Assembly (NCBI GenBank): GCA_947306425.1
Contig: CAMZGO010000009.1
Span: forward strand, 1 to 50,800
Reading direction: 5' to 3'
Origin: an uncultured Elusimicrobia bacterium
Lineage (GTDB): Bacteria > Elusimicrobiota > Elusimicrobia > Elusimicrobiales > Elusimicrobiaceae
DNA length: 50,800 nucleotides
How positions within the stretch are numbered: position 1 is the first letter of the stretch; each line of letters opens with the position of its first letter. The notes under the pieces are model-generated. The model saw only the letters and a program-made list of their open reading frames with translations. It had not been told where the DNA came from and searched no databases. The position numbers and the translations under genes were made by a program. Shown here piece by piece: positions 1 through 50,800 of this stretch.

Positions 1-138
1 ATAAATTACCTCATTAAAATATAATCTACATTAATATTTTAGAAAAAAAAAAAAATGTCAACAAAAATGTTAAAAATCAAAAATATATGAGATTTTTAAT
101 AAATTCGCCTTCTTTATATTCCCTCACCCTTTGCCGTT

Positions 139-177
139 TTATTTTTGCGAGGGTATAATTACCCAGAGCAAAAATAA
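139..177. other. Imperfect hairpin upstream of infC
   Basis: A 10-bp arm (TTATTTTTGC, 139-148) pairs perfectly with 168-177. Inside it a 5-bp arm (GGGTA, 151-155) pairs with TACCC (160-164) across a TAAT loop, with a 2/3-nt internal loop between the two stems. No T-run follows on either strand, so it is not a clean intrinsic terminator. It could be the 3' end of a transcript from outside the window or a DNA-level palindrome. The rest of positions 1-230 is A+T-rich and shows no supportable gene. Confidence 0.4.
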
Positions 178-231
178 TACCAGACCGTACTTCAGATGAT
201 ATCGGCAACAATTATGCCCATTAAACTAAAT

Positions 232-262
232 TTGACAAAGATTAAAAATAATTTGATATAAT
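232..262 (+). promoter_or_regulatory. Putative promoter of infC-rpmI-rplT
   Basis: A perfect -35 hexamer TTGACA (232-237) and a perfect -10 hexamer TATAAT (257-262) are separated by 19 bp, slightly longer than ideal. About 20 nt of leader follow before the infC start and contain the ribosome-binding site AAAAGGG. No long L20-binding leader pseudoknot could be made out. Confidence 0.6.
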
Positions 263-289
263 ATATATGTCCTTAAAAGGGCTTGTATA

Positions 290-826
290 ATGGTAAATCA
301 AAATTACACAAAAAGCAGTAAAGATCTTTTAAGAAAGAATGAACAAATTCGCGCGCCGCAGGTCCGATTAATAGGGGCTGACGGCACAATGCTTGGGATA
401 ATGAGTTCCTCAGAAGCCCTGTATAAAGCGAAACAAGAAGCGCTTGACTTGGTGGAAATTTCACCAAATGCTCAGCCGCCTGTTTGTAAGATACTTAATT
501 ACTCCAAATATCTATATGAACTAGGCAAAAAGAGTAAAGACGCGAAAAAGAAACAAAAGGCAGTATCTCTTAAAGAAATCCGCCTTAAATCCAGAATCGC
601 GCCGCACGACTTAGAAGTCAAAGTTAAGCAAATTGAAGGATTTCTTAAAAAGAAAGACATGGTTCGCGTGTCCGTGGTGTTCTACGGGCGCGAAAATCAG
701 CATAAAGACATCGGCCTTTCCATGCTTGAAGATATGAAAAGCAAATTAGCGGAAGTGTCCAATGTTGAAGGCAATATGCAATCACAAGGGAACAGAATAT
801 CAGTTACTTTCGTCCCTAAAAATTAA
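290..826 (+). CDS. infC: Translation initiation factor IF-3
   Basis: IF-3 binds the 30S subunit, keeps it apart from 50S and checks start-codon and initiator-tRNA pairing. The 178-residue length is the normal bacterial size. The N-terminal domain carries the family signature (NEQIRAPQVRLIGADG near residues 17-32, then LDLVEISPNAQPPVCKI near 52-68). A lysine-rich linker follows, then the C-terminal ribosome-binding domain ending VTFVPKN. The start is an ordinary ATG preceded by AAAAGGG; many bacteria instead use AUU or a similar rare codon for IF-3 autoregulation, so that control is not evident here. It is the first gene of infC-rpmI-rplT, a widely conserved order, with 9 bp to rpmI. Confidence 0.97.
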   Translation: MVNQNYTKSSKDLLRKNEQIRAPQVRLIGADGTMLGIMSSSEALYKAKQEALDLVEISPNAQPPVCKILNYSKYLYELGKKSKDAKKKQKAVSLKEIRLKSRIAPHDLEVKVKQIEGFLKKKDMVRVSVVFYGRENQHKDIGLSMLEDMKSKLAEVSNVEGNMQSQGNRISVTFVPKN

Positions 827-835
827 AGAGGTATT

Positions 836-1039
836 ATGCCAAAACTTAAAAATCATGCCGGTGCAAAAAAGCGTTTCAGAAAAACCGCCACCGGTAAATA
901 CAAAAACAGAAAAGCCGGAAGACGGCACTTGCTTGCCCCTGAAAAGGCCAGCATTAAACGCGAAAGGCGCCAAGCTCGCATAACTGCGGCAAATTCACCG
1001 GAAGGTAAATTGCTTAAAAAATACCTTCCTATGCAATAG
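836..1039 (+). CDS. rpmI: 50S ribosomal protein L35
   Basis: A small, very basic 67-residue protein starting [21 protein letters not shown], the L35 signature. It is a component of the large ribosomal subunit. It sits 9 bp after infC and 14 bp before rplT, with a short ribosome-binding site (AGAGG) upstream, and is surely co-transcribed with both. Overlapping frames on either strand here are shadows of this gene. Confidence 0.97.
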
Positions 1040-1053
1040 TTGGAGGTTAGTGT

Positions 1054-1407
1054 ATGAGAATTAAATATAGCGTTGCAAGACATGCAAGAAAGAAAAAGGT
1101 TCTTAACAGGGCCTCCGGTTACTATGGTGATAAATCCCGCCGTTTGAGAATGGCGACCCAGCAGGTTGATAAATCTTTAGTCCATGCCTATACAGATAGG
1201 AAAGATAAAAAAGGTACTTACCGCTCTTTATGGATTACAAGAATCAATGCTGCTGTCCGCGAAGAAGGTTTAAATTATTCAACCTTTATTAACGGTCTGA
1301 CAAAAGCCAATATCACATTAAACAGAAAGATGCTTTCTGAAATGGCAATTAAAGACCCTGTGTCTTTTAAGCAACTTGTTGATATTGCAAAAAACGCGAC
1401 AAAATAA
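1054..1407 (+). CDS. rplT: 50S ribosomal protein L20
   Basis: A 117-residue basic protein matching L20 along its whole length ([32 protein letters not shown] at the start, then the [19 protein letters not shown] segment). L20 binds 23S rRNA early in 50S assembly. In Escherichia coli and Bacillus it also represses this operon, but no such leader could be recognised here. GGAGG lies 8 nt before the start. It is the last gene of the operon, with an intrinsic terminator about 35 bp downstream. Confidence 0.97.
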
Positions 1408-1440
1408 CTTTTTTTAATAAGTTGTTTAGTTCAGCAGTTT

Positions 1441-1480
1441 AAAACTCCGTTTGAGAATTTCAGACGGAGTTTTTATTTTT
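1441..1480 (+). terminator. Intrinsic terminator after rplT
   Basis: A 14-bp stem (1441-1454 with 1460-1473, one G-U pair) has a 5-nt loop and runs into TTTTTATTTTT on the plus strand. It ends the infC operon. Confidence 0.9.
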
Positions 1481-1494
1481 AGTGTTTAAATAAT

Positions 1495-1524
1495 TTGCTT
1501 AATTAGCGTAAAAATTGCTACAAT
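1495..1524 (+). promoter_or_regulatory. Putative promoter of tRNA-His
   Basis: -35 TTGCTT (1495-1500), an 18-bp spacer and -10 TACAAT (1519-1524) end 17 bp before the tRNA gene. Confidence 0.5.
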
Positions 1525-1541
1525 ATATATTGTAAATTTAC

Positions 1542-1619
<78 letters not shown>

Positions 1620-1644
1620 ATAATTTCTGCTACAACTTTTTATA

Positions 1645-1684
1645 AAAAATTCCCCGGTAACTTGGTTAAGGCCGAGGAATTTTT
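1645..1684. terminator. Bidirectional terminator between tRNA-His and asnS
   Basis: A 13-bp stem AAAAATTCCCCGG (1645-1657) pairs with 1672-1684 through one wobble pair. The A-run and T-run at its two ends give a U-tract on both strands, so it can stop the tRNA transcript and the asnS transcript arriving from the other side. Confidence 0.85.
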
Positions 1685-1705
1685 ATTTAACAACAATAAA
1701 CAAAT

Positions 1706-2998
1706 TTATGGTTTCAATCTATCCATAAGGCGCGGGAAAGGTATCGTTTCGCGCAAATGGTGCAGGCCGCACATCCAGGAAACAAACCTCTCAATACCCA
1801 TACCGAAACCGCTGTGCGGAACAGAGCCGTAACGGCGCAAATCAAGGTACCAATCAAAGGCTTCAACGGGCAAACCTTGCTCTTTAATGCGGGAAACTAA
1901 AGTGTCATAATCTTCTTCACGTTGGCTGCCGCCTATAATTTCCCCATAACCTTCGGGGCCTATCATATCAACTGCCAAAACAACGCGCGGATCTTTGGGA
2001 TCGCGTTTCATATAAAAGGCCTTAATGGCGGTCGGGTAGCGGTGAATCATAACCGGCCTATCAAAGTTTTCGGAAATTATTGTTTCTTCATCTCCGCCGA
2101 TATCGCCGCCCCATTGTGTGGGATTTCCTTTTTTGTTTAAAATTTCAATCGCTTCTGTATAACTTATGCGAGGGAAAGGCTTTTTAATATTTTCAAGTTT
2201 TGAAATATCACGCCCTAAAACTTCCAATTCTTTGCGGCGGTTCTTTAGAACCTGCTCAACTAAATAGCAAATAAAATCTTCCGCTAGATCCATATTGTCG
2301 TCTAAATCGTTAAAAGCGACTTCAGGTTCCACCATCCAAAATTCAGTTAAATGGCGGCGGGTTTTTGATTTTTCTGCCCTAAATGTCGGGCCAAAACAAT
2401 AAATTTTACCAAGGGCCATTGCACTTGCTTCACCGTATAATTGTCCGCTTTGGGAAAGATAAGCCTTTTCACCGAAATAATCTGTTTCAAATAAGGTTGA
2501 TGTGCCTTCGCAAGCAGCCGGGGTTAAAATTGGGGAATCCACCAAAGTAAAACCGTTTTTCCTAAAATACTCACGGATTGCAAAGATAATTTCATCACGA
2601 ATCTTTAAAATAGCCACTTGCCTACTTGAGCGAAGCCATAAATGGCGGTTATCCATTAAAAATGCCGTACCGTGTTCCTTGTTTGCTATAGGATAGTCCT
2701 TTGCCATTTGTAAAAGTTTAATATCTTTTACGCCGAGTTCAAAACCAAGCGGGGAGCGCTTATCTTCGCGAACCGTACCGGTAATTTCAATGGAACTTTC
2801 TTGGGAAAGTTTATCGGCAAGTTCAAAAACTTCGGGGGTAACGTCACCCTTAAAAACTACGCATTGGATAATTGCACTACCATCACGTAATTGTAAAAAA
2901 TGCAACTTACCGCTTGATCTCTTATTATAAAGCCAACCTTTTAAAGTTATTTCTTTCCCTACATATTGGGCTACATCTGAAATTCTTATTTTTTGCAT
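1706..2998 (-). CDS. asnS: Asparaginyl-tRNA synthetase
   Basis: A class IIb aminoacyl-tRNA synthetase that charges tRNA-Asn directly with asparagine in the cytoplasm. The 430-residue protein has an N-terminal OB-fold anticodon-binding domain (about 1-105) and a class II catalytic core. Motif 2 is seen as [25 protein letters not shown] (about 207-231) and motif 3 as [13 protein letters not shown] near the C terminus. The REHL-type spacing and the EFWMVEPE string favour AsnRS over AspRS. The ATG is preceded by AGAGGT and by a strong promoter at 3029-3057. It ends at the terminator shared with tRNA-His. Its presence together with gatB suggests the amidotransferase is needed mainly for Gln-tRNA. 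Confidence 0.95.
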
Positions 2999-3028
2999 AC
3001 AAAGACCTCTTGCATAGTTTATGTATAT

Positions 3029-3079
3029 ATTATACTTTTTATCAGTTTGCTTGACAATATAGCCTATAAATGATAAAAA
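3029..3079. promoter_or_regulatory. Overlapping divergent promoters, asnS and lpoB operon
   Basis: On the minus strand, -35 TTGTCA (3057-3052), 17 bp and -10 TATAAT (3034-3029) drive asnS. On the plus strand, a perfect -35 TTGACA lies at 3051-3056, with a weak -10 (TAAAAA, 3074-3079) 17 bp on, facing the lipoprotein operon. The two -35 boxes share five base pairs, so RNA polymerase could occupy only one at a time. The minus promoter is well supported; the plus -10 is less certain. Confidence 0.6.
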
Positions 3080-3109
3080 TTTAATATATTTAGTTTATAA
3101 GGAGGAATA

Positions 3110-3703
3110 ATGAAAAAATTATTCGTTGCATTACTTATTTGCCCGCTCTTATTAGCGTGCGGGACTAAAGTTAAGCGTATGGATGTTAATGACGCAAAAG
3201 AAGTAAGCGGCAGTTGGAATGATACTGACTCCCGTGAAGTTGCCAAGGCTATGATTGAAGACTGCTTAAACGGCGCTTGGTATGCCAAAGCCTTAAAAGA
3301 AAAAGGCGGTAAAGATCCGGTTGTAATTGTCGGAACAGTCAGAAATGACTCCATGGAACATATCAATACCAACACTTTTATTGAAGAACTTCAAAGGGCT
3401 TTAATAAACAGCGGTAAAGTTGAATTTGTTGCTTCAAAAGACGAACGCGGCGAAATCCGCGAAGAACGTTTGGAGCAAGATGAATATGCCTCTGAAGCAA
3501 CACGCAAAGCATTTGGTAAAGAAGTCGGTGCTGACTATATGTTAAGCGGTGTTTTAAATGATATTAAAGACCAAGAAGGGAAAAAGAGCGTCGTATTCTA
3601 TCAAGTTAATTTAAAACTAATCAACTTAGAAACAAACAGAATACTTTGGAACGGTCAAAAACAAATAAAAAAATACGTTTCAAAAAATGCCTTTAAGTTA
3701 TAA
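3110..3703 (+). CDS. lpoB: LpoB-like lipoprotein, penicillin-binding protein activator
   Basis: A 197-residue lipoprotein with lipobox LLAC, so Cys17 would become the lipidated N terminus. The rest matches the LpoB family: the NDSMEHINTNTFIEELQRALINSGKVEFVAS block, the KAFGKEVGADYMLSGVLN block, and the terminal YQVNLKLINLETNRILWNGQKQIKK strand pair. In Enterobacteria LpoB reaches from the outer membrane through the peptidoglycan to stimulate PBP1b; a similar role here is inferred from the family. A strong AAGGAGG precedes the start. It heads an envelope operon and the next gene begins 3 bp on. Confidence 0.85.
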   Translation: MKKLFVALLICPLLLACGTKVKRMDVNDAKEVSGSWNDTDSREVAKAMIEDCLNGAWYAKALKEKGGKDPVVIVGTVRNDSMEHINTNTFIEELQRALINSGKVEFVASKDERGEIREERLEQDEYASEATRKAFGKEVGADYMLSGVLNDIKDQEGKKSVVFYQVNLKLINLETNRILWNGQKQIKKYVSKNAFKL

Positions 3704-3706
3704 TGT

Positions 3707-5005
3707 ATGAAAACCGTGAAGGCCCTAGCGCTTACATCAGTTGTGGTTTTAATCTGCGCTTGCGCTGGGCCTTCCGTCCGATATAAAACAAAAGTTATAG
3801 GTGATATGCAAAGCCGTAACTTTGAGGCCGCACAAGCAAGAATAAAAAATAACAAGAAAGGTTATGGTAGGCGTGATGCAAGTTTATATTTCCTTGATTT
3901 AAGCACACAACAGGATTATTTAAATTACTCTACAAGCACATTAACCCATTTAAATAAAGCAGAAAATTTACAGGCAGATTTATATGCAAGAAGTATATCA
4001 CAAAAATTTGCCAGTTTTATGGTTAACGACTATACGGAACCATATCGTCTGAAATATTTTGAATTTGCTTACTTACTCTTTTACAAAATAATTGCATATT
4101 TACAGGAAAAAGATTTCCCCGGTGCTATGGTGGAAACAAGGAAATTAGTTTTTTATTTAGATAAACTCCGAAATGATACCGGTAAAGATGACCCATTTTT
4201 ACAGCACTTTGCCAGCCAAATGTTTACTATGCGCGGGGCTTATTCTGATGCCAATATCTGTTATATTAACGCACAAAATGCTTATTCAAAATTTGCGGAT
4301 TCTTATGCCCAAATGCCGCCGCAACCTAAAATAACGGAAGAAGACCATAATAAAGGGATGTTAACTTTGGAACATTTTAATGGAATGATACCGTTTTTAA
4401 TATCAAAGAAAACTATGGTTGCCTGGAACAAATTCGGTTTTGCTTTAGGCAGAACAAGCGGTTATGAAACTATCAGCCAAAATACCATAAATTCGGCTTT
4501 AGCCGGGGCCTATGGTAATGCAATAGCAGTTGCTTTGCCGGAAATACAGACAGTACCTACAAAAGTAGCAGGGTCCCGTATAATCATAAACGACAAGATA
4601 GTCGGTGAAACAACTTTGGCAAGTAATTTAAGTTATTTCTTTAAAAACAATTTTGACGAGGAATATAACAAAATTTTAATTAGTTCCGCAATAAGGGCTG
4701 CAACAAAATTTCTGATAACTAAACAAGCGCAAAAAGCAGCAAGCAACCAAGATGAAAATATGGGTTTAATAGTAGATATTTTCTTGACGGCATTATTTAC
4801 ATCGGCAGAAAATGCAGATACCCGCTCTTGGTTTACTCTGCCGGCTGAAATTAGGGAAGCCAATATTTTAGTGGAGGAGGGAAAACACGATATCAAAGTA
4901 CAATTATTTGATTCAAATAATAAAGTACTTGACGAACAGACCTTTAAAGATGTACAAATTAATAAAGGGCGCCGCACTTACCTGTATTTGCGAAGCGCCA
5001 TATAG
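3707..5005 (+). CDS. COG3014-like lipoprotein of unknown function
   Basis: A 432-residue exported lipoprotein (lipobox ICAC, Cys19). The middle is alpha-helical and TPR-like: it contains tandem helical pairs about paired residues, including DANICYINAQNAYSKF near 185-200. The C-terminal third holds a hydrophobic segment and a small beta-rich domain (KHDIKVQLFDSNNKVLDEQ). It resembles the COG3014 family, whose genes often sit beside lpoB-like genes, which fits this context. Biochemical function is not known to me. No strong ribosome-binding site is seen; the start lies 3 bp after the lpoB stop, suggesting translational coupling. Confidence 0.8.
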   Translation: MKTVKALALTSVVVLICACAGPSVRYKTKVIGDMQSRNFEAAQARIKNNKKGYGRRDASLYFLDLSTQQDYLNYSTSTLTHLNKAENLQADLYARSISQKFASFMVNDYTEPYRLKYFEFAYLLFYKIIAYLQEKDFPGAMVETRKLVFYLDKLRNDTGKDDPFLQHFASQMFTMRGAYSDANICYINAQNAYSKFADSYAQMPPQPKITEEDHNKGMLTLEHFNGMIPFLISKKTMVAWNKFGFALGRTSGYETISQNTINSALAGAYGNAIAVALPEIQTVPTKVAGSRIIINDKIVGETTLASNLSYFFKNNFDEEYNKILISSAIRAATKFLITKQAQKAASNQDENMGLIVDIFLTALFTSAENADTRSWFTLPAEIREANILVEEGKHDIKVQLFDSNNKVLDEQTFKDVQINKGRRTYLYLRSAI

Positions 5006-5017
5006 TAAAGGAGAACT

Positions 5018-5956
5018 ATGAAAATAAAGAACATACTAATTGCGATACCGCTGCTCGCATTATTATGTGCTTGCGGAGGTAAAAAAAATATATTACGGGA
5101 GAATTTAAAGGAATATCCTTATGAAAAATATCTCTCAAAGGTAGAAAGTGCTGATACTAAAGATGAAGCAAAAAAAGCTGCTTTAACAGAACTTAAGGGT
5201 ATTTTCGCAGCTTTACCTAAAGATAATAACAGTGAAGCCAGACGCGAAAATTTACTTGCATTGGCAAAAGTTGCCAAAACTTGGAAAATGAAGCAAGAAG
5301 GTAAAAAACGATATTATGCTATGGCCGTTTTGGAACGCCAACCTGCTTTAGAAGCACTTGAACAGTACTATGTAGGTTATGATACGCAAATTGAGGCCCT
5401 GACTAAAAAATTAAATGAAGAACAGGATAAATTTACCCGTCTGAAATATGCTTTGCAGATGGATAAAATTTTATCTAAACGCACTGCCTTAGATGAAGAA
5501 TATAAAATACTTTCTTATGATGCTACGCCATATAATGAAGAACTTTTATACAATGCCCGCGCGGCATATAACAGGGCTTTTTATGAAATAAAAATTTCTT
5601 CAAAAATTATTGGTGATGAACAGGAAATTATAAAAACGCCGATTATTGAACGTTTAAATGAACTCGGTTTCCAAGTGGGCGAAAATCTGCCTAATGCCGA
5701 TATTGAATTGGTGATGAAAGCATATATTGATAAATATGAATCAAACACCTTAAAGGGTTTAAATTGGTGTTCTTCTACTGCAACAGTTACCTTAAAAGAC
5801 CTTGCTACAGGCGGTATTTTTGCAATATATTCAAAAACGGAACGTGTAGGTTCTGCAAGAAAAGAAGAAGCCCAATTAAGAAGTTTAGTTTCCGCAGGCG
5901 GGGAAGCTGCCGTTGCGGTTAAACAGAAAGTTATAGATTATTTGGAACATAAGTAA
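5018..5956 (+). CDS. LPP20-like lipoprotein
   Basis: A 312-residue lipoprotein (lipobox LCAC, Cys19) with a strong AAAGGAG before the start. After the lipobox comes an LPP20-like segment (YEKYLSKVESADTKDEAKKAALTELKGIF). A long charged helical middle (about 90-190) follows, then a mixed alpha/beta C-terminal domain with the motif LKDLATGGIFAIYSKTERVG. Assignment to LPP20 rests on overall form rather than diagnostic residues. It lies 12 bp after the COG3014-like gene, making three consecutive lipoproteins that probably work together at the outer membrane or cell wall. Confidence 0.7.
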   Translation: MKIKNILIAIPLLALLCACGGKKNILRENLKEYPYEKYLSKVESADTKDEAKKAALTELKGIFAALPKDNNSEARRENLLALAKVAKTWKMKQEGKKRYYAMAVLERQPALEALEQYYVGYDTQIEALTKKLNEEQDKFTRLKYALQMDKILSKRTALDEEYKILSYDATPYNEELLYNARAAYNRAFYEIKISSKIIGDEQEIIKTPIIERLNELGFQVGENLPNADIELVMKAYIDKYESNTLKGLNWCSSTATVTLKDLATGGIFAIYSKTERVGSARKEEAQLRSLVSAGGEAAVAVKQKVIDYLEHK

Positions 5957-5972
5957 TTTTAGGAGATAGTTT

Positions 5973-6647
5973 ATGAAAAAGTACATTATTTTTATTTTTT
6001 GTTGTTTATTTTCTTTACATTTGTTTGCCCAAACTACAGAAACGGAAACAAATCAATCTGATGAAAAGGTCCTCTACTCTTTGGGTTACTTGCTTGGAGA
6101 TAATGTAAAGAAACAACTTATTTTGGATAATGAAGAGGTATATAAGGCTTTTTCCCAGGGGTTGAGGGACTCTTTGCTCAACCGCAAATCACAAACTAAC
6201 CTTGAAGAATATAAACCCTTAATTACAAAAAAATATCAAGATGACAAAGCCACCTTATCAGCAAAACGCAAGGCAGAACAAGATGAATATTTAAAAGATG
6301 TCAAAAAAGATAAAAAATCAAAAGTGCTTTCAAACGGTGCTGTAATACAGATTCAAAGTAAAGGTAAGGGCAAAAACCCAAAACCGGCTGATACCGTAAA
6401 AGTGCATTATACCGGTAAATTATTGAATGGTATTGTTTTTGACAGTTCTGTTGCACGCGGTGTTCCGGCTGAGTTCCCTTTAAACAGCGTCATTTCTTGT
6501 TGGACTGCCGCTTTACAAGAAATGAAACCGGGTGCAAAAGCTACGCTTTATTGTCCGCCTGATACTGCGTACGGAAATATGCAGGCAGGCCCGATAGAGC
6601 CAAACTCTTTATTAATTTTTGATGTAGAACTTTTAGAAATTAAATGA
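5973..6647 (+). CDS. Exported FKBP-type peptidyl-prolyl isomerase (FkpA/Mip-like)
   Basis: A 224-residue protein with a cleavable signal peptide (about 1-19, ending LFA-Q). A charged helical N-terminal domain (about 30-115) of the kind that dimerises FkpA/Mip proteins is followed by an FKBP domain (about 117-224). The active-site positions expected for FKBPs are present: HYTG, FDSS, the VISCW tryptophan, AYG and LIFDVELLEI. It should catalyse cis-trans isomerisation of prolyl bonds and act as a periplasmic folding chaperone. It lies 16 bp after the LPP20-like gene and overlaps the next by 4 bp (ATGA), so it belongs to the envelope operon. Confidence 0.9.
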   Translation: MKKYIIFIFCCLFSLHLFAQTTETETNQSDEKVLYSLGYLLGDNVKKQLILDNEEVYKAFSQGLRDSLLNRKSQTNLEEYKPLITKKYQDDKATLSAKRKAEQDEYLKDVKKDKKSKVLSNGAVIQIQSKGKGKNPKPADTVKVHYTGKLLNGIVFDSSVARGVPAEFPLNSVISCWTAALQEMKPGAKATLYCPPDTAYGNMQAGPIEPNSLLIFDVELLEIK

Positions 6648-7174
6648 AGAAAAAATTTTATGTAGCATTACTTGCTTTTTCCCTTGCGATGATATGCGCC
6701 AATTTTATCATCAGGCGGGTGGGTGTGCTTTTGTCCCCTCCCGCCCAAGGAGAAATTGCAGAACAGGAATTTTCCCCCTTTGGTTTAGTTAAACAAACAG
6801 ATGCAGAAGACAGGGCAAAAAGCCCGTACTTCCCCAAAATTAAAGAACAAGAATTAGAATTTCAGGAACAAAAGGAAATAGTACGGCCGGTTTTTCAAAT
6901 AGAACTGACTGATGAAGAACAAAAAACAGTAGAAAATTATTCCCAAAACCCGAAAATGCAAGAATTTGTTCAAGAACTTTCCAAAGTTATTTCCAAAGAG
7001 GAACTTGAACAGGAAAATTATTTAAAAATTGCTTTTAAGCCGGAAGTAAGGGCAATATTTATGAAATATTCACAGGATAAAGAATTCCGTGAAATAGCAG
7101 CAACAATAATGAAAGATAAAAATTTACTACAACTAGCAAAAAGAGTGGTCAATACCGAGGAGGCAAAAAAATGA
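6644..7174 (+). CDS. Single-pass membrane protein of unknown function
   Basis: A 176-residue protein not recognised by family. It has one N-terminal membrane segment (about 4-29, FYVALLAFSLAMICANFIIRRVGVLL) and then a Glu/Gln/Lys-rich helical tail, presumably periplasmic. Its start overlaps the FKBP stop (ATGA) and its stop overlaps the next start the same way, so the three are translationally coupled. The coupling and membrane placement suggest a role with the lipoproteins or the chaperone; nothing in the sequence says more. Confidence 0.75.
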   Translation: MKKKFYVALLAFSLAMICANFIIRRVGVLLSPPAQGEIAEQEFSPFGLVKQTDAEDRAKSPYFPKIKEQELEFQEQKEIVRPVFQIELTDEEQKTVENYSQNPKMQEFVQELSKVISKEELEQENYLKIAFKPEVRAIFMKYSQDKEFREIAATIMKDKNLLQLAKRVVNTEEAKK

Positions 7175-7716
7175 TGGGTTCTGTTATAGGTGTGATTTTA
7201 GTTATTGCGATACTTTTTTATGTTTTAAAAACTTTATTAAATGAAACAGATTATCAAAGTTGGCTTAATATTTTATTGGTAACGGTTATTTTATTTACGG
7301 TAGTATTATCAATTTTTATGATTTTAAATAAGGTCGGCAATACAAACGGACAAAATAAAACATCAATCACAAAAGAACAAAAATTACAAGAGAAACAACC
7401 AAACACTGAAAATACTGCAAATAAGGAAATATTAAAACAAAAAGATATTGGAAACCAAAAAGAAATATCAGAAATGAGCGATGAGGAACTTTCCATTGTA
7501 ATAGCGGAAAATTATTTAACCCTTAAAAGAGAGTATGAACAGCAAAATAACGGTGCGGACGGCAGCGCTTATGCCGCGAATCAAATCATAGAAGAGTACA
7601 GTTTAACCCAAGAGGAATGGGACGATTTTTATAAAAAAGCACAACAAAACGGCTATTTTAAAAAAGCCGCAGATAATCTTCTAAACAAAGGGCCTGATTA
7701 CTTGATAAAATCCTAA
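7171..7716 (+). CDS. Small membrane protein of unknown function, two TM helices
   Basis: A 181-residue protein with two hydrophobic segments near the N terminus (about 3-23 and 31-53) and a hydrophilic, Glu/Gln/Lys-rich C-terminal domain (about 60-181) that is predicted helical. The C-terminal part (LSIVIAENYLTLKREYEQQNN..IEEYSLTQEEWDDFYKKAQ) looks like a small helical bundle. The start overlaps the preceding stop (ATGATG; a second ATG follows immediately). It is the last gene of the envelope operon before gpmA, which follows after 24 bp with its own ribosome-binding site. Confidence 0.75.
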   Translation: MMGSVIGVILVIAILFYVLKTLLNETDYQSWLNILLVTVILFTVVLSIFMILNKVGNTNGQNKTSITKEQKLQEKQPNTENTANKEILKQKDIGNQKEISEMSDEELSIVIAENYLTLKREYEQQNNGADGSAYAANQIIEEYSLTQEEWDDFYKKAQQNGYFKKAADNLLNKGPDYLIKS

Positions 7717-7740
7717 ATCATAATAGGCCGGGGGGTAATT

Positions 7741-8487
7741 ATGAAAAAGATTGTTCTGCTCAGACACGGGCAAAGTTTATGGAATAAAGAAAATAAATTT
7801 ACAGGCTGGACTGATGTTATATTGACGCCGGAAGGTTTACAGGAAGCCAAAAAAGCCGCAATCTTGCTGCGCGAAAATAATTTTAATTTTGACTATTGTT
7901 TTACTTCTTATTTAAGCCGCGCTATTGATACTTTAAATATAGTCTTAAAAGGTTTAAACCAGGAATATTTACCGGTGGAAAAATCTTGGCGTTTAAATGA
8001 AAAGCATTACGGCGTTTTGCAAGGTTTAAATAAAGCGGAAACGGCTGAAAAATACGGAGCTAAGCAAGTGCAAATTTGGCGCAGAAGTTTTGACATAGCG
8101 CCAGCCCCGCTTGACGAAGAAGATCCGCGCAACCCCGCTTTAGACCCAATGTACAGAAAAATTCCCAAAGAATTATTACCTCGTACTGAATCCTTAAAAG
8201 ATGCTATTAACCGTGCTTTACCTTATTGGCAAGAAAATATTTTCCCTAAACTTAAAGATAATGATAATTTGCTTATAGTTGCGCATGGCAATTCTTTGCG
8301 CGGAATAATAAAACACCTAAAAAATATCAGTAACGACGATATTGTTAATTTAAATTTACCTACTGCAGTCCCTTATGTTTTTGAATTTGATGATAATTTG
8401 AAACTAGTTAAAGATTACTTTTTAGGCAATCAAGATGAAATAAAAAAACTAATGGCTGATATTGCCAACCAAGTAAGTAAAAAATAA
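7741..8487 (+). CDS. gpmA: 2,3-bisphosphoglycerate-dependent phosphoglycerate mutase
   Basis: It interconverts 3- and 2-phosphoglycerate in glycolysis via a phosphohistidine. At 248 residues it is the normal dPGM size. The phospho-acceptor is His9 in LLRHGQS, followed by the dPGM-typical [15 protein letters not shown]. The [12 protein letters not shown] segment and the second catalytic histidine in VAHGNSLRG near residue 181 are also present. The long dPGM insert ([28 protein letters not shown]) separates it from shorter histidine phosphatases. A GGGGGG stretch precedes the ATG. It ends at a repeat element that fills the gap to convergent pyrR. Confidence 0.95.
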
Positions 8488-8660
8488 AGCTAAACCAAAA
8501 ATGCAGCCCCGGCAAGTATTTGTGAGGAAATTTTAGTTTTCTCTGCGACGCAGAGTACCGCGAAGTAGAGGAGCGTAGCGACGTATCGGTACTTCAGGAG
8601 CGGAAAAACTAAAATTTACCAAAAAGACGCCGCCGGAAAAAAACAATAATTGCGAACTTC
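8481..8660 (-). repeat. Dispersed hairpin repeat, copy A (single unit)
   Basis: This element fills the whole interval between the gpmA and pyrR stop codons. A perfect 13-bp inverted repeat AAATTTTAGTTTT (8528-8540) / AAAACTAAAATTT (8605-8617) encloses a 7-bp inner stem AGTACCG (8554-8560) / CGGTACT (8587-8593). The apical segment AGGAGCGTAGCGA recurs in other copies. A small palindrome CTCTGCG-A-CGCAGAG precedes the inner stem. Flanks shared with the other copies are CCGGCAAGTATT on one side and GACGC plus the GCGAACTTC-stop junction on the other. Strand is given by orientation relative to the other copies. Confidence 0.8.
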
Positions 8661-9212
8661 TTATTTGTCTCTTTCTGATTGGCCGCCGATATTGTGAACT
8701 ATACAGTCATCACCGTCTTTCTCAATCAAATGAACGTGAATAATATCGTCATCAGCGGTAATAACTTCTTTACCGATATAATCTGCTTTAACAGGAATTT
8801 CGCGGTGTCCCCTGTCTACCATAACTAAAAGTTCAACTTTGCGCGGGCGGCCAAGGTCAGTTAAAGCATCTAATGCAGAACGGACTGTCCTGCCGGTATA
8901 TAATACATCATCAACAACAATTAAATTTTTATCTGTAATATCAAATCCGACGGATGACGGTTTAATTTGCGGGTCCTCGGCTACTTTTGAAAGGTCATCA
9001 CGATACCAAGTAATATCTAAAACACCGACGGGCAAAGTAATGCCGGCAAATTTTTTGATACGTTCCTGCAAGCGGTTTGCCAAATAAACACCGCGTGTTT
9101 TTACCCCTATTAAACATAAATCTGAAGTATCACTGTAATTTTCTAAAATTTGATGCGCCATACGGTCTAAAGACCTCAACATATCTACTTGATTTGCAAT
9201 TACTTTTTTCAT
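8661..9212 (-). CDS. pyrR: PyrR: pyrimidine regulator / uracil phosphoribosyltransferase
   Basis: A 183-residue type I phosphoribosyltransferase fold. The PRPP-binding motif VVDDVLYTGRTVRSAL is at about 99-114. The PyrR-typical hood (DITWYRDDL) and the C-terminal VDRGHREIPVKADYIGKE block are also present. PyrR proteins bind pyr mRNA leaders in response to UMP and usually also make UMP from uracil. No pyr biosynthetic genes or recognisable PyrR-binding loops lie in this window, so regulation of targets elsewhere is inferred. The ATG has AGGAG 7 nt upstream. Candidate -10 TATAAT boxes lie at 9227-9232 and 9241-9246, so it is probably transcribed separately from the pilus operon. Confidence 0.93.
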   Translation of the reverse strand: MKKVIANQVDMLRSLDRMAHQILENYSDTSDLCLIGVKTRGVYLANRLQERIKKFAGITLPVGVLDITWYRDDLSKVAEDPQIKPSSVGFDITDKNLIVVDDVLYTGRTVRSALDALTDLGRPRKVELLVMVDRGHREIPVKADYIGKEVITADDDIIHVHLIEKDGDDCIVHNIGGQSERDK

Positions 9213-9254
9213 AAAAACTCCTAAATATTATATTTTAAAAATTATAGCAAAAAT

Positions 9255-10316
9255 TTAAGTATAAATTTCAAGGTAAGTATGCAGGCCTTCCTTTTGAGCG
9301 CGCTCAACGGCGGCAAAATAAATCTTATCTGCTTTTACCTTATCTCCCAAAGCATAAATAACTTGTGCAAGGGAAATTTCCGTTAAAAGCTGCCCGCGGA
9401 TTTCGTCGGAATTTGCAAATAATTTTTTTGCTTCTTCCAAAACCGCTTTGGCTTGGACTAATTTATTTTGGCGTTTTAAAATATCAGCCTGTCCCCATTT
9501 AACAAAACCTAAATCCACAGTATCATTTATCTCCGTATAAAGCAAGGCAGCGCGTTTATAATGTTTTGCGGCTTTATCTAAAAATCCAAGCTGCCTAAGC
9601 CCGTTTGCCATACCGCAATTTGTATAGGCTTTACCGAAAATATCTTGTGTTTTTGAAAACAATTTCTCTGCCTTTTCATAATTTAAAACGCAATTTTTTG
9701 CATCTCCGCTTACACGCATAATACCGGCAAGGCCACATAAAGCATAAGCCATAGAAATTTTATCGTTAATTTTAGCAGCGTACTTATAACTTTGTTTGAA
9801 TAGATTTATGCCTTCCTTAAATTCCCCCTCCAAACGGCAGACACCCCCCAAGGCCCAAGCAATAAAAGAAAGGCCTTCGTAATCTTTTTCATTTTCATAA
9901 TATTCTTGAACTTCTTCAAGTAAGGTTTTTGACTCCTTTAATTTACCTTCGGCACGAAGGGCCAAAGCAATTTCTTGCAAAGCTAAAACGGCCTGGTCTA
10001 ATAACTGTTCTTTTTGTGCTATATCACCGGCGCGGGCAGCATATTTTTGCGCTTCTTTTGCATCCCCTAAAGTGCGGCAGCATTTAGATAAAGCTAAAAG
10101 TATATCAATTTTATCTACGCCTGTTTTGGCAAATTTTTGCGCTTTTTTAGCTTCGTTTATGGCCTCCTCAAACTTACCAAGAAGGCGGTAGGCCTCACTT
10201 CTAAGAAAATAACAATAACTTTCTCTACCTTTGTAAGAGAGCAAATTTTCCAATACTTCAGCGGGTTTATTATCATTCAATAAATTTTCAAGTTCTTGTT
10301 TATTTAAAGCAACCAT
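9255..10316 (-). CDS. TPR-repeat protein at the end of the pilus operon
   Basis: A 353-residue soluble protein with no signal peptide, built of about eight tandem tetratricopeptide-like repeats (for example CRTLGDAKEAQKYAARAGDIA, CGLAGIMRVSGDAKNCVLNYEKAEKLF, CGMANGLRQLGFLDKAAKHYKRAALLY). The start chosen is the ATG at 10316, preceded by AAAGGAAATT and 1 bp from the upstream stop; an in-frame extension to 10400 would run through the upstream gene. TPRs normally mediate protein-protein contacts. Its partner is unknown, but tight coupling to the peptidase and pseudopilin genes suggests a role in the same apparatus or its control. Confidence 0.8.
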   Translation of the reverse strand: MVALNKQELENLLNDNKPAEVLENLLSYKGRESYCYFLRSEAYRLLGKFEEAINEAKKAQKFAKTGVDKIDILLALSKCCRTLGDAKEAQKYAARAGDIAQKEQLLDQAVLALQEIALALRAEGKLKESKTLLEEVQEYYENEKDYEGLSFIAWALGGVCRLEGEFKEGINLFKQSYKYAAKINDKISMAYALCGLAGIMRVSGDAKNCVLNYEKAEKLFSKTQDIFGKAYTNCGMANGLRQLGFLDKAAKHYKRAALLYTEINDTVDLGFVKWGQADILKRQNKLVQAKAVLEEAKKLFANSDEIRGQLLTEISLAQVIYALGDKVKADKIYFAAVERAQKEGLHTYLEIYT

Positions 10317-10317
10317 A

Positions 10318-11367
10318 TTAATTTCCTTTAATATTATTCTTAAGTTTTTTACGGCCTTCCATCTGATACGTAGTAAGCCAACGCCAAAAATCATCTTCAA
10401 AAGCAGCTATACTCTTATATCTATAAGCCATTTTTAAGGCATCTTCCTCGCTTTGGCGTACCATAATTTTTTTACCGTCAGACATTACAATCTTGCCGTT
10501 TTCGTCTTTTTTAGGGGCATAAGTTGCAATAGCTTTAGTAAATTGCTCAAATTGCATACGCTTTGCCGGTACAGGCGAGTTCGTAGGCCTAAAAAGAAAA
10601 CGCACCATCGCATAGGCCTGTAAATACCAATCATCAACTTTGTCTTCCTGAAGGGCTTTATCATAGGAATCAGTCTGCATGAAATCAACAAAATCCTTAA
10701 AGAAAATAATTTTATCTGTAACTGCAGAAGCCCTTAAAGATGCTCTTTCTTGATTGTTCAAGCCGCCATTTTTCTTACGCTCTTTCAAGGCCTTATGTTC
10801 ATCTTCGGAAAAAATATTTATTGCAATCAAATCCCTGTTCCATACACCGCCTTGCGATGTTTGGGCAAGGTCTTCCATATTGACGGCAAGGCCCTCATTT
10901 AACCAGACAGGCGGCTCTTTTTTAGGTGCTTTTGAATTTACGGGATTAAATGTGTTTTCCACAAACAAGTGTGTCAATTCGTGGGCAAATTTCTTCATCA
11001 TTCGCCTTTGACGTTTTGGTTCATCGTACATAACAATGATATTTTTACCCGGATCAAAAAATGCACCGGACCAATCTTCCGCTACATTTCTATTATGGTA
11101 AAGGAAACTTTTTTTATCCTGATAGACCTCTACATTAACTTCGCCCGGCATAAGCCAAGGAATATTTTGCCTTAATAATTGAAATATACCGTTAAATTGC
11201 ATGGCTAAATTGGGTGTCATAACGGTACGGTTATGCGGCTCTATTTTAATTTTGAAATTACCGAAGGTGCTGTTTATCCACTTAATATTTTCTTCATTAA
11301 CTTGGCTGAAACATAAACATCCAAGAATTAGCAGGAGTAAAACAGATAAAGTTTTTTTGTGTATCAT
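10318..11367 (-). CDS. Exported gluzincin-type (peptidase MA-like) metalloprotease
   Basis: A 349-residue protein with an N-terminal export signal (about 5-22; ILGC could also be read as a lipobox at Cys17). The zinc-peptidase motif HELTHLF (His129, Glu130, His133) and the third ligand Glu158 in WLNEGLAV, 25 residues on, are present; this spacing is typical of gluzincins in the peptidase MA-like group. A secreted or periplasmic protease is therefore likely; the substrate is unknown. Start chosen is the ATG at 11367, 4 bp after the upstream pseudopilin stop; longer in-frame starts overlap that gene. It is co-transcribed with six pilin-like genes, so pilin processing or turnover is possible but unproven. 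Confidence 0.8.
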   Translation of the reverse strand: MIHKKTLSVLLLLILGCLCFSQVNEENIKWINSTFGNFKIKIEPHNRTVMTPNLAMQFNGIFQLLRQNIPWLMPGEVNVEVYQDKKSFLYHNRNVAEDWSGAFFDPGKNIIVMYDEPKRQRRMMKKFAHELTHLFVENTFNPVNSKAPKKEPPVWLNEGLAVNMEDLAQTSQGGVWNRDLIAINIFSEDEHKALKERKKNGGLNNQERASLRASAVTDKIIFFKDFVDFMQTDSYDKALQEDKVDDWYLQAYAMVRFLFRPTNSPVPAKRMQFEQFTKAIATYAPKKDENGKIVMSDGKKIMVRQSEEDALKMAYRYKSIAAFEDDFWRWLTTYQMEGRKKLKNNIKGN

Positions 11368-11371
11368 TTTA

Positions 11372-11716
11372 TTATTGCGGAACATCAAAAGTAACAATTA
11401 GTTTATCCTTATTTGTTTGTTCATTAGTTCCCCAAGCTGCATTCATGTGAATAGTATCGGTACTGGTCATCATAGTTACACAATTAAGCATAAAATTATT
11501 ATCGCAAACCGGTTTTCCGTAGAGTTCCATAATTGCTTGAAATGCCATATATTGGTCCAAACAGCTGTCAGCAACTATATCAGCCTCCAAAATACGTTCT
11601 GTTCTGGAAAGATTAGAACTTCTTGTAACTGCATATCTAAGCATTAAAACAGAAAATGCCGCCACAATTAACCCAACAACTATTACTTGCATTAAAGCAG
11701 AACCTTTTTTTGACAT
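11372..11716 (-). CDS. Small pilin-like membrane protein (PilX-type minor pseudopilin)
   Basis: A 114-residue protein starting MSKKGSALMQVIVVGLIVAAFSVLMLRYAV. A short basic leader is followed by one hydrophobic helix, as in PilX/GspK-like minor (pseudo)pilins. It lacks the canonical G-FTLxE cleavage site: KKG is followed by S and position 5 is M/Q rather than E. Three cysteines lie in the short periplasmic part. It abuts the upstream prepilin gene with no gap and has a GGGG ribosome-binding site. Assignment depends mainly on topology and place in the operon. Confidence 0.65.
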   Translation of the reverse strand: MSKKGSALMQVIVVGLIVAAFSVLMLRYAVTRSSNLSRTERILEADIVADSCLDQYMAFQAIMELYGKPVCDNNFMLNCVTMMTSTDTIHMNAAWGTNEQTNKDKLIVTFDVPQ

Positions 11717-12418
11717 TTAACGCCCCTTTTTCCTTACAAAATATCGTTTAAATTTAAAAAATACAGGCGGTATATCACTGCTGAAATTCCTCTCAACCGT
11801 ATAATCCAATAAAAGTTCCGGATAAATAACATCTTCATTTACAGGTATCGTTACAGTAAAAGATGAAACATAAGGCATTATAAGTTCTTTATTTTCATTC
11901 TCTTTACAGTAATTCCTGGCATTATTAACGAAGGTACTTATCAGTATATTTTCATCCTCACCGTCCAAAAAGGTATTGCTGCACTTGAAAATAGTATTAT
12001 TCTCAAACCTATAAACAGTATAACTTGGCTTAACGCATCGTTCTTGTATGCTTGTTACATTTTCCACAGTTGCCCAATTCTTATTGCAAGCAGGTTTTGT
12101 TGTTCTGACAAGCTTTGTATTATCAGCTAAATCTACTGAAGCATTTTTAACAGAAATATACTCATTGGCAATGCAAGGATTTCCTATATTCTCAACTGCA
12201 GTTAAACTCCAAGGACAAATAATATCATTGGCAGAAACAAAATCCGAATAAAATTTTCTCAAGAAACTTGTACTTTCATTTTTTATAATTGCCTGACGTT
12301 GTGCTTGCGATGTATGATTTGAAGATGTCTTCCACATCGCAACAAGAGAGAGCATAACCATCCCCGTTATGAAGATGGAAACCAATAATTCCATTAAAGT
12401 GAAACCCTTTTTTGTCAT
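11717..12418 (-). CDS. Prepilin-like protein (PilW/GspJ-type minor pseudopilin)
   Basis: A 233-residue protein with leader MTKKG before FTLMELLVSIFITGMVMLSLVAMW, giving a type III signal peptide with mature Phe1 and Glu5. The C-terminal part is a globular domain with six cysteines. The start used is the ATG at 12418, 4 bp after the upstream stop, because the longer in-frame start at 12439 would put seven extra residues before an already complete leader. Larger size and position among the prepilins fit PilW/GspJ, which caps or primes the pilus; sequence alone does not separate the subtypes. Confidence 0.8.
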   Translation of the reverse strand: MTKKGFTLMELLVSIFITGMVMLSLVAMWKTSSNHTSQAQRQAIIKNESTSFLRKFYSDFVSANDIICPWSLTAVENIGNPCIANEYISVKNASVDLADNTKLVRTTKPACNKNWATVENVTSIQERCVKPSYTVYRFENNTIFKCSNTFLDGEDENILISTFVNNARNYCKENENKELIMPYVSSFTVTIPVNEDVIYPELLLDYTVERNFSSDIPPVFFKFKRYFVRKKGR

Positions 12419-12422
12419 ATAC

Positions 12423-12890
12423 TTAATCCGTACAGTCAATGTTCATCTCCAATATATCAAAGCCTGACTCGGGCAAAGTGTTAGGTCTACTTCCACATTC
12501 TGTTGTATTAGAAATCCAAGCATTAGGCTGCGCGGAAGATAAATACGCTTTATAATTAAAGTGTACCGAGTCATTCTCCGGAGTATATTTTTTACATAAG
12601 TTCTTAAAATTAAAGGTAAATAAATCATCACAAGACCTAAGATCTTGCGTATTACCACCGAAATCCACTTTACAATTGGGCAAAGTTTTTAAATGGCAAT
12701 TTGGATTATTACGGCAATCTTTAAGCATCATATAGGCACTTTGTACGCTATAAAGAACTTCTTCTTTCTCAGAAGAAGAAACTATAGCGCGGCGTCCCGA
12801 CATCAAGGCAGAAAACACCGCCCCGACCATAACGACAACCAAAAACATAGCAATAACCGCTTCAATTATCGTATACCCTTTATTTTTCAT
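12423..12890 (-). CDS. Prepilin-like protein (PilV/GspI-type minor pseudopilin)
   Basis: A 155-residue protein with leader MKNKG before YTIIEAVIAMFLVVVMVGAVFSALMS, so prepilin peptidase should cut after Gly5. Tyr replaces the usual Phe at mature position 1, and Glu5 is kept. The globular domain is unusually Cys-rich (eight cysteines, including the CRNNPNC cluster). It is the third of the six pilin-like genes counting from the promoter-distal end. GGCGGTG lies upstream of the start. Confidence 0.8.
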   Translation of the reverse strand: MKNKGYTIIEAVIAMFLVVVMVGAVFSALMSGRRAIVSSSEKEEVLYSVQSAYMMLKDCRNNPNCHLKTLPNCKVDFGGNTQDLRSCDDLFTFNFKNLCKKYTPENDSVHFNYKAYLSSAQPNAWISNTTECGSRPNTLPESGFDILEMNIDCTD

Positions 12891-12907
12891 AACACCGCCT
12901 AAAGAAA

Positions 12908-13378
12908 TTAGTCTGTACTTTCCTTATAAATGCGCCCTAAGGAATCAATACAAGCACATTTGCCTTTGTATATACCGGAATTATTATCACCAACCATTGA
13001 TACTACCGATTCAGAACATACAGAACATTCCCCCCCTACCGAAAATGTATAACGTCCGTTCAGTTCGGTTGGATAGTGCAAATATTTGCATCCTAATAAA
13101 AAGGAAGGCGAAACTGATAACCCCGTTTGCCCGTAAATATCCTCTATCTTACAACCGGGTATATTATCTGAACTTATAGTACCGGTAATTGTGGTACCCG
13201 GATAATCCTTTTCAAAATTCATACGTGCCTCATTAAATTGACGCAAAAAAGTCTGTGCTTTACCATTGTAAGCATCATCAATATAGCCCTTTACAAAAGG
13301 CGTACTTAACATAGCTAAAAACATTAAGATTGCTATTACCGCCACCATCTCAGCTAAGGTGAACCCTTTATTATCCAT
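12908..13378 (-). CDS. Prepilin-like protein
   Basis: A 156-residue protein with leader MDNKG before FTLAEMVAVIAILMFLAMLSTPFVKG. Prepilin peptidase cleavage after Gly5 leaves Phe1 and Glu5, and a Pro interrupts the helix as in many type IV pilins. A six-cysteine globular region contains GECSVCSES and GKCACIDS near the C terminus. GAGGTT precedes the start. It sits between two other prepilins, with 2 bp to the upstream gene and 17 bp to the downstream one. Confidence 0.85.
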   Translation of the reverse strand: MDNKGFTLAEMVAVIAILMFLAMLSTPFVKGYIDDAYNGKAQTFLRQFNEARMNFEKDYPGTTITGTISSDNIPGCKIEDIYGQTGLSVSPSFLLGCKYLHYPTELNGRYTFSVGGECSVCSESVVSMVGDNNSGIYKGKCACIDSLGRIYKESTD

Positions 13379-13380
13379 TG

Positions 13381-13887
13381 TTATTTAACCTCTATAACCT
13401 TATCAGAATCAGCATCAAAATACGCACAAGTTGGAAATATTGAATTGCCCTCTTCTTTTGGTTTCATGTATGCTGTTGTATCATCTCCGTCAAAAGTACC
13501 CGAAGCTCCGCAGCTAGAAGGACAACCTAAATAGAAAGTAAAATTATCATCAAACCCTAAACTTTTTTCCGCATAACCGCAACGGAAAATATCGTATGCC
13601 CTGTCAAGCGTAGAATTCCCGCTTCCGCAAGATTTATTCATTTCAGTTCCACTAAGTTCTAACATCAAGCATCTGTCTATTTTTCCGGAATTCTCTATTT
13701 TATATCTTTCTACCGCACCGCCTAAAGCAGCAAGCTTCCCCTTTGCTGCATTCAATTTACCTTCATCTACAGTATTATTATAATAGTAAACGCTGTAACT
13801 TGCAAGTACCGCAACTAAAATTACTGTTACCAGCAATTCCATTAATGTGAAACCACCTTCTCTTTTTATAATATTATATGCCTTCAC
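13381..13887 (-). CDS. Prepilin-like protein
   Basis: A 168-residue protein with leader MKAYNIIKREGG before FTLMELLVTVILVAVLASYSVYYYN, a standard prepilin cleavage site with Glu5. The first codon is GTG (13887-13885), 14 bp inside the upstream gene and preceded by GAGG. There is no in-frame ATG before the cleavage site, so the GTG is likely real. Six cysteines are present, including GCPSSCG. The NAAKGKLAALGGAVERYKIENSGK helix resembles the GspG-like pseudopilin core. Confidence 0.82.
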   Translation of the reverse strand: MKAYNIIKREGGFTLMELLVTVILVAVLASYSVYYYNNTVDEGKLNAAKGKLAALGGAVERYKIENSGKIDRCLMLELSGTEMNKSCGSGNSTLDRAYDIFRCGYAEKSLGFDDNFTFYLGCPSSCGASGTFDGDDTTAYMKPKEEGNSIFPTCAYFDADSDKVIEVK

Positions 13888-14368
13888 AATTTTCTAACCT
13901 CTCTTTTTTAATAACCGCCGGGTTGCTGCGAAGTATGGAAAATTTATAGCACTCCCCGACATCATCTTCATCTTTTTTAAATTTACATGAGGCAGACGTT
14001 ACTTCACTTGCCGTTCTCGTTCCTATCGTATATATGCAATTTATTCCCTTTAAAGAGTAGTCAGTTTCCGAACCGGGCCTATGGGCCCATCTGTTTCCAT
14101 TATTTAGATACGCATATCCCTGCGCTGAAGCATCAGTTAAAATATTAAGGTTGGACTGCTCAAGCTTTCCTTCTATGTTACCTAACGGATTAACTTCATA
14201 AAATAACTTTACAGCATTAGTTAATTCAACCAAACCGATTTTTGCTTTCTCCATTTCATTAGTTACGGCAGAATTTTTAAAAGAAGGAGCTACCAATACA
14301 GCCAAAGCGGCAATAATAAGAGTAATAACCACAACCTCAATTAGAGTAAAACCCTTTCTGTTTAACAT
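13874..14368 (-). CDS. Prepilin-like protein (GspG/GspH-type)
   Basis: A 164-residue protein with leader MLNRKG before FTLIEVVVITLIIAALAVLVAPSF, a classical type III signal with Glu5. It is first in the row of six pilin-like genes. The start at 14368 is supported by a GGGGGG ribosome-binding site and a 4-bp gap after the pilC/gspF stop; an upstream in-frame start would overlap that gene. Four cysteines lie in the globular part. The NEMEKAKIGLVELTNAVKLFY segment matches the amphipathic second half of a pilin alpha1 helix. Confidence 0.85.
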   Translation of the reverse strand: MLNRKGFTLIEVVVITLIIAALAVLVAPSFKNSAVTNEMEKAKIGLVELTNAVKLFYEVNPLGNIEGKLEQSNLNILTDASAQGYAYLNNGNRWAHRPGSETDYSLKGINCIYTIGTRTASEVTSASCKFKKDEDDVGECYKFSILRSNPAVIKKERLENCEGI

Positions 14369-14372
14369 TGTT

Positions 14373-15599
14373 TTACCCCCCGATTTGTGACATTTTAAAT
14401 ATCGGCAAGAATATTGACAACACAATTACAGCAATTATGCCGCCTATACCGACAATTAAAATAGGGTCAATCATAGCAGAAAAGCGCGCTAAAAATTGGT
14501 TTACCTGTTCCTGATAAAACAAGGCCAAAGTATCCATAATGCTGGGCAAACGTCCGGATTCCTCACCCATAAGCATCATTTCCGTCATCAAACCCGGAAA
14601 GACTTTTGCATTTCTAAAGGCCAATGATAAACTCTTTCCAGATGCAACATCTTTCTTTGCATTTATAATAGCATCTCTTATCACAACGTTACCTGCAAAT
14701 GATTCTTCCATAACAGTCAATACATTGATAATACTTACACCACTGTTTAACAAAGTCGCCATATTATTTAACAGCTTTTCATAGTAAATGTTTGAGATAA
14801 ACTTACCAAATATAGGTACCGTTAAGTGAAATTTATGCCACATCCTTCTACCTGAAGGAGTTGAAATTGCAAAATAAAATAATCCTATCAAAGCACCTAT
14901 AACTAATATTATCAGAAGCCAATGTTGTGCTACGGCATTGGAAAAAGCCAAAACGACTTGTGTAATCATAGGAAGTTCTATATCAAAATCCTTAAAAATA
15001 TCGGCAAAAGTAGGGACAATACCGACAACGAAATAAGTCAATACACCCATAGACATAAGAAACAACACAGCAGGGTAAGAAACAGCGGTAATAATTTTAC
15101 CTTTTAAAAGTTCTTTTGACTTAACATATTTTGCTACCTGTTGCAGGGCATCTGCTAAATGACCGCCGACCTCACCGGCCTCAACCATTGAAAGCCAAGT
15201 ATGGTCAAATACTTTTGGGAATTTATTTAAGGCCTCATGCATGGAATTACCACCTGCAATATCCCTGGCTACTGCAACTAAAACAGGGCCGAAATCCTTA
15301 TCAGTAGAATATTCACCTAAAAGTGAAATAGCCCTTATCAAAGGTACACCGCCGCTAAGCAAAGTAGAAAGCTGCTCGGCAAAAAAGGCCAAAACATGCC
15401 CTTTTATTTTTTTGGAACCTACACGTGACCCAGAAAAGAAAGCCCCAAAGGAGGCCTTTGCTTTTTCCGGTTTTATTTCTAAAACGATAAATTCTTTGGC
15501 CTGCAAAGCATAAACTGCTTTTTCCATAGTATCGGCACTTATGGAACTTTTAAACAAACGGCCGGCTGTATCTTGAAGAGTACAATTAAATTTTGGCAT
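14373..15599 (-). CDS. pilC: Inner-membrane platform protein PilC/GspF
   Basis: A 408-residue polytopic protein with two T2SSF domains (about 70-195 and 270-395), each carrying the family's GG..L..AL and GE..G.L......A motifs (VEAGEVGGHLADAL and MGEESGRLPSIMDTL). Transmembrane segments lie near 170-195, 220-245 and 375-400. The platform protein couples the ATPase to subunit insertion. A short N-terminal FNCTLQDTAGRLFKSSISAD domain is typical. AAAGGA precedes the ATG. It lies 23 bp after the ATPase gene, the usual order B-C or E-F. Confidence 0.93.
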   Translation of the reverse strand: MPKFNCTLQDTAGRLFKSSISADTMEKAVYALQAKEFIVLEIKPEKAKASFGAFFSGSRVGSKKIKGHVLAFFAEQLSTLLSGGVPLIRAISLLGEYSTDKDFGPVLVAVARDIAGGNSMHEALNKFPKVFDHTWLSMVEAGEVGGHLADALQQVAKYVKSKELLKGKIITAVSYPAVLFLMSMGVLTYFVVGIVPTFADIFKDFDIELPMITQVVLAFSNAVAQHWLLIILVIGALIGLFYFAISTPSGRRMWHKFHLTVPIFGKFISNIYYEKLLNNMATLLNSGVSIINVLTVMEESFAGNVVIRDAIINAKKDVASGKSLSLAFRNAKVFPGLMTEMMLMGEESGRLPSIMDTLALFYQEQVNQFLARFSAMIDPILIVGIGGIIAVIVLSIFLPIFKMSQIGG

Positions 15600-15622
15600 A
15601 TTTTATATCCTTTCTCCGTATA

Positions 15623-17362
15623 TTATTCGTTTTCCAAGGTAACTGACAACACTTCATCCACTGTAGTTATGCCGGTTACAGCTTTCCGCCAACCACTTGC
15701 GCGCAAATTCCAAGCCCCTGTAGACCTTGCTGCCTTTTTAAGTTCCAGCAAATCTTTTGTTTGATAGATGGTATTACGCATGCTTTCATTTACCTTGTAT
15801 ACTTCATAAATTGCCCTTCTGCCCATATACCCTGTTCCGGAACATTTCGGACAGCCGGACGCTTTAAAAAATGTCCAAGCTGCTTTATCTTTGGCAGATA
15901 AACCCGATTCTCTTAATATTTGCTCAATAATATCTTGGCTTGGAACATAAGGAACTTTACAATAAGGGCAAAGCATCCTCACCAAACGCTGTGCAGCTAC
16001 TAAAGCAAGAGAGCTGGCAAGCAAAAACGGCTCTATACCCATATCAATTAAACGAGGTACGGCGCCGATAGCCTCATTAGTGTGTAGAGTAGATAAAACC
16101 AAGTGACCCGTTAAAGCCGCTTTAAGGCACGCCTCCGCCGTTTCAGAGTCTCTGACTTCACCTACTAGTATAACATCAGGGTCTTGACGTAAGAAAGAAC
16201 GTAACCCTGCTGCAAAAGTTAAACCAATCTGCGGTTTAACCTGAACTTGGCTGATACCTGATAGTTTGTATTCTACAGGGTCTTCCAAAGTCATAAAATT
16301 ATATTCCGGTGATTTGATTGAAGTCAATACTGCGTTTAATGTTGTTGTTTTTCCTGAACCGGTAGGGCCTGTCAAAAATATCAATCCGTGCGGTAAAGCT
16401 GCTGCATCCAAAAAGTCTTTCTTTTGCCTAGGTTCAAAGCCGAGTTTATCAATATTCAAATCACCGCTACCTTTATCTAAGACACGAATAACCAATTTTT
16501 CGCCAAAAACCGTAGGACATACTGACACACGAAATTCTACCGTTCTATTTTGAAATTTTACGGCGAAACTGCCGTCTTGAGGCAAACGTTTTTCGGCAAT
16601 ATCAAGTTTTGATAAAATCTTGATACGGGAAATTATTGCCCCTACTGCTTCCCTTGCCGGGGACGTCCTTTCATACAAAGAACCGTCAATCCTAAAACGT
16701 AAACTTACTCTTTCATCAAATAACTCAAGGTGTATATCGGATACCCTTTCCTGCATTGCCTGACGCAAAATGGCATTAACCATTTTTACATAATGGGCAC
16801 CTGCACCGGTTACTTCCTTATCAAGATCTACTTTTGCGTCCGGATTGGAAATTTCATCTAAGTTTTCCATAGAGTCCGGGTCCGCTTCTTTTACTTCCTC
16901 TGAGATAACTTCCTCAAGTAAATCTTTCTTAGCGTAAAAAACATCCAGGGCTTGAAATAATTGAGACTTGCTTGCAATAAACGGTTGTATTTCAAGCCCG
17001 CTCATCATACGTAAATTATCCAGTAAAAATACATTGGAAGGATCATTTAAAGCAACAGCTAAGGTATTATCCTCAACAAATAATGGCAAGATGACATTTT
17101 CGCGTGCGAACTTTTCCGGCACATATTTGGAGAGATTTTGTTCCTTTTCAGGATTTAAAATACCATTTTGCTTGCTGGCATAAGGCACTGAAAGTTGTTT
17201 AGAAATTGCTTGGGTAAGTTCCTCCTCACTTATTATACCCAGTGCAATAAATGACTCATTAAGAGAATTACCGTTTTGTTTCGCATGCAGTTCAGCCTTC
17301 TTTAAATTCTCTTCCGATAACTTACCGCTATCCTTTAAAATATCTATCAACTGTTTTGCCAT
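15623..17362 (-). CDS. pilB: Pilus assembly / type II secretion ATPase PilB/GspE
   Basis: A hexameric cytoplasmic ATPase that powers subunit extrusion. The 579-residue protein has an N-terminal MshEN/T2SSE_N domain (about 1-145), then a RecA-like core. Walker A GPTGSGKTT is at about 332-340, an Asp box and Walker B (DPDVILVGEVRD, about 394-405) follow, and a His box is present (TGHLVLSTLHTNEA). The tetracysteine zinc motif (CPYC about 465-468, CPKC about 504-507) marks the PilB/GspE extension class rather than PilT. No PilT retraction ATPase is encoded in the window. GGAAGG lies upstream of the ATG. Confidence 0.95.
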   Translation of the reverse strand: MAKQLIDILKDSGKLSEENLKKAELHAKQNGNSLNESFIALGIISEEELTQAISKQLSVPYASKQNGILNPEKEQNLSKYVPEKFARENVILPLFVEDNTLAVALNDPSNVFLLDNLRMMSGLEIQPFIASKSQLFQALDVFYAKKDLLEEVISEEVKEADPDSMENLDEISNPDAKVDLDKEVTGAGAHYVKMVNAILRQAMQERVSDIHLELFDERVSLRFRIDGSLYERTSPAREAVGAIISRIKILSKLDIAEKRLPQDGSFAVKFQNRTVEFRVSVCPTVFGEKLVIRVLDKGSGDLNIDKLGFEPRQKKDFLDAAALPHGLIFLTGPTGSGKTTTLNAVLTSIKSPEYNFMTLEDPVEYKLSGISQVQVKPQIGLTFAAGLRSFLRQDPDVILVGEVRDSETAEACLKAALTGHLVLSTLHTNEAIGAVPRLIDMGIEPFLLASSLALVAAQRLVRMLCPYCKVPYVPSQDIIEQILRESGLSAKDKAAWTFFKASGCPKCSGTGYMGRRAIYEVYKVNESMRNTIYQTKDLLELKKAARSTGAWNLRASGWRKAVTGITTVDEVLSVTLENE

Positions 17363-17390
17363 ATTAATAATCCTTCCAATTTAAAAACAA

Positions 17391-19025
17391 CTATTCAGAT
17401 AAAACTGTCGGGGTTATAAAAATAACCAAATCCGTTGTGCTCTTGCTCTTTTGTTTTGAGGTAAATAGCCACCCTATTATAGGTATTTGACCTAATATTG
17501 GAACCTTGTAAACAGATTCCTTTTCAGATGACTGTAAAAGACCACCCAAAACAACCGTTTGACCGCTTTTTACGCGAACTTGAGTGGTAACGGCACGGGT
17601 AACGGTATCATAAGTATCACCGCCAGTTTCCGAAGCAACAAGATCGGAGTATGAAGGTAATACTGTTAATGTAACATAGCCCTCTTTGTTAACTTGAGGC
17701 GTTACGGTAAGTGTCAAACCAACTCTTTTTCTCTCATTACCGCTGGTGGAAGATGTACCGCTGCCGCTATCATTTTCTTTGGTGATTTTACCTATAGATG
17801 CATCCCTTGAAGAAGTAACCATTGCCTGATTATTGTTCATGGTTATAACTTTCGGTTTACCCAAAGAGCGAGCTTCTTGGCTTGTCATTAATGCCCTAAA
17901 AATTACAGTTAAATTTGTCCAATCTAAAGTCGGTATTGTACCTTCTATGGTACGTTTCCAAGTACCTAAAGTGTCATCCCATTCTACAGTAGGGGTTAGA
18001 CCAAAATACTTAAGTATTGAATCTGAGCCTGTGCCAGGAATACCTTTATGAGAACTACCGAAATAATCCCACGGCATTTGTGTTGAACCGCCTGTAAACT
18101 TTCCTTCCACATTCCAGTTGAAACCGACATCATATCCACTGCCTTTTGAAACTTCTATAACTTGTGCTTCAATAAGGATTTGAGGTGCTTTGACGTCAAG
18201 TTCTTCCAAAATGCTTTCTATTTGAGGAAAGACCTCAGGAACGTCAGTAATAATAAGTTTATTTGTTCTAGAGTCAATTGCAATCTTCCCTTGCTTTGTA
18301 AGCACACTTTGAATAACACCTAAAATAGCACTGCTTCCATTTCCTTGAATAGTCTGGGCATTTGAATTACCCAAGCTCAAACCGGAACCAGCTCCGCCGC
18401 CGCTTGACGAACTATCAAAAACATTAAAAGAAGTACCTGAGCCACTACCGAAACTGCTGCTTGTTACATCAGCAGGCATAACAGAATTTAAATCTGTTGA
18501 AAGTGACGTATTTGGCTGTAAAGATACATAATTCAAAGTATAAACCTTTGTTATGGTGTTAGGGGCTTCTTCAGATCTGCTGGTAATAACGTAAGAATCA
18601 CTCTTACCAACCCTTTGATAGGTCAAACCCTGTACTCTTAACAAAGTATCCAATGCTTCCCTTACAGTTACATTTGTTAAAGAAGCAGATATCTTTTTGC
18701 CGGAGAATTCCTCGCCCATAATAAAGTTAATTTTTGACTGGGCTGAAATACTGTTTAAGAAAGTACCTATTGGTACATTGTTTACCCTAATGGTTACTTT
18801 CCTGTCTAACGGAGATAATGCATCCGCCTGTCTATATAAGGAAGATGCAGTCGGCTCAGTCTTTACTGTTTTAGGCCTGCTGGTTACTTCCCCATAATTT
18901 TCATTTACAACGTCAATATTTGGCCCTGCTGAATTTGTCGTTGATTGTTGTGCAAAAGCAAATTGCGCACACAACTGAAACGAAGCAAACACCAGTGCCA
19001 AAGTGAGTGCTGTACTCTTTTTCAT
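17391..19025 (-). CDS. pilQ: Outer-membrane secretin PilQ/GspD
   Basis: A 544-residue secretin that should form the outer-membrane gate. It has a signal peptide (about 1-25, ending FAFAQ) and an STN/N0-type domain (about 55-135, PIGTFLNSISAQSKINFIMG..). A Ser/Gly-rich linker is followed by an N1-type domain (AIDSRTNKLIITDVPEVFPQIESILEELD). The C-terminal secretin barrel contains VRVKSGQTVVLGGLL and the signature VPILGQIPIIGWLF. The start at 19025 is chosen because AGGAGG sits 7 nt upstream; the longer in-frame start has no such site. It lies 54 bp after the PilP-like gene. Confidence 0.94.
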   Translation of the reverse strand: MKKSTALTLALVFASFQLCAQFAFAQQSTTNSAGPNIDVVNENYGEVTSRPKTVKTEPTASSLYRQADALSPLDRKVTIRVNNVPIGTFLNSISAQSKINFIMGEEFSGKKISASLTNVTVREALDTLLRVQGLTYQRVGKSDSYVITSRSEEAPNTITKVYTLNYVSLQPNTSLSTDLNSVMPADVTSSSFGSGSGTSFNVFDSSSSGGGAGSGLSLGNSNAQTIQGNGSSAILGVIQSVLTKQGKIAIDSRTNKLIITDVPEVFPQIESILEELDVKAPQILIEAQVIEVSKGSGYDVGFNWNVEGKFTGGSTQMPWDYFGSSHKGIPGTGSDSILKYFGLTPTVEWDDTLGTWKRTIEGTIPTLDWTNLTVIFRALMTSQEARSLGKPKVITMNNNQAMVTSSRDASIGKITKENDSGSGTSSTSGNERKRVGLTLTVTPQVNKEGYVTLTVLPSYSDLVASETGGDTYDTVTRAVTTQVRVKSGQTVVLGGLLQSSEKESVYKVPILGQIPIIGWLFTSKQKSKSTTDLVIFITPTVLSE

Positions 19026-19079
19026 TACTTCCTCCTGTTTAAGTCCTTTTAACAATTCTCTACTACTTTAAATTTTTCT

Positions 19080-19583
19080 CTATAATAAAGGCAGCTTACG
19101 TTCAAACCTCTGCCCTTTGTAAACGAACCACACGGAATCATCCGTTATTGATATAATTTTCGCATCTAGAACTTTATCCCCAATAGCAACAACCTCCCCG
19201 TTTACTATTGCTTCTTTCCCTAAAATACCATCAACACTTATCTTGTACATTACTGCTCTTGCGGGGTAACGTTCTAATTCTTCCTTTAACATCTGTTCTT
19301 TAAGCAGACGTTCTTGTTCCGCCTTGGCGGCACGCTCACGCGCCTCCGCCTCCGCTTCTCTGCGGCGTTGGTCCGCTTTAATTTGTTCCTCTATTTTGCG
19401 AACTTCTTCTTTAGATAAAAACGGATTTCTTCTATTGGGAACGAAAGACACTTTCTTAACCGGTACTGTATTTACTGCTGCACCTTTCACTGGCTTTGAT
19501 GCTATAACAGATTCTTTTTTAACCTGTGAAAAAGAACAAAGCGGTATGCCTAAAATTATGAACATACAAAGAAACTTTTTCAT
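19080..19583 (-). CDS. pilP: PilP/GspC-like secretin-interacting periplasmic protein
   Basis: A 167-residue exported protein (signal about 1-19, ending SFS-Q). The middle is a very charged Glu/Arg/Ala coiled coil (about 58-105). The C-terminal small beta domain (VDGILGKEAIVNGEVVAIGDKVLDAKIISITDDSVWFVYKGQRFERKL) matches the HR/PilP fold that touches the secretin N0 domain. Proteobacterial PilP is a lipoprotein; no clear lipobox is seen here. Its ATG shares one base with the pilO stop (TAATG), and its position between pilO and pilQ supports the call. Confidence 0.8.
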   Translation of the reverse strand: MKKFLCMFIILGIPLCSFSQVKKESVIASKPVKGAAVNTVPVKKVSFVPNRRNPFLSKEEVRKIEEQIKADQRRREAEAEARERAAKAEQERLLKEQMLKEELERYPARAVMYKISVDGILGKEAIVNGEVVAIGDKVLDAKIISITDDSVWFVYKGQRFERKLPLL

Positions 19584-20173
19584 TACTTTTTACCCCCTTT
19601 TAAGTCAGGAAAATCTTTATCCTGCACAAAAATCGTATTTGTATTAAAAGTGACGGACAATTTTTCCAACTCACCTGGTTTGCGAGCTACTTTTAAGTCA
19701 GAAATACGTAAGAAACTGGGATAATTTTCTATAATTTCCACTACTTTTCCTAGCTGTTCGTATGTAAGTTCTGCAGTTATGGGAACTGTAGAAATTGTAA
19801 AAACACCGTCTACAACTTTTGTCTCATTCCCGTTTACCAATGACCTTTCATCTAAAGAAGCCTGTTCCCTTATTGTAACAATTTGCGTTCTATGCCATAC
19901 ATCTTTTTGTTCATTTGACGGCAATTCCTCAATCAATTTAACGTATTTAGACCTATTACGTAAATATTCTTCCCTATTTTCCAACTCAACCGCCTGAGCT
20001 TCTGCCTTCTTCTTCATCTCTGCAATTTGGGAAGAAGTACCCTTATGCAAAGATACAATAATAATAGCAGCAAACAGCAGTACAAGGAAAGGCCTTGCAA
20101 AGGGCCTGAAGTTTTTATCTTTAAACATTGTTATGGAATCTGACAATCCCATTTTTATTTTTCGTATTTTCAT
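19583..20173 (-). CDS. pilO: PilO-like inner-membrane alignment protein
   Basis: A 196-residue bitopic protein with one membrane helix (about 26-46, ARPFLVLLFAAIIIVSLH), a coiled coil (about 50-85) and a ferredoxin-like periplasmic domain (TISTVPITAELTYEQLGKVVEIIENYPSFLRISDLKV) typical of PilO. Start used is the ATG at 20173, which overlaps the upstream stop as ATGA; an in-frame GTG at 20185 adds four residues and has no better ribosome-binding site. PilO with PilN aligns the platform and secretin. Confidence 0.83.
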   Translation of the reverse strand: MKIRKIKMGLSDSITMFKDKNFRPFARPFLVLLFAAIIIVSLHKGTSSQIAEMKKKAEAQAVELENREEYLRNRSKYVKLIEELPSNEQKDVWHRTQIVTIREQASLDERSLVNGNETKVVDGVFTISTVPITAELTYEQLGKVVEIIENYPSFLRISDLKVARKPGELEKLSVTFNTNTIFVQDKDFPDLKGGKK

Positions 20174-21744
20174 TTCTGACCACACTTTATAGTAAATTTA
20201 GTTCCTAAAACATCATTTCTGTTTCTTGAAGATTTATCGGCACTAAAATCAATTTTTGAAGAGTTTCTACAAACATCTGCAAAATCCAAATCTTCCGAAA
20301 TATCTCCCCTGAATTTATTGCTTAAAGCCAATTCATCCTTTTCACCGGCAACTGTATTGGCAGTACCTTCCAAAGACAAGTAAACATTGCCTTTTTTAAC
20401 ATCAAAGTTATAAGGATATTCTATCACAAAAGAAGATAACCAAATGTCATCAGGTAATACCCTCGGCAAGGCAGAAAGTTTTCTGGTAAAATAAGGATCT
20501 ATTAATAAACCTTCTAATTTCCTTTGGTTATTTTTTAAGTTTGATACCCTGCTTTTAATCTGATCAGCATAAAGACCCTGAAAATCTGCCACTTCTTTTT
20601 GCTCTTTCCTAGTTGCCTGTAATTGTGCCGCTGTTACAACGGAAGTTATTTGCATTATAAGAGCATACACAATCATTATACCCACTACAACAGATGTTAT
20701 AAGCCAAGCAAAAGTAGTCGCCCCGATTTCTTCATCGGAAGATCGATTCTTTTTATAAAAATCTATATCCGGTACTTTTTTATTGATAAACTTTAAACAA
20801 GCACCTAAAACAGCCATTTCCGAAAATCCTTCCACCCGAAAGCCAAAGACTTCACTTATTTTATTTACCCTCACATGTTGCTTAACTTCGCTTTCCAATA
20901 TAGGAACCCAAAAATCACCGTCATCAGAAACTATTGCCACGTCTTCAAAAGGATTTCTCTCAAGTTGTTTAGAAATAAAATCCATACAATTTGTTACTTC
21001 AAGGCGGTTACGCATTCCCAAGGACCTTTGTACTTCCACCTCCCTAAACATTAGAGGTACTTTATTCAAAGCAAATAGGAATTGGCCCTTTTCAGAAGTG
21101 AAATTGGCATATATTATACCCTTTTCTTCCGAACTATCTTTATCTATTTGCGTCAAAAGACGATAAGTAGACAAAGCAGAACATTCAACTGCAACCAAGT
21201 TAAGACCGATTTTACTCATAGCCTCTTCTAAAGCTGCAACAATTTTAGATGAGGTCATGCAAAAAACAACACCTAATTTTTTTGCTTTACTCAAAGGAGC
21301 ATCAAACGGATATACATAGAAATCATACACTCCATTTTCAAATGGATAATGTATATATTTTCTTGCTTGGAGAGGTATTGTCTGCTTCCAATAAGAACGT
21401 GATATATTTTGAATCACGAAATGACGGTATATACAAAAAGCCGGATCTAATGAAACCACTACATTTTTCGTATTAAACTCACGGCTTTCTATTATTTTCT
21501 GTATCGGTTCCAACCAATGTTGTGTTGAAGAGAAAAAACCTTCGTTTAACTCCGCAGGTTTTAAATCCTCTTGCGGAACATCACTAATGGGTAATTTTAT
21601 TAAGGAATTAACTTCCATACCCCCAGCGACTGTTGTAACTTGTGCAACATAAACATCCGTCAAAGATATATGTATGCCGATACACTCCACATAATCGGAA
21701 CGCTTTATGCCTGTAGCTTTATTGATAATGCTAGTTATGTCCAT
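20170..21744 (-). CDS. PilM-PilN fusion protein (GspL-like architecture)
   Basis: A 524-residue protein. Residues about 15-320 form a PilM-type actin-like cytoplasmic domain (VECIGIHISLTDVYVAQV, then QARKYIHYPFENGVYDFYVYPFD, then LNLVAVECSALSTYRLL). One membrane helix follows (about 344-366, TFAWLITSVVVGIMIVYALIMQI), then a coiled coil (about 370-410) and a PilN-like periplasmic domain (LSALPRVLPDDIWLSSFVIEYP..). In most type IV pilus operons pilM and pilN are separate genes; joined in this order they match type II secretion GspL. There is no separate pilM or pilN in the operon, so the fusion replaces both. AGGGGA precedes the ATG. Confidence 0.82.
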   Translation of the reverse strand: MDITSIINKATGIKRSDYVECIGIHISLTDVYVAQVTTVAGGMEVNSLIKLPISDVPQEDLKPAELNEGFFSSTQHWLEPIQKIIESREFNTKNVVVSLDPAFCIYRHFVIQNISRSYWKQTIPLQARKYIHYPFENGVYDFYVYPFDAPLSKAKKLGVVFCMTSSKIVAALEEAMSKIGLNLVAVECSALSTYRLLTQIDKDSSEEKGIIYANFTSEKGQFLFALNKVPLMFREVEVQRSLGMRNRLEVTNCMDFISKQLERNPFEDVAIVSDDGDFWVPILESEVKQHVRVNKISEVFGFRVEGFSEMAVLGACLKFINKKVPDIDFYKKNRSSDEEIGATTFAWLITSVVVGIMIVYALIMQITSVVTAAQLQATRKEQKEVADFQGLYADQIKSRVSNLKNNQRKLEGLLIDPYFTRKLSALPRVLPDDIWLSSFVIEYPYNFDVKKGNVYLSLEGTANTVAGEKDELALSNKFRGDISEDLDFADVCRNSSKIDFSADKSSRNRNDVLGTKFTIKCGQK

Positions 21745-21759
21745 ATTTTCCCCTGTACT

Positions 21760-23586
21760 TTAAAAATTACCGGAATAATTTTCTTCCCCTGATGAATTAT
21801 CATCGTAGGGATTAGCCGTTACATCATAAGGATTTTGCGTTGCCCCGTAAGAAGCAGAATTATCACCCTCAGGCTCTTGAGGAATCTCTGCTATATTATC
21901 GGTTTGTGCTTCCTGCCCGTTATTCAACGTAGCCGGCAACACATCTTCCGATGAATCTTCAGGCATAACAACGCTAACAAGTTTTTTACCTGGTTTTGTC
22001 CAAAGCCTTTTTTGTGTATAATCTAAATTACCCTGTTTTGCTGTATTATTCAGTTCTGCCTTTTCCACATCGGCTTCTGTCTTTATGAAAGCATTCTCAA
22101 TCTTTCTAGGGTCTTCCTTTAATACAAGCTGCCTCTTTAAAATACGTTCGCGACCTTCTTTATCAGTTGCTTTTAAAACCACCGTGTACTTTCCTACAGG
22201 TAAAAACTGTCCGAAGAACTGTTTACGTCCGTTCCAAAAAACTTGATGTATTAAAGCTTCTTCACCGGAAAGTTGCTTTACAACATAATAATGCCCATCT
22301 GTACTGTGGCTGACTATCTGTAAAGTCCATTTCTGTACCGGTGCACTTGCCTCAGTAACGGAGAAATCAATAACAAAAGTTTCACCTAAAGCGGGGGTTA
22401 TTTCTTTAAACGGATATACAGCCAAACTTAACACGGGCGGCAAATTATTTTCTTGTAACTTTGATTTTAAACGTGCTTTGCCCGTATAATCAAAAACTAT
22501 AGAAATACCTGCCAAATCGCTGAATTTTTCCGGCGGCTCTTGGGTTGTTAAACCCATATTGAGGTTCATTCTTGCCGGGGAAATACCGCGGTTTATTAAA
22601 TAGGAATTAAGCGTCACTGCCTGGCGAACACCTTGCAGGGTAACTTCATCAGTATAACTACCCTCCGGTAAAATGAAATAGGCTGGTGCATTTTCCAAAA
22701 TCATTAAGGAGTAAATATCATCTAGCGCATCATGGGCCTTTTTATTAATTGCAGCGCCCTTAAACAATGCACTAGCGGTGATATCAATAGCATCAATATG
22801 CCCGGAACGAAAATAAACTTGAATATCTTTGTTTTCTTTAAATCGTGTAAGAATTTCGTCCCTCATCTCTATACGTTTCATTTCCTCAGTTTGTTTTTGC
22901 AAAGCACGAACTTTCTTTGCGCTACCTTTAGGGAAAGAATCTTCCTCAATTATTTCTTCTGTTTGTTCCGGTTCTTTTTCCTCTTCATTTACTACAAGAG
23001 CAGTGCTTTCTTTGGAATCAGCATCTTTATCAGTGTCTTTTGATTCTTCTTCTATTTTAGCATCTTCCTTTTCTTCTGATTCTTTCTGTTCTTTAATTTC
23101 TTGTTCATTGGCAGCCGCTACTGTTTCTTGCACAGAGGGAACTTCCTCAGTCTTGGATACTTCCGGTTTAGTTAAAACCTCCTTTTCCTCTTGTACAGGA
23201 ACTTCTTTCAATGAAGATAGGGGAACCTCTGTATCTCCTTTATCTTTTTTCTTTGAATTTTTGTCAAATAAATTTTTACCTTGGACACCAACGTTTTGTC
23301 TGTCTTCCAATTCCTTATCGTAGGGAACTTGTTTTGGCGGAACAACTCCCCCCCTGTCAAAGTGAATAAGGTTCACATATTCATTAGCCTGGGCAATTTG
23401 ATCCGGGTTACCCGTAACGAACACATCTATAAATCTGTCCATTGCTTCTTCATAACGGCCGTCAGCATAAAGTTTTTTACCTTTTGATAAAGCCTCATCT
23501 GCCCGATTATCAAGTGCCAAAAGTTGTCCGCAGGACAACAAACTCAAACCAACCATTATTGCAATAACTTGGGTTCTTAATCTCAT
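21760..23586 (-). CDS. Pilus-operon head lipoprotein with OmpA-like and Ig-like domains
   Basis: A 608-residue exported protein, probably a lipoprotein (LLSC, Cys19). In order it shows a TPR-like pair (about 28-70), a long Glu/Lys/Ser-rich acidic linker (about 108-240), and an OmpA-like segment (about 262-368). The OmpA-like part has EGSYTDEV in place of EGHTD and keeps the later Arg in the RQAVTLNSYLINRGISPARM pattern. A FlgD-type Ig-like domain (about 385-490) ends WNGRKQFFGQFLPVGKYTVVLKATDKEG. The acidic tail repeats NPYD. The ATG at 23586 is preceded by AAAGGGG. It is first in the pilus operon and may anchor the machine to peptidoglycan; the domain calls are by eye. Confidence 0.7.
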   Translation of the reverse strand: MRLRTQVIAIMVGLSLLSCGQLLALDNRADEALSKGKKLYADGRYEEAMDRFIDVFVTGNPDQIAQANEYVNLIHFDRGGVVPPKQVPYDKELEDRQNVGVQGKNLFDKNSKKKDKGDTEVPLSSLKEVPVQEEKEVLTKPEVSKTEEVPSVQETVAAANEQEIKEQKESEEKEDAKIEEESKDTDKDADSKESTALVVNEEEKEPEQTEEIIEEDSFPKGSAKKVRALQKQTEEMKRIEMRDEILTRFKENKDIQVYFRSGHIDAIDITASALFKGAAINKKAHDALDDIYSLMILENAPAYFILPEGSYTDEVTLQGVRQAVTLNSYLINRGISPARMNLNMGLTTQEPPEKFSDLAGISIVFDYTGKARLKSKLQENNLPPVLSLAVYPFKEITPALGETFVIDFSVTEASAPVQKWTLQIVSHSTDGHYYVVKQLSGEEALIHQVFWNGRKQFFGQFLPVGKYTVVLKATDKEGRERILKRQLVLKEDPRKIENAFIKTEADVEKAELNNTAKQGNLDYTQKRLWTKPGKKLVSVVMPEDSSEDVLPATLNNGQEAQTDNIAEIPQEPEGDNSASYGATQNPYDVTANPYDDNSSGEENYSGNF

Positions 23587-23618
23587 AACACTCACCCCTT
23601 TGTAAATTCCTAAACAAT

Positions 23619-23646
23619 ATTATATCAATTTAAAGGCATTTGTAAA
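23619..23646 (-). promoter_or_regulatory. Promoter of the pilus/secretion operon
   Basis: On the minus strand, -35 TTTACA (23646-23641), a 16-bp spacer and a perfect -10 TATAAT (23624-23619) lie 32 bp upstream of the first start codon. It is in the gap after the O-antigen-ligase genes, which read the same way. Confidence 0.7.
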
Positions 23647-23667
23647 GCACATTTGCCGAACATACAC

Positions 23668-26196
23668 CTATATATTAACATTTTTTAACCTGTTTTTGGC
23701 AAGTTCATCATAAGGATCCGAATATAAGATATCCCCCAACAAAGCTTGACTTTCCTGCAAATTCCCACACTTTTGCAATGCCAAAGACAGTGAAAAATTA
23801 TATGCTTTATTCAACTTTTCCTTAGGTTTTACCTGCTTCAAAATTTCCGATGCCCTACAATATTTGCCTTGTTTAAAATAAAATTCTGCCAATAAAGCAT
23901 TGGCGTCAATATCATTGGGATTTTGAGATAAAAACAGTTTAATATCTTTTAAAATTTCCATATCTTGCTTTATTTTTAAGCGGCTTTTCAAATCATTTAA
24001 CCTTTCGGCTTTATATATAAAATTTTGTTCTTCCGGATTATTTGTGCAGATAGTTAAAATGTTCAAAGAAGATTTGTCAAAAATATTTTTCTGCAAAGTT
24101 TGCAAAGCAAATTTTTTGGCGTTGAGGCAATTGTCTTCCTTAAAATAAATTTCTGCCAAATAGGATGGTAAATTTATTTGATACGGTAATATTTCTATCA
24201 AACTTTCCAACAAAATTTTATCTTCCGCTAAAACCGTTTTTTGATTGCTTAAAATATTTGCAAATAATTCCGCAGCAGGTGTGTATGTGGGCAATAAAAA
24301 CAAATTTTTGCGCAAATTATTTAAGGCTTCTTTTGTAGCACCGTTTGCATAATACAATGCAGCAAGACGAAAGTAAAATTCATAAAAAGCAGGGTAAAAA
24401 CTAATGGCTGTTTCAGATATTTCCTTTGCTTTCTCCATATTGTCAAGCATAATATAGGTATTGACCAAACTATAAAACGGTTCAGGGCGAGCATAAGAAA
24501 AATTAAGGGCTTTATTCATCATCTCTACACCTTTAAGATAGTCTTCGGTTAACAAAAACTTGTACCCTTGTAATTCATATTTCTGTGCAATAAATTGTTT
24601 AGCCTGCCAAACAATCAAAACATAAATCAAACAAAAGATAAAAATTAAAACTGCGCTTATAGCAGTCCTTTTTAATTTTAAAATTCTTGTTTTTGCACCT
24701 AAATTATTTAACAAAGAAAATATAAACCAAAAGGCAAAACTGACTAATAAAGTCCTCAAAGTGATATTAAACAAATTGTCAAATAATACACTAATTAAAC
24801 CAAAAAGCAGGGACAGATATAATATTTTTTCTTCTTGGTTTACCGTTTTAATCTTTTTGTAAGATATTATAAAAAATGCAATCCATATTCCCAAATAGGC
24901 AAAAAAGGAAATTAAACCGCCGTCACTTAAAATTTCAAGATACTCGTTATGTGCTGCATTTGCCTGCATTTTTATTTTATCCAATGCAGGGTTTTGGGCT
25001 ATCAAATTACCCTGGCAAAAAGGGAAATTAAGTTGGAAAGAATTAGTACCTTTCCCGATAATAGGCGAACTTTTAAAATTTTGCAAAGCACAATTCCACA
25101 TCATTAAACGTTGATGTAATGGTTGTATAAAATTTTCCCCCCTTAGGGAAATATTGTTTAAAGTAAATACTTTTTTTATCTCTGAAACCCTTTCTTTCGG
25201 GATAGACCCACCGCTGTATTTTAAACCGGCATTAAGGCCGTAAAAACAAACACAAAAAACAAAAAACAGAAAGATGATTTTGGTACTTTTACTTATAAAT
25301 AAACTTATAAAATTTACTGCAAAAACCAAAAAGACAAAAATTGCCCCAAATATTCCAATCCAAGCGGAACGAGTGCCGGAAACTGCCAAAAATAAAGCCA
25401 AAATAAGAGTAAAAAAAGCACTTATTATGATATCTTTTCTTCCTTTTGCTTTTAAAAACAAAACTAAGGAATAAGGTAAAAATAACAATGTAAAAGAAGC
25501 CAAAAAATTGGGATTACCGAATGTGGAAACTGACCTTGCCCCAAATTCTTTTGAAATATCTATCTTCCAAAACAAATCAAACCCTAGTGCTTGCAATACT
25601 CCATACAAACAAGAACAAAAACAGGCGGCAAACAAAACTTCAAATAATTCTTTAACGCCGTAATTTTTTAGATGGTTATAACAAATATAAGTACCGCCGG
25701 TAAAAATTAAAATTACAACAAAAGGGCTTGCCTGTATTTTCCATAAAAGCCAAAGCAAAGCCCATAACAAAATACGCCTTAAAAATATGTAAGAAGATGA
25801 AGAAAAGCTAATTTTCCAAACACCTGTTTTAGCAAATAAAAAACCGAAAATTAAACCAAAAATTAAATAATCGGCCTTACGGGCAAATTCATTTAACAAG
25901 GCAATTTTATAATCACTGAAAATATAATTAAGAAACAGGGAAAGCAATAAAGAAAATAAAAAAATAAATAAGATGAAATCAATGCGGGAAAGCTGTAAAT
26001 TTATTTCTTTTTTAAAATAAATCTCCGCCAAACATATAAGAATAAATAACCCGCCGAATATACTTAAAAATAAAGGCTGAACAATGAACGGATTCTGGGT
26101 GGTATTTGTTAAAAATATAAGCGGGCAAACAAATAAACAAACAGTAAGAGAAAACCCCTTTAAAAAATTAAAAAAAATTAAAAGTTTATTTTGCAT
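23668..26196 (-). CDS. O-antigen ligase/polymerase-family membrane protein with C-terminal TPRs
   Basis: An 842-residue protein whose N-terminal ~490 residues form about a dozen membrane helices with Wzy_C/O-antigen-ligase features: STFGNPNFLASFTLLFLPY, VSGTRSAWIGIFGA and the periplasmic-loop motif GKGTNSFQLNFP..NAAHNEYLEILSDGGL with its conserved His. The C-terminal ~330 residues are soluble and hold TPR-like repeats. The family joins glycans to lipid A-core, or to proteins when of the PglL type; which applies here cannot be decided. It begins 1 bp after its paralogue and ends just before the pilus promoter. The sequence is very A+T-rich. Confidence 0.82.
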   Translation of the reverse strand: MQNKLLIFFNFLKGFSLTVCLFVCPLIFLTNTTQNPFIVQPLFLSIFGGLFILICLAEIYFKKEINLQLSRIDFILFIFLFSLLLSLFLNYIFSDYKIALLNEFARKADYLIFGLIFGFLFAKTGVWKISFSSSSYIFLRRILLWALLWLLWKIQASPFVVILIFTGGTYICYNHLKNYGVKELFEVLFAACFCSCLYGVLQALGFDLFWKIDISKEFGARSVSTFGNPNFLASFTLLFLPYSLVLFLKAKGRKDIIISAFFTLILALFLAVSGTRSAWIGIFGAIFVFLVFAVNFISLFISKSTKIIFLFFVFCVCFYGLNAGLKYSGGSIPKERVSEIKKVFTLNNISLRGENFIQPLHQRLMMWNCALQNFKSSPIIGKGTNSFQLNFPFCQGNLIAQNPALDKIKMQANAAHNEYLEILSDGGLISFFAYLGIWIAFFIISYKKIKTVNQEEKILYLSLLFGLISVLFDNLFNITLRTLLVSFAFWFIFSLLNNLGAKTRILKLKRTAISAVLIFIFCLIYVLIVWQAKQFIAQKYELQGYKFLLTEDYLKGVEMMNKALNFSYARPEPFYSLVNTYIMLDNMEKAKEISETAISFYPAFYEFYFRLAALYYANGATKEALNNLRKNLFLLPTYTPAAELFANILSNQKTVLAEDKILLESLIEILPYQINLPSYLAEIYFKEDNCLNAKKFALQTLQKNIFDKSSLNILTICTNNPEEQNFIYKAERLNDLKSRLKIKQDMEILKDIKLFLSQNPNDIDANALLAEFYFKQGKYCRASEILKQVKPKEKLNKAYNFSLSLALQKCGNLQESQALLGDILYSDPYDELAKNRLKNVNI

Positions 26197-26197
26197 T

Positions 26198-28357
26198 TTA
26201 CTTTGTTAATTTCTTTTCTTCTTCATCAAAAATTTTATAATATTCCTGTGCCGTTCTATTATGCTTATGGCGGGCTAAATAGTCTTGATTCACTATATCT
26301 TCAGGTCCTTTTATATACAAACTAAGCCAAATTTTAGCGGTTCTAAAATCTTTATGGCTTGCAGCGATATCGGCGAGCTGGAAATAAGTGTTATCAAAAA
26401 CAGGGTCTAAATGCAAAGAGCGTTTGAAATAAGCCTCAGATTGCTTATAATACTTTTCCCCCTCAAAAAAATTCTTTTGGCTGGTATACAAGGCCATTTT
26501 TTTATAAAGTAAACCGCGGTTATGCCATACCAAAGCATTATTAGGGCTTAAAGAAATTTCCTTTTTATAATATTTATCCGCTCTTTCAAAATCGGTTATT
26601 GATTCAGTATCCCCTTCAAGCGGTAAATATCTCCTTGCCATATTAAACCTATTAACAAAAAATGAGGCCTTAAATTGATTTATACTTGTTCTAAAAGGAT
26701 TTAAACTTATGGCTTTAGTATACATAATTCCTGCATTTGGGTTTCTTTGTACAGACAAAGAAGAAGCAACACTAAGGTAATGATCCGCAAGCAAAGTATC
26801 AAAGGCCCTGCCCATACCAAATGCCGATAAAATCAAAATGAGCGTAACAATAAATTTCCTTGCCTTCCATAAAATCAGATTAAAACACCATAATACCCCA
26901 AGTCCGCCTGCAATCAGGAAAACCCAATAAAGCATATACAGCAATATATTATTGGATAGGGATATACGGTAAAATTTATACACTACTTCGCCAACTAAAA
27001 ACAAGATAAAAGAACTTGCTAAAATGCAAAAACCGATATTTAGGAATTTAAATCTTTCGTTTTTTGGTTTATTTTCCTGTTTGTTCTTTTCTAATCTACC
27101 ATAGGCCAAATTAAATAAAATACCGTTAAAAAGGGTTAAAAAATACATTGTGGAAACGAAATAGATGCTTACGTCCACCAAATTATGCAAGTAAATTACG
27201 CTGCTTGCCATTAGCGCGGCAAGCAAATTACAAGCTGTATCTTTATCTTCTTCAAGCCTTCTTAATTTTTTAAAAGCACCTTTGAGTTGATAAAAAACCA
27301 AATACAAAAATAAGCCAAGCCCCAAAATACCTAAATTAGTCCATTGTTCAAGGAAAAAATTTTCCGCGTGCTGGGTTTCCGCATTATGCAAGTTTTCCAT
27401 ATAGAAAATATCGGGCCTTTTATATGCTTGATAAATTACCTGAAAAGAACCCAAACCCGTACCTGTTAAAGGCTTGGCCTGCACCATATCCCAACTTGCA
27501 CGCCAAGTAGATAATCTGAAATTTACCGACTGCATACGCTTTGCACCGAAATGCACAGCTAAAGCGCCGCAAATCAGGAAGAAAATCAGGGCCGAAATAT
27601 TTATTACTTTTTTATACTCCGTTAATTTTGTCTTGAAAAAATTTAAATAAACGCCGGCAAAAATAACAAGCCCTGCCCCTAAACCGAGCCAAGCGCCTTT
27701 ACTCTCGGTAAAAAATATATTTGTTATTAAAAGTGCGGCAAGTAAAATATACCTTTTATAATGCGTATAACAAAACCGGGCCAAAACTACCATTAAGGAA
27801 AACAAACAATAATTACCCAAAAAGTTTGGGTTTGCAATAGTGGAAAAAATACGTTTTTGAAAGGCGGAAGTCCAATAAAGCAAATCTACTCCTTTATAAA
27901 CGTAAAGGTCTAATACCTGAATAAAACCGTAAACACTTACTACCCAAGCACAACCTATCACGGCGCTTAGCAAAAAGGAAATATCTTTTTTATCAAACTC
28001 AAAAACAATAATGGAAAAGAAAATACAAATACCCAAAAATTTAAATAAACTTTCACCGCGCCCCATAATGTATGGTTGAAAAAAGTACCCTATTATTACA
28101 TAACCTGTATACAAAACAAAAGGCAAAAGTTTTATGAGATTTCGGCGCGTAAAAATATTTTCTTTATAAAAGTAAAGTTTTGAAATCCAAATTCCCAAAG
28201 CACCTATTGCGCCCATATAATAAAGCGTAATTTTAACTTGTGCGCTGTCTAAAGAATTCAGAAAAAGCGGCAGGGAAATAAAAAAACACAAAGCGGAAAG
28301 CCAATATGTTAAAAGACGGCCTTTTTTGGTTTGAACGGGGGTTTCGGTATTTTGCAT
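26198..28357 (-). CDS. O-antigen ligase/polymerase-family membrane protein with C-terminal TPRs
   Basis: A 719-residue protein with about a dozen membrane helices and the same ligase hallmarks as its neighbour: STIANPNFLGNYCLFSLMV, TESKGAWLGLGAGL and GTGLGSFQVIYQAYKRPD..NAETQHAENFFLEQWTNLGILGLG. The C terminus (about 540-719) carries TPR-like repeats (LVWHNRGLLYKKMALYTS, NTYFQLADIAASHKDFRTAKIWL). GGAGGG precedes the ATG. It starts 19 bp after tRNA-Thr on the same strand and may share its promoter. The two adjacent paralogues probably arose by tandem duplication and have since diverged. Confidence 0.83.
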   Translation of the reverse strand: MQNTETPVQTKKGRLLTYWLSALCFFISLPLFLNSLDSAQVKITLYYMGAIGALGIWISKLYFYKENIFTRRNLIKLLPFVLYTGYVIIGYFFQPYIMGRGESLFKFLGICIFFSIIVFEFDKKDISFLLSAVIGCAWVVSVYGFIQVLDLYVYKGVDLLYWTSAFQKRIFSTIANPNFLGNYCLFSLMVVLARFCYTHYKRYILLAALLITNIFFTESKGAWLGLGAGLVIFAGVYLNFFKTKLTEYKKVINISALIFFLICGALAVHFGAKRMQSVNFRLSTWRASWDMVQAKPLTGTGLGSFQVIYQAYKRPDIFYMENLHNAETQHAENFFLEQWTNLGILGLGLFLYLVFYQLKGAFKKLRRLEEDKDTACNLLAALMASSVIYLHNLVDVSIYFVSTMYFLTLFNGILFNLAYGRLEKNKQENKPKNERFKFLNIGFCILASSFILFLVGEVVYKFYRISLSNNILLYMLYWVFLIAGGLGVLWCFNLILWKARKFIVTLILILSAFGMGRAFDTLLADHYLSVASSLSVQRNPNAGIMYTKAISLNPFRTSINQFKASFFVNRFNMARRYLPLEGDTESITDFERADKYYKKEISLSPNNALVWHNRGLLYKKMALYTSQKNFFEGEKYYKQSEAYFKRSLHLDPVFDNTYFQLADIAASHKDFRTAKIWLSLYIKGPEDIVNQDYLARHKHNRTAQEYYKIFDEEEKKLTK

Positions 28358-28376
28358 TTTCCCTCCAAAAGAAATA

Positions 28377-28449
28377 AGCCGAGAATGGGGTTCGAACCCA
28401 CGACCTGCCGCTTACGAAGCGGCTGCTCTACCAGCTGAGCTATCTCGGC
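28377..28449 (-). tRNA. tRNA-Thr (CGT anticodon)
   Basis: On the minus strand, the acceptor arms GCCGAGA / TCTCGGC pair (28449-28443 with 28384-28378). The anticodon stem CCGCT/AGCGG-type arm encloses loop TTCGTAA with anticodon CGT at 28416-28414, reading ACG. The T arm contains GGTTCGAACCC. The discriminator is T (28377) and CCA is not encoded. Confidence 0.96.
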
Positions 28450-28457
28450 ATATTAAC

Positions 28458-28486
28458 ATTTTAGCAATTTTAAGGTTAATTGGCAA
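28458..28486 (-). promoter_or_regulatory. Promoter of tRNA-Thr (and probably the two ligase genes)
   Basis: Minus-strand -35 TTGCCA (28486-28481), a 17-bp spacer and -10 TAAAAT (28463-28458) lie 8 bp before the tRNA. No terminator is seen between the tRNA and the next start. Confidence 0.65.
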
Positions 28487-28550
28487 AGTGAAATAGGAAA
28501 TTTGCAGTTATTGTTTTTGCCGGTTAATCCTTTTTAGGAAATCTTGATTT

Positions 28551-29000
28551 TTACCTAAATACCGGGCGGGTTTTGAGTATATTTGTACGCTTGTTTTGTT
28601 CTTTTAGTTTTTCGGTTAATGCTTTTTTGTATTCTAAAACCAATTTGTTAGCGGGAGATATTTTTAAAATACTTTCACAATCTGCAAGCGCTTTTTTATC
28701 TTCTCCGATACTCACATAAAAACGCATTCTGCTCATATAATTTATAATATTGTTTTCATCTTTGTTTATTTTCTTTGTATAAAGTTCTTCTGCTTCTTTA
28801 ATTAAATTATTCCTTCTAAATATATTCATACGGTCATAGCAGAGGTAATTCTCACATCCTCTTTTATAATCTTTGACGGCTTTTTCATACTCTCCTATTT
28901 TTGAATATAAAATTGCTCTGCCTATATATAGTTCTCGTATATCAGGATATTTCTTGATTAGTTTATCAAATTCTTTTATTTCTTCTTGAATATTTTCCAT
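28551..29000 (-). CDS. Small TPR protein
   Basis: A 149-residue soluble protein, about four TPR-like units (ELYIGRAILYSKIGEYEKAVKDYKRG, YMSRMRFYVSIGEDKKALADCESILKISP). No signal peptide or enzyme motif. The start is the ATG at 29000 with a weak GGATAA site; it lies only 10 bp after a strong intrinsic terminator that ends an upstream structured RNA, so expression may depend on read-through. A decayed relative of its C-terminal half is at the right edge of the window. Function unknown. Confidence 0.7.
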   Translation of the reverse strand: MENIQEEIKEFDKLIKKYPDIRELYIGRAILYSKIGEYEKAVKDYKRGCENYLCYDRMNIFRRNNLIKEAEELYTKKINKDENNIINYMSRMRFYVSIGEDKKALADCESILKISPANKLVLEYKKALTEKLKEQNKRTNILKTRPVFR

Positions 29001-29010
29001 AATTTATCCA

Positions 29011-29060
29011 AATAAAAACGGCTGTTATACTATAGCTTGAAAATCATAGCATAACAGCCG
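29011..29060 (-). terminator. Strong intrinsic terminator upstream of the small TPR gene
   Basis: On the minus strand a 16-bp stem (29060-29044 region with 29035-29019, two G-U pairs) closed at its base by CGGCTG/CAGCCG runs directly into TTTTTATTT (29018-29011). The wobble pairs form only on the minus-strand RNA. Confidence 0.85.
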
Positions 29061-29255
29061 CTGTTTGCCGTCCGCAAGAACGGCAAACATTAAATACAAA
29101 ATACTCGGATAATTACTCCGCTTATTTTATACTTTTTAACGACTGTTTCTTAGGTTTTCAAGCTTTTTGCTTTCGCAAAAGACAATCCGTTAGGATTACC
29201 TAAAAAACGTTTAAATTTTATTAGGGCTTTTGACCCCGCATTAAAAACAACCTCT
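29011..29255 (-). ncRNA. Candidate structured RNA or attenuated leader
   Basis: About 245 nt on the minus strand between a promoter and a terminator, without an ORF. It has a junction stem of about 10 bp (29207-29198 with 29155-29146) enclosing two hairpins: AATCC/GGATT (29097-29084) and TTTTGC-GAAA-GCAAAA (29080-29065). A stem with an AG/AG-type internal loop follows (29128-29098), then a 9-bp stem GTTTGCCGT/ACGGCAAAC (29088-29063), then the terminator. The GNRA loop and G-U pairs occur only in minus-strand RNA. I could not match it to tmRNA, RNase P, SRP RNA or a known riboswitch. It may be a stand-alone RNA or the leader of the TPR gene. Confidence 0.5.
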
Positions 29256-29261
29256 AAATTT

Positions 29262-29291
29262 AGTATAGCATTTTTAATTTAACAAAACCAA
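29262..29291 (-). promoter_or_regulatory. Putative promoter of the structured RNA
   Basis: Minus-strand -35 TTGGTT (29291-29286), 18 bp and -10 TATACT (29267-29262). The -35 lies in the conserved tail (GGTTTGG) of the adjacent repeat copy. Confidence 0.45.
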
Positions 29292-29415
29292 ACCGTATAC
29301 AAACACCCGGCAAGTATTTTTGAGGAAATTTTAATTTTCTCCGCGACGCTCCAAGAGTGTAAAACGTAGCGCACGAGTATGTTTTCGCGCTGCGCAGCAG
29401 ATTTAAAATGATTTT
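29275..29415 (-). repeat. Dispersed hairpin repeat, copy B (second, degenerate unit)
   Basis: In minus orientation it begins near AAATCTGCTGCGCAGCG, carries GGAGAAAATTAAAATTTCC and the conserved tail CTCAAAAATACTTGCCGGGTG followed by GGTTTGG. One arm of the family's inverted repeat is decayed, so the long hairpin is not preserved. It matches copy E, including the AAATCTrCTG and TACTCG segments, and follows copy C head to tail. Confidence 0.65.
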
Positions 29416-29606
29416 TGATTTTTATTTAATAAGTTCAAACCATGCGCTATACCTGTCAAGTATTTTTAAAGAAATTTCAATTTTTACTTTGACGACGAAT
29501 ACCCAGAAGTATAGGAGCGTAGCGATTTTCGGTATTCTAGGAAATGAAAAATTGAAATTTATTAAAAAGACGCAGACAGCAAAGAATATTACTTGCAAAT
29601 TTCTTA
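29416..29606 (-). repeat. Dispersed hairpin repeat, copy C (first unit)
   Basis: A perfect 14-bp outer stem AAATTTCAATTTTT (29472-29485) / AAAAATTGAAATTT (29547-29560) and a 7-bp inner stem GAATACC (29497-29503) / GGTATTC (29531-29537) enclose apical AGGAGCGTAGCGA. Relative to copy A, both arms of both stems have changed in step, keeping the pairing. The element reaches the gatB stop codon with the same TTCTTA junction seen at pyrR. Confidence 0.75.
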
Positions 29607-31040
29607 TTATCCCTTAATTAAGCGGTTGAGTATCTTGTTCAGTAACGCCGGATTCGCCTTGCCCTTAGACGCCTTCATAACAGGCCCTACCAAAGCACCA
29701 ATGGCCTTTGCATTCCCTGCCTTAACTTCGGCAGCGGCTTTTGGGTTTGCGGCAATAGCGGCTTTAGCCCATTCTTCAAGTTGCGCTTCATCATTAACTT
29801 GGGCAGCGCCGGAACTTTCAAGCAATTTTTTAATGCTTTCTTTGGTGTCAAAGGCTTTGGCAAAAACTTCTTTTGCAATCTTTGAAGATATTTTGCCGCC
29901 CTCAATTTGCTTGATTAAAAAGGCCAAATCTTTTGCGGAAACAGGACTTTGCAAAATTTCCAAATTTGCGGCTTTTAGTTTTCCGGCTAAATCTGAAAAT
30001 ATCCAATTAACCGCCGCTTTTGCCTGTACGCCCTCTTTTAGTACAGTTTCAAAATAATCTTTTGTTGCACGCTCTTGCGTTACAAGGCCGGCATCATAAG
30101 CATTCAAAGCAAGCGTATCCATATAAACCTTTTTTTGTTCGTTCGGTAAAAGCGGCATTGTGTTTTTTACTTCCTCAATTTCCGCTTTGGTTACTTTTAA
30201 AGGCGGAAGGTCAGGCTCCGGGAAATATCTATATTCTTGTGCTGTTTCTTTAGAGCGCATTACAAGCGTTTGGCCTTTGGCATCATCCCAAAGCATTGTT
30301 TGCTGGAGGACTTTTCCCCCTTCGTTTAAAAGTTTTGTTTGACGTTCAATTTCATAAGTAAGCGCATCTTTGACAGCTTTAAAAGAGTTTAAATTCTTAA
30401 TTTCAATGCGCGTTCCGAACTTTTCCGTACCTGCAGGGCGTAGGGACAAATTAACATCCACACGCAACTCTCCCTTTTCCATATCACAATTTGAAATATC
30501 AAGCCAAGACATCATTTTTTTAAGGTTGGTTAAATAATTGTATGCCTCTTGCGGGGAGCGCATATCAGGTTCAGAAACTATTTCCAACAAAGGCACACCG
30601 GAGCGGTTGAAATCAATTAAAGAACAGTCCCCACCGTGCATACTTTTACCGGCATCTTCTTCCAAATGCGCACGAGTTATGCCGATTTTTTTGGTATTTC
30701 CGGCTTTATCTTCTACCTCAATATATCCTTGTGAAATTATGGGGTGTAAATCTTGTGAAATTTGATAGCCTTTCGGTAGATCCGGATAGAAATAATTTTT
30801 GCGCGCAAAAACTGAAATCTCATTAATATTTGCTTTCAAGGCAAGCCCCGCTTTTATTGCAAGTTTTACTGCCTCTTTATTCAAAGTGGGTAAAACCCCA
30901 AGCTGCCCTGTACAAAGAGGGCAAATATTAGTATTTGGGGTGCTGCCGGCAGCATTTTTACAACTGCAAAACATTTTGCTGGCGGTATTTAATTGCAAAT
31001 GTATTTCAAGCCCGATAACCGGTTCAAATTTCTGTTCCAT
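29607..31040 (-). CDS. gatB: Asp-tRNA(Asn)/Glu-tRNA(Gln) amidotransferase subunit B
   Basis: GatB activates the side chain of misacylated Glu-tRNA(Gln) or Asp-tRNA(Asn), which is amidated with ammonia from GatA. The 477-residue protein is standard length: catalytic cradle with VIGLEIHLQLNTASKMFC, the zinc site CSCKNAA..NICPLC, the signature FARKNYFYPDLPKGYQISQ, and ITRAHLEEDAGKSMH. The C-terminal helical and YqeY-like tail ends LLNKILNRLIKG. gatA and gatC are not in the window. With asnS present, the main job is probably Gln-tRNA formation. No ribosome-binding site is visible; a -10 box lies 7 nt before the ATG, suggesting a leaderless message. Confidence 0.96.
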   Translation of the reverse strand: MEQKFEPVIGLEIHLQLNTASKMFCSCKNAAGSTPNTNICPLCTGQLGVLPTLNKEAVKLAIKAGLALKANINEISVFARKNYFYPDLPKGYQISQDLHPIISQGYIEVEDKAGNTKKIGITRAHLEEDAGKSMHGGDCSLIDFNRSGVPLLEIVSEPDMRSPQEAYNYLTNLKKMMSWLDISNCDMEKGELRVDVNLSLRPAGTEKFGTRIEIKNLNSFKAVKDALTYEIERQTKLLNEGGKVLQQTMLWDDAKGQTLVMRSKETAQEYRYFPEPDLPPLKVTKAEIEEVKNTMPLLPNEQKKVYMDTLALNAYDAGLVTQERATKDYFETVLKEGVQAKAAVNWIFSDLAGKLKAANLEILQSPVSAKDLAFLIKQIEGGKISSKIAKEVFAKAFDTKESIKKLLESSGAAQVNDEAQLEEWAKAAIAANPKAAAEVKAGNAKAIGALVGPVMKASKGKANPALLNKILNRLIKG

Positions 31041-31077
31041 ATATGATATTATATTAAATATGAAAGGCAGTGTTCAA
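31023..31077. promoter_or_regulatory. Compact bidirectional promoter, gatB and GT9 gene
   Basis: The two start codons (31040 minus, 31060 plus) are separated by 19 bp. Minus strand: TATAAT at 31053-31048, 7 nt before gatB ATG, with TTGAAC 18 bp upstream (31077-31072). Plus strand: TATTAT at 31047-31052, 7 nt before the GT9 ATG, with TTCAAA 18 bp upstream (31023-31028). The two -10 boxes are the same DNA read both ways. Neither gene has a Shine-Dalgarno sequence. Confidence 0.55.
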
Positions 31078-32247
31078 ACCAATAGGGAAAATAATCTTTT
31101 GATAAAACTGTCCCGAAAAGGACTTATAAACAGAAAAGGCATAAGATATTTTTTGTTTATGCTTTATCTTTCTTTATATAAGTTTTTGAGAAACAAATAT
31201 TTTCAAATCAAAGAATTCCCTTCAAATTTATATAACAGAAAAACAAATAAATTGCGTGTTTTAGTTCATATTAACGGTGGTTTGGGGGATGCTCTTTGTG
31301 CCAGAAACTTATTAACCTCACTAAGGGAAATTTGCCCCAAAGAAAAAGCTGAAATATATCTTTGTTGTAAAAATAAAGAAATTTTTGAAACATTTTTCCA
31401 AAAAGAAAATTTAGCCGATTACTACATTTCACGCGGATATTTCTTATATAATTTTGATTTAGTTCTAAGCGGTTGTACCTATCTTAAATATGAAAAGTAT
31501 AATGAAACAAAAATTAACAACTTATTACCGCAACTTCTATCTATCATAAAAACAGGCCTAAAAAGACAAGAAGAATTTTCTTTTTTTATCAAAGGTGACC
31601 CTTACACCGATAAATTATTTACGGAAAAAATGATTTCCCTAAACTTAAATAAAATTAACACTCCGCTGTTTTTTGCAGGTTTTAAAAGAGAAAACCCCCC
31701 CCTTTTATTTAATATAAAAACTGATGAAACCTTAAATAAACATAATCTTAAAAATAAAAGATATATTGTGATTCATTATGAAAATTGTGAAAAACAAATA
31801 AGCAACTATTACCCCACACGCCCTTGGCCTAAAAATAATTGGGAAAGTTTTATAAAACATTTTAAAGAAATATTCCCTGAGATTTTAATAGTACAAATAA
31901 GCGGTAGTATAGCCTTATCGGAAGCAGACTTATGCTTATGCGGTAAAACTAATTTACAAGAATTGGCACAAATAATAAACGGGGCTATTCTATTTATAGG
32001 CGGCGAAGGTGCGCCGGCACATTTGGCGGGTTTTTTAGGTAAAAAAAGCATTATTTTATACGGGCCTTCCCGTGCAGAATTCTTGGCCTACCCGCAAAAT
32101 ATAAATTTATGTGCCGAAGTTTGCACTACTTGCGTGTGGGTAACTAAAAATTGGCGCAGCGCCTGCCCGCTGGGCTACAAAACCGCACCTTGTATGAGTA
32201 ATATAAACCCAATACAAGTCCTTACCGAGGTTAAAAAATTATTATGA
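31060..32247 (+). CDS. GT9 (heptosyltransferase-like) glycosyltransferase
   Basis: A 395-residue GT-B fold enzyme of glycosyltransferase family 9. The N-terminal domain begins RVLVHINGGLGDALCARNLLTSLRE (the GGxGD motif), and the nucleotide-sugar domain carries LFIGGEGAPAHLAGFLGKKSIILYGPSRAEFLAYPQN. A C-terminal Cys set (C..C....C....PC) ends in PIQVLTEVKKLL. The family transfers heptose or related sugars to lipopolysaccharide core or other cell-surface glycans; the acceptor here is unknown. The start used is 31060, because earlier in-frame codons lie inside gatB on the other strand. Its stop overlaps the next start by 4 bp (ATGA). Confidence 0.82.
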   Translation: MKGSVQTNRENNLLIKLSRKGLINRKGIRYFLFMLYLSLYKFLRNKYFQIKEFPSNLYNRKTNKLRVLVHINGGLGDALCARNLLTSLREICPKEKAEIYLCCKNKEIFETFFQKENLADYYISRGYFLYNFDLVLSGCTYLKYEKYNETKINNLLPQLLSIIKTGLKRQEEFSFFIKGDPYTDKLFTEKMISLNLNKINTPLFFAGFKRENPPLLFNIKTDETLNKHNLKNKRYIVIHYENCEKQISNYYPTRPWPKNNWESFIKHFKEIFPEILIVQISGSIALSEADLCLCGKTNLQELAQIINGAILFIGGEGAPAHLAGFLGKKSIILYGPSRAEFLAYPQNINLCAEVCTTCVWVTKNWRSACPLGYKTAPCMSNINPIQVLTEVKKLL

Positions 32248-33650
32248 AAACAGTTTCTACGGAAAAGGAATATGAATTTATAAATAACTGTAAAAAATTA
32301 TATCCGATTGTTTATCATACTAAAACCACCGTTTGGCCTTTAAGAGAATTTTTTAAACTGCAAGATTATAAAAGAAATTTAAAAAAGTTAATCAAGCAAA
32401 TTATCTTTTTTTTCAAGGGCAGAGCAAAGTTGCCGAAAAATAAATTAAAAATTTTAATATCTCCGGACGGCGGAATAGGGGATATTGTTTTAAGCAGACT
32501 ATTTGTTTACAAACTTAAACAAATACTTCCAAATAGTTTTATCGCCATAGGTTTTAAACACAAAGAAGTTTTAGAAATACTTTATAAAAATCAAAATTTA
32601 GCGGATTTAATTACTACAAATTGTTATGAAAATGATTATGACTTGATATACTCCGGTACACGTTTGTTTACATTAAAGATAAAAAATAAGAATAAAATCT
32701 CTAAATTAATGCCGGAATTTATACCCTATTTACAAAAAACAATAAAAAGGCAAGAATATTTTAAAGTTTTTAAAAATACGCCCTGTTCTCTTGAATTTCC
32801 TTTAATTCAATTAATTTTACGATTAGGATTAAATGTCCGTGAAGCAAATTTTTGGTTAAACGGTTTTGATGACTTTACCCCGAACTTCCCGCCTTATATT
32901 TTAGATAAAAATAAAGAACAAAAAATCATGAAAAAATTTAATTTAACAAACAAAAAATATATAACTATTCATGACGGATTTGATAATAATCTTCCTGCCC
33001 TAAAAACAAGGAATAAAAAATGTTGGCCCAAAGAACATTGGGAAGAGTTTATTAAATTATTTAAAAAACATTTCCCTAATATTTTAATTGTACAATTGGG
33101 TGCCAAGCATAGTTATACTTTTAACGGCGTTGATTTATCTCTGGTAAACAAAACCGCAATACCGGATTTGGTATACATTTTAAATAATTCCCTTTTACAT
33201 CTGGATGGGGAAAGCGGTTTAACCCATCTAAGAACACATTTGGGCAAAACAAATTTGGTAATGATAGGCCCTTCTACAGCGGAATATTCCCTCTATAAAA
33301 ATAACATAAATATTTTATCATGCAGTTGCGGGCAGTGTATGGATATAAAAAATAATTGGCAAAGCGTATGTATGCTGAAACAAAACCCCGATTGTATGTC
33401 ATCAATTTCTCCTCAAAGAGTTTTTATCGCAGCAAAATTATTCTTAGAAGGTCATAATGTAAAAAAAATTTTAGAAGAAGATTTAAAAGAAAACCCTGTT
33501 TCAAAGGAATATTCCGTAAATTTAAAATCTTTGCAGAAACTTTGTGAACAAAATTTGCCTTATGCAAAAATCGGTTATAATTTCGGACCGGAAAAAATTA
33601 CAAAGCCAATTATTGATTTATTTAGTAAGCCTTCAAAAAAATTTTTTTAA
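32244..33650 (+). CDS. GT9 (heptosyltransferase-like) glycosyltransferase
   Basis: A 468-residue paralogue of the preceding gene. It shows KILISPDGGIGDIVLSRLFVYKL (GGxGD), HDGFDN and PKEHWEEFIKLFKKHFPNILIVQLG in the second domain. LHLDGESGLTHLRTHLGKTNLVMIGPSTAEYSLYKNN follows, with a C-terminal Cys cluster (CSCGQC..C....CM). An extra ~70 residues after the GT9 core (NVKKILEEDLKENP..) are unassigned. The gene is very A+T-rich and Lys/Asn/Ile-heavy. It overlaps the convergent MurJ-family gene by 18 bp at its 3' end. Confidence 0.8.
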   Translation: MKTVSTEKEYEFINNCKKLYPIVYHTKTTVWPLREFFKLQDYKRNLKKLIKQIIFFFKGRAKLPKNKLKILISPDGGIGDIVLSRLFVYKLKQILPNSFIAIGFKHKEVLEILYKNQNLADLITTNCYENDYDLIYSGTRLFTLKIKNKNKISKLMPEFIPYLQKTIKRQEYFKVFKNTPCSLEFPLIQLILRLGLNVREANFWLNGFDDFTPNFPPYILDKNKEQKIMKKFNLTNKKYITIHDGFDNNLPALKTRNKKCWPKEHWEEFIKLFKKHFPNILIVQLGAKHSYTFNGVDLSLVNKTAIPDLVYILNNSLLHLDGESGLTHLRTHLGKTNLVMIGPSTAEYSLYKNNINILSCSCGQCMDIKNNWQSVCMLKQNPDCMSSISPQRVFIAAKLFLEGHNVKKILEEDLKENPVSKEYSVNLKSLQKLCEQNLPYAKIGYNFGPEKITKPIIDLFSKPSKKFF

Positions 33651-35192
33651 CTGTACAGGCAATTTGTTAAACAACAATTGATAGCGCATACCTAAAACAA
33701 AAGTTAAAATCTTTTTAAGTTGTCCCGTAGGCAAATAAAGCAAATTCAAAGCAATCAAAAAAACCAAACCGCAAATAAATACCCGGGTAAACGCGGATTG
33801 CCCCGTCATAACTTTAGCTAAAAACGCCGCCGGAATTAAAGCAACTAAATTTAAAATAACTAAAAGGCCGGTATCTTTAAGAGGTTGCCAAAATTTAATT
33901 TGCGGTATATGGTTTTTAAAAAATAAAGCCACAATAAAATAACCGAAAATTGAACACCCAAGTTGCGTATACGGGTAAGCAAAAGGCCCAAAGCGCGAAA
34001 TAAAAAAGTACAGCGCACCGATAATTACAATGTCCCTAAAAATCATATATTTAAAACTTTCTTTAATTTTGCGCGTACTTGCAATAATACTGCCGGCAAA
34101 AGGCGTCAAAACTGTTGTAATTAAAAGTATCATCATCGGGCGCAAAAATTTAACTACATTTATTGAGGACTGCACGTTAAATTCCCCGCGTTTAAAAAAT
34201 AAATTAACAATATCCGGTGCAAAATAACAAGTGAAAATCGCTAAAGGAATCATAATAAACAAAATCAAATAATTTGCTCTTAAATAATTGAGGTTTAATT
34301 CCTCAAAATCTTTGGCGGAAGCATTTTCATTTAACTGTATATGGAAAACACTTGTTATTTTAGAAGTCAAAATTTCATTGGGTGCATCAGTTAATTGTTT
34401 GGCATAGGAATAGGCGCTTATTATGCCTCCGGCAAAACTACTCATTAAATACATAGGCAGCATCCCTATACAAAAATTACCAAGTATTAAAATTTGATTT
34501 GTTAAAATATTATTTTTAAGACGGCTTTCAAAAGTTGTTTTAAAATTTGTGAAGGTCCAATTTAACTTTTTCTTCATTAAACAAAAATAAACAGATATCT
34601 GCAAAATATAAGAACATATAAAGCCGCACAACATCGCTTTAAGCCCTAAAATATTATGAAATAAAACTAAAACCACCATCGGTACAACAGCATTTAGCGG
34701 TAATAATAAATTAACCGCAAATATACGGTACATATACATTATATCAAGCAAAAAATAACACAAAATATGTGAACAAAAATATAAAAAGGAAAGTTGCAAA
34801 ATTAAAATATCTTTAGTAAGTATTTCTTGTGAAAATTTGGAAAATAAACCAAAAATATTCACAGGGAACAAAAAACCAATAGTTAAAATTAATACTATAA
34901 ACAAAACATACAAAAATAAAAATAAATTGATAAAACTTTTTGCATTTTTCAAATTTTGTCTTCTTAAAAACATAGCTTGCGGTATCAAAACATTACCGTT
35001 TAGTGAAGTAAAAAAAGCTGAAACAAGCCCGCCTATGGTAAGGATATAAAAATAAATATCGGCCCTGGCTTGAGTGCCAAAATAAAAGGCAATCAAAATA
35101 CTGTTTACAAAAGAAAGCAATTTCCAAATAAAAGTTGAACCTACTGAAATTGCTGCCCCTTGTTTATAAGAATATTCCTTAAATATTGCCAT
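33633..35192 (-). CDS. murJ: MurJ/MviN-family lipid-linked glycan flippase
   Basis: A 519-residue integral membrane protein with about 14 helices and MVF-family motifs: FGTQARADIYFYILTIGG in place of FGxxxxADAFxxA, NVLIPQAMFLRRQ, LFFKRGEFNVQSSINVVKFLRPM and a FAGSIIASTRKIKESF loop. It should flip lipid II or another undecaprenyl-linked oligosaccharide across the inner membrane. It may be the cell's only MurJ or a relative for a surface glycan, since two glycosyltransferase genes face it. It begins 12 bp after dusB and its end overlaps the convergent GT9 gene. Confidence 0.82.
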   Translation of the reverse strand: MAIFKEYSYKQGAAISVGSTFIWKLLSFVNSILIAFYFGTQARADIYFYILTIGGLVSAFFTSLNGNVLIPQAMFLRRQNLKNAKSFINLFLFLYVLFIVLILTIGFLFPVNIFGLFSKFSQEILTKDILILQLSFLYFCSHILCYFLLDIMYMYRIFAVNLLLPLNAVVPMVVLVLFHNILGLKAMLCGFICSYILQISVYFCLMKKKLNWTFTNFKTTFESRLKNNILTNQILILGNFCIGMLPMYLMSSFAGGIISAYSYAKQLTDAPNEILTSKITSVFHIQLNENASAKDFEELNLNYLRANYLILFIMIPLAIFTCYFAPDIVNLFFKRGEFNVQSSINVVKFLRPMMILLITTVLTPFAGSIIASTRKIKESFKYMIFRDIVIIGALYFFISRFGPFAYPYTQLGCSIFGYFIVALFFKNHIPQIKFWQPLKDTGLLVILNLVALIPAAFLAKVMTGQSAFTRVFICGLVFLIALNLLYLPTGQLKKILTFVLGMRYQLLFNKLPVQLKKFF

Positions 35193-35204
35193 ATACCTAT
35201 TATA

Positions 35205-36173
35205 TTATTTTAGATTTAGCAGGGAAAGTGCTTTATTTGGCTCTTGGCACAAGACAAAATCTGCCCTCATTTTTGCCGCCCCTGCAAAATTATTTATCCA
35301 AAACCCTGATGTTTTTTTGCTTCGGTTTAGACCGACGCGTTCACCGTAAAAATTAATATTTTGCTGAATTAAAAATTTATATTTCTTAAGACGTTCCTTT
35401 GGAGTGGGTTCGCGGTAAATACCTGTGTTTAAAAAATCTTCAATTTGTTTAAAAATAAAAGGGTTACCTATTGCACCGCGCCCAACCATTATGCCGTCTG
35501 CGCCGGTTTCAAGCAAAATTTTTGCTTCCTCAGGTTTTGTTATACCACCGTTAACTATTAAAGTAATTTTTCCTCCGGCCAGTTTAGCTGCTTTGGAAAG
35601 TTCATCCAAATTAACTGGTCCGTTATGCATTTTTGAAGCAACGCGCCCGTGCAAAACCAAGGCAGAAGCACCCGCATTTATTGCTAAATTTACAATATCT
35701 TTAGTTAAAAAATTATTTTCAGTTAACCCGATACGCGTCTTTAAAGTAACAGGAATTTTGACATTCTTTACTACCGAAGCTACCATATTTTCAAGTTTAT
35801 TTAAATCTTTTAAAAGCACACAGCCTGCTCCGGCTTTATTAACTTTTTTAACAGGGCAGCCGGCGTTTATATCAACAATATCCGCACCGGCTTGCTCGGC
35901 AAGTTTAGCAGCAAGAACTAAAGTTTGTGCTTCCCCTCCGAAAATTTGCATTGAAAGCGGATGTTCTTTGCCGGAAATTTTGAGCATATTTTGGCTTCTT
36001 TCATTACCGTATTTTAAAGCGGATGAGGACACCATTTCCGCACACACAAGCCCGGCGCCGCCCTCTAAACAAAGCAAACGAAAAGGCGTATCGGTAATAC
36101 CGGCCATTGGGGCAAGCACCAAATTATTTTTACATTTTAAATTACCGATTTTAAGGGGTTGAAGTAAAGTCAT
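35205..36173 (-). CDS. dusB: tRNA-dihydrouridine synthase (DusB-like)
   Basis: An FMN-dependent TIM-barrel enzyme that reduces uridine to dihydrouridine in tRNA. The 322-residue protein has LAPMAGITDTPFRLLCLEGGAGL, the catalytic-Cys signature DINAGCPVKKVNKAGAGC, VTLKTRIGL, LVLHGR and NGGITKPEEA..GADGIMVGRGAIGNPFIF. Length and motifs best match DusB. The start at 36173 is 1 bp after the upstream stop; the longer in-frame version would run into that gene. It lies in a chain with the phosphoesterase pair and murJ. Confidence 0.93.
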   Translation of the reverse strand: MTLLQPLKIGNLKCKNNLVLAPMAGITDTPFRLLCLEGGAGLVCAEMVSSSALKYGNERSQNMLKISGKEHPLSMQIFGGEAQTLVLAAKLAEQAGADIVDINAGCPVKKVNKAGAGCVLLKDLNKLENMVASVVKNVKIPVTLKTRIGLTENNFLTKDIVNLAINAGASALVLHGRVASKMHNGPVNLDELSKAAKLAGGKITLIVNGGITKPEEAKILLETGADGIMVGRGAIGNPFIFKQIEDFLNTGIYREPTPKERLKKYKFLIQQNINFYGERVGLNRSKKTSGFWINNFAGAAKMRADFVLCQEPNKALSLLNLK

Positions 36174-36174
36174 T

Positions 36175-37617
36175 TTAAATTTGCTGCCAGGCACTTTTAT
36201 TATCAAAGCCGGTATTTTTCCGGCTTAAACACCAGGTTACGATATCTCTTACGGTTCTGTCAGTATTTTTAAATTCGTACATATTTAAAAAATCTTCGTA
36301 TCCGTCTAGATTTCCTATAATATGGTCGGGCAAAGCGATATCATAAAGCTGATTTTTTTGTAAAGGTTTACCATCTATAAGGATTTTTTTTATTTTTTTA
36401 TCATTATCATAAAATATTTCAATACCGCTTAAAGCAGCCGGATGTTGGGTATTCAAATTATTTTCAAGAGCTTTGAATAATTCTTCCCCGTAAATTTTTA
36501 GGAACATAACTTTATCGTCAAAAGGGAAAGATTGATATAAATTCCCTTCTGTAACATTTCCTTGAGGGAGGTCCTCACCCAAAGCTTCCAAATTCATAAG
36601 TCCTATATTTGTTTTACCCCATCTTTTCAAACAAGCAGCCGCATATAAACCGAGGTCAGAATTCTGCCCCTGCCCCTCCAAATACATATCAATTTTTGTT
36701 ATATGTCTAGTTTGCGTTTTTGCTACCTGTTGTTTTAAGGAATTAACTTCCTGTAGCAAGTTTTCTTCTTCCCCAAAGAAAGATGCATCAAGGGAAATAT
36801 CTTCTTGGTTATAAGATGATATTTGCTTGTTTTTGTTAAAATTTAAGGTAAGTAAAGCAACCTTCTGTAAATTGGGCGGAACCTGATTTATGATTATTCT
36901 TGAGGAATCATGCACTTCTCTATTACCAATTCCCAGAATGATATCTAAATCTTGCAATTCCTCAAGCAAGGCCTTATCTCCTACGGATTGATCTTGCCTT
37001 TCAAAACCAAGAGAACTCAGTAAAATTATCAAATCGGCGCCTTGTGTTTTAAGATTTTCAATTTGGGGCCTAAGGCTTTCAATTTCGTCTTCAGCCTGCA
37101 GGCCGCCTGTACGGAACAACTTATCAAAATCCTGTTTTGACAATACCCCTAAAACAGCGATTTTTAAACCTTCAAAGTCAATTAACAAATACTTTTTTAT
37201 ACCATCCGGCGTTTTGCCTGATTGCGTTTTTAAATTCGTAACTACTATAGGTATTTTATTATCTTTCAAAGCGGAAGTTATATCGTTGATACCGAATTTT
37301 AAATCTTCTGCACTTAAAGTTATGGCGGTATATGGTAAAGTAGAAAGCAGTTTTAAACTGCCTGTTAATTTCGTAAATTGCCCCTCCAAAGTTGTACCTA
37401 ACAAATTACCGCTGTCAAAGAGGAGAAAAGGCATTTGCTTTTTTAAAAACAAATTTTTTAAAGCAGGAAGCCCACCAAAACTTTTATTATCCTCCCCTAG
37501 CGTATGTGCGTAAAAATAACCGGAAATTGCGCCCGTATGATAAATTTCCACAGGTGCTTTATTATCATTACAGGCGCAAAAGGATAAACATAAAAGAATT
37601 AATAAAAATTTCTTCAT
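36175..37617 (-). CDS. Lipoprotein pseudo-phosphoesterase, 5'-nucleotidase-like fold without metal ligands
   Basis: A 480-residue lipoprotein (FCAC, Cys16) alignable end to end with the next gene, but with its active-site motifs lost. HTSDVHGY becomes HTGAISGY, DSGD becomes DSGN, GNHE becomes SAED, the LIHDSA histidine is serine, GGHAHT becomes GIGNRE, and NSGAIRG becomes NLEALGE. The fold segments between these are kept, and the reading frame is clean over 1.4 kb, so it looks like a maintained non-catalytic protein rather than a decaying gene. Binding or scaffolding is possible. It overlaps its active paralogue by 4 bp (ATGA). Confidence 0.8.
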   Translation of the reverse strand: MKKFLLILLCLSFCACNDNKAPVEIYHTGAISGYFYAHTLGEDNKSFGGLPALKNLFLKKQMPFLLFDSGNLLGTTLEGQFTKLTGSLKLLSTLPYTAITLSAEDLKFGINDITSALKDNKIPIVVTNLKTQSGKTPDGIKKYLLIDFEGLKIAVLGVLSKQDFDKLFRTGGLQAEDEIESLRPQIENLKTQGADLIILLSSLGFERQDQSVGDKALLEELQDLDIILGIGNREVHDSSRIIINQVPPNLQKVALLTLNFNKNKQISSYNQEDISLDASFFGEEENLLQEVNSLKQQVAKTQTRHITKIDMYLEGQGQNSDLGLYAAACLKRWGKTNIGLMNLEALGEDLPQGNVTEGNLYQSFPFDDKVMFLKIYGEELFKALENNLNTQHPAALSGIEIFYDNDKKIKKILIDGKPLQKNQLYDIALPDHIIGNLDGYEDFLNMYEFKNTDRTVRDIVTWCLSRKNTGFDNKSAWQQI

Positions 37618-39095
37618 TTCTCTACTTTTATTATACGCTCCGCATCAGAAGGGGGTAATATACCTTCATTATTTTCATTGATATGGGAAATAAAGAAATC
37701 TGCCAAAAATCTGTCAGAAAACACGGTTTTATCTTCTATTTTCTTAAACAGATAGCCTTCGCTGTTCCCTTTAGCAATAAAATCAGGTACAGCCAAAGTG
37801 TATATTTGTGTTTTATTTAAGGGCTTGCCGTTTACTGAAATATCTATAATTTTTGCCCTGTTATTTTTAAAGGAATATTTAACTTTTAAACCGGAATATT
37901 GAAATAAGCTTGATTTCTCTCTTAGGCCTTTTCTAACCAGTTTTTCAACAAATTTACCGTCGGCTTTGACTATCATAATTTTATTTTGGAAAGGCAAAAC
38001 TTCTTCAATAATTCTGTTAGTAATATTTCCTGCGGTAATACCTGCACCGCGTATTGCCCCGCTGTTTATTACGGCGATATCCGCACCGGTATTTTGTTTG
38101 ATGATATCACAAAATAAATCACCCAAATAACTATCAACCGCATTATTTTTTGTACCGGGCAAATTAGAAATATTTTCTTTTGCCTTACCTACAACAATAT
38201 CCATTTTTTTATCAAGGCGTTCTGTAGCAAAAGCAATAATTTCAGACGGCAAATCAATTTTAGAATTATCCATCAAAACATACTTTGTTTTGATGTCGGT
38301 TAATTTTCTTGTTTTATCATCAAAAGTCAAGGTTGCTTCAGTTATACCTCTTAAAGCAGTACCGCTCTCTGCAAAAACGGTATTATCAACTTTTTTGTTT
38401 TGAATAATTGTGTGGGCATGACCGCCTAAAACCAAATCAATACCAAGGCCTTTAACTAATTTAACGGTGGTATAAGTGTCCTCATGTCTTTCATCTTGTG
38501 CACTGTCGTGAATTAATAAAATTACGGCATCAGGGTTTTTTTCTCTAACTTTCAAAACTGCTTGTTTTAATAATTTGCGCGGTTTCCTTATCTTGATGTA
38601 TTTTGATTCGGTAGAAAATTCCTTTCCCACCCCGATAACTGCTATCTTATATCCGTTCACTTCATAAAACTCGTATGGTTTTATATGTTCGGGATATTTT
38701 TTTGTTATGCGGTCCTCTGCATTTAAAACCAATAAATCGGCCTTTAAGGCCGCATTATTTTTTAACAAGGCCTCATCTTTAAAATCATTTTCGTGATTAC
38801 CCAAAGTAACCGCATTGTAGCCGAGTTTATTTATAAAATCTACCGAATATGCCCCTTTGCTCTTTTTGGCCTCATAAGTGCCGGAAGTATAATCGCCTGA
38901 ATCTAATAACAAGTATGGGGTTTTTTGGGTTTTTAAATATCCGGCCAAAGCAGCAAAACCGCCAAGGGTTTGCCCCTTAACGGTTGTAGGGAAATAGTAA
39001 CCATGTACGTCAGAAGTATGAAACACCTTTACTTCCCCCGCCCACACGGCAAAAGCCGCACACACAAATGATATAAAAACAAAGATTTTCTTCAT
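37614..39095 (-). CDS. Periplasmic 5'-nucleotidase / UshA-like metallophosphoesterase
   Basis: A 493-residue exported protein (signal about 1-19, ending VWAG) with complete dimetal ligands: Asp29 and His31 (HTSDVHGY), Asp65/Asp68 (DSGD), Asn100-His101 (GNHE), His196 (LLIHDSA), and His226/His228 (GGHAHT). The C-terminal substrate domain has VINSGAIRG (about 343-350) and LAVPDFIAKGNSEGY. The family removes phosphate from nucleotides or related compounds in the periplasm for salvage; exact substrate is not evident. It heads the operon phosphoesterase, pseudo-phosphoesterase, dusB, murJ; AAAGG precedes the ATG. Confidence 0.9.
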   Translation of the reverse strand: MKKIFVFISFVCAAFAVWAGEVKVFHTSDVHGYYFPTTVKGQTLGGFAALAGYLKTQKTPYLLLDSGDYTSGTYEAKKSKGAYSVDFINKLGYNAVTLGNHENDFKDEALLKNNAALKADLLVLNAEDRITKKYPEHIKPYEFYEVNGYKIAVIGVGKEFSTESKYIKIRKPRKLLKQAVLKVREKNPDAVILLIHDSAQDERHEDTYTTVKLVKGLGIDLVLGGHAHTIIQNKKVDNTVFAESGTALRGITEATLTFDDKTRKLTDIKTKYVLMDNSKIDLPSEIIAFATERLDKKMDIVVGKAKENISNLPGTKNNAVDSYLGDLFCDIIKQNTGADIAVINSGAIRGAGITAGNITNRIIEEVLPFQNKIMIVKADGKFVEKLVRKGLREKSSLFQYSGLKVKYSFKNNRAKIIDISVNGKPLNKTQIYTLAVPDFIAKGNSEGYLFKKIEDKTVFSDRFLADFFISHINENNEGILPPSDAERIIKVEK

Positions 39096-39197
39096 ACCTT
39101 TATCTTATCAAATTTTAAGAAGTTTGGCTTAATCTCAAACCAAATCTAAAAAATATTAGTTACCCCTCGGGATAGCGAGATTTGCGCTAATTTTCTC

Positions 39198-39225
39198 TTG
39201 ACAACAGGTTTTTTTTTGTTATAAT
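39198..39225 (+). promoter_or_regulatory. Strong promoter of the lone type IV pilin
   Basis: Perfect TTGACA (39198-39203) and perfect TATAAT (39220-39225) with a 16-bp spacer, followed by a ~30-nt leader and AGGAGGG (39251-39257) just before the start. This is the best promoter/ribosome-binding-site pair in the window, implying high expression. Confidence 0.85.
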
Positions 39226-39260
39226 ATACCAATCCCATATAAATAAAATTAGGAGGGATA

Positions 39261-39803
39261 ATGAAAAAAGAAAGTGTAGTAAATAAATTGGGCTTCACGT
39301 TGATAGAGTTGTTAGTAGTGGTTCTCATTATTGGTATACTTGCCGCTATTGCTTTACCTCAATATAGAAAAGTAATAATGAAGGCCCATTTGCACAGAGG
39401 AATATCTCTGGTTGCAAGTTTTTCTGAAGCACAACAAGTATATTATATGGTCCACGGTACATATTCTCCTGATATTGATTCTTTCGATGTAGAAGTTCCA
39501 CATGACGAAACTTGCGAAAAATGGGAAACTAGCACATCAAGCGGTTGGGACTGTCCTTGGGGAGGAATAGAACTTGCGACAAACCTAGTCAGTTTCGTTT
39601 ATCCTGTACATACACCTCCCAGTTCTGTCGCTTTAATCATATATGGACATCTCTTGAATGATACACTTGGAGGCAGATTTCAAAATTCCAATAGGTATTG
39701 TTTGGCTAGGCCATACAGTACAATTGCACAAAGTGTATGTGAGAGTATAGGCGGAGTTTTGGTTGATGAAAATGGAACATGGAAATATTATGAGGTACAT
39801 TAG
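39261..39803 (+). CDS. Type IV pilin, major-pilin type
   Basis: A 180-residue prepilin with leader MKKESVVNKLG and mature start FTLIELLVVVLIIGILAAIALPQYRKVI, including Glu5 and the Ala-Leu-Pro kink. The globular domain has four cysteines (ETCEKWE..WDCPW and RYCLARP..SVCES). Length and helix are those of a structural pilin rather than a minor one, and the strong promoter fits an abundant product. It stands alone, away from the assembly operon, between two minus-strand operons. The form is the one I associate with the many pilins of Elusimicrobiota. Confidence 0.9.
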   Translation: MKKESVVNKLGFTLIELLVVVLIIGILAAIALPQYRKVIMKAHLHRGISLVASFSEAQQVYYMVHGTYSPDIDSFDVEVPHDETCEKWETSTSSGWDCPWGGIELATNLVSFVYPVHTPPSSVALIIYGHLLNDTLGGRFQNSNRYCLARPYSTIAQSVCESIGGVLVDENGTWKYYEVH

Positions 39804-39892
39804 GGTATAATATATAAATTTTCCGGTTAACATTAGGTGTAAGCTAGTGCCAAAATCAGTTTTTGTGTATCATTAGAAAATAAAAATCACTT

Positions 39893-40687
39893 TCATATAT
39901 TATAAAAAGCTTTGGCGTTTTGGGTGGTAATGTCTGCAACTTCATTAATATTTTTACCTAAAATATCTGCCAAATTTTGTGCTATTTCCGGAATATTTAC
40001 AGGTGAATTACGCTTCCCTCTCTTACTTTGCGGCGGAAGATATGGGCAATCCGTTTCCAAAAGCAAGTATTTTAGTCCTACTTGTTTTATGGTTTGCCTG
40101 ATATCTTCATTTTTCTTATAACCTATAAGACCGTTTATGCCCAAATAAAAACCCATATCCAAAGCCCTATAGGCATCTTCTTTACGGCCGCTAAAACAAT
40201 GCAAGACACCGCCGCTTAGATTATATTTTTTTAGTAAAAAAAACATATCTTCGTAGGCGGAAAAGTCTTGCTCTTCTTTGGCTTTCCTACAATGTAAAAC
40301 TATTGGTTTTTTAATAATTGATGCTAGATCAATCTGTTTTTCAAATACCTCTTGCTGCAGAGCACGGGGAGAAGAATCTTCATAAAAATAATCAAGCCCT
40401 ATTTCCCCGACTGCTTTAAATACATCTAAGGTAAGAAATTTTTTTAAATTTTCAAAACTTTCCTCGGTTAATTGTACGGCATTTATCGGGTGAACAGCGG
40501 CTGCCCCATAAATTTGGCCCTCATATTTTTGACACAATTCAAAGGCTTGCTGCCATTCCTCAACTTCACAGGCAATTTCAACCATTTGTTTTACGCCTGC
40601 TGCAAAACAATCAGATATTATTTTTTCTCTGTCTTGGTCAAATGCTTCGTCGTTCAGATGAGCGTGGGAGTCAATAAAAGTAATCAT
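39893..40687 (-). CDS. tatD: TatD-family metal-dependent hydrolase / DNase
   Basis: A 264-residue TIM-barrel amidohydrolase-type protein. Metal ligands are seen in FIDSHAHLND, VGEIGLDYFYED (catalytic Glu), PIVLHCRKA, VLHCFSGRKEDA and LLETDCPYLPP. The SPVNIPEIAQNLADILG C-terminal region is standard. TatD enzymes are 3'-5' exonucleases or DNA-repair/quality-control nucleases. It is the last gene of the 11-gene pheS chain, overlapping the preceding stop by 4 bp. Confidence 0.93.
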   Translation of the reverse strand: MITFIDSHAHLNDEAFDQDREKIISDCFAAGVKQMVEIACEVEEWQQAFELCQKYEGQIYGAAAVHPINAVQLTEESFENLKKFLTLDVFKAVGEIGLDYFYEDSSPRALQQEVFEKQIDLASIIKKPIVLHCRKAKEEQDFSAYEDMFFLLKKYNLSGGVLHCFSGRKEDAYRALDMGFYLGINGLIGYKKNEDIRQTIKQVGLKYLLLETDCPYLPPQSKRGKRNSPVNIPEIAQNLADILGKNINEVADITTQNAKAFYNI

Positions 40688-42003
40688 AACATTCCTAGCA
40701 TATTGCCGTTTTTATCACATAGGGCCGACATCACTCTTTGCTTTTCCCCAAACGTATCTTTGTAAACAGGGGCAGTATTTTGGCTGCGTTTACCGTAAAG
40801 TTCCCTATACTCCAAAACAAACATATAAGGAACACTATAAGGAGGCAAAGTGTCTTCCTTACTTAAAACGAAATAATGTTTATCATTACCCTCCCCGAAA
40901 GTGCGGCAACGCAAGCGTTTAACCAATGTTTCTTCGGAACAAAGGGTTTCTTGCTCTACATATTGAAATTCAAGACGGGTAACTTCCGCGTAGCCTTGTG
41001 CTAAATATTCTTTAATACGGGCATCTGTCTTAGATTTATCAGCCGGAATTTTTTCCGTAGGTAACAGATATGCTTTTTGGCCTTTTAAACTTTTATTATA
41101 AGAAACTAACCCTTCCTCTGTTAAAAGCCCTTTTTTGTCAAAAATCGGGTTTCCGTTAAAATCTTTTAATAAAAATAAATCGGATGCAGATATGCTCTTT
41201 GACAGGAAAAATTCTTTTGCATCACCAGATAATTTATCAATCAATAATTGATATCCGCTCAAGGTAAGCATTTTTCTTGCATAAAAAGTGTTTGGATTGC
41301 TCTCAAAAATTGCACCAGACGGTAAGACGTTTCCAAATTTTAAAGAAAGATAGGCTATACCTCTTCCCCTTTCAGCTTTCAATATTTTTTTAAGAGTATC
41401 TATATCTTCATCAGTAAAAATTTGCGCCTCCGGGGCAATAATATTGCGCTCTTTAAGGGCTTGAAGTTTTTCTTTGTCATTTAAACAATCCGGTTCCAAA
41501 CGAATAAGATTTTCCCTCGCAGGTAAATTTGCAAAATCAATCTCAAGAGCTTTTTTATAATTTGCTATCGCAAGTTCTTTTTGCCCCATTTTCTCAAGGG
41601 TTAAGCCATAACCGATAAGGGCATTAATATTTTCAGGCTCATATTCTAAAGCATCCCGGTAATAAGACATTGCTTGCTTGATTTGTTTTTTTTGCATAGC
41701 AATATCCCCCAAACTTGAATATATATATGCATAGTAAGGGGATTGAGGCGTCATAATTTTTAAAGCCGTATTAAAATATTTATTCGCTTCATCATATTTT
41801 GCGAGTGATAATTTAACACTTGCAAGACTTATTTGTATATTTGGATTCTGCCTTTCCGCTTTAGAACATTTTTCAAGTGCATGTTCTGCCGCTACATAGT
41901 CTTTAGAATTAAACAATTTACGGCCTTCATCAAGACAACTGAGTGCACTTAAATTAAGACTAAATAATATAGTAACAGATATAAAAATTAAAAATTTTTT
42001 CAC
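40684..42003 (-). CDS. Exported TPR protein of unknown function
   Basis: A 439-residue protein with a signal peptide (about 1-20, ending NLSA) and tandem TPRs (about 25-160, for example YIYSSLGDIAMQKKQIKQAMSYYRDALEYEPENINALIGYG). The C-terminal ~270 residues are not recognised; they contain DIDTLKKILKAERGRGIAYLSLKFG and two pairs of cysteines. The start is taken as GTG at 42003, because GGAGGG lies 5 nt before it and it overlaps the upstream stop (GTGA). The longer TTG start at 42015 would overlap the ribosome-binding site. Confidence 0.78.
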   Translation of the reverse strand: MKKFLIFISVTILFSLNLSALSCLDEGRKLFNSKDYVAAEHALEKCSKAERQNPNIQISLASVKLSLAKYDEANKYFNTALKIMTPQSPYYAYIYSSLGDIAMQKKQIKQAMSYYRDALEYEPENINALIGYGLTLEKMGQKELAIANYKKALEIDFANLPARENLIRLEPDCLNDKEKLQALKERNIIAPEAQIFTDEDIDTLKKILKAERGRGIAYLSLKFGNVLPSGAIFESNPNTFYARKMLTLSGYQLLIDKLSGDAKEFFLSKSISASDLFLLKDFNGNPIFDKKGLLTEEGLVSYNKSLKGQKAYLLPTEKIPADKSKTDARIKEYLAQGYAEVTRLEFQYVEQETLCSEETLVKRLRCRTFGEGNDKHYFVLSKEDTLPPYSVPYMFVLEYRELYGKRSQNTAPVYKDTFGEKQRVMSALCDKNGNMLGML

Positions 42004-42806
42004 GATGCCCTCCAAGTTTTTAATAAAATAAAAATTTTCCTTATTTTACTTAACTTTACCTTTTTTCCCACGGGTAAGCAACCCCGTTGTTTTATTTTAA
42101 GTAAAATTTCTTCATAGATTGCCCCCATAGCACGTGCAGCAAGCAAAGTCTTAAAATCTTCTTTTGGCAATATTTTGCGTGCTTCGTTATATAAAGTCTG
42201 TGCTTTTTCGGCTTCAAAAACAAGCAATTTTTTAAGTTCTGATGTTTGTTTAAAGGTCAAAAAATCTTCTTCCTTAACATTGAATTTTTGTAAGTCCTCC
42301 AAAGGCAAATAAATGCGGTTCATTTGGGCATCTTCGGCAATATCCCTTAAAATATTTGTAAGTTGTACGGCATACCCCAAAGTAACGGCATATTCCTTTG
42401 AAACGGGATTTGTATAACCAAAAATTTCAATACACATAAGCCCGACTATACTTGCAACTCTATACATATACCAAGTTAAATCTTTAAAATTTTTAAAACG
42501 AACCGGTGTCTTTAAATCATTTTCTACGCCTTCAACCAAAGAAAAGAAATACTCTTTCGGTATTGGGAATTTAGACAAAACATATTTCAAATCATGCCCA
42601 AGTTCTGTCTTAGGAGTACCTGAAAAAACAAGATTAAGTTCTTCCCTTAAAGCAGTAAGTTGTTGAGGGGCGGTATTTGGAGTATCATCAACTATATCAT
42701 CAGCCAAACGGCAAAAAGCATAAATGACACCAAGGGCCTCTTTTTGCTCTTTAGACAAAAAGAAAAACGCTGCCCCGAAATTTGATTTTTTATAACTATT
42801 GTTCAT
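42000..42806 (-). CDS. Squalene/phytoene synthase family (HpnC/HpnD/CrtB-like)
   Basis: A 268-residue trans-isoprenyl head-to-head synthase. Both Asp-rich motifs are present (LADDIVDD near 35-42 and QLTNILRDIAED near 146-157), along with YCYRVA-type MYRVASIVGLMCIEIFGY and IYLPLEDLQKF. Such enzymes make squalene or phytoene, or in the Hpn pathway intermediates between farnesyl diphosphate and squalene. No desaturase, cyclase or other Hpn gene is near, so the product cannot be named. It overlaps tlyA by 11 bp. Confidence 0.87.
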   Translation of the reverse strand: MNNSYKKSNFGAAFFFLSKEQKEALGVIYAFCRLADDIVDDTPNTAPQQLTALREELNLVFSGTPKTELGHDLKYVLSKFPIPKEYFFSLVEGVENDLKTPVRFKNFKDLTWYMYRVASIVGLMCIEIFGYTNPVSKEYAVTLGYAVQLTNILRDIAEDAQMNRIYLPLEDLQKFNVKEEDFLTFKQTSELKKLLVFEAEKAQTLYNEARKILPKEDFKTLLAARAMGAIYEEILLKIKQRGCLPVGKKVKLSKIRKIFILLKTWRAS

Positions 42807-43551
42807 TTACACTAACACCCCATAAGAATTCAATATTACCATGCATACCGACCGTTTTAGATTGTATTAAACCAATACTTTTAGCATTATATTTTACGGC
42901 AATAGTTTCAAAAAAATCCTGCACTTTTTTTATGGCTTTTTTACGGTTTTCTTCCATTTGAACTATACCATGCGGAACTTCTTTAGGGCTCAATTCAAAT
43001 TGCGGTTTAATCAAGAAAATTACCTTTGAATTTTGTGCCATACACTTAAACAAAGGTTCCATAATCCTTGTAAGTGAAATAAAAGAAACGTCCACAGCTG
43101 CCAAATTAAATTTACAAGGAAACATTTTATCTTCCATAAATCTGGCATTTGTATTGGGGAAAAAAGTATAATTTTCAAAAGCCAGGACTTCACTTGCGAG
43201 TTGTCCGCGGCCGACATCTACCCCAAATACTTGCTTTGCCCCTTCAAGTAAAAAACAGTGGGAAAACCCCCCCGTTGCTACCCCTATATCAAGGCACAAT
43301 TTACCTTTGGCTTCAATTCTAAATTCCGTAAGTGCTTGTTTCAATTTAAGCCCGCCCCTGGACACATAAGGACAGGGGTTTTGTTTTATTGTTATAATAT
43401 CTTCTTCTTTGACTGCTCTATCCGCCCTTGTATCAGGTTCGCCGTTAACAAGCACCACTCCTGCCATAATTAAGGCTTGGGCTTTATTTCGGCTTGGGGC
43501 AATATTCCTCATTACCAAAGCATTATCAAGACGGATTTTATTTTGTTTCAT
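42796..43551 (-). CDS. tlyA: TlyA-family rRNA 2'-O-methyltransferase
   Basis: A 251-residue protein with an N-terminal S4 RNA-binding domain (IRLDNALVMRNIAPSRNKAQALIMAGVVLVNG) and a FtsJ-like methyltransferase domain (RGGLKLKQAL, CLDIGVATGGFSHCFLLEGAKQVFGVDVGRGQL, DVSFISL, LIKPQFE). TlyA proteins methylate cytidines in 16S/23S rRNA and are often annotated as hemolysins. Start chosen is the ATG at 43551, overlapping xseB by 14 bp; a TTG 24 bp earlier is in frame but less likely. Confidence 0.9.
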   Translation of the reverse strand: MKQNKIRLDNALVMRNIAPSRNKAQALIMAGVVLVNGEPDTRADRAVKEEDIITIKQNPCPYVSRGGLKLKQALTEFRIEAKGKLCLDIGVATGGFSHCFLLEGAKQVFGVDVGRGQLASEVLAFENYTFFPNTNARFMEDKMFPCKFNLAAVDVSFISLTRIMEPLFKCMAQNSKVIFLIKPQFELSPKEVPHGIVQMEENRKKAIKKVQDFFETIAVKYNAKSIGLIQSKTVGMHGNIEFLWGVSVNEQ

Positions 43552-43777
43552 CTGTTTTGTTGTCAAACGGTTCAAGCACTAAACCGCCTGCTTTATTCTT
43601 TAACTCTTCCACTTTAAATTTTACTTCTTTTAATTTACCGGTAAGTTCCTTAGTTAATGATGCACCTTCTTCAAATAAAGCGGCTGCCTCATCTAATTGC
43701 AAAGCCGGACTCTCCAGAAAAGATACTATTTCCTCCAGACGGTTTAATTTTTCCTCAAAAGATTTTTCTTTTTTCAT
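43538..43777 (-). CDS. xseB: Exonuclease VII small subunit
   Basis: A 79-residue helical protein with the family pattern SFEEKLNRLEEIVSFLESPALQLDEAAALFEEGASLTKEL. Several copies wrap each large subunit to make exonuclease VII, which degrades single-stranded DNA. It overlaps xseA by 4 bp and tlyA by 14 bp. Confidence 0.93.
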   Translation of the reverse strand: MKKEKSFEEKLNRLEEIVSFLESPALQLDEAAALFEEGASLTKELTGKLKEVKFKVEELKNKAGGLVLEPFDNKTDETK

Positions 43778-44964
43778 ACGGTTTTTACCTCAAAAGTAGA
43801 AATTTCCGTTTGCACTTTTAAATGCTCACCGGCAACAGATTGCTTGGCAATTTTTCCGTCACTTACGCGCCTAATTATTGCATAACCACGCTTTAAAACA
43901 GCTTGCGGGCTTAAATTACTTAAAGCATTTTGTAAAAGTTGCAAATTATGTTCTTTTTTATTTACAAGATTAGTAAAATTTACAAATAATTTTTCTTTTA
44001 AATCATCAAGTTCTTGTTCTTTAGGCAAAAATATTAATCCCGGTTCCTTAAATATTTTATTTTTTATAACCGAATTTAACCGCGTTTGCAAATTAGTATA
44101 TTTCGCGTCCAAAGAAACTGCTAAAATTCTTTTTAAATTATTTAAATGTTTAATCATATCTTGTGCATTTTGAACCACAAGTTCCGCCGCAGCGGAAGGG
44201 GTAGGGGCACGCAAACTTGCGGCAAAATCAGTTAAAGTAAAATCAGTTTCATGCCCGACACAAGAAATTACAGGCACTTTACTTCTTACAACGGCGCGCA
44301 CTACTTCTTCCTCATTAAAGCACCAAAGGTCTTCAATACTCCCGCCGCCGCGCCCGAGCAAAATTACATCAGGTTTAGGATTAATTTTATTTAGGTCCTT
44401 TAAGGCCTGAATAATATTTTCTTTTGCCCCTTCGCCTTGTACTAAAGACGGGGCCAAAATTACCTGCACGTGTTTTGCACGACGGCTTAAAACAGACAAT
44501 ATATCTCTTATTGCTGCGCCGGTAGGAGAAGTTACTACCCCTATAACTTCCGGAAATTTCGGTAAAGGCAATTTATTCTCTGCATCAAACAAACCCTCTT
44601 GCGTAAGTTTGGCTTTAAGGGCTTCAAAACGAGCATATAAATCCCCCACGGTTTTAACCTGTACAGAGCGAACTATTATTTGATAGCGCCCCGTTTTAAT
44701 ATAGCAGGAAATATCACCTCGTACGCAGACTTTATCTCCTTCTTTTAACTTTACCCCCCAAGCATTACCCTTAAACAAAACAGCACCTATAAGGGCATTT
44801 TCATCTTTTAAATCAAAATAAATATGCCCGCTTGCAGCAGTTTTTAAATTTGATATTTCCCCCTCTATACAGACATTAGAAAGTACACCTTCAAGCATTT
44901 CCTTTATTATGCCTGAAATTTCACAAACGGAAAATATTTTATTTTCATCAAAAACAATACTCAT
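43774..44964 (-). CDS. xseA: Exonuclease VII large subunit
   Basis: The catalytic subunit of the single-strand exonuclease. At 396 residues it has an N-terminal OB domain (VCIEGEISNLKTAASGHIYFDLKDENALIGAVLF). The catalytic core follows with VVTSPTGAAIRDILSVLSRRA, LLGRGGGSIEDLWCFNEEEVVRAV and SCVGHETDFTLTDFAASLRAPTPSAAAELV. A helical C-terminal region comes next, and the tail RGYAIIR is family-typical. It overlaps rarA and xseB by 4 bp each. Confidence 0.96.
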   Translation of the reverse strand: MSIVFDENKIFSVCEISGIIKEMLEGVLSNVCIEGEISNLKTAASGHIYFDLKDENALIGAVLFKGNAWGVKLKEGDKVCVRGDISCYIKTGRYQIIVRSVQVKTVGDLYARFEALKAKLTQEGLFDAENKLPLPKFPEVIGVVTSPTGAAIRDILSVLSRRAKHVQVILAPSLVQGEGAKENIIQALKDLNKINPKPDVILLGRGGGSIEDLWCFNEEEVVRAVVRSKVPVISCVGHETDFTLTDFAASLRAPTPSAAAELVVQNAQDMIKHLNNLKRILAVSLDAKYTNLQTRLNSVIKNKIFKEPGLIFLPKEQELDDLKEKLFVNFTNLVNKKEHNLQLLQNALSNLSPQAVLKRGYAIIRRVSDGKIAKQSVAGEHLKVQTEISTFEVKTV

Positions 44965-46229
44965 TTTTTCTTTAACGCGGCTTGGCGTTCCTTAATAGTT
45001 TTTTCTTTACCCATTTCGGTCGGTTTATAAAACTTTTTTGGGTTTGGCATATATTCTTGCTTTACATAATGGTTTGGGAAATCATGTGCATATTTATATC
45101 CCTCGTTCTTCATACCGCTTTGCAAATGTTTAGGCACATCACGCCGCGGACCGTTATTTACTTCTTCCAAAGCACTGTCTATTGCCAAGTAAGAGGCATT
45201 TGACTTGGGCGCACAAGCTACATATATAGCAGCCTCCGCCAAAGGGATACGGACCTCGGGCATTCCTAAAACCTCGGCACTCTTAAAAGCTGCTTCAGCA
45301 ACCACTAAAGCGGTAGGTTCCGCAAGACCGACATCTTCAGCCGCGCAAATTAATATACGGCGGGCAATAAAACGCGGGTCTTCACCGCTTGCAAGCATAC
45401 GTGCAAGCCAATAAACCGCTGCATCCGGGTCAGAACCGCGCATTGACTTAATAAAGGCAGAAATAATATCATAATGGGCATCGCCTTTTTTATCATAGTT
45501 TAAATGGCGCAGTTGTATACATTCCTTTGCAATTTCAAGCGTGATTTCTTTTTTACCGCCGTTATACGGGGTTGTAATTAAGGCAAGTTCAACGGCATTT
45601 AAAAAACGGCGGGCATCACCGTTTGCCTGGGTTATAAGATAATCAGCTGCATCTTCTGCAGTGATAAAATTTTGTAAGGCCTCAGCATTTTTTAAGATTT
45701 TGTTTAAATCTTCCCTCTTTAAAGGCTTGAACTCAAAGACGGAAAAGCGCGAAAGTAAAGCATTATTAATATAAAAATAGGGATTTTCGGTAGTAAGACC
45801 GATTAAAATAATCTGCCCGCTTTCCACAGAGGGTAAAAGTACATCTTGCTGGGTTTTATTAAAATGGTGTATTTCATCTAAAATAAGTAAAGTACGGGAA
45901 GTGCTTTTGTTCTCTTGCCTGTATTTTGCTTCGGTTAAAACCTGCTTTAATTCCGTTACTCCTGCTGCTGCGGCATTAAGTTCAAATACCTTTGATTTTG
46001 TTTGTTTGGCTATAAACCTCGCAAGACCTGTTTTACCAACTCCCGGCGGACCAAAGAAAACAGCGGAAGTTACTTTATCGGCCTCAATTAGACGCCTAAG
46101 CATTTTACCGGGCCCTAAAATTGCCTCTTGGCCGGCAAAGTCCTCTAGTTTTTGCGGGGCCATCTTCGCAGCCAGCGGCATAGATTGGGCATTAAATTCT
46201 TCTTGTTCTTTGGTAAAAAAATCTTCCAT
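44961..46229 (-). CDS. rarA: Replication-associated recombination protein RarA/MgsA
   Basis: A 422-residue AAA+ ATPase related to clamp loaders, acting at stalled replication forks. Motifs are KLEDFAGQEAILGPG, Walker A FFGPPGVGKTGLARFIA, Walker B LLILDEIHHFNKTQQDVLLPSVESG, sensor 1 LIGLTTENP and the arginine finger region LLSRFSVFEF. The MgsA C-terminal tetramerisation part contains DPDAAVYWLARMLASGEDPRFIARRILICAAEDVGLA. GAGGTC precedes the ATG. It lies 6 bp after the zapA-like gene. Confidence 0.96.
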   Translation of the reverse strand: MEDFFTKEQEEFNAQSMPLAAKMAPQKLEDFAGQEAILGPGKMLRRLIEADKVTSAVFFGPPGVGKTGLARFIAKQTKSKVFELNAAAAGVTELKQVLTEAKYRQENKSTSRTLLILDEIHHFNKTQQDVLLPSVESGQIILIGLTTENPYFYINNALLSRFSVFEFKPLKREDLNKILKNAEALQNFITAEDAADYLITQANGDARRFLNAVELALITTPYNGGKKEITLEIAKECIQLRHLNYDKKGDAHYDIISAFIKSMRGSDPDAAVYWLARMLASGEDPRFIARRILICAAEDVGLAEPTALVVAEAAFKSAEVLGMPEVRIPLAEAAIYVACAPKSNASYLAIDSALEEVNNGPRRDVPKHLQSGMKNEGYKYAHDFPNHYVKQEYMPNPKKFYKPTEMGKEKTIKERQAALKKK

Positions 46230-46235
46230 AGGACC

Positions 46236-46535
46236 TCAAGGATTTTTTAAAAAGTTTTCAAGACGTTTCAATGTTTCGTCAAGGCGTTTTTCCTCGGCTT
46301 TTTGCTTACCTTTTTCAAGATGTTCAATTTGATATAAACGCATGGCATAACTTAAAGCCACATAAGCAAATAAATCAGCGGTACTCATCAAATTTTTTTT
46401 ATTAGAAAACTCCATTATATCTTCTTCAATTTTAGTCACAATAGTGCTTATCTCCCCATCTGTTAAACCGTCAAGGGGGACATCTTTAAGCGTAATTCTG
46501 TTTACTGTTATATCACGTTTCTCTACTTTGCTCAT
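46236..46535 (-). CDS. ZapA-like cell-division protein
   Basis: A 99-residue protein. The N-terminal strands (DITVNRITLKDVPLDGLTDGEISTIVTKIEEDIMEF) and a long C-terminal helix (ADLFAYVALSYAMRLYQIEHLEKGKQKAEEK) resemble ZapA, which cross-links FtsZ filaments. Support also comes from position just after pheT, a common site for zapA. Weak sequence similarity keeps the confidence moderate. It overlaps the preceding coiled-coil gene by 4 bp. Confidence 0.55.
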   Translation of the reverse strand: MSKVEKRDITVNRITLKDVPLDGLTDGEISTIVTKIEEDIMEFSNKKNLMSTADLFAYVALSYAMRLYQIEHLEKGKQKAEEKRLDETLKRLENFLKNP

Positions 46536-46807
46536 TTGTCAATTTTCGGTGTAGATACTTGGGACTCTATTCGCACAATTTCCTTATCTATTTTAATATA
46601 TAATTTTTTTAAAAGCACGGTTGTAATATCTTTCCATTCCTTCAAGGCATTTACCGTTTCCTGCGTACTTTGATACAAGCGCATTTTAGATTCAAGTAAT
46701 TTAATTCTGGCAGACAAAGCAGCATTTTCCTCATCCTTATTCTTCATACGTAAAAGGAGTTGGTCCACTAAAAGTTCAAGTTTTTTATACTTGTCTTTGC
46801 TATCCAT
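46532..46807 (-). CDS. Short coiled-coil protein, ZapB-like
   Basis: A 91-residue, almost wholly helical protein with heptads between about 5 and 50 (KLELLVDQLLLRMKNKDEENAALSARIKLLESKMRLY). No enzyme motif. Position between pheT and the zapA-like gene suggests a division-associated coiled coil like ZapB, but coiled coils of this size are not diagnostic. GAGGT lies before the ATG and only 1 bp separates it from pheT. Confidence 0.5.
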   Translation of the reverse strand: MDSKDKYKKLELLVDQLLLRMKNKDEENAALSARIKLLESKMRLYQSTQETVNALKEWKDITTVLLKKLYIKIDKEIVRIESQVSTPKIDK

Positions 46808-46808
46808 T

Positions 46809-49178
46809 TTACCTCAATATCGCTTCAAAAGAAGTTTGCAATATTTTGAAGATATTTTCAATAAAAACATTAACTTCTTTATCAGTTAAAGTTTTACCTT
46901 GCGCAGTAAATTCAAAACGCAAAGTTAAACTTTTTTTATTTTGCGGTAAGTTTTTGCCTTCATACAAATCAATTAAATTAATTTTCGCGGGTATATCTTT
47001 TAACGCTTTTAGTACATCTTCGTAAGAAATATTTTCATTTATTATAAAAGACAAATCACGCCATGCACTAGGTAAATTCGGCACATCTGCGGCCTTTTTA
47101 AATTCGGCAGCAGAAAATTGTTTTTCCAAATTCTTAACGCTAAATTCAAAGGCATAGACTTGTTGTTTAATATCATAATCTTTCAAAGTTAACGGGTGCA
47201 ATTCTCCTAAGTAACCAATAACTTTTTTATCTACAACGATTTCCATACAAATTTTTGGGTGCATATATTTCGGTGCTTGTTTTGAGGGTTGCAAAGTATA
47301 CTCAAAATCTCCCAAAAGTTTTGTTATAACGCCTTTCAAGCCATAAAAGCCGACTTGGCATTGAGGACTTAAAAAGAATTTCTCACGAGGGGTTTTACCC
47401 GTCATCACACCGGCAAGAGTAAAATTCTCAACCGGATAACCTTTTTGCAAGGAGAAAGTTTTGTCGTATTCAAACAAACTTAAATCATTATTTGAAAATC
47501 TTTGGTTATACTCCAAATTTTTAAGCAAACTAGCGAGCAAAGAAGGGCGCAAATACTCAAGGCCTTCAGCTAAAGGATTGGCAATTTCCGGAACTTGCGC
47601 AGTTGTATAACCGAAATTTTCCACATCTTTTTGGGAAGTAAGAGCAATATTTTTACATTCAAAAAATCCAAGGCCGACTAATTTTTGTGCAAAAATTTCA
47701 CCCATATCAATGGTTTTCGGATGTTCGGCAAAATACAAAGTTGCATGTGTGGAAGTTATTTGCGGTGCCAAATTTTCAAGCCCATAGTAGCGGGCGATTT
47801 CCTCCGCAATATCCCAACGGTGTTTTAAATCTCTCCTATAAGAATGTGCTTTAAAAGTCCATTTTTCCCCAACGGTTAAGGTACCTAAAGATTTTAAAAT
47901 CTGTTCTGCCTTTTCCTGTGGAACTTCCATTCCCAAAATATTTTCAATTTGCTTTAAAGTAAAAGTTACCTCAGGCGTTTCAATTTTTTGCGGGTAAACG
48001 TCATTTATTTCGCTTGGTATGCCACCGCAAATTTCAAGTATCAAAGCACTAGCAGCTTGCATGGCTAAGACTGTACCCTCAATATCAAGCCCGCGTTCAA
48101 ATCTTTGGGAAGATTCAGAACTTAACCCCAATTTTTTTGAAGTTTTATTTATACAAACCGGATTAAAGTAGGCAGATTCAAGGAAAATATCTTTGGTAGT
48201 ATCCAAAATACTATCTTGCTTTCCGCCTAAAATACCGGCAAGGCAAAGAGGTTTTTTATCATCACAAATTACAAGCATCTGCGAAGTTAAATTGCGTTTA
48301 ATATCATCAAGGCCTAAAAATTCCTCTCCTTCTTGGGCAAAACGGACATTGATTTTGCCGCCCTCAATATGGCTTAAATCAAAAGCATGCAAAGGCTGCC
48401 CGAACTCAAACATAACATAGTTTGTTATATCAACCAAAGCATTCTTTGGGTTTACGCCAAGTGCAAGTAACCTATCTTGCAACCATTGCGGAGACGGCAC
48501 ATTTTTAACATCCCTAATAATGCGCCCCATATATCTTTGGCAGCCGTCGGGGCCGCAAGGTAAATTAATTTCCAAACTCTTATCTTCGCCCTTAATTTGA
48601 GTATAAGTTTTATTTTTAAGAGGCAGATTAAGCAAGGTGGAAAGTTCCCGTGCAATACCCAAAACACTCATTAAATCCGGGCGGTTAGGGGTAAGTTCAA
48701 GGTCAAAAATATAATCAGCATCACCGCCGTAAAGTGCTTTAACGTCAGTTCCTACGGGTATATTTTTATCTAAAATCAAAATACCTTTTTGGCGTGTGCT
48801 TGCAAGGCCGAGTTCATCAGCGGAACAAAGCATGCCTTCGGAAGTTACGCCGCGTATAACCGCCGGTTTTAAAACAATATGCCCAAGGCGCGCACCCACT
48901 TTTGCAAGCGGCACAATTTGGCCGACTGCGATATTTTGTGCACCGCAAACAACGCGCTGCGGCCCGTCTTTAGTAGTTAAATCTACCAAATGCAGATGGT
49001 CTGAATTCGGGTGGTTTTCAATACGCTCAATTCTGGCCGTATAAACGCCGTCAAAATCTGCACCGGTTTTTTTAAGGTCTGCCACTTCCATACCTAGAGA
49101 GGTAAAATGTTTTGTTAATTCCTCAGTAGTTAAATTAATATCAATAAAATCTTTAAGCCAAGAATATAAAAGTTTCAT
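46809..49178 (-). CDS. pheT: Phenylalanyl-tRNA synthetase beta subunit
   Basis: A 789-residue subunit with the usual order of domains: tRNA-binding EMAP-like domain (about 38-150, VYTARIERIENHPNSDHLHLVDL..VVCGAQNI), B3/B4 editing domain (about 200-370, ALVDITNYVMFEFGQPLHAFD), and B5 domain (about 395-465). The catalytic-like core has RRDLKHRWDIAEEIARYYG and LRPSLLASLLKNLEYN. The C-terminal FDX-ACB anticodon domain has PSAWRDLSFIINENISYEDVLKAL. It pairs with PheS as an alpha2beta2 enzyme. It starts directly after the pheS stop with GGAG upstream. Confidence 0.97.
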   Translation of the reverse strand: MKLLYSWLKDFIDINLTTEELTKHFTSLGMEVADLKKTGADFDGVYTARIERIENHPNSDHLHLVDLTTKDGPQRVVCGAQNIAVGQIVPLAKVGARLGHIVLKPAVIRGVTSEGMLCSADELGLASTRQKGILILDKNIPVGTDVKALYGGDADYIFDLELTPNRPDLMSVLGIARELSTLLNLPLKNKTYTQIKGEDKSLEINLPCGPDGCQRYMGRIIRDVKNVPSPQWLQDRLLALGVNPKNALVDITNYVMFEFGQPLHAFDLSHIEGGKINVRFAQEGEEFLGLDDIKRNLTSQMLVICDDKKPLCLAGILGGKQDSILDTTKDIFLESAYFNPVCINKTSKKLGLSSESSQRFERGLDIEGTVLAMQAASALILEICGGIPSEINDVYPQKIETPEVTFTLKQIENILGMEVPQEKAEQILKSLGTLTVGEKWTFKAHSYRRDLKHRWDIAEEIARYYGLENLAPQITSTHATLYFAEHPKTIDMGEIFAQKLVGLGFFECKNIALTSQKDVENFGYTTAQVPEIANPLAEGLEYLRPSLLASLLKNLEYNQRFSNNDLSLFEYDKTFSLQKGYPVENFTLAGVMTGKTPREKFFLSPQCQVGFYGLKGVITKLLGDFEYTLQPSKQAPKYMHPKICMEIVVDKKVIGYLGELHPLTLKDYDIKQQVYAFEFSVKNLEKQFSAAEFKKAADVPNLPSAWRDLSFIINENISYEDVLKALKDIPAKINLIDLYEGKNLPQNKKSLTLRFEFTAQGKTLTDKEVNVFIENIFKILQTSFEAILR

Positions 49179-50231
49179 TTAAAATTGCTCCAAAATTCTA
49201 ATATCGTTTTCATAAAAAGCACGGATGTCTTTTATGTTTAAACTAAACATTGCCAAACGCTCAACACCCATACCAAAAGCATAACCGCTGTAAATTTCCG
49301 GGTCAATGCCGCAATTTTTTAAGACATTTGGATGAACAACACCGGCCCCTAACATTTCTTTCCAACCGCTGCCGCGGCAGACAGGGCAGTTAGCATCTTT
49401 ACCTTCACAAAACACACATTTGACATCAACTTCAACACTCGGTTCAGTAAACGGGAAGAAAGATGAGCGGAAACGCACTTCCGCTTTTTGCCCAAAAAGA
49501 CCGCGCATAAAAACAGTTAAATCGCGCTTTAAATCGGCAAGTGAAACATTTTTGTCCACATACAGCCCCTCAATTTGGTTAAAGACGGGGTAATGTGTTG
49601 CGTCAATAGCATCTTTTCTGAACACTCTGCCGGGCGCCATAATACGAATTGGCGGTTTTTGTTTTTGCATAGTGCGGATTTGTACCCCTGAAGTATGCGT
49701 TCTTAAAACAAAATCTTTGCGTGTGGTATTTTTGATAAAAAATGTATCCTGCATATCGCGTGCCGGATGATTTTTGGGAATATTTAAAGCATCAAAATTA
49801 TGCAATTCATCTTCTATGAGAGGCCCTTCCGCCCAAACAAAACCAAGGCGTGATAAAATGTCCGTCATTCTTTTTTGCGCTATGGCAAGAGGGTGCCTTT
49901 TGCCTTGATTAAAAGGAAAAGCGGGCAAAGTTAAATCAATTTTTGTTTGGTTTAAATTTTCATTGATTTCTTTTAAAGAAATTTCGGCAAGTTTTGCTTC
50001 AAAAGCAGAAGTTAAAGATTGTTTTAAAGCATTACTTTTAGGGCCGAATAACTTTTTTTCTTCTAAAGAAAGGTCCTTTAAGTTTTTAAGGAGTTCCGTT
50101 AAAACGCCCTTTCTGCCAAGGGCGGAAATTTGCAAATCCTGCAATTCTTTAGTATTTTGGCAGGTTTGCAATTTTGAAGTATATAGTGTTTCAATTTCTG
50201 AAAGTTTTGTAAGTAGTTCGTTAATCGTCAT
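49179..50231 (-). CDS. pheS: Phenylalanyl-tRNA synthetase alpha subunit
   Basis: The 350-residue catalytic subunit. An N-terminal helical arm (about 1-85) is followed by the class II core: HPLAIAQKRMTDILSRLGF, TFFIKNTTRKDFVLRTHTSGVQIRTM, PGRVFRKDAIDATHYPVFNQIEGLYVD, FFPFTEPSVEVDV and motif 3 GYAFGMGVERLAM. The four cysteines in CVFCEGKDANCPVCRGSGW are normal for this family. It is the first gene of the 11-gene chain. No Shine-Dalgarno is visible, and a TATAAT box ends 8 nt before the ATG, so the message may be leaderless. Confidence 0.97.
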   Translation of the reverse strand: MTINELLTKLSEIETLYTSKLQTCQNTKELQDLQISALGRKGVLTELLKNLKDLSLEEKKLFGPKSNALKQSLTSAFEAKLAEISLKEINENLNQTKIDLTLPAFPFNQGKRHPLAIAQKRMTDILSRLGFVWAEGPLIEDELHNFDALNIPKNHPARDMQDTFFIKNTTRKDFVLRTHTSGVQIRTMQKQKPPIRIMAPGRVFRKDAIDATHYPVFNQIEGLYVDKNVSLADLKRDLTVFMRGLFGQKAEVRFRSSFFPFTEPSVEVDVKCVFCEGKDANCPVCRGSGWKEMLGAGVVHPNVLKNCGIDPEIYSGYAFGMGVERLAMFSLNIKDIRAFYENDIRILEQF

Positions 50232-50239
50232 ATATATAC

Positions 50240-50245
50240 ATTATA
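50240..50245 (-). promoter_or_regulatory. Candidate -10 box of the pheS operon, unusually close to the start
   Basis: A perfect minus-strand TATAAT (50245-50240) ends 8 nt before the pheS ATG. Only a poor -35 (TTCCAC, 17 bp upstream) is seen. Transcription would begin at or beside the start codon. Confidence 0.45.
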
Positions 50246-50269
50246 CAACATTACGCGCGCGTGTGGAAG

Positions 50270-50465
50270 AATAGGAAATCTACAGTTTTAGTTTGTGTGC
50301 CGTCAAAGCCTTTTTGGTAAATTTTAGTTTTTATTCTCCTGGAGTACCGCAAACTCGCTATGCTCGTTTTACTTCTTGGTACACGTCGTCAAATAAAAAC
50401 TAAAATTTTCTCAAAAATACTTGTCGGGTGCGAGTGTACGGTTTGGCTTTATGTCGCAGAGAAAA
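50270..50465 (+). repeat. Dispersed hairpin repeat, copy D (first unit)
   Basis: This copy lies in the opposite orientation to A and C. A perfect 17-bp inverted repeat begins AAATTTTAGTTTTTATT (50319-50335) and pairs with 50392-50408. Inside it are GTACC/GGTAC and a diverged apical CTCGCTATGCTCG. The conserved tail CTCAAAAATACTTGTCGGGTG and GGTTTGGCTTTAT follow. Confidence 0.75.
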
Positions 50466-50588
50466 TAAAAATTCCATTAAATCTACTGTGCGATACGCCT
50501 ACGTACTCGCGCGCTGACTTTCAAAAGATAAAATTTTTCTTTAAAAAACTTTCCGGATGTGCTTAATAGGTTTGGCTTTGTTTTATGG
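50466..50588 (+). repeat. Dispersed hairpin repeat, copy E (second, degenerate unit)
   Basis: It follows copy D head to tail and matches copy B: AAATCTACTGTGCG, TACTCGCGCGCT, then AAAATTTTTCTTTAAAAAACTTTCCGG and the tail GGTTTGGCTTTGTTTTATGG. It stops at the stop codon of the TPR remnant on the other strand. The D-E pair repeats the C-B arrangement. Confidence 0.6.
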
Positions 50589-50762
50589 TTAATCAAATTT
50601 TCCGGTTAATATTTTTTTGAGAGTTAAAGCAGTTTCATTTTTTGGAGAAAGTTTTAATACCGTTTGGCAATCAATTATGGCTTTTTCTATTTCCCTAATA
50701 CGCATAAAAAAATAAATTCTGCTGATATATGATATAATTTTGAATATTTGGCCTAATGGTCA
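50589..50762 (-). pseudogene. Decayed 3' end of a small TPR gene
   Basis: Minus-strand frame from an in-frame TGA (50762-50760) to TAA (50591-50589) encodes about 56 residues (ISYISRIYFFMRIREIEKA, then AIIDCQTVLKLSPKNETALTLKKILTGKF) alignable with the C-terminal half of the TPR protein at 28551-29000 (INYMSRMRFYVSIGEDKKA, then ALADCESILKISPANKLVLEYKKALTEKL). Upstream of the TGA, none of the three frames to 50800 continues the match, so the 5' part is lost or scrambled. The first ATG inside would give only 38 residues. The window ends at 50800. Confidence 0.6.
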
Positions 50763-50800
50763 AAAATGTTGCTAATACCGTATCAAAAATGATGGAATGT

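Follow-up and report, generated by a model that had tools for sequence, protein, structure and literature searches.

The window, a stretch of 50,800 nucleotides from an uncultured member of the Elusimicrobiaceae, constitutes contig C9 of a genome of 1.437 Mb that is 99% complete (G000). It holds three complete copies of a hairpin element, approximately 170-190 nt long and sited between genes, together with several half-elements. An earlier note had described these copies, A, C and D, and their long stems; all three are present with the stems it described, and the stretch it delimited, 8481-8660, matches copy A. Copy A lies between two convergent genes, copy C at one end of a block of inserted sequence referred to as L097, and copy D upstream of the gene for the alpha subunit of Phe-tRNA synthetase. 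The features are as follows:

8486-8655, + strand: copy A, a complete type-1 element (core 8519-8627; ends approximate)
8519-8627, + strand: conserved core of copy A, with P1 of 13 bp, P2 of 5 bp, an internal loop, P3 and an apical part
ending at 8487, and 8661-9212 (- strand): the convergent neighbors of copy A, one for a histidine phosphatase (read as gpm) and one for a phosphoribosyltransferase (read as pyrR)
28472-29606, unstranded: the L097 block, 1135 nt, between a tRNA gene (28377-28449, - strand) and gatB (29607-31040, - strand)
28489-28549, - strand: right half-element, inverted, immediately after the stop codon of the TPR gene
28551-29000, - strand: gene for a TPR-repeat protein of 149 aa, within the L097 block
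28992-29291, - strand: structured leader before the TPR gene, ending in a terminator-like hairpin
29276-29340, + strand: lone type-1 left half followed by GCGACG (left half only)
29361-29424, + strand: lone type-2 left half
29424-29612, + strand: copy C, a complete type-1 element (core 29463-29570)
49179-50231, - strand: Phe-tRNA synthetase alpha gene, downstream of copy D
50266-50457, - strand: copy D, a complete type-1 element (core 50309-50417)
50459-50586, - strand: a type-2 left half (50459-50516) and a type-1 left half (50523-50586), stacked on copy D
50595-50800, - strand: 3' end of a gene similar to the TPR-like cassette genes (start approximate; the contig end cuts the gene), whose predicted C-terminus resembles that of the gene at locus L098

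The core of the element is a nested hairpin of 110 alignment columns, comprising an A/T-rich P1 (13 bp), P2 (5 bp), an asymmetric internal loop, P3 (GTACC/GGTAC, extended), a weakly pairing P4, and a tip of the form GA-RC-GNA-GY-GA. GNA triloops are unusually stable in single-stranded DNA. The internal loop reads GACGAC/YAGGA in most copies of the window's clade (GACGCA in copy A), and differs in G017 and in the long-core copies of a genus here called g2, which also has a short form of the core with a reduced tip. This single core occurs in several outer contexts, giving mosaic outer arms: type 1 (GCCAAACC..CCGGCAAGTATTTTTGAGG / ACCAAAAAGACGCCGCCGG), type 2 (GCGCGCGAG..GCAGATTTAAGATG / GCACTTAAATGTGCAAGC), and a third with a C-rich left context.

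These copies had been taken by the earlier note for members of a dispersed intergenic family, and further copies proved plentiful, both in the same genome and in its relatives. A covariance model built from 19 copies returned 40 rows in G000 at a threshold of E<=1, which resolve into 25 distinct places and 15 opposite-strand echoes; 21 of the places are strong (>93 bits) and four are weak (32-46 bits). A blastn search of the same genome with copy A gave 26 places, some of which are half-elements. Copy A alone (8500-8645) folds better than dinucleotide shuffles of itself (z -3.4), with 2 of 200 shuffles equaling it. In loci reaching 1.5 kb or to the contig end around the 21 strong copies, we counted 20 extra left halves, at 14 of the copies, and a single extra right half, which is inverted. 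Seven of the 20 lone left halves terminate within the GACGAC motif and the other 13 elsewhere; lone right halves occur at other places in the genome. At 1500-1600 of locus L049, beside two very similar pilin-like genes, lies a type-2 element that has no core, its left arm running straight into its right arm.

Across genomes, 19 of 60 match, all of them among the 36 from the same family and none among the 24 from the sister family; under stricter filters, 22 of 149 genomes of the order match, all in one family. Nine genomes (G000, G002, G003, G004, G011, G017, G020, G023 and G025) are rich in the element, with 19-62 rows each, counts that include opposite-strand echoes and come from draft assemblies of 10 to 180 contigs, in which repeats at contig ends may mislead. 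No rows were found in G001, G005, G008 and G012, which share a genus with carriers; copy number is all or little. Carriage by phage or plasmid was rejected: a blastn search with copy A matched nothing in INPHARED or PLSDB, and two exact patterns gave one match in IMG/VR, which reads as chance in coding sequence and is not found by the model.

The earlier note had also seen both arms of the stems change together, and had taken this to suggest that selection, or a need in spreading, maintains the fold. The many copies and their largely compensated stem changes support this, in tests on 19 copies, on 108 rows, and of arm against arm. MAFFT aligned the 19 copies with no structural information; in that alignment standard pairs fill 91.1% of pair cells, compared with 79.3% on average after shuffling and only 40.2-52.5% after sliding one side by 1-3 columns, and both sides have changed in 16 of 31 pairs. 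The set from nine genomes (108 rows, 104 of them distinct, including four antisense echoes) was aligned by fitting to the covariance model and thus leans toward it; here 93.0% of cells are paired against 77.5% after shuffling, and 22 of 30 pairs show both-side changes. Uncompensated changes are the minority in this larger set, though 207 of its 2900 cells are unpaired, and helix 3 (P4) is the weakest at 73.7%. Across 85 distinct copies, the left arm has 92.3% identity with its own right arm and 70.6% with the right arms of other copies (permuted maximum 73.3%), and in 65 of the copies no other right arm outdoes the own partner. In genus g2, outer arms of approximately 30 bp around the shortened core match within a copy and differ among copies, the own-arm score beating that of every other copy in 18 of 27 copies found by regular expression, some of which are probably false finds.

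The mismatches that are tolerated indicate which strand folds. In 100 distinct sense rows, left after the four antisense rows were dropped, there are 99 G·U and 11 A·C cells, as against 246 and 153 in column shuffles. The rows are, however, related to one another, a single P3 pair contributes about a quarter of the G·U cells (27 in a per-pair table that includes the four antisense rows), and strand-biased mutation may contribute to the excess. G·U outnumbers A·C in seven of seven genome groups, most weakly in G011 (7 to 5). A duplex cruciform, or passive correction of one arm by the other, should give approximately equal numbers of the two, so what is kept is the fold of the sense strand: the fold of one strand, as RNA or single-stranded DNA, more than a DNA palindrome. 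Within each clade the stems are rewritten while the loops are largely kept. These data bear directly on whether the palindrome might be maintained without selection, by template switching (quasipalindrome correction) and ectopic conversion that copy arm onto arm. Such upkeep could account for arms that match inside a copy and differ widely between copies, the outer arms of genus g2 included, and for the exchange of variants at shared sites. However, arm copying should erase the loops, yet the unpaired GACGAC/YAGGA and GA..GA segments are nearly constant in the window's clade and in G020 while the stems vary, and it should treat G·U and A·C alike, whereas the former exceeds the latter nine to one. 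Passive upkeep is thus already disfavored, and we regard it as improbable.

To compare occupied and empty sites, 21 flank pieces, representing one weak copy and 20 of the 21 strong copies (the remaining strong copy lies on the short contig C20), were set against G002 and G011, and sites were called from the match list, from nhmmer and the model on 30 fetched loci, and from nine further stretches. The element is present at five of the 21 tested sites in G002 and at six of the 21 in G011, and at one occupied site in a relative it is inverted. A weak match of 36.8 bits in G011, 0.75 kb from the L103 flank, is a doubtful further site; in G002 a copy lies on the far side of a gene, 0.7 kb away from the flank of L092. 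The fetched G002 stretches for L057, L075, L092 and L093, and those of G011 for L083, L084, L087, L092, L093 and L098, hold no element at the site. At the site that copy A occupies in the window, a terminator-like hairpin (by eye) takes the place of the element in G002, and G004 carries a pilin-like gene; beside pyrR in G003 and G011 there is likewise a terminator-like hairpin, with no element in the stretches inspected. Copy A and L085 are insertions of the element only, the latter standing alone between genes read by eye as atpC and deoB, which are approximately 10 nt apart in G011. Shared sites hold differing variants of the element across species, even differing types, and in the alignments inspected its right ends fall just before the apparent promoter of the next gene. 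Neither inserted elements nor inserted blocks show a convincing target-site duplication: L098 has one overlap of 9 nt, which may be promoter similarity, and none is evident at L097.

Four other insertions are blocks of gene plus hairpin, 897-1467 nt long where a relative has at most 44 nt. Each ends in the hairpin, three of the four carry an attenuator-like leader, and the gene is pilin-like, TPR-like or other. The L097 block of the window, comprising the inverted right half, the TPR gene, its leader, two left halves and copy C, is replaced by only 44 nt in both G002 and G011. The L098 block (897 nt: leader, TPR-like gene, element) corresponds to nothing in G002. At L088 the block of approximately 1.47 kb contains an HTH-like gene (by eye), a leader, a pilin-like gene and the element; G011 has 39 nt there, and G002 a 995-nt gap of other sequence. 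The block at L101, approximately 1.2 kb, includes a lipoprotein-like gene (by eye), and the two relatives have 35 and 20 nt.

The association with particular genes extends to other copies. Five of the 21 strong copies (L075, L083, L088, L092 and L095) have an arm array that starts no more than 25 nt from the stop codon of a pilin-like gene; in three more (L084, L087 and L098) the gene is TPR-like, an assignment based on resemblance of C-termini. The 1.44-Mb G000 has 108 matches to PF07963, the type IV pilin N-methylation motif, within a range of 12 to 112 across the 22 family members searched. The proposition that hairpin number tracks the number of pilin-like genes was rejected across genomes (PF07963 matches and hairpin rows are 112 and 2 in G009, 18 and 38 in G017, and 30 and 62 in G020), and the association may therefore partly reflect shared permissive sites. 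A census of 128 sites in nine genomes, based on ORFs from a simple script, with two G020 elements counted twice and some possibly false sites found by regular expression, placed 47 in tandem gaps co-oriented with both neighbors, 15 antisense in tandem gaps, 24 in convergent gaps, 23 in divergent gaps and 19 at contig edges. In G020, which belongs to another genus, L171, L175 and L191 stop 11-14 nt short of a start codon, and the interval contains a stretch like GAAGGA or GGAAG; L058, L179 and L183 adjoin apparent tRNA genes (by eye).

This arrangement relative to genes bears on the main rival explanation, that the hairpin is a cis-acting RNA element, transcribed in 3' or 5' UTRs, which protects, processes or attenuates mRNA and spreads by host benefit and recombination. 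Its sense strand is co-oriented with both neighbors 47 to 15 in tandem gaps, G·U is tolerated and A·C is not, L085 is presumably co-transcribed given how closely its flanking genes lie in G011, the three G020 copies stop just short of start codons, and copy A occupies the site of a terminator-like hairpin in G002. Against an RNA role of this kind stand the patchy presence inside one genus, the lack of the element at most of the tested sites in close relatives, and the 15 antisense tandem copies and 23 copies in divergent gaps. At several sites, moreover, a distinct terminator-like hairpin is retained next to the element (by eye), for which reason a plain intrinsic terminator was also rejected. 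The strand and orientation data fit an RNA element and a mobile element alike, but the patchy, polymorphic distribution fits mobility better, and we therefore favor the latter; the RNA element retains a smaller, though appreciable, chance of being correct.

Candidate mobilizing enzymes were sought in the element-rich genomes. Insertion sequences of the IS200/IS605 type are recognized as folded single strands. Y1 (PF01797) or RAYT transposases were rejected as the mobilizer, being absent from seven of the nine element-rich genomes (G000, G002, G003, G011, G017, G020 and G025); G004 and G023 have one Y1 match each. Reverse transcriptase (PF00078) was rejected as well: among seven element-rich genomes searched it is present in G000, G002 and G011 and missing from G003, G004, G017 and G020, two of these four being only 76-80% complete. 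Tyrosine recombinases show no enrichment, with two in G020 and 2-4 in element-free genomes. Of the six tyrosine recombinase matches, five were scanned with the integron integrase model TIGR02249 (the sixth is a fragment), and their best score is 132.8 bits, below the cut-off of 265; a dedicated tyrosine recombinase or IntI is not supported. None of these searches brought up a parental transposon or IS for the element.

The same searches address the proposal of an integron-like system with dispersed gene cassettes, for which the hairpin would be the single-strand recombination site, of attC type. The consensus of the attC end boxes is RYYYAAC and GTTRRRY. Such boxes flank none of the 21 copies within 90 nt and no single cassette platform was seen, which, with the sub-threshold integrase scores, counts against the proposal. 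It would otherwise fit a single gene followed by a 3' hairpin, structure kept over sequence, a strand bias, and insertion as one block, and attC sites are likewise described as recognized by a strand-specific fold (PMC2727003). The Elusimicrobiaceae element thus resembles attC in form, and differs in having neither IntI nor R boxes; an integron-like system in this sense seems to us very improbable.

We consider it rather probable, at roughly 60%, that the hairpins are mobile palindromic elements of a new family, small, non-coding and in kind comparable to REP/BIME, bcr1 or MITE repeats, whose single-strand fold would be recognized by a putative enzyme and which often stand at the 3' end of mobile gene blocks. 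The sense strand folds into a long hairpin whose shape is kept more than the letters of its stems, and the putative enzyme would act on this folded strand, the substrate being either an RNA copy or DNA that becomes single-stranded during replication or transcription. The enzyme may sometimes cut near the GACGAC loop, and at permissive sites, downstream of a stop codon and ahead of the promoter that follows, an incoming unit may take the place of an older one's core and right arm. Several findings speak against a mobile element: no mobilizing enzyme was identified among Y1 transposases, reverse transcriptases and tyrosine recombinases, target-site duplications are unconvincing, only seven of the 20 lone left halves end in GACGAC, the internal loop is not constant (long-core copies of genus g2; G017), and the approximately 3:1 bias of sense orientation along transcription in tandem gaps also fits an RNA role. 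A more specific and rather doubtful version is a dispersed cassette system, integron-like but lacking IntI, that uses the hairpin for strand-specific recombination. Its units, each comprising an attenuator leader RNA, a single pilin-like or TPR gene and the hairpin, would pass from one intergenic site to another, docking at the GACGAC loop of a hairpin already in place, with left halves remaining as scars. Were it true, such a system would let the Elusimicrobiaceae shuffle large pilin-like repertoires, such as that of G000.

Small palindromic repeats are common in bacteria, and it is seldom clear whether their fold matters and on which strand. Here, approximately a hundred copies from nine genomes combine rewritten stems, largely kept loops, a single-strand signature, and sites with and without the element, and the finding points to a putative enzyme that recognizes strands by their fold; the association with mobile gene blocks offers a handle on how pilin-like genes are dispersed in the Elusimicrobiaceae. 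The earlier note did not recognize the family, and contains nothing on mosaic outer arms, strand asymmetry, empty sites in relatives or an association with inserted gene blocks. No Rfam family matches the hairpin (the window yields two tRNAs only, and copy A alone one match at E 2, below the gathering score), and our literature searches on Elusimicrobiota listed no description of such a hairpin family. The element fits several known families in part, and is a member of none beyond the loose class of MITEs, being short, non-coding and repeated with polymorphic insertions. The bcr1-bcr18 repeats of the Bacillus cereus group are described as intergenic, MITE-like, often transcribed in UTRs or operons, and in some families conserved in secondary structure (PMC3446304). 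The present element shares the intergenic, MITE-like character and the conserved structure, and is set apart by description, through its taxon, mosaic arms, stacked left halves and gene-block ends.

REP, BIME and REPIN sequences are also palindromic and intergenic, with tens of copies near the 3' ends of ORFs, and the account that describes them includes CGTC families that likewise lack an associated transposase and REPs within longer palindromes (PMC3733652). They are there given as 20-40 bp long with short stems and tetranucleotide tags, whereas the element has nested stems and internal loops over some 170-190 nt; by inspection it is no 20-40 bp hairpin with a terminal GTAG or CGTC tag, and RAYT, the partner of some REPs, is missing from most of its element-rich genomes. 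ERIC, RUP, Correia/NEMIS and other small bacterial MITEs, described as A+T-rich, 100-200 bp long and forming a long RNA hairpin (PMC2229807), are alike in size, composition and hairpin, and the present element differs in having no established target-site duplication or parental IS. Elements of the IS200/IS605 type, for which hairpin recognition on one strand is described (PMC6006769), differ by their Y1 transposase, absent from the window's genome and six further element-rich genomes.

Two observations concern the sequences ahead of the pilin-like and TPR-like genes. A leader of approximately 300 nt precedes genes of both kinds (28992-29291, - strand, in the window; 741-1074 of L098; 2253-2587, - strand, of L088) and matches loci of seven other genomes. 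It ends with CGGCTGTTAT..ATAACAGCCGTTTTT, a terminator-like hairpin ahead of the ORF. RNAalifold on 14 MAFFT-aligned sequences gave 39 pairs, 29 of them with both-side changes that keep the pair, and the best Rfam match has an E of 0.6, all matches being below the gathering score. Judged from its sequence, the leader is a candidate for a new attenuator or riboswitch of pilin cassettes. At L049, L112, L047 and L003, promoter-like stretches of pilin-like genes have a poly-T tract between TTGAC-like and TATAAT-like boxes; a poly-T tract between promoter boxes is an arrangement known from phase-variable promoters.

What the first reader, a model, noticed from the sequence alone, without database searches (positions are those of the whole stretch)
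21760..23586. Unusual lipoprotein heading the pilus operon
A likely lipobox, TPR-like pair, ~130-residue acidic linker, degenerate OmpA-like segment, FlgD-type Ig-like domain and NPYD-repeat tail are joined in one protein that comes first in the operon, ahead of the PilM-PilN fusion. I know no standard pilus or secretion component with this make-up. A peptidoglycan- or membrane-tethered scaffold for the secretin, analogous in role to TsaP or FimV, is a reasonable guess.
Basis: partly seen in the sequence, partly recalled or inferred. Interest (0 to 1): 0.6.

Follow-up and report, generated by a model that had tools for sequence, protein, structure and literature searches.

The report
Pilus-machine partner protein of Elusimicrobia
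The gene at the head of this bacterium's main pilus operon encodes an exported multi-domain protein of no named family that sits beside the pilus genes across most of the class Elusimicrobia, and it is most likely a periplasmic scaffold of the pilus machine, though no experiment has shown this.

Summary
The gene is real: window 21760-23586, minus strand, 608 aa. No Pfam or NCBIfam model matches it. Family profiles confirm most of the described make-up: signal peptide, short TPR-like pair, disordered linker, degenerate OmpA-like domain (hhalign 95.7% to canonical OmpA; shuffled controls <0.3%), FlgD/PKD-type Ig domain, disordered tail. Three corrections. (1) It is probably not a lipoprotein: the Cys is not conserved, and most orthologues show type-I-like signals. 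(2) Members outside the gut clade carry a second C-terminal OmpA-like domain, apparently lost once in the window's clade; many members that lack it end in NPY[DE]. (3) Both OmpA-like domains keep the peptidoglycan-binding Arg but lack the GHTD motif, and one is dispensable, so classical wall tethering is doubtful. 'Heads the operon' is supported: a near-consensus promoter lies just upstream, unique in the genome and conserved in relatives. Linkage is extreme: all 126 genomes of the class with hits to both genes have it upstream of the PilM-PilN fusion on the same contig and strand. Best explanation: a dedicated periplasmic accessory scaffold of this PilMNOPQ machine. Being part of the machine is well supported; the scaffold mechanism is inferred. 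New architecture for a known kind of role.

The parts
23619..23646 (-). Promoter-like site TTTACA-16-TATAAT with extended -10 (TG), ending 32 nt upstream of the ATG
   Evidence: 11 of 12 consensus matches; only site at up to 1 mismatch in the whole genome; same element TTTACAAA-N7-x-AAATTG[ACG]TATAAT in most Elusimicrobiaceae loci scanned
21760..23586 (-). Gene X, 608 aa exported multi-domain protein
   Evidence: 38 of 40 nearest relatives have it
23512..23586 (-). Signal peptide, res 1-25 (LLSC lipobox-like motif not conserved; type I cleavage after LLA/LFA likely)
23356..23502 (-). TPR-like helical pair, res 29-77
   Evidence: AF2 helices; family profile to BamD E 0.013 and FimV TPR E 0.14
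22936..23346 (-). Disordered acidic linker, res 81-217 (31% D+E)
   Evidence: pLDDT mostly under 40; composition
22834..22923 (-). Predicted long helix, res 222-251, before the OmpA-like domain
   Evidence: AF2, pLDDT about 57-77
22480..22833 (-). Degenerate OmpA-like domain 1, res 252-369; near-invariant Arg321 kept, GHTD motif absent
22114..22443 (-). FlgD/PKD-type Ig-like domain, res 382-491 (WNGR...G..LP.GkY.v.L.A.D)
21982..22023 (-). Conserved short segment around YTQKRLWTKPGKK, res 522-535
21802..21834 (-). NPYD...NPYD C-terminal motif, res 585-595, at the end that carries the second OmpA-like domain in other families
20170..21744 (-). PilM-PilN fusion (GspL-like)
   Evidence: TIGR01175 PilM E 4e-9, below its cut-off; weak PilN Pfam hit E 0.11
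19583..20185 (-). PilO-like
   Evidence: position and order in the operon only; no family match
19080..19583 (-). PilP/GspC-like (T2SSB-type C-terminal domain)
   Evidence: Pfam T2SSB E 8e-4, below its cut-off
17391..19055 (-). PilQ secretin, no AMIN domain found
15623..17362 (-). PilB/GspE assembly ATPase
   Evidence: TIGR02538 PilB E 3e-177, below its strict cut-off
14373..15599 (-). PilC/GspF platform protein
   Evidence: Pfam T2SSF E 1e-50
11372..14425 (-). Five or six pilin/pseudopilin-like genes
   Evidence: ORFs with type IV pilin-like N-termini; only the first (13874-14425) was scanned (N_methyl, GspG)

Best explanation
X is a dedicated, Sec-exported periplasmic accessory subunit of the PilMNOPQ-type (T4P/T2SS-like) machine of Elusimicrobia. 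It is made together with the machine from its own conserved promoter. The N-terminal TPR-like pair docks on a component of the envelope complex. The long disordered linker lets it reach across the periplasm. The OmpA-like and Ig-like domains form the structural core that holds or aligns the secretin and alignment complex. Shown here: gene structure, domain identities by profile, a conserved promoter-like site, near-universal linkage to PilMN, and a loss of the second OmpA-like domain that is most simply a single event. Inferred: periplasmic location (from the signal peptide), docking by TPR, scaffold role. Both OmpA-like domains look repurposed for protein contacts rather than classical DAP-dependent wall binding; in the window's clade the second was lost and the C-terminus often ends in a short NPY[DE] motif.
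For: Upstream of PilMN on the same contig and strand in 126 of 126 genomes with both hits, median 88 nt between matched parts. 14 class genomes have neither gene by single-sequence search. The strand order X-PilMN-...-PilQ is kept in loci of several families of the class. Own near-consensus promoter-like site, unique in the genome and conserved across three genera. Domain assignments with controls. No AMIN domain found in PilQ in 7 of 7 orthologues tested and no LysM or FlgT family matched in X orthologues, so the wall-anchoring domains known from Pseudomonas T4P (AMIN, LysM; PMC5285504) were not found in these two proteins. Comparable scaffolds are documented: FimV and PilQ-AMIN localise PilO (PMC5285504); GspB/OutB anchors the T2SS secretin (PMC9239104, title and abstract only).
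Against: No interaction, localisation or phenotype data. The TPR-like assignment is weak and the AF2 models are of low confidence. The same architecture (TPR, OmpA, Ig, OmpA) occurs in two families (L135, L136) beside a Cache-HAMP histidine kinase, without a PilMN fusion match, so the architecture is not exclusive to pilus machines. Gene linkage could reflect shared need (for example envelope stress) rather than physical contact.
Confidence: 0.55

Rival explanations
1. Classical peptidoglycan tether: the OmpA-like domains bind DAP-containing wall and so anchor the secretin complex, as TsaP, FimV-LysM or PilQ-AMIN do elsewhere.
For: OmpA-like fold by profile; the binding Arg is kept in both domains; PilQ lacks an AMIN hit.
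Against: The GHTD motif is kept in nearly all canonical OmpA proteins of these genomes, but its Asp is absent from all OmpA-2 copies listed and the motif is absent from OmpA-1. In PorE this Asp and the Arg make the DAP contacts (PMC7192894). OmpA-2 is lost altogether in the window's clade.
Confidence: 0.2
2. Pilotin or secretin-assembly lipoprotein (PilF/PilW, GspS type): the TPR pair carries PilQ to the outer membrane.
For: N-terminal TPR-like pair after the signal peptide; LLSC in the window and LAGC in the G018 orthologue.
Against: No lipobox-like match in 51 of 56 orthologues; most invariant columns of the class-wide alignment lie in the OmpA-Ig core, not the TPR.
Confidence: 0.12
3. Sensor or regulatory envelope protein that couples the state of the wall or pilus to signalling, and happens to be encoded with the pilus genes.
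For: Homologues with the same domain order lie immediately upstream of a dCache-HAMP histidine kinase in two other families.
Against: X is followed by PilMN, not by a kinase gene, wherever both are detected; other neighbours were not all annotated.
Confidence: 0.1

Closest known systems
FimV/HubP
   Same: T4P-associated envelope protein with an acidic stretch and a TPR; needed for PilQ multimers and PilO localisation in Pseudomonas (PMC5285504)
   Different: No LysM hit; TPR-like pair at the N-terminus after the signal peptide; OmpA and Ig domains instead
TsaP (LysM protein of T4P secretins)
   Same: Accessory partner of a T4P secretin (proposed role)
   Different: No LysM or FlgT-type domain found in X orthologues
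PorE (PG1058) of the type IX secretion system
   Same: Envelope protein of a secretion machine, N-terminal TPR, OmpA_C-like domain, thought to be a scaffold (PMC7192894)
   Different: No WD40 propeller or CRD found; GHTD motif not kept; mostly no lipobox; two OmpA-like domains around an Ig domain in the fuller form
GspB/OutB of type II secretion
   Same: Auxiliary scaffold that links secretin, inner membrane and wall (PMC9239104, abstract)
   Different: OutB is an inner membrane protein; X has a signal peptide and different domains. The operon's 167-aa PilP-like protein, not X, carries the T2SSB-like domain
OmpA/Pal family (PF00691)
   Same: Fold family of both OmpA-like domains by profile
   Different: Wall-binding motif degenerate; embedded in a larger protein tied to a pilus operon

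Membership tests
OmpA-like domain superfamily (PF00691) | Sequence profile match | tested here: met
   OmpA-1: hhalign 95.7%, E 1e-8 against canonical OmpA, shuffles under 0.3%. OmpA-2 of relatives: hhalign 98.2%; PF00691 matches 15 of 21 members, best E 3e-15; PDB E 1e-10. The window protein alone has no Pfam hit
OmpA-like domain superfamily (PF00691) | beta-alpha-beta-alpha-beta fold | tested here: inconclusive
   AF2 pLDDT mostly under 50 in this region with a 5-sequence alignment
DAP-binding OmpA/Pal proteins | GHTD Asp and RA Arg | tested here: not met
   Arg kept in nearly all members, but the GHTD Asp is absent from all 15 OmpA-2 copies; GHTD motif absent from all 21 OmpA-1 copies. Window OmpA-1 has a TD one residue off register
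FlgD_ig-type Ig domain (PF13860) | Profile match and beta-sandwich fold | tested here: met
   hhalign 90%, E 1.4e-6, controls at most 0.3%; AF2 matches PKD/FnIII folds at Z about 8. Below the Pfam threshold on its own
Bacterial lipoproteins | Conserved lipobox Cys | tested here: not met
   5 of 56 orthologues have any lipobox-like match; the four genus members aligned with the window have no lipobox at this place
FimV/HubP | LysM plus C-terminal FimV TPR domain | tested here: not met
   No LysM among Pfam matches of 21 orthologues at E 0.1; TPR-like pair is N-terminal
PorE | TPR, WD40, CRD, OmpA_C order | tested here: not met
   No propeller or CRD match; Ig domain instead
T4P accessory scaffold (functional class) | Physical contact with the PilMNOPQ complex | not testable with these tools
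   Only genomic linkage is shown

The most novel reading that the evidence does not exclude
X is an obligatory, class-specific subunit of the Elusimicrobia pilus machine in which OmpA folds have been converted from wall binding to protein binding, doing the job that AMIN and LysM domains do elsewhere; in the gut lineage the second OmpA-like domain was replaced in function by a C-terminal NPY[DE] docking peptide.
Probability: 0.25. Interest if true: 0.62.

Novelty: new variant of a known kind. Interest (0 to 1): 0.5.

Why it matters
The core parts of type IV pilus machines are well known, but how they are held in the envelope of deep-branching phyla is not. A protein that no Pfam or NCBIfam model names, yet lies upstream of PilMN in every genome of the class where both were detected, is a strong candidate for a missing machine subunit. 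Its domain loss gives a natural experiment on which part matters, and a culturable relative (Elusimicrobium minutum, an isolate by my own knowledge) could make it testable.

Tried and rejected
AF2 of the full protein and of residues 218-491 with the five rows allowed gave mean pLDDT 46-48; Foldseek with the core model gave no match at E 0.001 or better, so the OmpA fold could not be confirmed structurally, which says nothing against it. In the VIA-align second look only the Ig part was effectively tested. The hhalign rows involving FlgD are invalid, because the FlgD set was empty and old output was reread; one search replaces them. Lipoprotein reading rejected on conservation. The genome-contig scan reached only four close relatives. 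Weak hits in other classes of the phylum were not followed up and may be ordinary OmpA or TPR matches. Papers: none on this protein found; the TFF survey PMC6668835 mentions Elusimicrobia only for Tad systems.

Full report
What is there. The ORF lies on the minus strand at 21760-23586 and encodes 608 residues. Its genome (1.44 Mb, 21 contigs) holds one copy. Related contigs carry Elusimicrobium/Elusimicrobiaceae titles. No Pfam or NCBIfam model matches the protein. The next genes downstream are a PilM-PilN fusion, PilO-like, PilP-like, a PilQ secretin, a PilB/GspE ATPase, a PilC/GspF protein and several pilin-like genes. The genome has two further PilT/PilU-like ATPases and one Tad/CpaF-like ATPase elsewhere; these names rest on my reading of the sequences. 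This operon therefore holds the only PilB/GspE-type ATPase among the four PF00437 matches.

Is it really at the head of the operon? A TTTACA-16-TATAAT site with an extended -10 ends 32 nt before the ATG. It is the only match in the genome at up to one mismatch. The same element, TTTACAAA-N7-x-AAATTG[ACG]TATAAT, stands before X in most Elusimicrobiaceae loci scanned, in three genera, with a fixed 16-nt spacing and a variable spacer sequence, and occurs once per locus even in 20-kb loci. It was not found in the L007, L008, L016, L020/L057 and L021/L058 loci or in the loci of the second family of the order; some further blanks are loci cut by contig ends. One or two Wzy/O-antigen-ligase-like genes lie upstream on the same strand in most loci, so X probably heads its own transcript but follows a conserved gene pair. 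The promoter is a consensus match with conservation, not a measured start.

Conservation. X was found in 38 of 40 nearest genomes and all 31 of good quality, and in 132 of 147 genomes of the class. The PilMN fusion was found in 127 of the same 147. Counting both lists: 126 have both, 1 has PilMN only (G153, 85% complete), 6 have X only (several at contig ends) and 14 have neither. I compared the coordinates of the 126: all have X upstream of PilMN on the same contig and strand, 11-2166 nt between matched parts, median 88. In the two loci with the largest gaps pilin-like genes lie between.

Domains. A family alignment of 21 members (A2) shows what a single sequence hides. Members outside the window's clade have a second OmpA-like domain at the C-terminus; PF00691 matches 15 of the 21 members, and the profile of that part matches solved OmpA domains at E 1e-10. 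The internal OmpA-like segment is more degenerate but links to canonical OmpA by profile comparison (95.7%, E 1e-8; five column-shuffled controls 0.1-0.24%), by PDB search (best E 0.01, hits nearly all in the OmpA family), and directly in L058 and L135. The Ig segment links to FlgD_ig (90%, E 1.4e-6; controls at most 0.3%), and the AF2 model of that part is a beta sandwich. The TPR-like pair is weaker.

Loss and replacement. The second OmpA-like domain is absent from all members of four Elusimicrobiaceae genera examined and present in the two other genera of the family and in the other families. In a tree of X core plus PilMN the six sampled members without it form one clade with support 1.0, so one loss is the simplest reading. 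Among 40 distinct members without it, 24 carry NPY[DE] in the last 70 residues, against 0.18 expected from shuffled tails; of 25 members with the domain none has the looser motif.

Wall binding. In PorE the DAP residue is held by the GHTD-type Asp and an Arg (PMC7192894). Canonical OmpA proteins of these genomes nearly all keep GHTD and RA (they were partly selected by such a pattern, so this is a yardstick and not a census). X keeps the Arg in both OmpA-like domains in nearly all members, but the Asp is missing from all OmpA-2 copies and the GHTD motif from all OmpA-1 copies. Together with the loss of OmpA-2 this makes classical wall binding doubtful, though not excluded.

Lipoprotein? LLSC is present in the window, but the four genus members aligned with it have no lipobox there and only 5 of 56 orthologues have any lipobox-like match. 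One of these, in G018, is a good lipobox (LAGC). Anchoring by acylation is at most lineage-specific. No signal-peptide predictor was available; this is a motif survey.

Mechanism. The best-supported statement is that X is part of, or serves, this machine. That it is a periplasmic scaffold docking by its TPR end is inference from domain types and from known accessory scaffolds: FimV and PilQ-AMIN in Pseudomonas (PMC5285504) and GspB/OutB in T2SS (PMC9239104, abstract). PilQ here shows no AMIN domain in 7 of 7 orthologues. Rivals are a classical wall tether, a pilotin and a sensor; the sensor reading gains some weight from homologues beside a histidine kinase in two families.

Verdict.

Noticed in passing
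window 23668-28357 (-): Two adjacent Wzy_C/O-antigen-ligase genes with C-terminal TPR repeats lie upstream of X, and one or both are conserved there in most loci; possible pilin O-oligosaccharyltransferases or polysaccharide polymerases.
   Followed up: partly
window 23619-23646 (-): Near-consensus extended -10 promoter-like site, unique in the genome at up to 1 mismatch, with conserved bases beyond the hexamers (TTTACAAA ... AAATTG) across three genera.
   Followed up: yes
L135:8816-12631 and L136:4296-7414: TPR-OmpA-Ig-OmpA homologues in two other families of the class are each followed by a dCache-HAMP histidine kinase gene instead of pilus genes.
   Followed up: partly
window 20170-21744 (-): PilM and PilN are fused in one GspL-like protein in this clade; several families of the class lack a detectable PilMN fusion.
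   Followed up: partly
L138, L139, L140, L141: Short TPR plus degenerate OmpA-like proteins in families f7 and f10, three of them in loci that also hold a weak Wzy-like match; relation to X not resolved.
   Followed up: no
L143 (G000 contig C3): A Tad/CpaF-like ATPase with a fused N-terminal ParA/CpaE-like domain (735 aa) in the same genome.
   Followed up: no
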